Virus record (IMG/VR): IMGVR_UViG_3300042545_000332
Coordinates: 1-42,489 of that record
Length of the DNA stretch: 42,489 bases
Reading direction: 5' to 3' (one strand)
From: a virus
Numbering within the stretch: position 1 is the first letter of the stretch; each line of letters begins with the position of its first letter. This document shows positions 1 to 42,489 of this stretch, one piece after another. Below the pieces are notes generated by a model. The model saw only the letters and a list, made by a program, of their open reading frames with translations, was not told where the DNA came from and searched no databases. A program made the position numbers and the translations under genes.

Positions 1-1
1 T

Positions 2-460
2 AGTGGAACGACAGGTACTTCAGGCACAAGCGGAACGACAGGGGTAGATGGTACAAGTGGGACTAGCGGAACAGCAGGTACCACAGGTACCTCAGGTACG
101 ACAGGTACAAGTGGAACAACTGGAACGTCAGGAACAAGTGGAACTACAGGAACAGATGGTACAAGTGGGACTAGCGGAACAGCAGGTACTACAGGTACAA
201 GTGGAACGAGTGGTACTTCGGGTACGACAGGGACAAGTGGTTCTTCAGGAACGACAGGTACATCAGGTACGACAGGAACCTCAGGCTCTAGTGGTACATC
301 AGGTACGACAGGTACTAGTGGAACTAGCGGTACAAGTGGATCAGATGGCACAAGTGGAAGTAGTGGTATAGATGGAACTTCGGGTACAAATGGAACTAGT
401 GGTACGTCAGGTACAACTGGAACTAGTGGAACTAGTGGAGCAGATGGGAACTCAAAAGGT
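2..460 (+). repeat. Collagen-like GTS/GTT repeat tract
   Basis: Degenerate 9-base units (ggt/gga aca/act agt/tca/aca) encode Gly-Thr-Ser and Gly-Thr-Thr triplets with occasional Val-Asp, Ala and Ile-Asp interruptions. The shifted frames give long artificial Val-Gln-rich open frames, which are shadows. Such tracts form collagen-like trimeric stalks in phage fibres and can change length by recombination. Confidence 0.85.
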
Positions 461-2518
461 CAGATTTATTATTTTAATCAATCTCAAAGTTCAGATGTAA
501 GTCCATATAAGGTTTTATCAATAAATCCATCGGGTGCTGCTCAACAGACTGTGTCTAATGCGTTAGGTTCAAATCAGCAGAATAAATTAGTTAGTTCATT
601 TTTAACTCCTGCGTTAGGCTTTGCGGTTATTCCTGCTGGTGTACAAACATTCCATAATCATTTTTTAAAGCAGGCATCAAACGACCACATACAAGTATAT
701 GTAACTATCGAGCTTGCTAACTCAGCAGGCGTAGGGTATGGTACGATATTGGCAACCAATACTGCTGAGATTGGATGGGTAAGTGCATCAATTCCTGTAG
801 AGACAACTACAGATTTAGTTTTGCCAACGACAACAATCCTGACAACTGATAGGATGATTGTTAAGATATATGTTAATAATAATGATAGCACAAGTCATAC
901 TGTCAATTGGTATACTGAGGGCGTGTCTTATTATTCATATGCAATTACATCCATTGCTCCTTCAGCAGGGACAAGTGGTACTAGTGGTACATCAGGTACT
1001 TCAGGTGCTCAGGGTACAAGTGGGGCAAGTGGTAGTTCAGGTACTTCGGGTACGTCAGGTGCTCAAGGTACAAGCGGTGCTAGTGGTACATCAGGTACAT
1101 CTGGTACGTCAGGAGCTCAGGGTACGAGTGGAGCAAGCGGATCGTCAGGTACCTCAGGTACAAGTGGACTAGCAGGCACATCAACAAGAGTTGAGCAAAA
1201 CTATACAGCCACAGCAGGGCAAACGACATTTACCTTCACAGGTGGATACACAGTTGGTCTTATAGATGTATATGTCAATGGAGTTAGATATTTGCCTACA
1301 GACTACACAGCCACTAATGGCACAACAGTAGTGTTAGGCATAGGGCTATTGGCAGGAGATGCTGTGACTATATTAAACTATACGTCAAGCATTGCAGCTT
1401 TGCCAACATCAAGAAACGTGCAAGACTTTACTGCAACAGCAGCACAGACTACGTTCACAGTTACTAATGGCTACATAGTAGGACTTATAGATGTATTTGT
1501 TAATGGTTCAAAGTTAACTTCTTCAGAGTTTACAGCTACTAATGGAACGACATTTGTTCTTACAGTAGCTTCTACAGTAGGAGACCAAGTGCAGAGCATT
1601 AACTACACAGCAAGTGTTAATGGTATAAGTGGTGCAGGGACAGCTAACTATGTGCCTAAGTTCACAGCAAGTGGTACGATTGGAAATAGTTCTATTTTTG
1701 ATAATGGAACTAATGTGGGGATTGGTACTGGTTCGCCAAATGGAGGATTAACTGTTGTAGCACCTTCTTCTTCTACTGCTATTAGTTTATGGGGAAGGTC
1801 TACTGATAATTATTCTGCATTAAGATTTCAAAGTAATACAGGAGCAACCACTTATTCAACTATATATTCAGATGCCTCTAATTTAATTTTTGAAAACAAT
1901 GGTTCAGAACGTATGCGAATTACCTCTACTGGGAACATAGGGATTGGAACGACTGCACCTAAATCATATGGAGTATTAACTATAAGTGGACAAACTATTG
2001 GATTAAGTAATATAGCAGTAGATGTTAATCAGGCTTTTAAACTTAACAATTATTATAATAGTAGTACTGGGACAGATAAAACTATTTCAACAGGATATGC
2101 AGCACAAATGGGTTTAGATAATTCAAATGGTGGATTAACATTTTCAAATAGTTCAAGTTCAGTTACAGCAGATGGTAATATTACAACTACTGAACGTATG
2201 CGGATTACAAGTGGGGGAAATATAGATACTAAAGGTAATCCAATTTTTGCTCATAGTGGCTCAATTACTATAAATGGGACTTATCAAACTATCTTTACTG
2301 CTGCTTCAAATTCAGTTTATTTAGTTTCAGTTAATACAAGCATAAGTGCAGGTGATGGTACTTATGGATTATTAATTGCCTTTAATGAAGCTGATAAGGT
2401 ATGTGATTTAATAAGTGGAAATAATTTATCATTACAATTTAGTGGTGATAATGTTCAAATAAGGTCAAACAATAGTGCAGGATACGCTACTACTTGGACT
2501 GCAACTCGTTTAAAATAA
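2..2518 (+). CDS. Collagen-like tail fibre protein, 5' truncated by window edge
   Basis: The frame that ends at 2518 is open without a stop back to base 2, so the gene enters from outside the window; a GTG at 551 is only an internal codon. In order the visible part holds a long Gly-Thr-Ser/Thr collagen-like tract (about bases 2-460), a short globular segment (about 460-965), a second G-T-S/G-A-S tract (about 967-1183), two tandem beta-rich repeats of about 70 residues sharing the core IDVYVNG/IDVFVNG and TATNGTT (about 1190-1620), then GIGT and [13 protein letters not shown] elements typical of trimeric phage fibre shafts (1660-2240) and a distinct C-terminal tip of about 90 residues. There is no recognisable S74 chaperone at the end. 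It is most likely a receptor-binding fibre. The Ser/Thr-rich repeats make it a possible substrate of the glycosyltransferases encoded nearby (inference). Confidence 0.85.
967..1183 (+). repeat. Second collagen-like GTS/GAS repeat tract
   Basis: A shorter tract of Gly-Thr-Ser triplets with a higher-order unit ([10 protein letters not shown] followed by S/TSGTSGTS) repeated about three times within the same fibre gene. Codons vary between copies, so the protein repeat is better kept than the DNA repeat. Confidence 0.8.
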
Positions 2519-2526
2519 ATAATAAG

Positions 2527-3651
2527 ATGACAAAAATATCCAATCAATATAGTTTAACCAATATACTAACGGCTGATTTAGCAAATAGTCGTTTAGGGAT
2601 AAATAATGTTAGCCCAACAGTAGCTTTGGATGTGACAGGGGCAGGGAAGTTTTCGGGAAATATAACTGCTGACGGAGGAACTCCTGTTGTTTTAACTGGA
2701 ACAGGAACAGTTAATATATGGAACTCAAGAGTAATTTTAAGACAAAATGGAGCTGCATTAAATAGAGCAGAACTTTATTCAGATAATGGTATTCAGTTAA
2801 CAACAAATTCAGGGTTTGGTGTTGTAATACCAAACGGCAACGTAGGAATTGGAACAACTTCGCCAAGTTCAATTTTAGATATTTATAAATCTCAAAATAC
2901 ATCTACAACTTTTCTTATAAAAAATAATAATGCTGGAGCAAGTGCAGAAACTTATATTACTGCTTCAAATGGAACATATATTACAAGTATAGGAACAAGG
3001 GGAACAGGAACAGCAGCATATTTAGGTTTAGATACTAATTCGGGAATGCTTAATTATGATGGAAATACTTCATTAACTATTAATGCGACAAATCCAAGTG
3101 GGGTAATTAAATTTACTACTAATGGATTTACTGAACGTATGCGAATATTAGCTAATGGGAATGTGGGTATAGGAACTAGTTCTCCAACTAATTTGCTTCA
3201 AGTAAATGGTACTGGTTATTTTAGTGGCAGTCTAGGTAGTGGTGGTACTATTAGTGGTAGTAGTGTAAGTGCTTCTGGGACTACAAGTGGTTCTAGCATA
3301 GTTGCTAACTCAGCAATAATTACATATAACGTACAGCAATATTATTATGGAAACACTTTTACCTTCACTCCTCCTAATGCATTAAACTCTGGTTCGTTTA
3401 ATTCTGAGATGCGTATTTATTTGGTTTGGGTAATTGGAGTAAATGGTTATACAGAAGCAGGATTAAGAGTTTGGTTGATAGCAATGAATGGAGGAGGTAC
3501 AGCATATAATGCAAATGAACTTTTAGGAAGAGATGCAAATGGAGGAACAGGATTAAATATATCTAGGTCTTCAGCATCACAAATATCTATTAACTCTAAT
3601 AATAATGCTTTCATTAAATTTGTAAGTATCATGCAGTTAAATGCTTTTTAA
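2527..3651 (+). CDS. Short tail-fibre protein with GNVGIGT repeats
   Basis: The start chosen is the ATG at 2527, nine bases after the previous gene's stop; the frame is open a little further upstream from a TTG but that lies inside the previous gene. The 374-residue product begins with a segment (LTADLANSRLGINNVSP) matched closely by the next gene, followed by DVTG, GNVGIGTTSPSS, ERMRILANGNVGIGTSSPT shaft elements and a Gly/Ser-rich stretch, and ends in a unique tip of about 110 residues. This is the architecture of trimeric phage side fibres. No S74 autoprotease domain is present. It sits in tandem with two other fibre genes on the same strand, presumably one transcript. Function as a receptor-binding or fibre-tip protein is inferred from these shaft motifs. 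Confidence 0.8.
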   Translation: MTKISNQYSLTNILTADLANSRLGINNVSPTVALDVTGAGKFSGNITADGGTPVVLTGTGTVNIWNSRVILRQNGAALNRAELYSDNGIQLTTNSGFGVVIPNGNVGIGTTSPSSILDIYKSQNTSTTFLIKNNNAGASAETYITASNGTYITSIGTRGTGTAAYLGLDTNSGMLNYDGNTSLTINATNPSGVIKFTTNGFTERMRILANGNVGIGTSSPTNLLQVNGTGYFSGSLGSGGTISGSSVSASGTTSGSSIVANSAIITYNVQQYYYGNTFTFTPPNALNSGSFNSEMRIYLVWVIGVNGYTEAGLRVWLIAMNGGGTAYNANELLGRDANGGTGLNISRSSASQISINSNNNAFIKFVSIMQLNAF

Positions 3652-3671
3652 TAGAAAACAAATAATATATT

Positions 3672-4739
3672 ATGTCAAAAAATACTAATTTATCCTTCCT
3701 GACAGATTACATTACTGCCGACATCACCAATGGTAGAATTGGTATTAATAACGCTTCGCCTTCATATGCTTTTGATGTGACAGGAATTGCTAGGACAAGT
3801 ACGTCAGCGTATTTTGCAACTACTAGTGGGTCTGTGGGAATTGGGACTACGAGTCCAAGTTCAAAACTTCAAGTAGCAAATGGAGATATTAATATTCAAA
3901 ATGCTAATCAAACTACTGGAGATTTTAGTCAAGCTCAATCTTTAATATTTTCTCAAGAAACTGCAATTACTGGAGCAAGTATAAAAGCTATTAGGGAAGC
4001 ATGGAGTTCAATGCCTTTTGCACTAACATTTTTAACAAATTCAGTTGCATCATCGCTTACAGAAAAAATGCGAATTACAAGCATTGGTAATGTAGGTATT
4101 GGAACTACTGATCCTCAAAAGTTATTACATATAGCTAATACATCTTCTGGAACTACTACAGATGCTTTAATGTTACAAAATGGTGGCAATACTTCTAATG
4201 TTGCTACAGGTACTAGATTAATATTTAAAATTGGGGGGTTTGCAAGTAATCAAATTAATACTTATGCAACTATTGATGCAGTTATTAATGGAGAATCAGC
4301 AATAGATTTATTATTTAAAACACCAAGCTATGGTATATTATTTCCTCCAAACGAAAGGATGAGAATCACTGGAAGTGGTAATGTAGGAATAGGAACAAGT
4401 AATCCTGGATACGCACTTCAAGTTGCTGGAACTACAGTTGCAAGTAATTTCTTTAGTGCAACTGGAACTCAACTTATTCAAGTAAATACCTGGACAACAT
4501 TTTATACATTAGCAGCAGACCAAGGTATGTATACAATATCAATAGGTTTAGGAGAAAATGTGTTTGCAACTTGGTATGCTTATGGAACAGTTTTTTCAGC
4601 ATTTACTATATGTATATTTCAATCACTTACTAATGGAACATTAGTTCAAATGAGATTATCAGGAATGGATGTACAAGTTCTTTTGGGGTCTGGAGCAAGT
4701 TTTGCTAGAACCCTAAACTATAAAATTTTAAGGTCTTAA
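3672..4739 (+). CDS. Short tail-fibre protein, paralogue of the upstream gene
   Basis: The 355-residue product opens with LTDYITADITNGRIGINNASP, nearly the same as the upstream protein's beginning, then carries GSVGIGTTSPSSKLQV, EKMRITSIGNVGIGTTDPQ and ERMRITGSGNVGIGTSNP repeats spaced through the middle. The C-terminal 90 residues form a different tip, which loosely resembles the end of the first fibre (both have a LSLQFSG/MRLSG strand followed by VQ and a Ser-containing turn). The starting ATG is 21 bases after the previous stop with an AT-rich leader. It is probably a fibre or fibre-tip subunit produced by duplication with tip replacement. The next gene downstream on this strand is a homing endonuclease, so this is the last of the three fibre genes. 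Confidence 0.8.
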   Translation: MSKNTNLSFLTDYITADITNGRIGINNASPSYAFDVTGIARTSTSAYFATTSGSVGIGTTSPSSKLQVANGDINIQNANQTTGDFSQAQSLIFSQETAITGASIKAIREAWSSMPFALTFLTNSVASSLTEKMRITSIGNVGIGTTDPQKLLHIANTSSGTTTDALMLQNGGNTSNVATGTRLIFKIGGFASNQINTYATIDAVINGESAIDLLFKTPSYGILFPPNERMRITGSGNVGIGTSNPGYALQVAGTTVASNFFSATGTQLIQVNTWTTFYTLAADQGMYTISIGLGENVFATWYAYGTVFSAFTICIFQSLTNGTLVQMRLSGMDVQVLLGSGASFARTLNYKILRS

Positions 4740-4744
4740 ACAAT

Positions 4745-4759
4745 AAACAATAAATATAT
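4745..4759 (+). repeat. Imperfect direct repeat, copy 1 (flanks endonuclease unit)
   Basis: aaacaataaatatat, matching copy 2 at 5558 at 14 of 15 positions. It forms the leader of the 11-codon remnant. AT richness means chance is possible, but both copies precede a start of the same gene family. Confidence 0.5.
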
Positions 4760-4793
4760 GACAAACTTTTTTTGGAGCGTATATCAGCTCTAA
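4758..4793 (+). pseudogene. 11-codon remnant copy of the start of the 5579 gene
   Basis: ATG at 4758 opens an 11-residue frame, MTNFFWSVYQL, ending in TAA at 4791. The gene at 5579 starts MNTNYFWSVYQLDTV, so seven residues in a row (FWSVYQL) are identical, yet the codons differ at Ser, Val, Tyr and Leu. The leader before each start is also shared. It reads as a leftover first segment of the gene, separated from the intact copy by the endonuclease gene. Confidence 0.65.
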
Positions 4794-4813
4794 AATAAAT
4801 TAAATTTAAACTA

Positions 4814-5566
4814 ATGGCATTCGTTTATAGACATATTAGATTAGACACAAATCAACCTTTTTATATTGGGATAGGAAAGGATGAGCGTTATTATTTTAGG
4901 GCGACTAAAAAAAGCCAAAGAAATATACATTGGAAAAGAATTGTAGCTAAAACTGATTATAGGGTAGAAATACTTATGGATGATATTACCTATGATGAAG
5001 CTAAAGAAAAGGAAATTGAATTTATAAAATTATATGGAAGGATAAATTTATCGAATGGACCTTTATGTAATATGACTGATGGAGGAGAAGGCAATTTAGG
5101 ATATGTAGCTACAGAAGAAACTAGAAAAAAGTTATCTAAATCTATAAGCGAATGGAATAAAAATAGAGTAAGAAGTGAAAAAGAAATTGAATCTTTATCA
5201 CAAAGAATGAAAGCATTCCAAAATGACCCTGATTTTATAAGAAAGAAAAATGAAGGATTAAGAAATAGCGAAAAGTTAAAAGCATTTAATGCTTTAAGAA
5301 AAGGACTTCCTGGTATAAAACATACTGAGGAAACAAAATTAAAAATGTCGTTAGCAAGAATTGGTAAAAAAGTTGCAAAAGAATTTGTTGACAAAAGATC
5401 AAAAAAGATAACACAAAAAACATTGTCAGGTGAATTTATAAAAATATGGGATTCAGCAAGAGAAATTCAAAGGGAACTTGGATTATCACAAGGCAATATA
5501 TCTAGATGTTGCAATGGGGAATACAAGAAAGCTAATGGATATAAATGGGAGTATTATAAACAATAA
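4814..5566 (+). CDS. GIY-YIG homing endonuclease
   Basis: The 250-residue protein starts with a variant GIY-YIG nuclease module: FVY at residues 3-5, YIG at 17-19, an Arg around 25-29 and the conserved Glu region EKEIEFIKLYG at 65-75. Two NUMOD3-like segments follow (TEETRKKLSKS near 100; PGIKHTEETKLKMS near 166-179), then a C-terminal NUMOD1/HTH-like DNA-binding segment (GEFIKIWDSAREIQRELG, then NISRCCNG-Y) at 206-246. This order is typical of free-standing phage homing endonucleases, which cut a cognate allele lacking them and spread by repair. The gene is very AT-rich, is bordered by a remnant of its neighbour's start and by a near-identical 15-base repeat, and interrupts a virion-gene series, all consistent with a mobile insertion. 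Confidence 0.88.
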   Translation: MAFVYRHIRLDTNQPFYIGIGKDERYYFRATKKSQRNIHWKRIVAKTDYRVEILMDDITYDEAKEKEIEFIKLYGRINLSNGPLCNMTDGGEGNLGYVATEETRKKLSKSISEWNKNRVRSEKEIESLSQRMKAFQNDPDFIRKKNEGLRNSEKLKAFNALRKGLPGIKHTEETKLKMSLARIGKKVAKEFVDKRSKKITQKTLSGEFIKIWDSAREIQRELGLSQGNISRCCNGEYKKANGYKWEYYKQ

Positions 5567-5572
5567 ACATAT
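5558..5572 (+). repeat. Imperfect direct repeat, copy 2 (flanks endonuclease unit)
   Basis: aaacaataaacatat, spanning the endonuclease stop codon and leading into the start of the 5579 gene. It differs from copy 1 at one position. Confidence 0.5.
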
Positions 5573-5578
5573 ATAAAA

Positions 5579-5998
5579 ATGAATACTAATTATTTTTGGT
5601 CAGTTTACCAGCTTGATACAGTTCCGAGTCTCGATGGGCTTGTGGATGTGGTTATCACAGTTCACTGGGGTAGAACAGCAGTAGAAGAAATATCAACAGA
5701 AGAAAAATATACAGCCCATGTTTATGGAACAATGGGATGTCAAACTCCTTCAGAGACAGACTTTACAGCCTATCCAGACTTGACATTTGAGCAAGTATGT
5801 GGCTGGCTTGAAAATGGGCTCGACTATGAGGCTATTGATGCAGGACTACAGCAGGATATTGATAATCAAATCAATCCTCCTGTGATTGTTTTGCCATTAC
5901 CATGGGTTCCTGAACCAACGACTACCACAACAACCACAATGGCTCCTCCTCCTCCTGAGCCAACAACTACTAGCACAACAACAGAAGCTCCTATTTAA
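5579..5998 (+). CDS. Small virion-associated protein with poly-Thr C-terminal tail
   Basis: A 139-residue protein. The first part (FWSVYQLDTVPSLDGL followed by VDVVITVHW) resembles a small phage protein family often found near fibre genes, with a WxxxxLDxxPxxxGxxDVV-xVHW pattern; I recognise the pattern but not a proven function. The C-terminal 35 residues are a Pro/Thr tail (PEPTTTTTTTMAPPPP and TTTSTTTEAP) very like the linkers in the 2231-residue protein at 20704. A partial copy of its start lies upstream of the endonuclease gene, so this gene was probably the target or re-created copy at the insertion. The Thr tail could be a flexible linker or a glycan-bearing stalk (inference). Confidence 0.65.
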   Translation: MNTNYFWSVYQLDTVPSLDGLVDVVITVHWGRTAVEEISTEEKYTAHVYGTMGCQTPSETDFTAYPDLTFEQVCGWLENGLDYEAIDAGLQQDIDNQINPPVIVLPLPWVPEPTTTTTTTMAPPPPEPTTTSTTTEAPI

Positions 5999-6009
5999 TT
6001 AGGAGTTTT
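5985..6009 (+). terminator. Probable rho-independent terminator overlapping a stop codon
   Basis: The stem aagctccta / taggagtttt has a 6-base perfect core (5988-5993 with 6000-6005), extended by a G-T and A-T pairs, a 6-base AT loop and a short T run. The 5579 gene's stop codon lies inside it. It would end the fibre/endonuclease transcript. Confidence 0.5.
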
Positions 6010-6048
6010 AAATGTTTTTAGTAATTTTGTGTTTGTTAAACATTTAAA
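6007..6048. promoter_or_regulatory. Promoter-like box inside an 11-base inverted repeat
   Basis: The arms tttaaatgttt (6007-6017) and aaacatttaaa (6038-6048) are perfect complements with a 20-base spacer. The spacer holds TAATTTTG (6022-6029), matching the Bacteroidota -7 consensus TAnnTTTG, 30 bases before the ATG at 6060. A palindrome around a -7 box is a plausible operator; it could instead be a weak hairpin. Confidence 0.45.
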
Positions 6049-6059
6049 TCAACTAAACA

Positions 6060-6455
6060 ATGAAAAAGTATCGTGATCTGTTAGGGTTAGTACATTATAT
6101 TAACCAGTCAATAGAACAAGGCAAGACCATAGGTCAAAAGAAATTAGTCAAGATAGGTGACTTATTAAAGCCACATATTGATGCTTACAACGACAAGAGA
6201 GATTGGATTTTATTATCTAACGCTAGTGTAGATGATGACAAGAATCTTATTGTTGATGAAAAGGGTGGATATAAATATACACCTGAAGGAGCACACAAGA
6301 GAGACAAAGAACTAATGGAATTGTTCATGTCTGACTTTGACTACACTCAAATTCAAATTAACTCACCATCTGAACTTGACCAATATACATTCTTGTATGG
6401 ATGGGTGAATGGTGTGAATTTTATTATTGAAGAAGAGGAAGAGGTAGAACTTTAA
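6060..6455 (+). CDS. Hypothetical protein, acidic C-terminus
   Basis: A 131-residue soluble protein that I do not recognise. It starts with a mostly helical, Lys-rich segment (MKKYRDLLGLVHYINQSIEQ), has a mixed charged middle, and ends in an acidic run (IIEEEEEVEL). No membrane segment or signal peptide is seen. Its last 32 bases overlap the end of the minus-strand glycosyltransferase gene in a tail-to-tail arrangement. A TAnnTTTG box and inverted repeat precede it, so it may be transcribed separately from the fibre genes. Confidence 0.6.
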   Translation: MKKYRDLLGLVHYINQSIEQGKTIGQKKLVKIGDLLKPHIDAYNDKRDWILLSNASVDDDKNLIVDEKGGYKYTPEGAHKRDKELMELFMSDFDYTQIQINSPSELDQYTFLYGWVNGVNFIIEEEEEVEL

Positions 6456-9291
6456 TTACATCCTCAGCTGTGATACTCCTTTGACATTCAAATTGTCGAG
6501 GAGTATTTTTATTAAATGGGCACCAATCGAAATCCCCTTTATCAAATTTTAACGCAGGGTCGTTCCAACAGCCGTGGCATACATTCTCGTTAACTACACG
6601 TATACAATTGAACTCATGTGCACGTGTAGTAAAGTTACTTATCATCACCACAGGTTTACCAATAGCCCACGCTAACCATGAAATTCCTGAGCTAAGTCCG
6701 ATAAAAAACTGACTATGGTAGATAACGCTCATAGTATTCTCAATGTCGATGTCATCTATCTTCTGGCAATGCTCAAATGGGTTATCTTCTTTACTGACAT
6801 TCACCACCTTGTAGCCTTTGTTATGCAAGTAAGTTATAACCTCTTGCCATCCATCTCTTGTCCAAAACTTACAGCCTGCTGTTGAGTTAGTAGCTATCGT
6901 CACATACTGCCCATACTTATTCTTACGCTTTCTAAACTTTAAGTTTGGCCTAAGCTCTTCAAACTCTAAGCCTAATATATTAGTGGCCGCCTCTTGTAGC
7001 TTTATCGTATTAGGTAGCACAGGTTCTTTATTCTCATCGTAGTGCCACCCGATATTATACTGAGCATAAATATTATTGACCACCATGCCAGGCTCGACTA
7101 GTTCTATCTCAGGGATGTCAAGTATATGGTTCCAAAATGTGGAGAGTATTACTTTGCAGTTATGTTTCTTTTGAAATGCAAGTGCATATGGTGCCCATGC
7201 GATGGTGTCGCCTAGTGACTTACTAGCCAAGGTGATGAACACTCTTCTGTTTTCTAATGATAACTTATACTCGTAGACTAATTCATTATACTCAAATACT
7301 TTAATGGTCCAGTCAGTATAGTACTCCCTATTTAGTCTCACCCATGAGTTAGAGTTAATAGTATTCTCATAATGACATACATTATTCTCGTCAAAGTATT
7401 GCACCTTAAACTTAGAGTTGACAGGCGACTTAATCTCTAGAAATGGTTGCTCAATAAAGTATTTATATATGTGCACATCTTGGTCTTCTTTTTTATTCTG
7501 CAAGATGGTCTTATAGAAGCCCATGTACTCAATTCCAAAATAATAGGTTGAACTTAACTCAGGTATATTATAATTAGCTGTAATAGTATTTAGGTCTGTA
7601 TCAATCGGTTGGATGTATTTATCATATCTTGAGCGATAAACGGGTAAGTTGTGAGCGATAATTGGTAAGCCATAAGATATAGCCTCTCTAAGAACTAATG
7701 GGTTGCACTCCCATGTACTATTGAACATAAATATGTTAGCATGCTTTAAGAACTCGTCCACGTCATCCCTCTCTCCCCACACCTTGACATTACTTGGTAG
7801 GTCAGCCATTAAGGGCTCCCAATAATCTTTAAAGTTGCCTGCTTGGTTGCCCACAAAATTAAAATTAAAGTTAGGGTTAGCACGGGCAATCTCTATCCCC
7901 TCGGCTTGGTTCTTGCCGGGTGTCCATAGTCCCACGTTGACCACATTATTTATGCCCGGAAGTTTCTTTGATTCCTTTTGGTCAATAGGGTACTCAATGA
8001 CTTGCTTGTAAGATGGCAGGTGAGCGAAGGTATCAAAGTGGTAAGACGTGCAGAAAGCATACCCATCAGGGTGATATAACTTAGTCTTAGGATCAAATGA
8101 GACATCATGACAAGTCTCAACAATCTTGTAAAGTCTATTAGGTTTATAGAGTTCGCTCATTACATCTGCATCGAACCGCTCGGATGGTTCGTGAATGTGA
8201 ATTAAATCTGGTTTGAATTTATTAATTACATCAAACAGCTCCATTTTATTCTCATACAGAGTTGTGAAGTTTGTGCCAACAATATCTTTTATTTTATTTC
8301 TTTGTACCACATAGTCTAGGCTGTAGCAATTGTACTCAACCACATAAGGTGTAATCTTATCCCCTAAAGCCTCTAGCGTTTTTAATACAAAGGCAGGCAT
8401 GCCCCCTGTTGATAGGTGAGGAACTAGGTATAATACTTTATTGGGCCTGATCATTTTTAGCATCTCATCTTTTCTTTTCTCTCCATGGTAGAATAGTAAC
8501 TTGTCCTCGCTTGCAGGCACCCTACCCCAATCACCTATCATGTAGTCTTGGCCAGTAAAAATATTATTATGGTCAATCAAGTTGACTAAATCTAAATTTG
8601 CGTTCATATAAATATATGGTAAGCCCTTTTGAATATTATACTTCCATAATAGCACGTTGGCTATGGTCTCCTCATTATAGGCTGCGTAATAACTATTGTC
8701 AGCCATCACCTGTGGGTGCGTGCACATCTGATACCACTCATCTAAGAAGTCAATGCAGTTTTTATTAGCGACAAAGTAGCCTGTCTGCCTGTAGCGTTCT
8801 CTAACATATTGGTCCACACCAAATAGCTCGCAAGCCGGGTGCTCAAGTGTTGTGCTTAGGTCATCCCTGCTCTCAGCTCCCCCCCTGTCTCCTACGTGCA
8901 AGTAGTCATATATGCCCTCCACAAAATATGGGTGGCTTGACTCATCATCAAACATATTAAATATAGTATGTGCATACTTTGTAGCTACAGAGTCTGAGTC
9001 AATGTAGGCCACCGTGTAAGCAAATTTGTTTATAGCATCCTTGACAATAAGTGGGCGTTGAATTAAAAGTTTATAGATATTAATATCTGATCGGTCAATG
9101 AATCTATTTTGCTTAGTCTCTGCCACATCGCAGTCCCATCTAATGGTAAAGGTTGCACCCTTAATCTGCCTGTCTGAGTTTAGCATATATACTAGAGTTG
9201 GAATGCTAGTATAATAATTTAATGACTCTACACACGCCTCAACAGTATCAGCATATGACTCATTTGCATATAGAACGAATGCTTGCTTCAT
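6424..9291 (-). CDS. Three-domain glycosyltransferase fusion with C-terminal autotransporter-type O-heptosyltransferase
   Basis: A 955-residue cytoplasmic-type protein with three sugar-transfer units. Residues 1-280 are GT-A-like, with AYIDSDS giving a DxD motif at 98-100. Residues 285-600 resemble GT4 enzymes: a Gly-rich loop LSTGGMPAFVLK (293-304), HIHEP, and the E-x7-E signature at E528/E536. Residues 605-955 match the strand-loop-strand O-heptosyltransferase family (TibC/Aah type, GT9-like): a beta-rich start, SLGDTIAWAPY (692-702), a GLSSGISWLAWAIGKPVV core (865-882) and the cysteine cluster C905-x2-C908-x15-C924-x11-C936 ending QFECQRSIT. In TibC a similar cysteine set binds iron, and the enzyme moves heptose from ADP-heptose to Ser of beta-helical adhesins. 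It is the only large minus-strand gene within the structural block and looks richer in G+C than its neighbours, suggesting separate acquisition. Target specificity is not visible from sequence. Confidence 0.88.
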   Translation of the reverse strand: MKQAFVLYANESYADTVEACVESLNYYTSIPTLVYMLNSDRQIKGATFTIRWDCDVAETKQNRFIDRSDINIYKLLIQRPLIVKDAINKFAYTVAYIDSDSVATKYAHTIFNMFDDESSHPYFVEGIYDYLHVGDRGGAESRDDLSTTLEHPACELFGVDQYVRERYRQTGYFVANKNCIDFLDEWYQMCTHPQVMADNSYYAAYNEETIANVLLWKYNIQKGLPYIYMNANLDLVNLIDHNNIFTGQDYMIGDWGRVPASEDKLLFYHGEKRKDEMLKMIRPNKVLYLVPHLSTGGMPAFVLKTLEALGDKITPYVVEYNCYSLDYVVQRNKIKDIVGTNFTTLYENKMELFDVINKFKPDLIHIHEPSERFDADVMSELYKPNRLYKIVETCHDVSFDPKTKLYHPDGYAFCTSYHFDTFAHLPSYKQVIEYPIDQKESKKLPGINNVVNVGLWTPGKNQAEGIEIARANPNFNFNFVGNQAGNFKDYWEPLMADLPSNVKVWGERDDVDEFLKHANIFMFNSTWECNPLVLREAISYGLPIIAHNLPVYRSRYDKYIQPIDTDLNTITANYNIPELSSTYYFGIEYMGFYKTILQNKKEDQDVHIYKYFIEQPFLEIKSPVNSKFKVQYFDENNVCHYENTINSNSWVRLNREYYTDWTIKVFEYNELVYEYKLSLENRRVFITLASKSLGDTIAWAPYALAFQKKHNCKVILSTFWNHILDIPEIELVEPGMVVNNIYAQYNIGWHYDENKEPVLPNTIKLQEAATNILGLEFEELRPNLKFRKRKNKYGQYVTIATNSTAGCKFWTRDGWQEVITYLHNKGYKVVNVSKEDNPFEHCQKIDDIDIENTMSVIYHSQFFIGLSSGISWLAWAIGKPVVMISNFTTRAHEFNCIRVVNENVCHGCWNDPALKFDKGDFDWCPFNKNTPRQFECQRSITAEDVIKVLPLPLLQ

Positions 9292-9330
9292 TGAGCAAAA
9301 TTAATTAATATTGCATCAAATACAAATAAA

Positions 9331-9699
9331 ATGACAATAGAAGTTAGTATTGGAGAAGCTCTTGACAAACTGTCGATACTTAGCATTAAGATGGACAAGA
9401 TAAAAGACCAAACAAAGCTTGAAAATATTTCCAAAGAATATTTTAGATTGATTCACCCAATAGATGAACGTATGTTGATTGACCCTTTATATAAAGCTTT
9501 AAAATCAATAAATGAAAAGTTGTGGGATATCGAAGATGATATAAGAGTATGTGAAAGACACGGGGATTTTAATTTAAATTTTATTAGATTAGCACGTATG
9601 GTTTATCAAAATAATGATAGAAGAGCCGCTCTAAAGAAAGAAATAAACATTAAATACAACTCAGAATTTATGGAAGAAAAATCTTATAATAATAATTAG
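9331..9699 (+). CDS. DUF6165-like small protein
   Basis: A 122-residue, mainly helical protein with the pattern VSIGEALDKLSILSIKMDKI, then LWDIEDDIRVCERHGDFN, FIRLARMVYQNNDRRAALKKEIN and an EEKSY ending. This matches my memory of the DUF6165 family, found in phages and in bacterial polysaccharide or glycosyltransferase clusters; its biochemical role is unknown to me. Here it starts 39 bases from, and points away from, the start of the three-domain glycosyltransferase, which fits that association. It begins the plus-strand run leading to the terminase. Confidence 0.65.
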   Translation: MTIEVSIGEALDKLSILSIKMDKIKDQTKLENISKEYFRLIHPIDERMLIDPLYKALKSINEKLWDIEDDIRVCERHGDFNLNFIRLARMVYQNNDRRAALKKEINIKYNSEFMEEKSYNNN

Positions 9700-9727
9700 T
9701 AATTTTACATACTTTAATAAAATAACA

Positions 9728-9982
9728 ATGGCACAAATAGAAGAAGAAGAATTAACAAGACTAAAAGAAGCAAGTAATTCATTACGTGAATCTCGCTCAA
9801 CAATTGCAGACATTGAGATATCAATGCATCGTCTAGAAAGCAAAAAGAAAGCTGTTCTCTTTAATGCAGAACAAGCAGCAGAACAACTTAATAACATCCA
9901 GGAGGAACTTCAACAAAAATATGGCAACATATTAATTGACCTTGCTACCGGAGAAATCAAAGATAACGATGGTAATTCGTAA
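9728..9982 (+). CDS. Small coiled-coil protein
   Basis: An 84-residue, Glu/Lys/Ala-rich protein with heptad-like spacing from about residue 5 to 65 (EELTRLKEASNSLRES, IADIEISMHRLESKKKA), then a short end containing LIDLATGEI. This is probably a helical hairpin or coiled coil. Small coiled-coil proteins are common just before terminase genes in phages of this sort, but I cannot assign a role. Its 3' end overlaps the next start by 14 bases. Confidence 0.65.
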   Translation: MAQIEEEELTRLKEASNSLRESRSTIADIEISMHRLESKKKAVLFNAEQAAEQLNNIQEELQQKYGNILIDLATGEIKDNDGNS

Positions 9983-10187
9983 ACTATCTATAGGGAATGA
10001 CTATAAATCTGCTATGCATTATTTGCAAAGTCAATCCGTGCTAAACGATAACTACATCATTCATTTAATTAAGATTACAGATAGTGGGTCCTATCAAATC
10101 TACATTGAGAAAAACAATGAGATTATTCTTTGGAAAGAGATAGGTGCTCATGTTCCTGTTATAATTGAATACGATATTTCATTTTAA
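9969..10187 (+). CDS. Small hypothetical protein
   Basis: The ATG at 9969 gives MVIRKLSIGNDYKSAMHYL and a 72-residue protein. The frame is open from a TTG at 9936, but that would overlap the previous gene more and give an unlikely start. It appears as a compact alpha/beta protein with alternating strands near the end (SYQIYIEKNNEIILWKEIG). No family is recognised. It is coupled by overlap to the preceding gene and lies two bases before the next, within the pre-terminase operon. Confidence 0.6.
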   Translation: MVIRKLSIGNDYKSAMHYLQSQSVLNDNYIIHLIKITDSGSYQIYIEKNNEIILWKEIGAHVPVIIEYDISF

Positions 10188-10189
10188 TT

Positions 10190-10774
10190 ATGAGGTCACC
10201 TCAATACTTTGTCATCAAGTCGAAAGATGGCCATCGATACGATAACGTCCGTAATGGTATAATTATTTCTACATCAAAAGAAGACCATTTAGTTACCACT
10301 CGTGAGGCTATTATTATTGAAACCCCTATTGGGTATGAAGGCCCTATTGAGAAGGGAGACTTAGTCTTAGTTCACCACAATACATTTAGACTTTACTTTG
10401 ACATGCAAGGGCGTGAGAAGTCATCATGGAATTATTTTAAAGATGACATGTTTTTTATCGATGACCCATACGCATACAAAAAACCCGATGGTCAATGGAA
10501 GGGAATAGGTAGATACGTATTTGTTTCTCCTGTTCCTAACGACCAGTCAGGAATTACGACTACGGATGCAGAGATGCCACTTGTAGGCATTATTAGGTTT
10601 GGTAATGATGAAATGCTAGATCTAGGATTAAACGAAGGTGACAGGGTTGTATTTGAGCCTGAGTCTGAGTACCCATTCCATGTGGATGGAGAGAAAGTTT
10701 ATCGTATGTACACCAAGAATTTGACAATTAAATTAAATGAACAAGATAACGGAATTAAAGAAGAAGATAATTGA
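10190..10774 (+). CDS. Possible GroES-like co-chaperonin or double beta-barrel protein
   Basis: A 194-residue, beta-rich protein with two similar halves. Each contains a turn of GroES type: EKGDLVLVHHNTFRLYFD near residues 58-76 and NEGDRVVFEPESEYPFHVDG near 146-165, the second followed by KVYRMYTKNLTI. The order GDxVxF, acidic turn, DGExxYRM and I resembles phage co-chaperonins and GroES-like barrels, which help fold the capsid protein. Being placed just before the terminase and capsid genes is compatible with that. An unrelated beta-barrel head or tail protein cannot be excluded. The last 38 bases overlap the next gene. Confidence 0.45.
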   Translation: MRSPQYFVIKSKDGHRYDNVRNGIIISTSKEDHLVTTREAIIIETPIGYEGPIEKGDLVLVHHNTFRLYFDMQGREKSSWNYFKDDMFFIDDPYAYKKPDGQWKGIGRYVFVSPVPNDQSGITTTDAEMPLVGIIRFGNDEMLDLGLNEGDRVVFEPESEYPFHVDGEKVYRMYTKNLTIKLNEQDNGIKEEDN

Positions 10775-11018
10775 TTCTGGATACAAGGCTGTCGAAGAAT
10801 TAATTAAGGTTGCAGAAGAAAGAATCATTACTCATGCTGATGATGATTTATCTGCCGACAAATTAAAGAATGCTGCTCAAGCAAAAAAGACAGCTATCAT
10901 GGATGCTTTTGAAATTCTTAAAAGAGTTGAGGAGGAGAATAACATCATTGAAGGCGTTGTTAACAATCAAGTTAATACCAACCGAGGATTCGCTGAGTCT
11001 AGAGCTAAGAATAAATGA
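10737..11018 (+). CDS. Probable terminase small subunit
   Basis: A 93-residue, helical, charged protein. Position is the main evidence: it ends in an ATGA overlap with the large terminase gene. The middle (DDDLSADKLKNAAQAKKTAI then MDAFEILKRVEEE) matches a pattern I associate with small terminase-type proteins of Bacteroidota phages. It has no obvious HTH of the classic type. Small terminases form rings that recognise phage DNA for packaging. The start overlaps the previous gene by 38 bases, suggesting translational coupling. Confidence 0.55.
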   Translation: MNKITELKKKIIDSGYKAVEELIKVAEERIITHADDDLSADKLKNAAQAKKTAIMDAFEILKRVEEENNIIEGVVNNQVNTNRGFAESRAKNK

Positions 11019-13228
11019 GTTTACACAGAGTCCTTTCTAATATTGTTCCTGAGAAAATTCTTGCCAAAAAGAATGAGAAGAAACAATGGGAGTATGGATG
11101 GGATCCGGAATATGATATGGTTGTCATATCTAGAGATGGGACTATTGGAGATATCTATGAGATAGCTAATCTAAGAGTTGCTTTACCACTAACTCCAAAT
11201 AAAGTTACGTATAAAGGCAATAAATGGCAACCTGTTGATTTACCAAAAGAACTATCTCGCATCAAGACAATCTTTGATTGGAATAGGCGTGACAATACTT
11301 TTAAGAATCAATGGGTAGACTTTATCGAAGAAGAGTTTGATCGTCGTGAATATGGTTATTGGTTCATTAACAATCAGGTCAAGACTTATATCACAGGTAG
11401 CCACTACATGTATCTTCAATGGACTAAAACTGACGTTGGTCATCCCGACTTCAGAGAGTCCAATAGAATATTCTTTTTATTTTGGGAAGCATGTAAAGCT
11501 GATGCTAGATGTTTTGGGATGTGCTATCTTAAAAATAGACGTTCAGGATTCTCATTTATGGCATCATCAGAATCTGTCAATATTGCAACTTTAGCTAAAG
11601 ATGCACGTATTGGTATGGTGTCCAAGACAGGACCCGATGCTAAAAAAATGTTTACCGATAAGGTTGTGCCTATTGCCAACAACTACCCTTTCTTCTTTCA
11701 GCCTGTGCGTGATGGTATGACCACACCTAAGACTGAACTTGCGTTCCGTGTCCCTGCATCTAAGATTACACGTAAGAACATGGACCAAGAACAAGGCGAA
11801 GATGTTGATGGACTAGATACATCGATTGACTGGCGTAACACAGCAGACAACTCCTATGATGGAGAGAAGCTACGATTCTTAATTGAGGATGAGGCAGCTA
11901 AGTTAGAGAAGCCAATGAACATCGAGAACGGATGGCGTATACGTAAGACTTGTCTTCGTCTAGGAGCAAGGATTATTGGTAAGTGTATGATGGGCTCAAC
12001 ATCTAATGCTCTTGACAAAGGAGGGGAAAACTACAAGCGATTGTTCGCTGACTCTGATGTAACCAAAAGAAATAAGAATGGTCAGACTCTATCAGGGCTA
12101 TACTCATTGTTTATCCCTATGGAATATAACTTTGAAGGATACATCGATGAGTTTGGACACGCAGTATTAGAAACGCCTGAGAAGCCTGTCCGTTCAGCTG
12201 AAGGGACATGGATAATTCAAGGGGTCATTGAGTATTGGAACAATGAGGTTGCCTCATTAAAGTCTAATCCCGATGCACTTAATGAATTCTATCGTCAATT
12301 CCCAAGGACCGAGTCGCATGCTTTTAGAGATGAGACCAAATCGTCAATCTATAACTTAACTAAAATATACCAACAAGTAGACTACAACGATGGTATGTTA
12401 GAAGATAGAGTCTTGACTCGTGGCTTCTTTCATTGGAAAGATGGCGAGAAAGACGGTGAGGTCATTTGGACTCCTGATAGGAATGGCAGGTTCTTGGTAT
12501 CATGGATTCCTGAGATATCTATGCGTAATAACTTTATTTCTAAGAATGGGACTCGTTACCCATTAAATGAACACGTAGGTGCTTTTGGATGTGACCCTTA
12601 TGATATATCAGGTGCGACCTTTGGAGGATCAAACGGTTCATTGCATGGGCTTACTAAGTTTAACATGTCTAACGCTCCATCAAACGCATTCTTCTTAGAG
12701 TATATTGCTAGACCACAAACAGCTGAGATATTTTTTGAAGAAGTATTGATGGCTTGTGTATTTTATGGAATGCCTATCTTAGCAGAAAATAATAAAGCCC
12801 GGTTGCTTTACCATTTTAAGAACAGAGGCTATAGAGGATTCTCTATGAATAGACCTGATAAGCATAAGGCTAAATTGTCATTTACAGAAATAGAGATTGG
12901 TGGCATACCGTCTTCAAGTGAAGACATGAAGCAGGCCCATGCGGCAGGTATAGGTACTTACATTGAGAAATATGTAGGGTATGATTTAGAAGGCATTTAT
13001 AGAAATCCCGATGAAATTGGCAACATGCCATTTACTAGAACTCTTATGGATTGGTCTAAATTTAATGTAAATGATAGAACAAAGTTTGATGCTTCTATCA
13101 GCTCAGGGCTTGCGATTATGGCAAACCAAAAACATATTTATTTGCCAGAGAAAAAAGAGTCAAAAATAAGCATTAAATTTGCAAGATACGATAACAGCGG
13201 TTCAGCGAGTAGACTGAAAATAATATGA
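11015..13228 (+). CDS. terL: Terminase large subunit (packaging ATPase-nuclease)
   Basis: A 737-residue motor protein that pumps DNA into the prohead and cuts it. The ATPase half shows a divergent Walker A at 173-180 (KNRRSGFS) and a Walker B LIEDE at 289-293 with the catalytic Glu at 293. A coupling-type Ser/Thr motif probably lies near MMGSTSN. The RNase H-like nuclease half shows FGCDPYD with the first metal-binding Asp at 527, a second acidic residue in ILAENNK, and a third in RTKFDASISSGLA near the C-terminus. Length and motif order fit large terminases of crAss-like and flavobacterial podoviruses. It overlaps both neighbours by four bases (ATGA), so terS, terL and portal form one translationally coupled set. 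Confidence 0.93.
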   Translation: MSLHRVLSNIVPEKILAKKNEKKQWEYGWDPEYDMVVISRDGTIGDIYEIANLRVALPLTPNKVTYKGNKWQPVDLPKELSRIKTIFDWNRRDNTFKNQWVDFIEEEFDRREYGYWFINNQVKTYITGSHYMYLQWTKTDVGHPDFRESNRIFFLFWEACKADARCFGMCYLKNRRSGFSFMASSESVNIATLAKDARIGMVSKTGPDAKKMFTDKVVPIANNYPFFFQPVRDGMTTPKTELAFRVPASKITRKNMDQEQGEDVDGLDTSIDWRNTADNSYDGEKLRFLIEDEAAKLEKPMNIENGWRIRKTCLRLGARIIGKCMMGSTSNALDKGGENYKRLFADSDVTKRNKNGQTLSGLYSLFIPMEYNFEGYIDEFGHAVLETPEKPVRSAEGTWIIQGVIEYWNNEVASLKSNPDALNEFYRQFPRTESHAFRDETKSSIYNLTKIYQQVDYNDGMLEDRVLTRGFFHWKDGEKDGEVIWTPDRNGRFLVSWIPEISMRNNFISKNGTRYPLNEHVGAFGCDPYDISGATFGGSNGSLHGLTKFNMSNAPSNAFFLEYIARPQTAEIFFEEVLMACVFYGMPILAENNKARLLYHFKNRGYRGFSMNRPDKHKAKLSFTEIEIGGIPSSSEDMKQAHAAGIGTYIEKYVGYDLEGIYRNPDEIGNMPFTRTLMDWSKFNVNDRTKFDASISSGLAIMANQKHIYLPEKKESKISIKFARYDNSGSASRLKII

Positions 13229-15654
13229 ACGACCCTTTAATAATGATTAATCCTTCTAGCTTCCCCACGCAGCTGGCAACAGATGCAGAGAAAGCATCTC
13301 AAGAATTTGGATTAAAAGTAGGACAGAGTATCATGTGGGAGTGGTTTGCCAAAACAGGCAATAACTGTAGGTACTATTCTCAATGGATTGATTTTCATCG
13401 CATTAGGCTATATGCCCGTGGTGAGCAGTCTATTGCTAAGTATAAAGAACAATTCCAAGTTGATGGAGATATGTCACATATCAACCTTGATTGGACACCC
13501 GTTCCTATTATTCCTAAGTTTGTTGATATCGTAGTCAATGGGATGAATGACCGTCTTTTCCAAGTAAAGGCATATGCACAAGATGCTATGTCAGCAGAGA
13601 AAAGAAGCAAGTTTCAAGAGATGGTTGAAGCTGATATGGTTGCAAAAGAATTTTTAACTCAAGTAAAAGAAGAGTCAGGAATTGATGCATTTAATGTACC
13701 ATCACAAGACTTGCCTGCTAATGAGCAAGAGTTAAATCTTTATATGCAACTTAAATATAAGCCTGCTATAGAGATTGCTGAAGAAGAAGCTATTAATACT
13801 ATCTTAGATGTTAACCACTATAATGATATTAGAAAAAGAGTCGATTACGACATTACAACCATCGGTCTTGGTATGGTCAAACATTCTTTCGTTCCAGGTA
13901 CTGGAGTACAAGTAGAATATGTTGACCCTGCTAATATGGTATATTCTTACACGGAATCGCCTACCTTTGACGACTGCTTCTATTTTGGTGAGGTTAAGCA
14001 AGTTCCAATTACAGAGCTTATTAAGATTAAGCCGAATATTACTAACGAGGAGCTTGCGGAAATTCAGCAATTGGGCACAGCGTGGTATAACTACTATGGT
14101 GTTCTTCGTCCTTATCGTAGTGATTTGTTTAATCGTGATGTTGTTACATTAATGTACTTTAATTATAAGACAGATAAAACATATGTCTATAAGAAAAAGT
14201 ATAATGACAACGGAGGAAATAAAGTAATCCAAAAGGATGAAAGTTTTAATCCCCCTGAAGGAACAGAAGAAAGATTTGAGCGTATAGAGAAACGCATAGA
14301 TGTTTGGTATGAAGGGGTAATGGTGATGGGATCAAGTTATCTATTGAAATGGGAGCTTGCTAAGAACATGGTTCGCCCTAAGTCTGCATCTCAGTATGCA
14401 TTGCCTCAATATATTGCTGTAGCACCAAGAATGTACAAAGGAGTCATTGAGTCTTTAACTAGACGTATGATACCTTTTGCTGATTTGATTCAACTTACTC
14501 ACTTAAAGCTTCAACAAGTTCTTCAACGTGTTGTGCCGGATGGTGTGTACATTGATGCTGATGGTATCAACGAGGTTGACTTAGGAACCGGGGCTGCGTA
14601 TAATCCTGAGGATGCATTAAGATTGTATTTCCAAACGGGTAGTGTTATTGGTCGTAGCATGACGATTGATGGTGATTTAAACCATGGTCGTATCCCAATC
14701 CAAGAACTTAATACTAATAGTGGTCAAGGTAAGATTACTGCATTGATTAATGCATACAATCAATACTTATCTATGATAAGGGATGTAACAGGATTGAATG
14801 AAGCAAGAGATGCTTCTACTCCTAACCCTGATGCATTAGTAGGTGTACAAAAACTAGCGGCTTTAAATTCAAACACAGCCACTCGCCACATCTTAGAAGG
14901 AAGTTTATTTATAACTAGACGTTTATCTGAGGCATTATCTTGCCGTATAGCTGATATATTAGAATACTCTGATTTTAAAGAACAATTTGCTATGCAGATT
15001 GGTAAGTTTGCTGTTGGTATATTAGATGAGATTAAAAATTTATACCTACACGACTTTGGTGTATTTATTGAAGTGTCTCCTGATGAGGAGCAACAAGCTC
15101 AATTAGAAGCTAATATTCAAATGGCTCTACAACGTGATCAAATATCACTTGAAGACGCTATTGATATTCGTCAAATGAAAAACTTAAAATTAGCCAATGA
15201 GTTACTCAAAGTCAAAAGGAAAGAGAAGCAACGCATCGACATGGAGCAAGAGCAAGCAAAAATTAATATGCAAACTCAAGGCAACATTCAGTCGTCTCAA
15301 GCGGCAGCTCAAGCGGCTTTACAAAAGGTTCAAGCAGAATCTCAAGCAAAGGCACAATTAGCTCAGGCTCAAATGCAGTTTGATATTCAACGCATGCAAG
15401 CAGAAGCTCAAATAAAAGAGCAATTGATGAGTGTGGAATTTAGCTACAACATGCAACTTAAAGGCATGGAGGTTGAGAAGATTAAAGAGCTTGACATGGA
15501 CAAAGAAAAAGCTAAGGATGAAAGAACTAAACTACAAGCCACACAGCAGTCTAAGTTGATTGAGCAACGCCAAAAAGACTTACCTGCAATGGACTTTGAA
15601 TCAGAAGAAGATTCACTAGATGGGTTTAGTTTAGAGCAATTCAATCCAAGATAA
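13225..15654 (+). CDS. Portal protein
   Basis: An 809-residue protein directly after the large terminase, the standard portal position. It forms the 12-subunit vertex ring through which DNA enters and leaves. The core (about 1-600) is mixed alpha/beta with the segment VEYVDPANMVYSYTESPTFD typical of long Bacteroidota phage portals. From about residue 640 to 780 it turns into a Gln/Ala/Lys-rich coiled coil (QSSQAAAQAALQKVQAES and similar), and it ends in an acidic tail. The long Gln-rich C-terminus resembles the barrel of crAss-like portals. The start overlaps the terminase stop. Confidence 0.88.
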   Translation: MNDPLIMINPSSFPTQLATDAEKASQEFGLKVGQSIMWEWFAKTGNNCRYYSQWIDFHRIRLYARGEQSIAKYKEQFQVDGDMSHINLDWTPVPIIPKFVDIVVNGMNDRLFQVKAYAQDAMSAEKRSKFQEMVEADMVAKEFLTQVKEESGIDAFNVPSQDLPANEQELNLYMQLKYKPAIEIAEEEAINTILDVNHYNDIRKRVDYDITTIGLGMVKHSFVPGTGVQVEYVDPANMVYSYTESPTFDDCFYFGEVKQVPITELIKIKPNITNEELAEIQQLGTAWYNYYGVLRPYRSDLFNRDVVTLMYFNYKTDKTYVYKKKYNDNGGNKVIQKDESFNPPEGTEERFERIEKRIDVWYEGVMVMGSSYLLKWELAKNMVRPKSASQYALPQYIAVAPRMYKGVIESLTRRMIPFADLIQLTHLKLQQVLQRVVPDGVYIDADGINEVDLGTGAAYNPEDALRLYFQTGSVIGRSMTIDGDLNHGRIPIQELNTNSGQGKITALINAYNQYLSMIRDVTGLNEARDASTPNPDALVGVQKLAALNSNTATRHILEGSLFITRRLSEALSCRIADILEYSDFKEQFAMQIGKFAVGILDEIKNLYLHDFGVFIEVSPDEEQQAQLEANIQMALQRDQISLEDAIDIRQMKNLKLANELLKVKRKEKQRIDMEQEQAKINMQTQGNIQSSQAAAQAALQKVQAESQAKAQLAQAQMQFDIQRMQAEAQIKEQLMSVEFSYNMQLKGMEVEKIKELDMDKEKAKDERTKLQATQQSKLIEQRQKDLPAMDFESEEDSLDGFSLEQFNPR

Positions 15655-15664
15655 AATTATTTAC

Positions 15665-15672
15665 TACTTTTG
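15665..15672 (+). promoter_or_regulatory. Promoter -7 box upstream of scaffold and capsid genes
   Basis: TACTTTTG matches the Bacteroidota TAnnTTTG -7 consensus, 21 bases before the ATG at 15694. I see no clear -33 TTTG. It would give the scaffold and capsid genes their own transcript. Confidence 0.45.
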
Positions 15673-15693
15673 TGCAACTAAAATTTAATTTAA

Positions 15694-16821
15694 ATGGAAA
15701 ATTATCAAGTAAAGTTGGTAGACTTTGAAGAAAAGTCTGTCCAAGAAGTAGAGGAGACTTTACTAAAAGTACACGAGGAAAAGACAGGCATACCTCAAAT
15801 TGAGGAGTCTGAAGAAATTAAGTTAGAGATTCCAGCTGAACCCGACACAGTTAATGGAATCTCAGGAGGAGAGCAATCAACTCCACAAGCACCATCATTT
15901 GATGATGCAGACGTTCTTTCATATATCAAAAGCAAGTACAACAGGGATGTTAATTCCATGGAAGATTTGTTTAAGCCCATTGAGTCTAATCAGGAATTAT
16001 TACCTGAAGATGTTTCAGCATTCTTAAAATTTAAGAAAGAGACAGGCCGTGGCTTAGATGACTTTTATCGTGTTAACCAAGATTTCTCTAATGAGAAGCC
16101 GGAGCGTTTAATCGCTACGTATTTAAAAGAGATGAACCCTGAGTTAGATGATGACGACATCCAATATGAGATGTCTGATAGATTTGGATATGATGAGGAG
16201 ATGGATGAGGAAAGAGATGTCAAAAAGAAAAAGCTTGCATTTAAAAAAGAACTTACTAAGGCAACAAGGTATTTCGAGGATCAAAAAGAAAAATACAGAG
16301 CACCAATTGAGTCGATTGGTAAACAATCTGTTTCTTCTCAAGACCAAGAAGAATTGCAGTCTTATAAGCAATACATGAGTCAGCTTACTGAGCAACAACA
16401 GGAGCAGACAAAGAAGTCTGAATTTTTTGTTCAAAAGACAAATGAATTATTTACTAATGAATTTGAAGGTTTCAAATTCGGAATTGGTGATAAGGAGTTA
16501 TCTTGGAAACCATCAAATGCAGAGGACTTAAAAAACAAACAGTTGGACTTATCTAAATTCTTCAACAATTTCGTTGATGAAAAAGGATACATTAAGGATG
16601 CGAAAGAGTATCATAAAACTATAGCTGTTGCTATGAACAGAGATGCATTTGCCAAGTTCTTTTATGAACAAGGTAAATCAGATGCCATTGATGAGACTGC
16701 TAAACAAAGCAAGAACATTGATATGGGATCAGTTCGTACAACAGGCCAACCAATAGATAAGGGTGGCTTTAAGATAACAGCTATGGATAATGATCACGGA
16801 AACAGACTTAGAATAAAATAA
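15694..16821 (+). CDS. Probable scaffolding protein
   Basis: A 375-residue, highly charged (Glu, Lys, Asp), low-hydrophobicity protein just before the major capsid gene, the usual place of the capsid scaffold. The N-terminus is acidic; DDADVLSYIKSKYNRDVNSM (about 71-90) starts a helical region, followed by a Lys/Glu-rich coiled coil (about 160-260) and a C-terminal part (DMGSVRTTGQPIDKGGFK) that might bind the capsid shell. No protease domain is seen. The role is inferred from position and composition. Confidence 0.7.
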   Translation: MENYQVKLVDFEEKSVQEVEETLLKVHEEKTGIPQIEESEEIKLEIPAEPDTVNGISGGEQSTPQAPSFDDADVLSYIKSKYNRDVNSMEDLFKPIESNQELLPEDVSAFLKFKKETGRGLDDFYRVNQDFSNEKPERLIATYLKEMNPELDDDDIQYEMSDRFGYDEEMDEERDVKKKKLAFKKELTKATRYFEDQKEKYRAPIESIGKQSVSSQDQEELQSYKQYMSQLTEQQQEQTKKSEFFVQKTNELFTNEFEGFKFGIGDKELSWKPSNAEDLKNKQLDLSKFFNNFVDEKGYIKDAKEYHKTIAVAMNRDAFAKFFYEQGKSDAIDETAKQSKNIDMGSVRTTGQPIDKGGFKITAMDNDHGNRLRIK

Positions 16822-16848
16822 TTTTCTAACCAAACAAAATTTACAATT

Positions 16849-18261
16849 ATGGGCTCAGTACAATCCGTACCTGGCTTTGCTTTAACCCCTTCGGCGGTAA
16901 AAGCAACATTGCCAACCAACTACATTACCAACTTCGATTTCATGAACCAGTATCTTCCAGATACTTATGAGAAAGAATTCGAGCGTTATGGTAATCGTTC
17001 TATTGCATCTTTCTTACGTTTAGTAGGAGCTGAGATGCCGTCTAACTCTGACTTAATTAAGTGGGCAGAACAAGGACGTTTACACACTAAATATACTAGT
17101 GTAACTACTACTGCTGTTGTAGGAGCTGATACAGCTACTTGGACAGTTGCTGATGCTGGAGTTAACTGTAACTTCCGTGTTAATCAAACTGTATTCTTAT
17201 CTGCTAACGCAGGTTCTGCTTCTGACAAAGCTGTTATTACTGCTGTTAACTCATCTGCTAACACTTTCACAGTAGCTTACTATGCTGGTGGTGGACAAAC
17301 TATCGCTGCTTCTGCTGTTTCTACTGCATTCGTTTATGGTTCTGAATTCACTAAAGGATCAACAGGAATGATTGGTTCATTAGAGTCTGAAGATTTATTC
17401 TTCGAGAACAAGCCTATTATCATTAAGGACAAATACTCAGTATCTGGTTCTGATATGGCTCAAATTGGGTGGGTTGAAGTAACTTCTGAGAATGGTGCTA
17501 CTGGATATTTATGGTACATCAAATCTGAGCACGAGACTCGTTTACGTTTCGAAGATTACTTAGAGATGTCAATGGTTGAAGGTGTTCCAGCTGAGGCTGC
17601 TAGTGGAGCTTTGGCTTACTTAACAGTTGCTGCTTCTCAAGTACAACCTGGTGCTGCTGGTACTGAAGGTTTATTTGATGCTGTTGCTACTCGTGGTAAC
17701 GTATGGGCTGGTGGTAACCCTACTACTTTGTCTGACTTTGATTCAATCATCCAACGTCTTGACAAGCAAGGATCTATCCAAGAGAATGTTATCTTCTTAA
17801 ATCGTCAGTTCTCTTTCGATATCGATGATATGTTAGCTTCTCAAAACTCTTATGGTACTAACGGTACTTCTTACGGTTTGTTTAACAACGATGAGAACAT
17901 GGCTTTGAACTTAGGCTTCAAAGGATTCAAGCGTGGTTATGACTTCTACAAGACTGACTGGAAATACTTGAATGATGCTACTTTACGTGGTGGTATCGTA
18001 GGTGGTGCTATCAACGGAATCTTGGTTCCTGCTGGTTCTACTACTGTATACGATCAAATCTTAGGTAAAAACGCTAAGCGTCCGTTCTTACACGTTCGTT
18101 ACCGTGCTTCTGAGACTGAAGATCGTCGTTACAAAACTTGGATCACAGGTTCTGCCGGTGGTGCTCAAACTAGTGACCTAGATGCAATGGAGGTTAACTT
18201 CTTATCTGAGCGTGCTTTATGTACTCTTGGTGCGAACAACTTCTTCTTGTTCGAAGCTTAG
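16849..18261 (+). CDS. Major capsid protein
   Basis: A 470-residue protein with features of HK97-fold capsid proteins of Bacteroidota podoviruses: an N-terminal arm (FDFMNQYLPDTYEKEFERYG), a helix-rich start, an inserted Thr/Ala/Val beta domain (about 83-170), an E-loop-like segment, and a C-terminal ending with FLSERALCTLGANNFFLFEA. Codon use is clearly unlike the neighbours: Phe TTC, Asn AAC, Tyr TAC, Ala GCT, Arg CGT and Gly GGT dominate, as expected for the most abundant protein of the infection. It is followed by a strong terminator. Confidence 0.88.
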   Translation: MGSVQSVPGFALTPSAVKATLPTNYITNFDFMNQYLPDTYEKEFERYGNRSIASFLRLVGAEMPSNSDLIKWAEQGRLHTKYTSVTTTAVVGADTATWTVADAGVNCNFRVNQTVFLSANAGSASDKAVITAVNSSANTFTVAYYAGGGQTIAASAVSTAFVYGSEFTKGSTGMIGSLESEDLFFENKPIIIKDKYSVSGSDMAQIGWVEVTSENGATGYLWYIKSEHETRLRFEDYLEMSMVEGVPAEAASGALAYLTVAASQVQPGAAGTEGLFDAVATRGNVWAGGNPTTLSDFDSIIQRLDKQGSIQENVIFLNRQFSFDIDDMLASQNSYGTNGTSYGLFNNDENMALNLGFKGFKRGYDFYKTDWKYLNDATLRGGIVGGAINGILVPAGSTTVYDQILGKNAKRPFLHVRYRASETEDRRYKTWITGSAGGAQTSDLDAMEVNFLSERALCTLGANNFFLFEA

Positions 18262-18270
18262 TAAAAATTT

Positions 18271-18300
18271 AGGGAGGGGGAAACTCCTCCCTTATTTTAT
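18271..18300 (+). terminator. Rho-independent terminator after the capsid gene
   Basis: agggagg (18271-18277) pairs with cctccct (18286-18292), loop of about 8 bases, followed by a T-rich run. It lies 10 bases after the capsid stop and would limit read-through from the heavily expressed capsid gene. Confidence 0.75.
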
Positions 18301-18323
18301 TTTAAAATTTAAATCTAAATCAA

Positions 18324-19070
18324 ATGTCAAAAGTAACTATCCAGGACAAAATGTATGTCCTAAAAAGAAAAACATTCCCTATGTCATTTATGTTGGCTGC
18401 AAGAAATACTCTTCGTAAGCCATTATTATATTTTGACGAAACAACAAATCAAAACAGAGCATTGCGTTATGCTGTTAATCAAAAGTCTCCTTTTGAGGAT
18501 GAGCAAGATGGTAATGCTATTTTACAGCCAATTATTTTTGAAGATGGTCTATTGACTGTTGGAAAGAATAACCAAGTGCTACAAATGTTCTTAACTTACC
18601 ATCCTGACAACGGAAGTTTATTTGAAGAAGTAGATACTAAAAAAGATGCATCTGCACAAATCGATTGGATGAATGTTCAGTTAGATGCTCAGTTAGCAGC
18701 TCGTACATTAGACTTACAAACTAAAGAAGCTATTGGTCGTATCTTATTAGGTACACGTGTTGATAAATTATCAAGCGAAGAACTTAATCGTGATATCTTA
18801 ATTCATGCTCGTAACAATCCACAAGAATTCTTGGATATGTTAAACGATCCTGATTTACGTTTACACAATATTGCGGCTAAAGCATTGCAAGATGGGTTCT
18901 TTACTTTAAGAAACAATAATCGTGATATCTATTTTAATTTGCCTGATAATAAAAAGAAATTAATGGGTATCCCATTTGGGGAAGATGCAGTAACATTGCT
19001 TAGATCTTACCTACAAAGTGACGATGGTATTGATTTGTATAAAATGCTAGAAAAAAAATATAGCAAATAA
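18324..19070 (+). CDS. Conserved virion or head-auxiliary protein
   Basis: A 248-residue soluble protein between the capsid gene and the ring proteins. The first 100 residues are beta-rich with a repeated MYVLKRKTFPMSFMLAARNT-type opening; the rest is helical, ending in LLRSYLQSDDGIDLYKMLEK. A gene of this type follows the capsid gene in related phages, but I do not know its function; an auxiliary head protein or assembly factor is plausible. It is isolated between two terminators, so it has its own transcription unit or depends on read-through. Confidence 0.6.
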   Translation: MSKVTIQDKMYVLKRKTFPMSFMLAARNTLRKPLLYFDETTNQNRALRYAVNQKSPFEDEQDGNAILQPIIFEDGLLTVGKNNQVLQMFLTYHPDNGSLFEEVDTKKDASAQIDWMNVQLDAQLAARTLDLQTKEAIGRILLGTRVDKLSSEELNRDILIHARNNPQEFLDMLNDPDLRLHNIAAKALQDGFFTLRNNNRDIYFNLPDNKKKLMGIPFGEDAVTLLRSYLQSDDGIDLYKMLEKKYSK

Positions 19071-19073
19071 TAT

Positions 19074-19100
19074 AGGGAGGACAAAAGTCCTCCTTTTTTT
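19074..19100 (+). terminator. Rho-independent terminator
   Basis: ggaggac (19076-19082), loop aaaa, gtcctcc (19087-19093), then seven T. This is a textbook structure placed just after the 18324 gene's stop. Confidence 0.85.
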
Positions 19101-19101
19101 A

Positions 19102-19109
19102 TATCTTTG
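19102..19109 (+). promoter_or_regulatory. Promoter -7 box directly before the ring-protein gene
   Basis: TATCTTTG fits TAnnTTTG and lies between the terminator above and the ATG at 19115, only five bases away. Transcription would then start at or beside the ATG (leaderless), or the real start is the ATG at 19142. The same octamer precedes the gene at 30944. Confidence 0.5.
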
Positions 19110-19114
19110 TCATC

Positions 19115-19807
19115 ATGATAAATTCGGTGAGAAATACTGTAATGTCCATTCTTAACAAGGATAATAATGGATATATAACTCCTGAAGAATTTAACTCGTT
19201 TGCTAAGCAAGCACAGTTAGAAATCTTCAATCAATATTTTGTGGACTTTAAAAACTCTAAACTAGAGGATTTTAAAGGAATGGAGTCATCAGGCTACTCT
19301 GATATAACTAAGCAGATGGACCAAACCATTGACTATTTTTCTAAAAATGTGCCATTGGTTTATGATTCCCCATCTCAAACATTTGCAATGCCTGCTGATT
19401 GGTTCTTGCTTAATGCATTGTATTACAACCAAAAAGAGATTGAGCATGTGGACCAAAGAAACGTCTATAAATTGCTACAATCTAACTTAACAGCACCAAA
19501 TACATTGTATCCTGCATATGTTATGCAAGGAGATAATATGACTATTTACCCATTAACAATTGTTAATAATGTCGAAACATATTATGTTCGATTCCCATAT
19601 GACCCTAAGTGGACATATACGTTAGTTAATGGTAGCCCATTGTTTAACCAATCGGCTGGTGATTATCAAGACTTTGAATTAACTAAATCTGATTTCCCTA
19701 AACTTGTTATTAAGATTTGCGAATATGCTGGTACTAGTATTAGAGAGCAAGAGGTAGTATCTGCTGCTAAACAACAAGAAGTTTACATGGATCAAATGGC
19801 ACAATAA
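19115..19807 (+). CDS. Connector / ring protein 1-like
   Basis: A 230-residue protein that begins the head-tail connector genes. Residues 14-25 (NKDNNGYITPEE) fit a 12-position EF-hand-type loop (N1, D3, N5, G6, I8, E12), followed by a helix FNSFAKQAQLEIFNQYF. This opening is common to adaptor or ring proteins of crAss-like phages. The middle is beta-rich (FAMPADWFLLNALYYN) and the C-terminus helical. A second possible start is the ATG at 19142 (residue 10). Its stop overlaps the next start by one base (TAATG), so the two proteins are probably made together. Confidence 0.7.
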   Translation: MINSVRNTVMSILNKDNNGYITPEEFNSFAKQAQLEIFNQYFVDFKNSKLEDFKGMESSGYSDITKQMDQTIDYFSKNVPLVYDSPSQTFAMPADWFLLNALYYNQKEIEHVDQRNVYKLLQSNLTAPNTLYPAYVMQGDNMTIYPLTIVNNVETYYVRFPYDPKWTYTLVNGSPLFNQSAGDYQDFELTKSDFPKLVIKICEYAGTSIREQEVVSAAKQQEVYMDQMAQ

Positions 19808-20703
19808 TGACTCAAGAAGAATATTACACCAATAACGGGACAAATCCACAGGATAGCAATTGGGGATCATATCAAAATGTGACATTAAAGGATGTTGTTA
19901 ACAACTTCCAATTAATGTACATGGATGACGGTGACCTTTTGAATAATATCAATAGGTATAAGATTCTATTCCATGCTAAGCGTGCTCTTCAAGAATTACA
20001 ATATGATGGCAATAGAGTTATTAATACATTGCAACTTGATGTTGGTGATGACTTAAAATTTGTATTGCCTCCAGACTATGTCAATTGGGTTCGTATCTCT
20101 TTATTTTGTGGAGGTGTACTTTATCCGATGAGCGAGAATATACAAGCGAACTCATCAGTAGAATTTCTTCAGGACCAATATTATAATATTCTTTTTGATG
20201 AAGATGGAGAAGCATTAATAGGTACATCTAAATTAGATGAATCTAGAATACTTGGAATCAACCAATGTTATTGTGAAAACAATGATCAATGGGGATGGTA
20301 TATTGATGGCTTATGGTATTTTAATTATCCGGGTGGACAATACTACGGATTAAATACTGAGACTGCTAATTCAAACCCAACATTTACAATTAATAAAACC
20401 CAAGGGGTTATTAACTTTAGCACAGGCGTTCATCGTAGGTCAGTAGTATTAGAATATATATCTGATGGACTATACGGATTAAACGATGAAGATATTCCTG
20501 CTCCTAAACTTGCAGAAGAATATTTTTATTCATACATTAAATGGGCAATATTAAATACTAAGGCTAATCAGCCTGAGTACATTATTAATAGAGCACGTAA
20601 AGAAAAAGTATCCAATTGGAGAAATACTAAAATTAGATTAAGCAATTTACACCCTGGCCGATTATTAATGAATATGAGAGGTCAATCTAAGTGGATAAAA
20701 TAA
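19807..20703 (+). CDS. Connector / ring protein 2-like
   Basis: A 298-residue protein resembling the second adaptor or tail-tubular protein of podoviruses: an N-terminal helical region (INRYKILFHAKRALQELQYD) with a beta-strand-rich part (LQLDVGDDLKFVLPPDYVNW), a tryptophan/glycine-rich loop, and a C-terminal helical end (SYIKWAILNTK, INRARKEK). It would join the portal to the tail. Coupled to its neighbours by a one-base overlap upstream and a directly abutting start downstream. Confidence 0.7.
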   Translation: MTQEEYYTNNGTNPQDSNWGSYQNVTLKDVVNNFQLMYMDDGDLLNNINRYKILFHAKRALQELQYDGNRVINTLQLDVGDDLKFVLPPDYVNWVRISLFCGGVLYPMSENIQANSSVEFLQDQYYNILFDEDGEALIGTSKLDESRILGINQCYCENNDQWGWYIDGLWYFNYPGGQYYGLNTETANSNPTFTINKTQGVINFSTGVHRRSVVLEYISDGLYGLNDEDIPAPKLAEEYFYSYIKWAILNTKANQPEYIINRARKEKVSNWRNTKIRLSNLHPGRLLMNMRGQSKWIK

Positions 20704-23700
20704 ATGGCAGAATTACAAAGAAACTTTTTGCAAGGGATAATGAACAAGGATCTCGATCCTCATTTCCTGCCTGATGGACAATATCGTGACGGATTAAATA
20801 TAATTGTTGCTGATTCAGACGGAGGATTTGTGGAAATTGATGGTTCCAATAATGGGTCTGTGCAAAACTATCTTGGTAATGAATTACAAAACACAAGTTT
20901 AGGATTGACTAATGCTCAATGCATTGGGTCAATATCTTACGAGGCTAATAATTTAATTTATTGGCTTGTCGCTTCGGATACAGCTGATGCTATTTATGAG
21001 TACAATGAAAATTTAGGGTTAACAACGATTGTTTTAAAGGCTACTAAAACTACACCAACAACACCGTCAATTTTAAACTTCAACAAAACATTCTACGTTA
21101 CAGGGATAAATTATATCAATGGATTATTATTTTGGACAGATAATTACAACCCTCCACGTAGAATTAATATTGAGCGTGCAAAGAATTATGGTGTAAATGG
21201 ATTTACTGAGGAGGATATTAATGTAATCGTTGCACCTCCTCTTCATGCTCCAAATATAGCATTAACATTAGATGGGAGTGCTAATAATTTAGAAAATAAA
21301 TTTATTTATTTTTCATATCGATATAAATACATTGATGATGAGTATAGTGCATTATCTCCATTTTCTTCTGTAGCCTTTTTTCCAAAACCTTATGAATTTG
21401 ACTATGGTGTATCTGAAAATATATCAATGGTTAATCAGTATAATAAGGCAACCATTTCATATAATACAGGAAGTAAAAATGTAAAAGAAATACAATTAGT
21501 ATTTAGAGATACTCTTTCTTTAAATACTTATGTAATAGATAATATTGACAAGGCTGCAAATGGGTTTTCAGACAATGTTGATGAACAATTTATATTTTCA
21601 AATAATAAAGTATTTACTATTCTTGATCCTAATCAAATAAATAGATTGTTTGATAATGTGCCATTAAAAGCTAAATCTCAAGACTTAATTGGTAGTCGTT
21701 TAGTATATGGTAACTATACACAATTTTTTAATTTAGTTGATTGCGATGCTGAACCAATTGCCCCTGCATTTTCTTTAACTTATAATATTGCAACCATAGG
21801 AGCAACTCCTATGCCAACTTTTAAAAGTAATAGAGACTATGAAGTAGGGATTGTTTATTTAGATGATTATGGTAGAAGCACAACAGTTATAACTCCAACT
21901 GACAATACTAATACTATTTTTATACCACCAGCATATGCAAAATATTCTAATAGTTTAAGAGTTACAATTTCAAAAGATTTTAAACCGCCATGTTTTGCTA
22001 CATATTATAGAATCGTTTTAAAACAAAACAAGCAAGACTTTTATAATATATTCCCATTGACTTATTTTTCTGATGGGGAATTTAAATGGTTTTTATTAAA
22101 TCAAGCTGATGTTGATAAAGTTCCTGTTGGTACTTATTTATATTTCAAAGATTATACTTCAACAAGTACAGATATACAATATAAAATATTAGATGTTGTT
22201 TCAAAAAGTGCTAACTTTTTAAATGATAGTAGATCACAGCCTGCTGGAGTTTATTTTAAAATAAAAATAGATGCTAATTTATTGCCTCTTGTATATTACT
22301 ACAATTTTACCAATATAACATTAAGTACTAATGCAATTGAACCTGTAAATAACATGTATAGTGTTGCTGAAAATGCAATATTTTATGGAGTTGGTATAGC
22401 AGGAGATATGGTAACTGCTCCAGGTAATGTATATTCTGGTGTTAATGATATACGATTTAAAATTGAAATATCAGATACTAATAAATTTAAATATTATGCA
22501 TTTTTATTAGGTACTCCATATACTTATGTAAATGAAGTTACCATTACTCCTGGATCAAATCAAACATTATCTTATACATATAATAGTATTACTTATTCAT
22601 GTAACATACGATTTAATTCTATTACTAATCTTGTATTAAAAGATTATTGGATAGTTAATTGTAGAAGCAATGGAAGTCTTAATATTTTTGGAGGTAAAAC
22701 AAATTACTCATCTACTGCATCAGATTGTCCATATGGTTTTGTTACAGGAACTAATTGGAATTTAAATGGTGGATATGCTGGGGATAGAGAAATAAAAGCA
22801 GGAGCGGTTCTTACAATAAAAATGAAAGAACCTAATAATGGCAATACTACATCAACACAAACATTTTTAGCAAGTAAAGATTATGTAAACATTGAAGAAT
22901 GGTTTATTGAAGGAAATATTTATGCTAGTTGGGTTCAATATCAAGGAGCCCTTAGTATTGGTCCTAAAAATGTATGTTTTAGAAGAATACATAATTTTCA
23001 ACTTTATTCAGGAAATCAATATAGGTGTAGCCAAGGAGGTGTAATTAATTCAACAACTTTGGATTATCCTGTATTTATGTGGATTTTTGGATTTACTACA
23101 GGATCAGGACCAACTATGGAAGTTACTTTTGATTTTCAAGAATCAGAATATCCATCAATTTTTGAAACAGTCCCAACAGACAATAACCAAGATATATATT
23201 ATGAGCTTTCGAACACGTATCCTATTATCGGTGGCAATCACTATGGAAATGCTCAAGATCAAGTTATTGGAGTTGATCCGGCAATAGTTGATTTAAATAA
23301 GATTTATAACATAAATGAAAATTTAGATTTTAACGCTTTTGCTTGGGGTAATAATGTGGAGAGTTATCGCATTAGAGATGACTGGAATGCAGCCACAATG
23401 GAATTTAGTCCAAGGGCTAATTCTACTGTTGAAGGATATGAGCAACAAACGCTTGTTCAAGCTTTGACATATAGTGGTGTATACCAACAAACAACAGCCA
23501 TAAATAGATTAAATGAGTTTAACTTATCATTAGGTAACTTTAAATATTTAGATAGATTCTTTGGATCTATAGAAAAAATATATGCAAGAGACACAGATTT
23601 AGTAGTGTTACAAGAAAATAAAATATCTAAAGTCCTTTACGGTAAAAACTTATTAAGTGACTCTACCGGTGGTGGAGTGGTTGCATCTATTCCTGAAGTA

Positions 23701-26700
23701 TTAGGAACACAGATTTCATATGTTGGCGAGTATGGAATAAGTAATAATCCTGAAAGTTTTGCTATTTGGGGTAACAACTTATACTTTACAGATGCTAGAC
23801 GTGGAGCTGTTCTTCAGTTAGCTGAGAATGGGCTATTTGAAATATCATCTAATGGTATGAAGAACTGGTTCAAAGCTAATCTAGACCCAGCAACACAAAA
23901 GCTAGGAATGTTTGATCCTTACTTTGAGCATTATGTTTTAGCTAATAATGACCAAGCTGTACAATATTGTGTATTTAGTGTTAACGAAGATGCAATTAAT
24001 TTTAGTACAGCAGCTGTAAACAATCAAGATGCATTTAATATTGAGTCTAATAACGAATGGTATATTGAGGTTCCAACTAATAATTGGTTAACATTAACTC
24101 CATTATATGGAAATGATAATACATTAATTAAGTATAGTGCACTTGTTAACACAGGAGCACAAAGAAGTGTTACTGTACTTGTTAGAGGGTGTAACGCAAC
24201 TTATGATATTGTATTTACTCAAGCAGGGATAACAACTACCACAACTACAAATGCTCCTTGTCAATTATATCAAAACCAAACAGCAAATCCTTTGCCTGGA
24301 ATTAGTTATACAAGATGCGATGGTGTTACTTTTACTAATAGAACCATTGGTAGTGGAGCAACAATATGCGTACAATATGAAACTTTAGGTGGATTCAATT
24401 CGCAATATTTAACTTTAGTAAGTGATTGTATAACTCCAACAACTACAACTACAAGTACAACTACTACTCAAGCTCCTATAATAACTTCAACTACAACATT
24501 CCCAGGATGTCAAGAGTGGAGAAATGAGTCAGATGAGGAAGCGATAATAACTTATACGCCATGTGGAAGTAATACGCCTGTAAGCAATTATGCTTTAGCA
24601 ACTACTTCTAGCGTATGCGTTGTTTATGGTTCATTAACTGTTATATCTGGAGGCACAGTTACTTTGGTTGGAAATTGTTCAGCCCCTGCTACTACTACAA
24701 CAACTAGTACAACTACGCTGCCAACATATTATTATTATGTTTTACAACCATGTGTTGGTGGAGCAAATGTTAATATTAGAACTACTACAGTAATAGCAGT
24801 TGGCAGAGCCGTTCAAATAGGAAATGATTGTTATACAGTTACAGGAAATGCGAGTGTAAATACTAACGATTTAGTTAATACTAATCAATATGTGGATTGC
24901 GAGATTTGTCAATCTTTCACGCCATCTACAACAAGTACAACCACAACAACACAGGCACCATTAACGTATTATTACTTTAATGCAACAAGATGTTATGATG
25001 GAACACCGGTTGTGGTTCAAAGTTTGACTGAATATCCAACAGGGGTAGTTGCTTTCTCTTCAGCTACTAACTATTGTTATACTATATTAGGGGAGTCAGT
25101 TGCACCTGCAATTGATGAAGTTAACTCGCTTGTGGATTCATGTTTTGAAATTCAATGCGAAAGTCCAGATATACCTTCTACTACAACTACAACTACTCTG
25201 CCTCCATACAATTATTATGCAGCAGAACCATGTGGCGGTGGAGAAGTAATTAGTATTAGAACTACATCAACTATAACTTTAGGTAAAGTAGTTCAAATAG
25301 CAGGATTTTGTCATACAATAATTGCTATAACAGGAGTTAATCCTAATGATTTAATTGATACAACTGAGTATATAGATTGTTTTGATTGCGGATATATTCC
25401 CCCATCAACTACAACTACTACTACTGAGGCTCCATATTATTACTTTAATGCAACAACATGTTATGATGGGACACCTGTTGTAGTTCAAAGTTTAACAAAT
25501 TATGTTCTTGATACAGTTGCTTATTCATCATTTACAAATCTTTGTTACACAATAGGTTCAGCGGCTGTTGGCCCTGCAATTGATGAGGTCAACTCAACAG
25601 TTGATAATTGTTTTAATGTAATATGCGGTAGCCCTTCCCCACCTACTACTACTACCACAACCACTGCTTCATTGCAATGGTATCAATTAACTAAATGTTC
25701 AGATAGTAGTATAGACTACTCAGCAGGTTATGCAGCTGGATATGCTTCAATAAATTCTCGTGTTACTGACTTTGGCTCTAATCCTTGGATAGTTACTAAT
25801 ATATATTCTTCAGATCAAGGTGGATCAGGGTTATTTATATTTAACACTGGTTTTACAGGATGTCCTGAAATTACTACTACTACAAGTACGACTACTTTTC
25901 AACCTATTTGGTATGAGGTAACTAATTGTCAAGATGGCACTATACTTAATTCAATTAGTTATCCAGCTTTAACTTTTGATTTTGGTCAAAGAGTTACTAT
26001 ATCGGGTGTTAATTATGTAGTAACAGATTTTTATGTAGCTAACCCTGGAGGAATTTTATATCCAATTGTTCAAACAGGATTGATAGGATGCCCTACTACA
26101 ACGACTACAACGAGTGCTCCTACAACGACTACTACAACTGTAGCTCCTGCGACAACTACAACAACACAAGCACCTGCTACTACAACTACTCAAGGGCCAA
26201 CTACTACTACAACTAGTACAACAACTCTTCAGACAGTTTGGTATCAACTTGCTCGTTGTTCTGATGGGGGAGTTGTTAATTCAATTGGATATACCATTGG
26301 TTCATTTAGTATTGGAAATAGGGTGACAATAAGTGGAATAACATATGTAATTATAGATTTCTTTACTAACAATCCGGGTGGAACTCAGTATACACTTACT
26401 TCTACAGGATTGACAGGATGTCCTCCTAACACTACTACAACAACTACATGTAATCCTACTGCTAATTGGCAGTTTAATGGTAGTTACAATTGTTATGGAA
26501 CATGTAATAAATATCAAGTAGAGCAGGATCAAAACCCTTGTTCTCCAACATATAACCAAACTCGCCAAGGCTCAGTAGTAGAATTTAATTCTACATTCTG
26601 TGGAGGATGTTGTGGTCAATCTACAGCGGCAAACTGGACTAATGAAGGTGGTGCATATTGCGACAACTGTGTATCTAAGCAATTACAACGTGATACTAAT

Positions 26701-27399
26701 CCATGTAGTGGTTCATACAATCAAACTAGAGTTATAAATAGCGGTACTGCATGTAACTACACAGCTAACTGGGTTAACTCAGGTTCTTACGATTGCTATG
26801 GTACATGTAATAAATATAACATTGAAGTAGATAATAACCAATGTTCATCAACATATAACCAAACTAGACAAGGATCTTTAGTAGAAAGTAACTCTACATT
26901 CTGCGGAGGATGTTGCGGCCAAGGCACAGGAGCTAATTGGGTAGATAATGGAAGCACATTCTGTTCAGATTGTAATTTATATCAACCACAAATAGATAAT
27001 AATCCTTGTTCGTTTACTTATGGAGACACAAGAAATGTAGACTTAGGTGTTAGCACAGCTTGCGGAACTTGGGTTCAATCTTTCTACTGTGTAGGATATG
27101 ACAAGTGGTCTAAAGAAACTAATTCTTGTACAGGAAATATACGTAATGAATTTTTAGTAGAAGTTAATAGTGCTTATTGTGGATATGTTCCGCCTCCAAC
27201 TTGTAGAACATACCAAATAGTAGGGGATAATGCAGATGAGTCTGTAAATGGAGTTTACACCAATTGTGCTGGAGGTAGTGATAGCTTCTCATTCTTTGGT
27301 GGACCAGGTACAGTAGGATATATATGTGCTCAAATATCAACTGTTTATGTTACAAGTGGTAATGGATATGCTACAGATACAGGTAGTAGCTGTACGTAA
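20704..27399 (+). CDS. Giant stabilization-type tail protein with BACON-like domain and poly-Thr-linked module array
   Basis: A 2231-residue virion protein. Residues 1 to about 1110 resemble the tail stabilization/tubular proteins of crAss-like podoviruses, starting with FLQGIMNKDLDPHFLPDGQY and rich in Tyr/Asn beta strands. Residues 1116-1177 look like a BACON domain (NNWLTLTP, NTGAQRSVTVLVRG, IVFTQAG), a fold linked to carbohydrate or mucin binding. After that come small modules of about 55-65 residues separated by poly-Thr linkers: two kinds with YYY starts (A: 24724, 25207; B: 24964, 25435), three WYQL/WYEV modules (25675, 25906, 26236), three C-x-x-Y/W modules (24253, 24508, 27205) and a Cys-rich block (26449-27186). 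The array probably extends from the tail as an adhesin. It is longer than the usual family member because of the array. Three glycosyltransferase-type genes follow immediately. Confidence 0.8.
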   Translation: MAELQRNFLQGIMNKDLDPHFLPDGQYRDGLNIIVADSDGGFVEIDGSNNGSVQNYLGNELQNTSLGLTNAQCIGSISYEANNLIYWLVASDTADAIYEYNENLGLTTIVLKATKTTPTTPSILNFNKTFYVTGINYINGLLFWTDNYNPPRRINIERAKNYGVNGFTEEDINVIVAPPLHAPNIALTLDGSANNLENKFIYFSYRYKYIDDEYSALSPFSSVAFFPKPYEFDYGVSENISMVNQYNKATISYNTGSKNVKEIQLVFRDTLSLNTYVIDNIDKAANGFSDNVDEQFIFSNNKVFTILDPNQINRLFDNVPLKAKSQDLIGSRLVYGNYTQFFNLVDCDAEPIAPAFSLTYNIATIGATPMPTFKSNRDYEVGIVYLDDYGRSTTVITPTDNTNTIFIPPAYAKYSNSLRVTISKDFKPPCFATYYRIVLKQNKQDFYNIFPLTYFSDGEFKWFLLNQADVDKVPVGTYLYFKDYTSTSTDIQYKILDVVSKSANFLNDSRSQPAGVYFKIKIDANLLPLVYYYNFTNITLSTNAIEPVNNMYSVAENAIFYGVGIAGDMVTAPGNVYSGVNDIRFKIEISDTNKFKYYAFLLGTPYTYVNEVTITPGSNQTLSYTYNSITYSCNIRFNSITNLVLKDYWIVNCRSNGSLNIFGGKTNYSSTASDCPYGFVTGTNWNLNGGYAGDREIKAGAVLTIKMKEPNNGNTTSTQTFLASKDYVNIEEWFIEGNIYASWVQYQGALSIGPKNVCFRRIHNFQLYSGNQYRCSQGGVINSTTLDYPVFMWIFGFTTGSGPTMEVTFDFQESEYPSIFETVPTDNNQDIYYELSNTYPIIGGNHYGNAQDQVIGVDPAIVDLNKIYNINENLDFNAFAWGNNVESYRIRDDWNAATMEFSPRANSTVEGYEQQTLVQALTYSGVYQQTTAINRLNEFNLSLGNFKYLDRFFGSIEKIYARDTDLVVLQENKISKVLYGKNLLSDSTGGGVVASIPEVLGTQISYVGEYGISNNPESFAIWGNNLYFTDARRGAVLQLAENGLFEISSNGMKNWFKANLDPATQKLGMFDPYFEHYVLANNDQAVQYCVFSVNEDAINFSTAAVNNQDAFNIESNNEWYIEVPTNNWLTLTPLYGNDNTLIKYSALVNTGAQRSVTVLVRGCNATYDIVFTQAGITTTTTTNAPCQLYQNQTANPLPGISYTRCDGVTFTNRTIGSGATICVQYETLGGFNSQYLTLVSDCITPTTTTTSTTTTQAPIITSTTTFPGCQEWRNESDEEAIITYTPCGSNTPVSNYALATTSSVCVVYGSLTVISGGTVTLVGNCSAPATTTTTSTTTLPTYYYYVLQPCVGGANVNIRTTTVIAVGRAVQIGNDCYTVTGNASVNTNDLVNTNQYVDCEICQSFTPSTTSTTTTTQAPLTYYYFNATRCYDGTPVVVQSLTEYPTGVVAFSSATNYCYTILGESVAPAIDEVNSLVDSCFEIQCESPDIPSTTTTTTLPPYNYYAAEPCGGGEVISIRTTSTITLGKVVQIAGFCHTIIAITGVNPNDLIDTTEYIDCFDCGYIPPSTTTTTTEAPYYYFNATTCYDGTPVVVQSLTNYVLDTVAYSSFTNLCYTIGSAAVGPAIDEVNSTVDNCFNVICGSPSPPTTTTTTTASLQWYQLTKCSDSSIDYSAGYAAGYASINSRVTDFGSNPWIVTNIYSSDQGGSGLFIFNTGFTGCPEITTTTSTTTFQPIWYEVTNCQDGTILNSISYPALTFDFGQRVTISGVNYVVTDFYVANPGGILYPIVQTGLIGCPTTTTTTSAPTTTTTTVAPATTTTTQAPATTTTQGPTTTTTSTTTLQTVWYQLARCSDGGVVNSIGYTIGSFSIGNRVTISGITYVIIDFFTNNPGGTQYTLTSTGLTGCPPNTTTTTTCNPTANWQFNGSYNCYGTCNKYQVEQDQNPCSPTYNQTRQGSVVEFNSTFCGGCCGQSTAANWTNEGGAYCDNCVSKQLQRDTNPCSGSYNQTRVINSGTACNYTANWVNSGSYDCYGTCNKYNIEVDNNQCSSTYNQTRQGSLVESNSTFCGGCCGQGTGANWVDNGSTFCSDCNLYQPQIDNNPCSFTYGDTRNVDLGVSTACGTWVQSFYCVGYDKWSKETNSCTGNIRNEFLVEVNSAYCGYVPPPTCRTYQIVGDNADESVNGVYTNCAGGSDSFSFFGGPGTVGYICAQISTVYVTSGNGYATDTGSSCT
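24229..26450 (+). repeat. Poly-threonine linkers between repeated modules
   Basis: At least ten stretches of ACA/ACT/ACC/ACG codons (for example 24436-24495, 24691-24723, 24925-24957, 25171-25200, 25405-25431, 25645-25668, 25873-25899, 26095-26232, 26431-26448) encode six or more Thr, often ending in LPP, EAP or QAP. Between them lie small modules that recur in pairs and triplets. The longest linker (26095-26232) is a Thr/Ala/Pro mucin-like tract of about 46 residues. Tandem low-complexity DNA of this kind can expand or contract. Confidence 0.8.
26449..27186 (+). repeat. Cysteine-rich tandem repeat block
   Basis: Units built around ANW, CYGTCNKY, NPCSxTYNQTR and CGGCCGQ recur about every 55-95 residues: near-duplicate copies begin at 26461 and 26764, with half-units at 26632 and 26935 and a degenerate last copy near 27067. 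The Cys spacing is conserved, suggesting disulfides or metal sites. It forms the near-C-terminal part of the 2231-residue protein. Confidence 0.75.
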
Positions 27400-27414
27400 T
27401 TAAAATTTAATGAA

Positions 27415-28347
27415 ATGAATTTAAGATTTGTGTGTGCACAACCTGCTATAATTTATTATGCATGGCAGGTAGAGGTTATGATAAATAACTTCATGAAGAA
27501 TGGTATTAACCCAAATAACATTGATATAGTTTGCTCTAAGCCTGATGGCATTGTGCCTGAGGAGTGGAGCAAACTAGCTAATAAGTATGCAGCAAGATTC
27601 TTTTTTTACGATGACCTGCGTGCGACCAAAGGATATATATCTTCTATACGTCCTAATATTTTAAAGCAACATTTTGCCAAATATCCCGAACTTGAAAAAG
27701 AAGCAATTTTTTATCATGATTGTGATATTGTTTTTACTAAACCCATTGATTGGATTTATCAATATCTAGATGGGAATGAGTGGTACGGATCAGATACCCG
27801 TTGGTATATTGCACATTCTTACATTGAATCAAAAGGCAGAGATGTAATTGAACAGATGTGTAAGATTGCTAACATTGATGAGCAACTTGTCAAAGACAAT
27901 GAGATGAACTCCATCGGAGCTCAATACTTAATGAAGAATATAAACGCAAAGTATTGGGATGATGTCGAGCAACTATGCGAGAAACTATTTGTAGATATCA
28001 CTCAATTAAATATTAAAAAGAAACAAGCAGACCCATCGCACCATGAGTTACAAATATGGTGTGCCGATATGTGGGCTGTATTGTGGGAAGCGTGGAAGCG
28101 TGGCTACAAAACTAATTGCGAGGATAATTTACAATTTGGGTGGGCCACATCTGCCCCATCTGATTGGGAGAAATTCAATATATTCCATAATGCTGGAGTA
28201 ACAAACTCAGGACATGGTAAATTTTATAAGGCTGAGTACATGAATAAGTTGCCTTATAATATTGCTCCCGAACCAAATAAAGAAACTGCTAGTTGGTACT
28301 ATTGGAACGAAATACAAGAAACCGCTAAACACTCTTGCTTAATATAG
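27415..28347 (+). CDS. GT-A-type glycosyltransferase
   Basis: A 310-residue protein starting with a Rossmann-like strand-helix (LRFVCAQPAIIYYAWQVEVM). The segment IFYHDCDIVFTKPIDWI has a D102-C-D104 motif, the DxD metal/nucleotide-sugar site of GT-A enzymes, followed by YGSDTRWYI and, near the end, FHNAGVTNSGHGKFYKAEYM, an acceptor or donor loop pattern seen in some peptide O-glycosyltransferases (weak resemblance). It begins 15 bases after the giant adhesin and abuts the next gene. The role in modifying virion proteins or host surface sugars is inferred only. Confidence 0.7.
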   Translation: MNLRFVCAQPAIIYYAWQVEVMINNFMKNGINPNNIDIVCSKPDGIVPEEWSKLANKYAARFFFYDDLRATKGYISSIRPNILKQHFAKYPELEKEAIFYHDCDIVFTKPIDWIYQYLDGNEWYGSDTRWYIAHSYIESKGRDVIEQMCKIANIDEQLVKDNEMNSIGAQYLMKNINAKYWDDVEQLCEKLFVDITQLNIKKKQADPSHHELQIWCADMWAVLWEAWKRGYKTNCEDNLQFGWATSAPSDWEKFNIFHNAGVTNSGHGKFYKAEYMNKLPYNIAPEPNKETASWYYWNEIQETAKHSCLI

Positions 28348-29340
28348 ATGATAAAAATAATAGAAGCTGATTGGGGTGGGCTTGATGTATCTTCAGTTGT
28401 CAGGGATAAATTTTTAATTAATAATAAAATTCACCTATGTGCAACCAATGATTATTTTACCGATCCAAAACCATTTCATACAAAAGAACTTAAATTAGTT
28501 TTTGAATATAATGGGGAGGTTATTGAAGAAATAGTAAATGAAAATGCTACATTTGAATTTCCTTTCCCAAAATATAAAATAGATAATGCACTTATACTTA
28601 CCTCATGTAACAGAGTTGAGCAAATATGTTTAGCCTTATCTGTAAATAGTAGAATAATTAACCATCCATTTACACTTATAGTTGTTGATAGTTCAACTCC
28701 TCATTTAGATGCTAATGGTGCAATTATGATGCACAGGGGTGACGATCCATACAACTTAATTAATGACAAAAATTATAATCCAAATTGGAAACTTATAGAA
28801 GAGCATATTAAAACCTTGCCTAACATAAAAGAATATAGGGTTATACATCAATCTCCTCGTCAAGAGAAACAAGTAGGGGAGGCTGAGCTGATGAGCCTAG
28901 GCATTACATCTGCATCAATGTTAGGATGCAAATATGGCATTAAACTTACCGGAGTATGTCACCTTAAACGGAACCCATTTGACGATAAACTAGGAGATGA
29001 ATCTGTGTATACTTGGGAAAGAACAATGAGCGAACAAAAGAGTACGAGAGTTGTAATGTTCCGACCAGAAGAATTTGGTTCTTTATTAGTGAATAAAGGA
29101 TGGAAGGAGTGGGTATACACCTACGATTTTATTGAAAAAAAATTAGATAAAATAGTAAATAAATATTTACCGACTAATAAAATATCTCATTTTAATTTAA
29201 AAGAAAAAGATATTATAGTTGACGAAGGAGTAGGTAGGCATGACCATAGAGAAATCATAACTAATAATTTAATTAAACACAATCTATTAGATTGTAACGA
29301 TAAATATATTCAATCATTTTTACAAGGAAACATATGGTAA
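28348..29340 (+). CDS. Glycosyltransferase-like protein with N-terminal beta domain
   Basis: A 330-residue protein. The first 75 residues form a beta domain (IIEADWGGLDVSSVVRDKF) resembling the I-x-A-x-YGG-x-DV domain (DUF3395-type) that often precedes glycosyltransferases; then comes a GT-A-like unit starting NALILTSCNRVEQICLAL and FTLIVVDSSTPH, the nucleotide-binding strand-turn-strand. A classic DxD is not clear, so it may be divergent or inactive. It starts at the base after the previous stop and overlaps the next gene by seven bases, so the three genes form a tight unit. Confidence 0.6.
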   Translation: MIKIIEADWGGLDVSSVVRDKFLINNKIHLCATNDYFTDPKPFHTKELKLVFEYNGEVIEEIVNENATFEFPFPKYKIDNALILTSCNRVEQICLALSVNSRIINHPFTLIVVDSSTPHLDANGAIMMHRGDDPYNLINDKNYNPNWKLIEEHIKTLPNIKEYRVIHQSPRQEKQVGEAELMSLGITSASMLGCKYGIKLTGVCHLKRNPFDDKLGDESVYTWERTMSEQKSTRVVMFRPEEFGSLLVNKGWKEWVYTYDFIEKKLDKIVNKYLPTNKISHFNLKEKDIIVDEGVGRHDHREIITNNLIKHNLLDCNDKYIQSFLQGNIW

Positions 29341-30137
29341 AGAAAGTAAGTTTTGTATGCACGACATACAGACGGTTTACATGCTTAAAAAGAATTTTAG
29401 CACAATTTAATGCCCAATCATACCCTAATAAAGAACTTATTATTTTTAATACAGATGAGGAATATCCATATGTATTAGAGTATCCACAAGATAATGTCAT
29501 TGTTGTAAACAATGGTATTGATTATCAAACAGGTGAGCCATATTTAAATAGAGGTTTTATTTGTAGAGATGCAGTTACTCATGCTACAGGAGATTACTTT
29601 ATGCTTGCAGATGACGATGACATATATTTGCCTTGGCATATTAAACAGGCAGTAGAAGGTATTGAAGAGATAGGCAAAGATGCTTGGAAACCTGAGCAAT
29701 CTTTCTTTGCTACGCAAAACAAACTTGAGTTAACTATGAATACCTTAGAAGCATCTGTCATCGTAAAGATGCCTCGCATAAGACAGATTGGGTTCCGTAG
29801 TGACATCACAGGATACGAAGGATTAAGTTGGTATACTAAGTTAAGAGATGAGGGCAACTTAAACGAACACAATAAAAATTATGTCCCATCATATTGTTTT
29901 AATTGGGGAGACCCACATGAGGTAGCTGGCCACAAGCAAAGCGGTAATATAAACTCTCCAACTAATTTTGATGAACATAAAGAAGCATCAAGAGACGTGG
30001 CAAATGCTCCATTGGTTGCATTATCTATTGAAGAATTAAGCAATGTGTATGCTAAATATTTTGAATGGCTTAAATCTAATCTTTCTGTTATAAATCAAGA
30101 TTATTATAATAGATATGTTGTAGGTTATAATTTTTAG
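29334..30137 (+). CDS. Family 2-type glycosyltransferase
   Basis: A 267-residue protein with a clear GT2 start: VSFVCTTYRRFTCLKRILAQ, the LIIFNTDEE strand, GFICRDAVTHATGDYFMLAD and a DDDD run at 93-96 that supplies the DxD metal site. No membrane segments are seen, so it acts in the cytoplasm on soluble or protein acceptors rather than on secreted polysaccharide. It closes the three-gene glycosyltransferase unit, and the next gene starts 45 bases later after a promoter-like box. Confidence 0.75.
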   Translation: MVKKVSFVCTTYRRFTCLKRILAQFNAQSYPNKELIIFNTDEEYPYVLEYPQDNVIVVNNGIDYQTGEPYLNRGFICRDAVTHATGDYFMLADDDDIYLPWHIKQAVEGIEEIGKDAWKPEQSFFATQNKLELTMNTLEASVIVKMPRIRQIGFRSDITGYEGLSWYTKLRDEGNLNEHNKNYVPSYCFNWGDPHEVAGHKQSGNINSPTNFDEHKEASRDVANAPLVALSIEELSNVYAKYFEWLKSNLSVINQDYYNRYVVGYNF

Positions 30138-30155
30138 ATTTAAATTTATAATATG

Positions 30156-30163
30156 TAAATTTG
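30156..30163 (+). promoter_or_regulatory. Promoter -7 box before 30183 gene
   Basis: TAAATTTG fits TAnnTTTG, 19 bases before the ATG at 30183, in a 45-base AT-rich gap. No clear -33 element. Confidence 0.4.
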
Positions 30164-30182
30164 TAAACATATAGCTATTACT

Positions 30183-30926
30183 ATGCCTTCAATTAATTGT
30201 CCAAAATGTTATACTATTACCTATTCCCCAAATCAAAATGGATGGACATCGTACCATTCATACGAGCCTGAGTGGATGGTGACAATGAATAACTTTCTTT
30301 ATACTTTTAAAGATGGTAATTTATATAAGCACAATAGCAATGAAACTAGAAATAGTTATTATGGGACTTTATACCCATCTAAGATAACAACCATATTTAA
30401 CAACGAGCCATCTCAAACAAAGCAGTTTAAAACAATTGCTACTAACTCAACTACTCCTTGGGAGACTGCTATTCTTTCTGATCAAGGAGCAGGATTTATA
30501 GATGCTGATTATTATGATTTAAAAGAAGGGACATGGTATGCGTACATACGCAGACTTCCTGGTGATAATAATTTATCCATGATATCTGCCCAAGGAATTG
30601 GCAATGTGACTTCTTATGTAAGCAATATATTAATATTTAATTTTCATGTAGGTAATATCATTAGTGATGGCGATATTTTATATTGGAGCAATAATGGCAA
30701 TCTTGAATTAATAGGTAGTGTAATTTGGCATACAGATAACTCAATATTTGTTAATCAAACAGGAAGCACTCCTCCTAACGGAGCATTTATATTATTTATT
30801 AAAAATAGTGTGGCTGAGTCAACTCCAACAAGAGGGACTTATTTGTCAGTAGAACTTACTAATAGTGATACTGAGTATACAGAAATGTATATGATAACAT
30901 CTGATGTATTTAAATCATATCCTTAA
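30183..30926 (+). CDS. Virion tail protein
   Basis: A 247-residue beta-rich protein. NGWTSYHSYEPEWMVTMNN, then FLYTFKDGNLYKHN and a TTIFNNEPSQTK strand form a set of motifs I associate with C-terminal regions of tail proteins of crAss-like and related phages (GWTS-SYxPEWM, NxFYTFKxGxLYxHN, NDxP). Here it stands alone as a gene. It is probably part of the tail knob or hub. The N-terminal CPKC pair could bind a metal. Preceded by a TAnnTTTG box. Confidence 0.6.
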   Translation: MPSINCPKCYTITYSPNQNGWTSYHSYEPEWMVTMNNFLYTFKDGNLYKHNSNETRNSYYGTLYPSKITTIFNNEPSQTKQFKTIATNSTTPWETAILSDQGAGFIDADYYDLKEGTWYAYIRRLPGDNNLSMISAQGIGNVTSYVSNILIFNFHVGNIISDGDILYWSNNGNLELIGSVIWHTDNSIFVNQTGSTPPNGAFILFIKNSVAESTPTRGTYLSVELTNSDTEYTEMYMITSDVFKSYP

Positions 30927-30932
30927 TATAAC

Positions 30933-30940
30933 TATCTTTG
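30933..30940 (+). promoter_or_regulatory. Promoter -7 box directly before GNAT-like gene
   Basis: TATCTTTG, identical to the box at 19102, ends three bases before the ATG at 30944. A transcript from it would be leaderless or start inside the gene. Confidence 0.45.
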
Positions 30941-30943
30941 TAA

Positions 30944-31351
30944 ATGGAATTTAATATTAGGTTGCTAAACGACAGCGACTATGATAATACGTTGGTGAAG
31001 TGGTGGGAAGATTGGGGATGGGTGGCTCCGCCAAAAGAATATCTTCCTGAAAATGGGTTAGGTGGATTTATGGTATCGAAAGGAGAGGTTGATATTTGTG
31101 CAGGATTTGCCTATTTTACTAACTCAAAACTTGCATGGTGTGAGTTTGTTATATCAAACTTTAACTATAGAGAAAAGGATAGATCAGATGCTATTGAATA
31201 TTTAATTGATTCAATTAGTAATTCTTGCAAAGAAGCAGGATATTTATCTGTTTGGACATGTGTAGTAAATGAACATTTAATAACCAAGTATGAGAATTGC
31301 GGCTTTAATAAAGTAACTAGCAATTGTACAGAAATGATAAAAGTTTTATAA
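30944..31351 (+). CDS. GNAT-like acetyltransferase
   Basis: A 135-residue protein with a GNAT-like outline: an N-terminal strand-helix (FNIRLLNDSDYDNTLVKWWE), a central strand pair (GFMVSKGEVDICAGFAYFT, LAWCEFVISN), then a helix that would hold the acetyl-CoA site and the closing NEHLITKYENCGFNKV, which resembles the end of GNAT folds (NxxLixxYexxGF). The usual R/Q-x-x-G-x-A loop is weak (FNYREKDRSDAIEYLI). Small GNAT proteins are common beside internal virion genes in podoviruses. The start is fixed by the fold beginning at residue 3. Confidence 0.6.
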   Translation: MEFNIRLLNDSDYDNTLVKWWEDWGWVAPPKEYLPENGLGGFMVSKGEVDICAGFAYFTNSKLAWCEFVISNFNYREKDRSDAIEYLIDSISNSCKEAGYLSVWTCVVNEHLITKYENCGFNKVTSNCTEMIKVL

Positions 31352-31352
31352 T

Positions 31353-32129
31353 ATGGCAATAGCAACAGCAACGGCAATAAGTTTAGGTATAGCGGCAGCA
31401 GGATCCGGATATCAAATGATACAAGGAGCAAATGCAAAGGCTCAAGCTAATCAAGCGGCATCAAATGCGGCTAATCAATTAGCACAATTAGCTGAGGCTG
31501 ATAGATTTAAGTCGCTTCAAGTACCAACCCTTGGCTTAGGATTAGCACAACAAAATATACAAGCTAGACAAGCTCAACAACTGCAAGGACTCCAAGATAT
31601 TGGAGCGGCAGGAGTTCTAGGCGGAACGACAGCATTAAATGTTCAAGGACAAAGAGAAGACCTTGCATTAGCAGCTCAAGGGCAACAAGCTCAATATGAA
31701 AGAGATTTAGCTCAAGCAGAAAATGCTCAGAGAATTGAGGCAAATAGAATTGCTCGTCAATCAGGGTTAGCACAATCAAGACTTCAAGGGGCTCAACTAG
31801 CTGCTTCTCAAGGGCAAGCAGAACAAAATGCAGGATTAGCAGGACTTGCTAGTACAGCAGGACAATTTGCTGTAGAGTCTTTTAAGAATCAGCCTTTATA
31901 TGATCAAACTAAAGTTAATGTAGGAGCTCCAAGTACAAAGAATCAAGAGATGCTACAAATGCAAAATAATGTTGATCAAATGTACAACAGAGGACAAGGG
32001 CTTTTAAGAAATCCATTGCCTGTAGGGCTGAGTGCTATCCCAACTGGGAATCAATTTACACCTAGGATGCCACAAAATATTACCCCTTACCAATGGATGA
32101 TGAGTGATTTAACTAGTGGAGAATTTTAA
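31353..32129 (+). CDS. Internal virion protein, Ala/Gln-rich (T7 gp14-type position)
   Basis: A 258-residue protein with a short, weakly hydrophobic Ala/Gly start (IATATAISLGIAAAGSGYQM), then long Ala/Gln-rich helices (AQANQAASNAANQLAQLAEA and QGQQAQYERDLAQAENAQ) and a polar C-terminus. The outline and location, followed by two larger proteins ending with a giant one, resemble the internal core protein trio of T7-like podoviruses (gp14, gp15, gp16), which is ejected to form a channel through the host envelope. Sequence identity to gp14 is not evident. Confidence 0.65.
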   Translation: MAIATATAISLGIAAAGSGYQMIQGANAKAQANQAASNAANQLAQLAEADRFKSLQVPTLGLGLAQQNIQARQAQQLQGLQDIGAAGVLGGTTALNVQGQREDLALAAQGQQAQYERDLAQAENAQRIEANRIARQSGLAQSRLQGAQLAASQGQAEQNAGLAGLASTAGQFAVESFKNQPLYDQTKVNVGAPSTKNQEMLQMQNNVDQMYNRGQGLLRNPLPVGLSAIPTGNQFTPRMPQNITPYQWMMSDLTSGEF

Positions 32130-32134
32130 AAAAT

Positions 32135-33577
32135 ATGGCAGAATACGCAGGATACATAGGGAATCAATATCCGCCAACAGATTGGTCTAAGATTGGTGCG
32201 AACTTATTAGGTCAAATTGACCAAGAGAAAGAACGCCGTAAACTTGAGAAAGAAAAAATTGACAATGACTACGCAGATTCATTTGCTAAGATTGGCGATT
32301 ACGAGCAAACTACGGACCAAGATGTAAACGAATTTGTTTACAAAGGAGTTGATGAAGTAAGAAATGGTATCAAAACACAATATGACTTATTAAAACAAGG
32401 AGCCATTACTATGTCTGATTACAAATTGTATAAGACAACTGCTATGGCTGACTGGACTAATTTAAATAAAGCGGTTAAAAACTTTGGACAGGTAAATGCT
32501 AGTAATCAAAAACTGATTACCGAAGGTAAGATGTCAGGTCTTGGTCAATATAATGCTTTAAACTTTGCCAAACTTGGCGATTTAAAGCAAGCTAAAATTA
32601 TGATAAATCCTTCCACGGGAAGGTTATATAGAACTAATATTGATCCTAAAACAGGAAAGATCGCATCTCAAAATGATGTATATAGTCCAACGGCTATGCT
32701 TAACCCTGCTAACTTAGTTGACTTAAAAGTTAACATTGACGACCAAGTTTCATCATTCTTAAAAAGACTTGGTGAGGTTGGGGTAGTTACAGATTTAGGT
32801 AATGGTAAAATAAAGTTAATTGAATCTGCTCAAAATAATCCAGCTTATAAAGAAGCTTTACAAGCACAGGCAAATGCATTAACTGCTACTGCTCGTTCAA
32901 CAGCAAGTGTGTTGACTGATTATGTTGGAGGATATAAATTCTTTGAAACTGAGGCACAGAAAAGTGAACTAATGGCTTCAGGTGTACCTGCATCTAAATT
33001 AATTTCTGTAGAAAGAAAGAATGGTGTTGCCGAACCTGTATTAACAGGTGCTCAAGAAGCAGAAGCAGAAGCTTATGTTAAAAATCAAATAGAGGTAGGT
33101 GTTGGGACTAAAGTTCAACAGACTCAAGGTTTTGCTCCACAGAGACCTGAAAGAACCCCTGCATATGAGGTTAAAGAAAATATGAGACTTGAAAAATTAG
33201 CTAATCAAGCAGGTATTGCAAATGATATATATCAAAATGGAAGAAATAGTGCTAGTATAAGAAGATTAAAAGATTCTGCATTAAAACAAGGTATAGATTC
33301 TCCACAGGTTACAGTCCATTTGGCTAGAGATTCTCGTAATAATGTAATTCCTGGAACTATTGATGTGACTGGATATGAAATGATTGTTACTGAAGGAGGT
33401 AAAAGGAAAAAGGGTAAAAAGATTACAAGGACTTTAACAAATCCAGAAGATGTAGCTGTCTTCATTTCAAATACCAAAGATGCTCTTAAAGCAGCTAGTG
33501 ATTATCAAGAAGGGAATGATTATACAGGTGGAGGCACTCCGCAACCCCCTGCAACAAAAAAAGGATTATTAGATTAG
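32135..33577 (+). CDS. Internal virion protein (T7 gp15-type position)
   Basis: A 480-residue, helical, charged protein with no membrane segment. It begins IGNQYPPTDWSKIGANLLGQ followed by a Lys/Glu coiled region and a series of helical hairpins, and ends in a Gly/Pro-rich tail. It is the middle gene of a three-gene internal protein set, five bases after the previous stop and four bases before the next start. Role as an ejection or core protein is inferred from order and composition. Confidence 0.6.
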   Translation: MAEYAGYIGNQYPPTDWSKIGANLLGQIDQEKERRKLEKEKIDNDYADSFAKIGDYEQTTDQDVNEFVYKGVDEVRNGIKTQYDLLKQGAITMSDYKLYKTTAMADWTNLNKAVKNFGQVNASNQKLITEGKMSGLGQYNALNFAKLGDLKQAKIMINPSTGRLYRTNIDPKTGKIASQNDVYSPTAMLNPANLVDLKVNIDDQVSSFLKRLGEVGVVTDLGNGKIKLIESAQNNPAYKEALQAQANALTATARSTASVLTDYVGGYKFFETEAQKSELMASGVPASKLISVERKNGVAEPVLTGAQEAEAEAYVKNQIEVGVGTKVQQTQGFAPQRPERTPAYEVKENMRLEKLANQAGIANDIYQNGRNSASIRRLKDSALKQGIDSPQVTVHLARDSRNNVIPGTIDVTGYEMIVTEGGKRKKGKKITRTLTNPEDVAVFISNTKDALKAASDYQEGNDYTGGGTPQPPATKKGLLD

Positions 33578-33581
33578 TTTT

Positions 33582-36500
33582 ATGGAGAACCCAAAAAGTT
33601 TATATAAAAAACTTTCCGATAACGGATTGTACACCAAAACTTACGAAGATTTTGTAGGCCAATATGGCAATGCAAAAGGTCAAAAAGAACTTTATACTAA
33701 GTTAAGTTCTAACGGTCTTTACACAAAATCAGAACAAGAATTTGTTGGACAATATTGGGCCCCTGAAAAAAAAAATTCTACGGAGTCCGTTTCAACACCA
33801 ACTCCGCCAATTACACCTTCGGTTTCTACAGAGACTTCGCCGGTTTCACCTTCGGTTTCACCTGCACCTATACCGGTTGAAGAACCTATTACAGGCAGTC
33901 AAGGTAAATTATTAATTCCGCAAAAACCTTTTTACGAATTTAAAGTGCCTGAGCAACAACCGCAAATTGCTGCTAAAACACCTATGCCTCAACCTATAGT
34001 AAAAGAAGAAATTGCTGTAGAGAAACCAATCGTGGGTAGCCAAGGTAAACTATTAATACCTGAAAGAAAAGAAAAATTCCCTGCGGTTACTGAGACAGTT
34101 ACCACTTATAAAAATGTTCCCGTAACTGCTCCATCAAAAAATACTAAGAATGTCCCATTAAATCCTGAGTTAATGTTGCAAGCAATTGCAAAGAATGAAG
34201 GAGGTAGATTAGGAATTAAAACAGCAATTAAAGGTAGAGGCACAAATAATACGGCATCAGGTACTTATCAAATAACAGAAGGTACTTTAGAAAGTATTTA
34301 TAATAAAGATGCTGACTTTAAAAAATCTTACGATAATTTTCAAAAATTTAAAAAAGAATTTAATATTAATCCAGAAGTAGAACATGATGCGGCTTTATCT
34401 CATATGAGTAGTTTAATAAAGCAGTTTGGCATCCATGCTTTAACAGCATGGTATTCTCCTGATCATGCCGCAAGAGCAGCAGCAGGAAATGCATCGGCTT
34501 TAAAAGAAGTTCCAAGAAGAGATGCAGGAAATAAAATGACAGCAGGTAGTTATTTTAGGAATGCGTTTTCTAATTATAAGAATTTATTAGGTATGCAACC
34601 TGAACAGCAAAAAACTGCACGCATACCTGTTAAACAAGAAGTTGTTAAAGAACCAGCAGTTGAGGTCCCATCATTAAGTAAATATGATGTAACTAATCCT
34701 AATTATTACAACGCTAAGGGCGAAGCATATCCTGAGGTTGAGGAGATAGGTTACATGGAAGATCTATATAATAGATTAAAAGGGACAGGGGCTAGAGCAT
34801 TGGCAGGAGTTTTATCTATGCCTGCATTAGCTAGAACATATGCTGAAGATATTGTATATGCTGCCTCAGGATTAGATAAGGAATTTAATAAATTACCTTC
34901 TGCCGCAAAAAAAGAAGTTTTAAATACAGTAAGAACCATTCAAGCAAGTGGAGATATAAATACGGCTGCTGCAATACAATCACAAGAGGCTTTTGATTAT
35001 TTGAATAAAAAAGCAGATAAAATTTATGAAAGAACTATAAAACAAGAAGGCGATGTTTTTACCGACATAGCTAATTTTAAAGATAATCCTTCGGCTGACA
35101 ATGCATTAAATATTGTGAACAGAGGAGTACGTTCACTTGTTGAATCTATCCCATATATGGCTACTGCTATCTTACCTGGTGGGAATATTACTCAAGGTAT
35201 TGCATCGGCTGGTTCTAAAAGACTTGAAGACCTTAATAAAGATGGTAATGTTGGCCTAGGTTATATGCTTTCTTCTGCGGTACATGGTACAGCTGAAGGG
35301 TTCTTTGAAGCAAAGACAAATGCTATTCTAAAAAAAGCAGGCACTATTTTACGTGGTAATACTAAAGCAGTTGAAGAATTTTCTAAAGGAATTGTAAAGT
35401 CTATTTTAAAAGACTTTAATGAAGAAGGATTATCAGAAGGTGCTACCACATTTATACAAGAACTTGCTGATAAAATTAATAAAGGAGAAGATATTGACAT
35501 TGGTCAAGTATTTAGAAATGTGGCAAATAGTTATTTCTTAGGAGGCTTTGCTGGAGGTAGTATTACTGCTAGTGCAGGAGGAATTAGAAAGGCTATAGAT
35601 GGGTCAATTGCTGCAAAAACATATGTGGCAAATAAAATAATGCCTACAGAAGATCGTAAAAAATACGATAATAATCTTGCTACCATACAAAACTTAAATA
35701 CTCAAAAATCAGAAGATACTAGTCCTGAGGTTAATCAAGTTATTGACAATAAGATTCAGCAATTAGCTACTGAAAATGAGACTCTGTTTAAATCAAGTGT
35801 TCAAGTTGTAGATAATTTATCTAACGAACAATTGTCTCAAGTATTTAATATTGACGATGAATTAGAACGCAATTATAATGATGCCAAATCAATTATTGAT
35901 GATGCTACTATGGATGATTCCGCTAAGGAATTATTGCTTAAAGATTTATTAGATAAACAAAATAACTTAAAACAACAAAGAGATGCCGTTCAAGAGCAAA
36001 CAACAAGTGAAGTACCTGTACAGCCAGAAGCCGGAGGTAGCCTCCAAGTGGCGGAAGGAGAACCCCAAGCAGAACCTCAAGTCCCTACCGAAGAAAGTAA
36101 AGAATTAAAAGTTCAATCTGATAAAGTTGAAGATATTTTAGGTGTGTCTGAGCAAGATGCAGATGTTTTATCTGTTATTTATAATTCAAATTTAACAAAA
36201 GCTGAAAAATCTATAGCGTGGCGACAATATAAAAGAGGTGTAATAGATTTACAGGGTGTAAAAAACCTTGCAGGTGTCATTGATTTAGAACAATTCAATA
36301 AAACCGGAGATATTGGAAAATGGGCAAGAGCAACTTTAGCATTTCAAAAAAGTAAAGGTGGTGAATTTAATGCGGAGGATGTTAATTTTGAAGATATCCC
36401 TGCCGAAGAAGGTCAAGGAGAAGAAGTAAAATCTATATTTCCTAATACAACGGTAGAAACAGTTTTATACCACGATTCGGATTCAGATAACATATCTGAA

Positions 36501-39500
36501 TTAAAAGCAGGACCTAATGGAATATTTGCGACCGCTGATAAAAATTGGTGGCAAAAAAAGAAATATAAATATAAGGTAGCTCTTGATATAAAAAATCCAA
36601 AAATTATATCTGAGCCACTTAATAGTGATAGAACAAAAGAATTTTTTGCCAATCCTGAGAATAGTCAATATGATGCCATCATTACGACAGGTCCTGAAGG
36701 AGATATGTCTAATGCAGTTTATGTAGTTAGAAATCCATCGCAAACTAAAGTTTTAGGTAAAGTTGAGGAAGTGCCTACCGGAGAAACTACGGATGAAACT
36801 ATTACCCCTGCTGAACCAATATCGCCTCAGCAAAAGACAGAGCAAAACAATGCAGTTCAAAAAGGTGTTGATGCTGTTAATAAAGGGTTAAAGCGTGGTC
36901 GTCCTAAGAAGGAAGCTGTGCAAGGAGGCATATCATTTATGCAACAAACAATTGCGTACGAAGAAGCTGACGATATAACTCGTGAGCAAATGGTGCGTGA
37001 TATAAATAAGCAATTTGGCGTTAAAGAAAAGAAAGCTCCAAGTGTTAAAAAAATTATTGGTCAGCCTGTTCCTAATAAAGTGACTGTTCAAGAAATGACT
37101 GCTCTTAAAGATCAGATTAAACTTGAGATTAAAGCTGCTAAGGGTGGTGCTAAGTATGCCGATGACTTGCGTAAGTCAATTGTTGCACAAGTTAAGGATT
37201 TCATTACTCGTGGAAAGATGAGTGTGGCGAATCAAAAAGCTCTTTTAAATGGGCTGAAAGGCAACCTTTTAAATCCTGTGATTCGTGAAAGATTCTTTGC
37301 TCGAATGGAGAAGATGTTTGGGCGAATAGATTATGCAGATAGATTACTCGAAGCAAATACAATAAAGAATAAGATAAAAAAATTAGCCAAATCAGATACT
37401 TTGCAAGCATCTGTAGTTAATATGGCTAAAGATTTTTCTAAAGTAATCCCTGACTTTACAGATATTGATGAGTACATTGAAAAAGCAAAAGAAGTTTTTG
37501 ATGCAATTAAATCTCCTGGATTAAAAGGGCAAGAATTATCTCTACGTCAATCTGCATCTATTGAAGATATTAGTGCTTATACAAAAGAAGCATTGGCTGC
37601 ACAAGAAGAAAGAGTTAAGAATAACTTGTTAGATCAATATGATTATTTAGTTGAGGCAGGATTGATTGATAACAAGATGTCCTTGAAAGAAATTCAAGAC
37701 TACGTTGCAGCTGTTGAATCAGGGCAAGAAGCCCCAATATTAGATAGAGACCAAGAGATTAGAGATAGAGTAGGTGAGTTATTTGACTCTATGGCAGGTA
37801 TAGTAAACTCTATTTTAGAAGATGGGTTAAACCCACTTACCGGTGAAAATGTTGAATTAGATGCAACTACTAGGTCTATAATAAAAAGATTTGTTGGAAT
37901 GGATTTAAAGAGATTGTCCATTACTCAAATGTATCGTGCTACTGAAGCTTTAGAAAATTATCTAACAAATGACATTGTAGATAATATGGAGTCTATAAAT
38001 AAATTATACGAAGGATCTATCAAGGCTAATGCTATAGAAAAAGAAGGTATAAGAGCACAAAATCTAAAAAGATTTGGAGCCTTTAGTAGATTTAATTTAG
38101 TTGCTAGAACATGGGCTGTTAATATTTCTCCTATTAAATCTATATTAGATTTAATGTTTCGTTCAAGAGAAGTTGGAACAAAAATGTTTAATGCAATGGG
38201 ATTGCGTGAGATAGCAAATCAATCAAGTAAAGCCAAGAATGAAACAAAAAAAATTGACGAGGCTTATGTTAAAAGATTTGATAAAACAAAACCCAATGGG
38301 AAAGATTTTAATTCAGCAGAAAATGCATACGAAAGAGGCATATATGCCCATTTAAAAAGAACATTTGTAGGAACAAAAGAAGAAGTTAAAAATGAATTTG
38401 ATCGTCGTAAAAAACAAATAGTTGATACGATTGCTAAATTAAAGGAATCAGGAGATAGTAAGCTAATTAAAAAAGCACAATTATACGAGCAAGCATTTAA
38501 AAAAATAAAAGATGCTGAAGATATACAAGAGGTAGAAAAAAACATTGATGGTATAAATAAAGATGCAGTAAAATGGTGGAATGCTATTTTTGATAAATAT
38601 TATCCTGAGGTAAAACAAGTAGCTGCTTCTGTTTATAACACAGTTTTAGAAGATGATATTAATTACACCCCAGATAATTATGAGAAAATAATTGAAGATG
38701 GTACCTCGGACTTAGATGATAAATCATCTTATAAAATGTCATTTAACTTTTTAAATACAGAGAAGTCAGGTACTTTGATGAAAAACAAAAGGATAAAAAC
38801 ATTGCCTAAAAATAGAGTAATAAGTTTTGATTTTGATTCTAACAATTCTTCTGCATTAGCAAAAATGTTAGTTGATATTAGAACAGCTCCTGCTGTACAA
38901 CAATACAAAGGGTTTACTGAATCTGAGTCATTTGAAAAAATATTTCCTGATACTAAAGATAGAAATGTAATCAAGGAAAGAATGAATTGGTATGTTAATG
39001 AAGTTCGTCATAAAAACGTAGTAGATGCTAATGTAAGAGCTAAAGATGCACAAAAAATATTAAGATCTATTGGTAAATATGGAACGGCACGTGCATTAGG
39101 TTCTTTTTCATCATTTGTAAAACAATTTGGAACAGCTACTTTAAATACAATGATTAATCTAGCAAATAATCCAACTGCATATGCTAAAGGATTTATTGCA
39201 TTACGAAATAAAGATGCTCAGAAATTCTTAAACGATTCAGGATATGGAATTGCAAATAGAGGTATTGAATCTCAAACTGCAATTGAATCAGCAGATAAGA
39301 TATTAGAAAAAACAGATGTTAATTCTATTGATAAAATATCTACTGTTGTAGGTAAAGCTGGTAAAATATACTTAGATAATTTCTTAAAATATGGTGATGC
39401 TTTAGCAGCTCGTTCATCATGGTTGTCTTATTATATTAGTAAGTTAGATAAGATGGGAGAGAATACGTCTAATATAGATTGGGCTACTCATAAATTAAAT

Positions 39501-40298
39501 AAAGAAGCTGCTGATTATGCAGAGGATCAGGTAAACTTGCAACAAAACGTATCTGATGCAGATATGCTTGGTAAGTTTTTAAATACTAAAAATCCTTATG
39601 CATCATTTGCTAAGTCAATGTTCATGCCATTTTCAAGTTTTATTTTTAATGCTAAGGATAGGATATCTACAGATTTAACTATACTTACTTCTAACTCTAA
39701 TAAAACAGAAAAGTTAAATGCGGTAAAATCCCTAACTGCTACAGCAGCAGAAATGGTCGTGTTTCAAGCAATAGCAGCAACAGCAAGCAATTTAATTATT
39801 ATGGCTGCTTATAGTATATTGGGATACGACGAAGATGAAGATGAAAAAGAAAGTAGAATAAAAAAATATATTCAAATGGCATCTACTACAACAATAACAG
39901 ATATTTTATCGCCTATTCCGAACTTGGGTGATAAGGTATTGGTAGCTGTGATAAATAAATTTTTAAATAATGTTCAAATAGATGAATATGAGGAAGATAG
40001 AGTATTATTATATGAATATGATCCACAAGGTCAAATTGATGCAATATTAGGATTAATTGGGGGAATACCTCAAATAGCTGGTAAGCCATTGGTTGATATA
40101 TCTAGCACAATAAATATGTTATCATCTGAATATTATGTTGATAAGTTTGGCAATGAGGTTTATTTAACACTAGAAGATAAAGACAAACTAAAATTTGTTT
40201 TAGGTGTTGAACTTTTAATGGCAACGAATGCTCTTCCAAATGAAGTTAGCCGAATAAATCAAAAGGTTAAGGATACCATAGAAAAAGAAGCTAGATAA
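33582..40298 (+). CDS. Giant internal/ejection protein with lysozyme-like, ADP-ribosyltransferase-like and AT-hook segments
   Basis: A 2238-residue protein. Residues 7-29 and 37-59 are two copies of an LYxKLSxNGLYTKxxxxFVGQY repeat, then a Pro/Thr-rich linker (65-190). Residues 194-340 look like a lysozyme-type domain: AIAKNEGG with Glu206, SGTYQIT at 226-232, and later helices; this could open peptidoglycan during DNA entry. Residues 960-1065 resemble ADP-ribosyltransferases of polyvalent proteins (LYHDSD at 962-967, GIFATADKNWW, VALDIKNPKII, YDAIITTG, YVVRNPSQTKVLG). KRGRPKKE at 1104-1111 is an AT-hook core. The middle is helical, and near 2050-2083 is a hydrophobic stretch (FQAIAATASNLIIMAAYSIL) that may insert in a membrane. 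The gene position matches T7 gp16, with a larger content. A terminator follows. Confidence 0.7.
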   Translation: MENPKSLYKKLSDNGLYTKTYEDFVGQYGNAKGQKELYTKLSSNGLYTKSEQEFVGQYWAPEKKNSTESVSTPTPPITPSVSTETSPVSPSVSPAPIPVEEPITGSQGKLLIPQKPFYEFKVPEQQPQIAAKTPMPQPIVKEEIAVEKPIVGSQGKLLIPERKEKFPAVTETVTTYKNVPVTAPSKNTKNVPLNPELMLQAIAKNEGGRLGIKTAIKGRGTNNTASGTYQITEGTLESIYNKDADFKKSYDNFQKFKKEFNINPEVEHDAALSHMSSLIKQFGIHALTAWYSPDHAARAAAGNASALKEVPRRDAGNKMTAGSYFRNAFSNYKNLLGMQPEQQKTARIPVKQEVVKEPAVEVPSLSKYDVTNPNYYNAKGEAYPEVEEIGYMEDLYNRLKGTGARALAGVLSMPALARTYAEDIVYAASGLDKEFNKLPSAAKKEVLNTVRTIQASGDINTAAAIQSQEAFDYLNKKADKIYERTIKQEGDVFTDIANFKDNPSADNALNIVNRGVRSLVESIPYMATAILPGGNITQGIASAGSKRLEDLNKDGNVGLGYMLSSAVHGTAEGFFEAKTNAILKKAGTILRGNTKAVEEFSKGIVKSILKDFNEEGLSEGATTFIQELADKINKGEDIDIGQVFRNVANSYFLGGFAGGSITASAGGIRKAIDGSIAAKTYVANKIMPTEDRKKYDNNLATIQNLNTQKSEDTSPEVNQVIDNKIQQLATENETLFKSSVQVVDNLSNEQLSQVFNIDDELERNYNDAKSIIDDATMDDSAKELLLKDLLDKQNNLKQQRDAVQEQTTSEVPVQPEAGGSLQVAEGEPQAEPQVPTEESKELKVQSDKVEDILGVSEQDADVLSVIYNSNLTKAEKSIAWRQYKRGVIDLQGVKNLAGVIDLEQFNKTGDIGKWARATLAFQKSKGGEFNAEDVNFEDIPAEEGQGEEVKSIFPNTTVETVLYHDSDSDNISELKAGPNGIFATADKNWWQKKKYKYKVALDIKNPKIISEPLNSDRTKEFFANPENSQYDAIITTGPEGDMSNAVYVVRNPSQTKVLGKVEEVPTGETTDETITPAEPISPQQKTEQNNAVQKGVDAVNKGLKRGRPKKEAVQGGISFMQQTIAYEEADDITREQMVRDINKQFGVKEKKAPSVKKIIGQPVPNKVTVQEMTALKDQIKLEIKAAKGGAKYADDLRKSIVAQVKDFITRGKMSVANQKALLNGLKGNLLNPVIRERFFARMEKMFGRIDYADRLLEANTIKNKIKKLAKSDTLQASVVNMAKDFSKVIPDFTDIDEYIEKAKEVFDAIKSPGLKGQELSLRQSASIEDISAYTKEALAAQEERVKNNLLDQYDYLVEAGLIDNKMSLKEIQDYVAAVESGQEAPILDRDQEIRDRVGELFDSMAGIVNSILEDGLNPLTGENVELDATTRSIIKRFVGMDLKRLSITQMYRATEALENYLTNDIVDNMESINKLYEGSIKANAIEKEGIRAQNLKRFGAFSRFNLVARTWAVNISPIKSILDLMFRSREVGTKMFNAMGLREIANQSSKAKNETKKIDEAYVKRFDKTKPNGKDFNSAENAYERGIYAHLKRTFVGTKEEVKNEFDRRKKQIVDTIAKLKESGDSKLIKKAQLYEQAFKKIKDAEDIQEVEKNIDGINKDAVKWWNAIFDKYYPEVKQVAASVYNTVLEDDINYTPDNYEKIIEDGTSDLDDKSSYKMSFNFLNTEKSGTLMKNKRIKTLPKNRVISFDFDSNNSSALAKMLVDIRTAPAVQQYKGFTESESFEKIFPDTKDRNVIKERMNWYVNEVRHKNVVDANVRAKDAQKILRSIGKYGTARALGSFSSFVKQFGTATLNTMINLANNPTAYAKGFIALRNKDAQKFLNDSGYGIANRGIESQTAIESADKILEKTDVNSIDKISTVVGKAGKIYLDNFLKYGDALAARSSWLSYYISKLDKMGENTSNIDWATHKLNKEAADYAEDQVNLQQNVSDADMLGKFLNTKNPYASFAKSMFMPFSSFIFNAKDRISTDLTILTSNSNKTEKLNAVKSLTATAAEMVVFQAIAATASNLIIMAAYSILGYDEDEDEKESRIKKYIQMASTTTITDILSPIPNLGDKVLVAVINKFLNNVQIDEYEEDRVLLYEYDPQGQIDAILGLIGGIPQIAGKPLVDISSTINMLSSEYYVDKFGNEVYLTLEDKDKLKFVLGVELLMATNALPNEVSRINQKVKDTIEKEAR

Positions 40299-40304
40299 CA
40301 AAAA

Positions 40305-40328
40305 TGGGGACCAATAGTCCCCACTTTT
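40305..40328 (+). terminator. Terminator between convergent genes
   Basis: tggggac (40305-40311), loop caata, gtcccca (40317-40323), followed by cttttaatt; on the other strand a short T run lies before tggggac. It could stop transcription from both directions. Confidence 0.75.
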
Positions 40329-40374
40329 AATTAAACAACCTTACTTAAACCATTATGAAAGAAAACGTAATATA

Positions 40375-40587
40375 CTAATCAATTAATTTAGATATAAAGC
40401 TACGTTGCAATACATCCTCTGGATTTTTCTTTGCCCGGCTAATAGCATTGCTAAGTTCTAAGTCTGTTAATAATAAGGCCAAGTCAATACTACCTTGCTT
40501 GATGATGACACAATTGTATGAGTCAATCTCAACATATTTTTTGTTAGTATTCTTAACTGTGTGCAGGTGTCCTATTCGTGTTTTCAT
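40375..40587 (-). CDS. Small hypothetical protein
   Basis: A 70-residue protein (MKTRIGHLHTVKNTNKKYVE opening, then a strand with IDSYNCVIIKQGSIDLAL, and a helical C-terminus LSNAISRAKKNPEDVLQR). No family is recognised. It lies nine bases downstream of the phosphoesterase gene on the same strand and is the last gene of the minus-strand cluster, ending at the shared terminator. Confidence 0.6.
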   Translation of the reverse strand: MKTRIGHLHTVKNTNKKYVEIDSYNCVIIKQGSIDLALLLTDLELSNAISRAKKNPEDVLQRSFISKLID

Positions 40588-40596
40588 ATTACAAAG

Positions 40597-41793
40597 TTAA
40601 ACTTTTTTTGTTAATTCAAAATAATAATCTGTGTGAGATATCTCGCCATTGTGCTTAGGTATTGTCTGAATAGAGTATCCACTATAACAATCCCCAAAAT
40701 TATGCTGTACCCATGCACTCGGAGGTGCAAAGGTCATGTAGTTTCTATAGTCAAATTTCTTTGTTCTGTCGTACCCTATTCTGTGCAGGTCTCCTTTCTC
40801 AACGTGAATGTATTTTGTGTTGATGTCGTAATGGTCAATATAGTCATTAATGAATGAGGTGGCCTTGTCATTTAAATTATAAGGCAAGCCTTTGAACATA
40901 TGCTTTGCATCTTTGCCATGTGTAAGAATAAATGTATGGTCCCCATATTTAAAATGCTCCATGAACCTGTTGAGTATATGGAACTTAACATCTCTATCTG
41001 AGTAGGTGCGGTTAAGTAGCATCTGTATCGCCATGTTGGCTATGCCAGCAAACGATCCGGAGTGGTTGTCATTAGCTACATTACGCACGATGACCTCATT
41101 GGCTATGCCCATCTGTATACAATTCTCAATTAAGTTTAACTTGCCTTCAACAAAGACTCTAAACATCTCTTCATTGCTCATGTTCTGATCTAACTTATGG
41201 CCTCCCCGTGTGGTAAAACCATCGTAACCATCAAGACCATCACCAAGGTCATCAATAACCAAAAGGTCAAACTTTCCATGAGCCTCAAATTCCTTACATA
41301 AAGAATTAAAAACCTTGTCCAAGTTTTGTTTAAAAATTGTTTCATTGTATTCGTATGCGAATAAAGAGTTGTTATGGGGGTTTGGTTCAAGCCCCACATG
41401 CATATCAGATACGGTGGCTTTTATTGCCACAGGAGACTTAACTTTAGTTCGATTGATAGATTTTACTTTGTCAGGATTATAGTTGTTGACGATGTCACGA
41501 ATGACTTGTAGGAAGGACTCACGTTGCTCTTCTTCCCCGACTTTTACAAACGCAGAGTGCGTTTTAGTTTTGACCCAGTAGTGCGACACATTCTCGGTCG
41601 GCACACCTTCTCTATCACACTCAACATTTAAGCCCCTGTGTTCGGCTTTTAAAATATGATGTGATATATTTTTTCTTAATTGGTCAACATCTGCCGGGAG
41701 ATTAAATTCTAATTTTGCTTTTCTAGCAATCTCAGTTTTAGTTATCCCACCTTGGCGGTATAGTTCTAGTGCGTATTCTAGGTAAGGTTTCAT
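40597..41793 (-). CDS. Metallophosphoesterase with N-terminal helix-turn-helix
   Basis: A 398-residue protein. Residues 10-30 (YRQGGITKTEIARKAKLEF) form a likely HTH. From 125 on it carries calcineurin-like phosphoesterase motifs in order: VSDMHVG (D130, H132), DLGDGLDGY (D185), NDNHSGS (N241, H244), ILTHGKD (H292) and GDLHRIG (H337, in place of GHxH). These residues bind two metal ions in nucleases and phosphatases of this class. The substrate is unknown; nucleic acid or nucleotide is plausible because of the HTH. The start overlaps the previous minus-strand gene by 56 bases. Confidence 0.8.
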   Translation of the reverse strand: MKPYLEYALELYRQGGITKTEIARKAKLEFNLPADVDQLRKNISHHILKAEHRGLNVECDREGVPTENVSHYWVKTKTHSAFVKVGEEEQRESFLQVIRDIVNNYNPDKVKSINRTKVKSPVAIKATVSDMHVGLEPNPHNNSLFAYEYNETIFKQNLDKVFNSLCKEFEAHGKFDLLVIDDLGDGLDGYDGFTTRGGHKLDQNMSNEEMFRVFVEGKLNLIENCIQMGIANEVIVRNVANDNHSGSFAGIANMAIQMLLNRTYSDRDVKFHILNRFMEHFKYGDHTFILTHGKDAKHMFKGLPYNLNDKATSFINDYIDHYDINTKYIHVEKGDLHRIGYDRTKKFDYRNYMTFAPPSAWVQHNFGDCYSGYSIQTIPKHNGEISHTDYYFELTKKV

Positions 41794-41947
41794 CCTGAAG
41801 ATTTTTTAATGAGTCGATTAGAATATAAATAGAATCCTGTAGGTCTTCGAATTCTCGGTCAATGAGGGCTTCATAAATTTCATCAGTCATTTTGTTGATG
41901 AAACGCATAGTCTTGTTAGTATATTCTATATGTTCTTTGTCCTTCAT
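41738..41947 (-). CDS. Small helical hypothetical protein
   Basis: A 69-residue, charged helical protein (MKDKEHIEYTNKTMRFINKM start, then IYEALIDREFEDLQDSIYIL). The end overlaps the phosphoesterase start by 56 bases in another frame, so the two are coupled. A terminator-like hairpin stands just before its start. Function unknown. Confidence 0.55.
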   Translation of the reverse strand: MKDKEHIEYTNKTMRFINKMTDEIYEALIDREFEDLQDSIYILIDSLKNLQDETLPRIRTRTIPPRWDN

Positions 41948-41949
41948 TG

Positions 41950-41990
41950 TAAAAAAAATAGGGAGACTGAAAAACGATAAACAGCCTCCC
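41950..41990 (-). terminator. Terminator-like hairpin on the minus strand
   Basis: On the minus strand gggaggctg (41990-41982) pairs with cagtctccc (41969-41961) using one G-U pair, with a 12-base loop, then a T run (41959-41951). It lies between the upstream small genes and the ATG at 41947, so it may stop or attenuate transcripts from the small genes. Confidence 0.65.
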
Positions 41991-42053
41991 CTTAACTAAT
42001 CACATTTAACCCAACACAATTTAGCTAAATAACTAATTACTTGTATACATTTC

Positions 42054-42179
42054 TTAATTTTTTTTGTAAAGACAGAAATGATACAATTCATTAGCCAAAT
42101 AAAATGGTATAAATAATACCACTACAATGCAGGTTAATACAATTGAAACAAGAATTCTAAATGGGTTTGTCGTCTTCAT
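42054..42179 (-). CDS. Small membrane protein
   Basis: A 41-residue frame (MKTTNPFRILVSIVLTCIVV then VLFIPFYLANELYHF). It has one hydrophobic segment of about 20 residues (8-28) with a positively charged start, so it is probably a single-span membrane protein. Its start overlaps the end of the upstream gene by 23 bases, an arrangement typical of phage small-gene runs. It could be a holin-like or host-membrane protein, but it is too short to name. Confidence 0.45.
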   Translation of the reverse strand: MKTTNPFRILVSIVLTCIVVVLFIPFYLANELYHFCLYKKN

Positions 42180-42336
42180 GTTTATGAATTTTAGTTTTTT
42201 CTCCCAATGTTATAATTAACTCCAATAAACTTTCTGTTAGTTTAATAGCCGCATCGGTACCAGTAGCATTTAAAATAATATTAGATCCATCAGGAATACT
42301 AATCTCGACATTAGTTGTTAGTTCTTCGTTTTGCAT
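42157..42336 (-). CDS. Small hypothetical protein
   Basis: A 59-residue frame starting MQNEELTTNVEISIPDGSNI, containing an acidic, Ile/Leu-rich helix (AIKLTESLLELIITLGEK) and ending HKHEDDKPI. Its start overlaps the end of the upstream partial gene by 26 bases and its end overlaps the next gene. Function unknown. The overlap chain supports a real gene. Confidence 0.5.
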   Translation of the reverse strand: MQNEELTTNVEISIPDGSNIILNATGTDAAIKLTESLLELIITLGEKTKIHKHEDDKPI

Positions 42337-42489
42337 GTTTAGCAGCTAAAATAAAATTAGTTAGAGATTCTATCTCATCAAAATAATAATTCTCATAATC
42401 AAATAATTCTACTCTCCACTTACTATTAATAACCTCATCGTTTGAATTAGATATTAATAATGGTCCATTATCTGAAAATAATTTAAGAG
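42311..42489 (-). CDS. Hypothetical protein, 5' part outside window
   Basis: An open frame that enters from the window end and stops at 42311. It gives at least 59 residues, including EVINSKWRVELFDYENYYFD and LTNFILAAKHAKRR, a charged strand-helix protein. No start codon is visible. Its end overlaps the start of the next minus-strand gene by 26 bases. Function unknown. Confidence 0.45.
   Translation of the reverse strand, partial: LKLFSDNGPLLISNSNDEVINSKWRVELFDYENYYFDEIESLTNFILAAKHAKRRTNN

Follow-up and report, generated by a model that had tools for sequence, protein, structure and literature searches.

The closest described counterparts of the enzyme reported here are TibC and Aah, bacterial autotransporter heptosyltransferases whose sugar decorates adhesins (BAHT, TIGR04414; PDB 4rap and 4rb4). 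Glycosylated collagen-like proteins include Bacillus BclA, with its GPT repeats, and the cuticle collagen of vent worms, which carries the sugar on Thr; the O-glycans on the Gly-X-Thr/Gly-X-Ser repeats of these proteins have been proposed to stabilise the triple helix. Phage glycosyltransferases encoded near fibre genes are usually ascribed to the modification of DNA or of the host surface. In mycobacteriophages, phage-encoded glycosyltransferases modify the phages' own virion proteins (Freeman et al. 2023, cited via PMC12619734); there, capsid and tail tube subunits carry the glycans on their C-termini.

The window analysed here, a viral DNA of 42,489 nucleotides (IMG/VR record IMGVR_UViG_3300042545_000332), carries a gene whose product is likely to be a modular O-glycosyltransferase acting on the proline-free, collagen-like fibre of the phage itself (Table 1). 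With TibC and Aah the phage enzyme has in common the full-length fold with its N-terminal beta-barrel, the catalytic Asp, the Thr, Lys and Trp of the donor site and the four-cysteine finger. It differs from them in being fused to a GT4 and a GT-A-like unit, in belonging to a phage-only clade and in being paired with a collagen-like fibre and, according to scans of the window, not with a neighbouring autotransporter; compared with TibC, it has Thr853 in place of Arg286, Ser867 (the Aah residue) in place of Pro300, and a shortened thumb region. BclA and the vent-worm collagens are served by separate enzymes of their own and contain some proline, whereas here nearly proline-free Gly-Thr-Ser phage tail fibres are found with a TibC-like enzyme, and it is this fused enzyme together with collagen-like tail fibres that sets the locus apart from virion glycosylation in mycobacteriophages. 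A full-length relative is known from Virus NIOZ-UU157 (A0A7S9XE01, 52% identity), and an uncultured Caudovirales phage encodes a member of the same family whose record is named 'Glycosyltransferase Aah/TibC' (A0A6J5SVC1). For such relatives we found no published account of a DUF6165 partner, of variation in the modules or of an association with collagen, and the literature search found no paper on phage collagen glycosylation by TibC-type enzymes.

Table 1. Features of the enzyme locus and of the virion genes in the window.
Feature	Position	Strand	Basis or remark
Collagen-like tail fibre, (G-T-S/T)n tracts and GIGT-type fibre repeats; proposed substrate	2-2518	+	
First G-T-S/T collagen tract in the window	2-455	+	Composition
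Second G-T-S collagen tract in the window	968-1186	+	
Tail fibre protein adjoining the collagen fibre	2494-3651	+	phrog_9942
Second tail fibre protein, paralogue of 2494-3651	3672-4739	+	phrog_9942/18345; same cluster
Modular glycosyltransferase gene, 955 aa	6424-9291	-	ATG start; GT-A-like, GT4 and TibC-like units
TibC-like unit with N-terminal beta-barrel, residues 601-955	6427-7491	-	TIGR04414; 4rap fold
Cysteines C905, C908, C924 and C936 of the predicted iron finger (residues 905-936)	6484-6579	-	Alignment with relatives
GT4 unit (GT-B fold), residues 282-600	7492-8448	-	PF00534; structural match
Putative GT-A unit, residues 1-281	8449-9291	-	Invariant DxD (D98, D100)
DUF6165 protein, 122 aa, predicted helical bundle	9331-9699	+	PF19662; adjoins enzyme gene
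Mucin-like Thr tract (TTTTTTSAPTTTTTT...); possible alternative O-glycosylation target	26092-26238	+	Inside 2231-aa virion protein (20704-27399)

The C-terminal third of the enzyme had been assigned to the TibC/Aah family in the preliminary description, and both profile and structure comparisons bore this out: TIGR04414 (hepto_Aah_TibC) matched residues 626-948 with 262.7 bits (E = 5e-78; curated cutoff 200 bits), phmmer aligned the enzyme to TibC 4rap with E = 2.3e-51, and the predicted structure of residues 606-955, N-terminal beta-barrel included, superimposed on 4rap with Z 36.8 and an rmsd of 2.2 Å over 345 residues. The C-x2-C-x15-C-x11-C cluster pointed out there is exact, and its cysteines, which form a predicted iron finger, align one-to-one with TibC Cys339, Cys342, Cys358 and Cys370 (PMC4358343) and are conserved without exception in the 22 relatives aligned and across the 64 distinct phage sequences. 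The catalytic Asp110 of TibC and its donor-site Thr226, Lys230 and Trp305 align with D695, T804, K808 and W872, but the adenine-contacting Arg286 is replaced by Thr853, and this position is Thr in 51 of 63 phage homologues versus Arg in 56 of 63 bacterial ones. Because of this replacement, heptose was rejected as a certain donor and is doubtful as the transferred sugar, as is the earlier label 'heptosyltransferase'. The thumb region comprises 17 residues in 49 of 64 phage sequences versus 27 in 52 of 63 bacterial ones; since the beta-hairpin thumb of the TibC dodecamer ring is shortened by about 10 residues in the enzyme, a dodecameric adhesin-type mechanism is doubtful. Pfam and PHROG scans of the window ORFs revealed no autotransporter domain, and a strand-loop-strand adhesin is probably not the target.

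The proposed fusion to two further glycosyltransferases held for the central unit, whose GT4 identity was confirmed by matches to PF00534 (Glycos_transf_1; 44.2 bits, gathering cutoff 26.4) and PF13692 (38.6 bits, cutoff 27) and by a predicted GT-B fold (VIA-align Z about 26 to 6eji/HepE). For the N-terminal unit a GT-A identity is plausible only: the D98-x-D100 motif is invariant and the unit is modelled confidently as alternating alpha/beta, with no profile match; comparison of 18 members with Pfam gave no meaningful match in any, and a search of PDB sequences matched nothing. The 955-residue ORF is no assembly artefact, since full-length relatives are encoded by dozens of independent IMG/VR contigs.

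Virion genes rich in Ser and Thr do lie near the enzyme gene, as first described. The collagen-like fibre, whose 5' end lies beyond the window and whose complete form in contig L008 has 1258 residues, matches PF01391 (E = 1.6e-29) and the tail fibre PHROGs phrog_5073 and phrog_1806; Ser and Thr make up 34% of it and 65% of its best 60-residue stretch. The link of the enzyme to phage fibres is now statistical. Among 50 viral records picked solely by Gly-Thr-Ser collagen DNA (GTS records), 20 had a TIGR04414 gene, versus 2 of 100 control records unmatched in environment and host (1 of 50 Pro-Gln-collagen and 1 of 50 neutral records; Fisher P = 1.8e-9), and the enrichment persisted within each size class. 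Both control positives also have Gly-(Ser/Thr)-(Ser/Thr) collagen, and in the neutral sample the sole record with the repeat was the sole record with the enzyme, the two genes lying 0.6 kb apart. In the reverse test, this collagen was present in 28 of 29 enzyme-carrying records with a length of 35 kb or more, the lone exception having a truncated GTSGTSG ORF, and the repeat in 1 of 31 neutral records of that size. The fibre lies 0.6-5.4 kb from the enzyme at many enzyme loci, and in a genome collection a collagen ORF was near 6 of 12 phage-side homologues versus 0 of 39 canonical ones. In the isolated Microcystis phage Mel-JY01 the collagen fibre ORF occupies positions 2-3052 of the record and the enzyme gene 4750-8430, 1.7 kb apart; the sister phages MW202828 and elemoA have neither. 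Within the collagen tracts found at enzyme loci, position X is occupied by Thr or Ser in 87% and position Y by Ser or Thr in 85%, and proline is not among the common residues. Thirty of the 50 GTS records, many of them fragments, were without a TIGR04414 gene. The co-occurrence points to collagen-like tail fibres with proline-free Gly-(Ser/Thr)-(Ser/Thr) repeats as the probable substrate class; the TibC-like part is found with Gly-Thr-Ser fibres across many unrelated viral genomes, and we therefore infer that the enzyme probably glycosylates the phage's own fibres.

It argues against a collagen target that the known substrate of TibC is a beta-helix and not a collagen chain, that TibC modified Ser, not Thr, in tested peptides (PMC4358343), and that a virion protein of the same phage contains the mucin-like tract TTTTTTSAPTTTTTT. 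The possibility that this or another virion protein is the one glycosylated and that the collagen link is secondary is nonetheless unlikely, as the preference of TibC for Ser also weighs against a Thr tract and the genome-wide association found is with collagen repeats, the only tract type surveyed. The usual reading of glycosyltransferases in phage fibre islands is that they remodel host surface glycans such as LPS or capsule against superinfection (PMC7029224), so that proximity to the fibre would reflect a shared variable host-recognition island, and the GT4 and GT-A units are of a sort typical for enzymes of surface polysaccharides. We regard this as rather unlikely here, given that the unit with the best match falls into a family of protein O-glycosyltransferases and that the association concerns a single kind of fibre, the one positive among the 50 Pro-Gln-collagen records having Ser/Thr collagen as well.

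Since the controls were unmatched in environment and host and the records are metagenomic, shared aquatic phage lineages could account for part of the association, and proximity in GTS-positive records was only weakly above random (both genes at most 10 kb apart in 9 of 21, expectation 5.6, P = 0.06). That the co-occurrence is wholly a by-product of common ecology or ancestry, with enzyme and fibre not acting together, is very unlikely: the pair recurs in contigs of 30 kb to 735 kb that differ in the genes they carry, in a cyanobacterial phage isolate and in contigs bearing cellular genes (argJ in L073, an adenylosuccinate lyase-like gene in L078), and the sister phages that lack the enzyme lack the repeat too. 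A role in DNA hypermodification like that of T4 alpha-glucosyltransferase is hardly credible and was rejected, because the structural likeness of the GT-B unit to T4 AGT (Z about 22) is generic to this fold and weaker than that to dozens of other enzymes. Moreover, the gene lies beside fibre genes and not nucleotide-modification genes, and we know of no DNA-modifying relatives of TibC-like units.

If the collagen-like fibre is the substrate, a cytoplasmic modular protein O-glycosyltransferase would decorate its (Gly-Thr-Ser/Thr)n tracts ahead of virion assembly. The TibC-like unit, the constant part, would probably add the first sugar to Ser, perhaps Thr, of Gly-X-Y, with Asp695 as candidate catalytic base and Lys808 placed at the phosphate of the donor. 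Elongation of the glycan would probably fall to the GT4 and GT-A-like units, and its capping probably to the methyltransferase fused in relatives. The glycan would probably stabilise or shield a triple helix nearly devoid of proline. More tentatively, and with rather more doubt than conviction, we propose a dedicated prokaryotic/viral collagen O-glycosylation system, in which a TibC-like primer, no longer an ADP-heptose dodecamer, would work with a DUF6165 helper and with swappable modules for extension and capping, the glycan replacing (hydroxy)proline in the triple helix of proline-free Gly-Thr-Ser collagen. If the pairing is one of enzyme and substrate, it would provide a testable function for a common class of phage glycosyltransferase, an explanation of how proline-free Gly-Thr-Ser phage collagens could fold and a natural enzyme for producing glycosylated recombinant collagen; the isolated Mel-JY01, with both genes, makes the pairing testable now.

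The enzyme had been described as self-contained, which is doubtful because of a conserved neighbouring DUF6165 gene and because relatives gain, lose or split modules, methyltransferase modules among them. The DUF6165 gene, absent from the preliminary description, encodes a protein matching PF19662 with 49.7 bits (gathering cutoff 27); DUF6165 was present in 52 of 73 sequences examined and adjoined the enzyme gene in nearly all. Its model (pLDDT 89) gave no Foldseek match in the PDB at E <= 0.001 and a best VIA-align Z of 7.4, to a helical bundle, and the literature search found no paper naming DUF6165. The protein is probably a partner of the enzyme, as accessory or adaptor. A general partnership with collagen repeats was rejected, as DUF6165 occurred in only 4 of the 50 GTS records, in three of which it lay close to the TibC gene.

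The enzyme gene encodes 955 residues in the 42,489-base window, a virus record from IMG/VR, and a profile search matched residues 626–948 to the Aah/TibC heptosyltransferase profile TIGR04414 (262.7 bits, cutoff 200) and residues 446–553 to GT4. In an AlphaFold2 model of the enzyme (built on 34 sequences, mean pLDDT 87.5), residues 606–955 resemble the bacterial heptosyltransferase TibC (PDB 4rap; Z 36.8, 2.2 Å over 345 residues) and residues 282–600 form a GT-B/GT4 unit (Z about 26). Both the TibC-family match of the C-terminal third, for which comparison with the TibC structure had been suggested as a check, and the GT4 unit of the preliminary description are thus borne out. A sequence search with residues 1–281 gave no match; because this part carries an invariant D-x-D (D98, D100) and is modelled with alternating alpha/beta, it is likely a GT-A unit.

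Features of the window discussed in the text
Feature	Position	Strand	Remark
Collagen-like fibre	2–2518	+	
Homing endonuclease (HNH/NUMOD)	4814–5566		between fibre genes and enzyme cassette
Enzyme gene	6424–9291	-	
DUF6165 gene	9331–9699		head to head with enzyme gene, 40 bases between
Mucin-like Thr tract	26092–26238		within 2231-aa virion protein
Protein with crAss-like phage muzzle protein C-terminal domain	30183–30926		PF25729

Active-site residues were equated by a phmmer alignment of the enzyme to TibC, taking the functional residues from the published TibC structure (PMC4358343). The catalytic base Asp110 corresponds to D695, and the donor residues Thr226, Lys230 and Trp305 to T804, K808 and W872. 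Cysteines 339/342/358/370 of the iron finger align with C905/C908/C924/C936. In contrast, Arg286 of TibC, a contact of the ADP-heptose adenine without which activity is abolished or largely diminished (PMC4358343), is Thr853 in the enzyme. Thr is found at this position in 51/63 phage sequences and Arg in 56/63 bacterial ones, and the thumb region, through which the TibC dodecamer is built, has 17 residues in 49/64 phage sequences versus 27 in 52/63 bacterial ones, both being counts of related sequences rather than of independent events. The stereoselectivity residue Pro300 of TibC (PMC4358343) is replaced by Ser867, and Aah likewise has Ser there. Since the catalytic, donor and cysteine residues are kept but Arg286 and the thumb differ, the chemistry looks TibC-like, while the donor sugar and the assembly state are uncertain. 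Of the heptosyltransferase originally proposed, the fold and catalytic site therefore stand, with the sugar doubtful; as two tested structural features of autotransporter heptosyltransferases differ, we do not class the enzyme among them.

The fibre encoded in the window is a collagen-like protein with collagen tracts that falls in tail fibre families. Among 73 enzyme sequences and loci, 34 had a collagen-like ORF within the fetched flank, nearly all with Ser/Thr-rich tracts, and in many the distance to the enzyme was 0.6–5.4 kb. Association was tested on contigs chosen by DNA pattern alone: TIGR04414 was present in 20/50 records with the Gly-Thr-Ser (GTS) pattern, in 1/50 chosen by a GPQGPQGP collagen pattern and in 1/50 chosen by a neutral 16-mer (20/50 vs 2/100, Fisher P 1.8e-9, with controls unmatched for environment or host), with enrichment in all three size classes. 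Both control positives contained Gly-(Ser/Thr)-(Ser/Thr) repeats, and in the neutral set the sole repeat-bearing record was the sole enzyme-bearing one (repeat to enzyme domain, 0.6 kb). Across the 100 controls, the enzyme occurred in 2/2 records with at least 3 pattern hits vs 0/98 others (P 2e-4, at a threshold chosen after the counts were seen). In the reverse direction, of 29 enzyme records that were 35 kb or longer, 28 carried the repeat, the remaining one (G108) ending inside a GTSGTSG ORF; the repeat was found in 1/31 neutral records of that size. No TIGR04414 gene was seen in 60% of the GTS-selected records, many of these being fragments. Tight linkage of the two genes is evident within the main family but not throughout, since 9/21 repeat- and enzyme-bearing records had a gap of 10 kb or less vs 5.6 expected (P 0.06). 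In the collagen tracts of enzyme loci, 87% of X positions were Thr/Ser and 85% of Y positions Ser/Thr; in the Pro-Gln control collagen, Pro took up 44% of X positions.

The virion O-glycosylation suggested earlier is strengthened by this co-occurrence and redirected, with its sugar uncertain: judged from sequence, the most likely substrate is the proline-free collagen-like tail fibre. An alternative, second candidate O-glycosylation target is the mucin-like Thr tract (TTTTTTSAPTTTTTTVAPATTTT) of the 2231-aa virion protein.

Pairing with the fibre was also seen in a genome collection, where a Ser/Thr collagen ORF lay in the fetched flank of 6/12 phage-side TibC-like loci vs 0/39 canonical ones (P 5e-5). 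At least one of these contigs, L084, is viral, as it has a head-closure gene. Because two other contigs on which a TibC-like gene has a Ser/Thr collagen ORF nearby also contain argJ (in L073) or a gene resembling adenylosuccinate lyase (in L078), the pairing may extend to cellular genomes, bacterial chromosomes among them. A large transglutaminase-like protein is encoded downstream of the TibC-like gene in L075 (11109–14003) and L084 (11472–14669). In the isolated Microcystis phage Mel-JY01 (PP395634.1, our locus L498), a fibre ORF containing GTS/GSS tracts is at least 1016 residues long; 1.7 kb away is encoded a GT4...TibC protein of 1226 residues, whose annotation reads 'methyltransferase FkbM'. 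This fibre ORF (2–3052) is open to the record start and annotated only at its C-terminal end (2519–3052), with minus-strand CDSs annotated across the repeat. Neither enzyme nor collagen repeat was found in two phages related to the window phage in their backbone, MW202828 and Flavobacterium phage elemoA (terminase identity 67% and 44%, respectively). As terminase relatives come mostly from Flavobacterium and Cellulophaga phages, the host is probably a flavobacterium.

DUF6165 was present in 52/73 sequences and was the gene next to the enzyme in nearly all of those, making it a probable partner; its head-to-head placement in the window is conserved among the loci L001–L072. It directly follows the enzyme on the same strand in L065–L072, with slight overlap, and in the GTS-selected records G014 and G021; Synechococcus phage S-SRM01 has the order glycosyltransferase, DUF6165 homologue, nucleotide-sugar epimerase. 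Its predicted structure is a helical bundle, for which a fold search gave no clear match. In nearly all loci the enzyme gene keeps an orientation opposite to that of the neighbouring virion genes, and the gap between it and the divergent DUF6165 gene is only about 40 bases.

A scan of viral contigs yielded 71 loci with enzyme relatives, many full length, and a quick tree placed the window in a phage-only clade of 51 sequences (SH-aLRT 99). Domain content differs among relatives: an N-terminal SAM methyltransferase is added in L026, L029 and L039 and an FkbM-type one in L028, L011–L013 are without the GT-A unit, and some are divided between two genes, one for the methyltransferase and GT-A, the other for GT4 and TibC. 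In close relatives the TibC-like unit is better conserved than the GT4 unit (the three units stand at 89, 79 and 97% in L003 and at 95, 79 and 92% in L004), which suggests module exchange. Homologues of the HNH/NUMOD homing endonuclease lie close to the enzyme cassette in several relatives.
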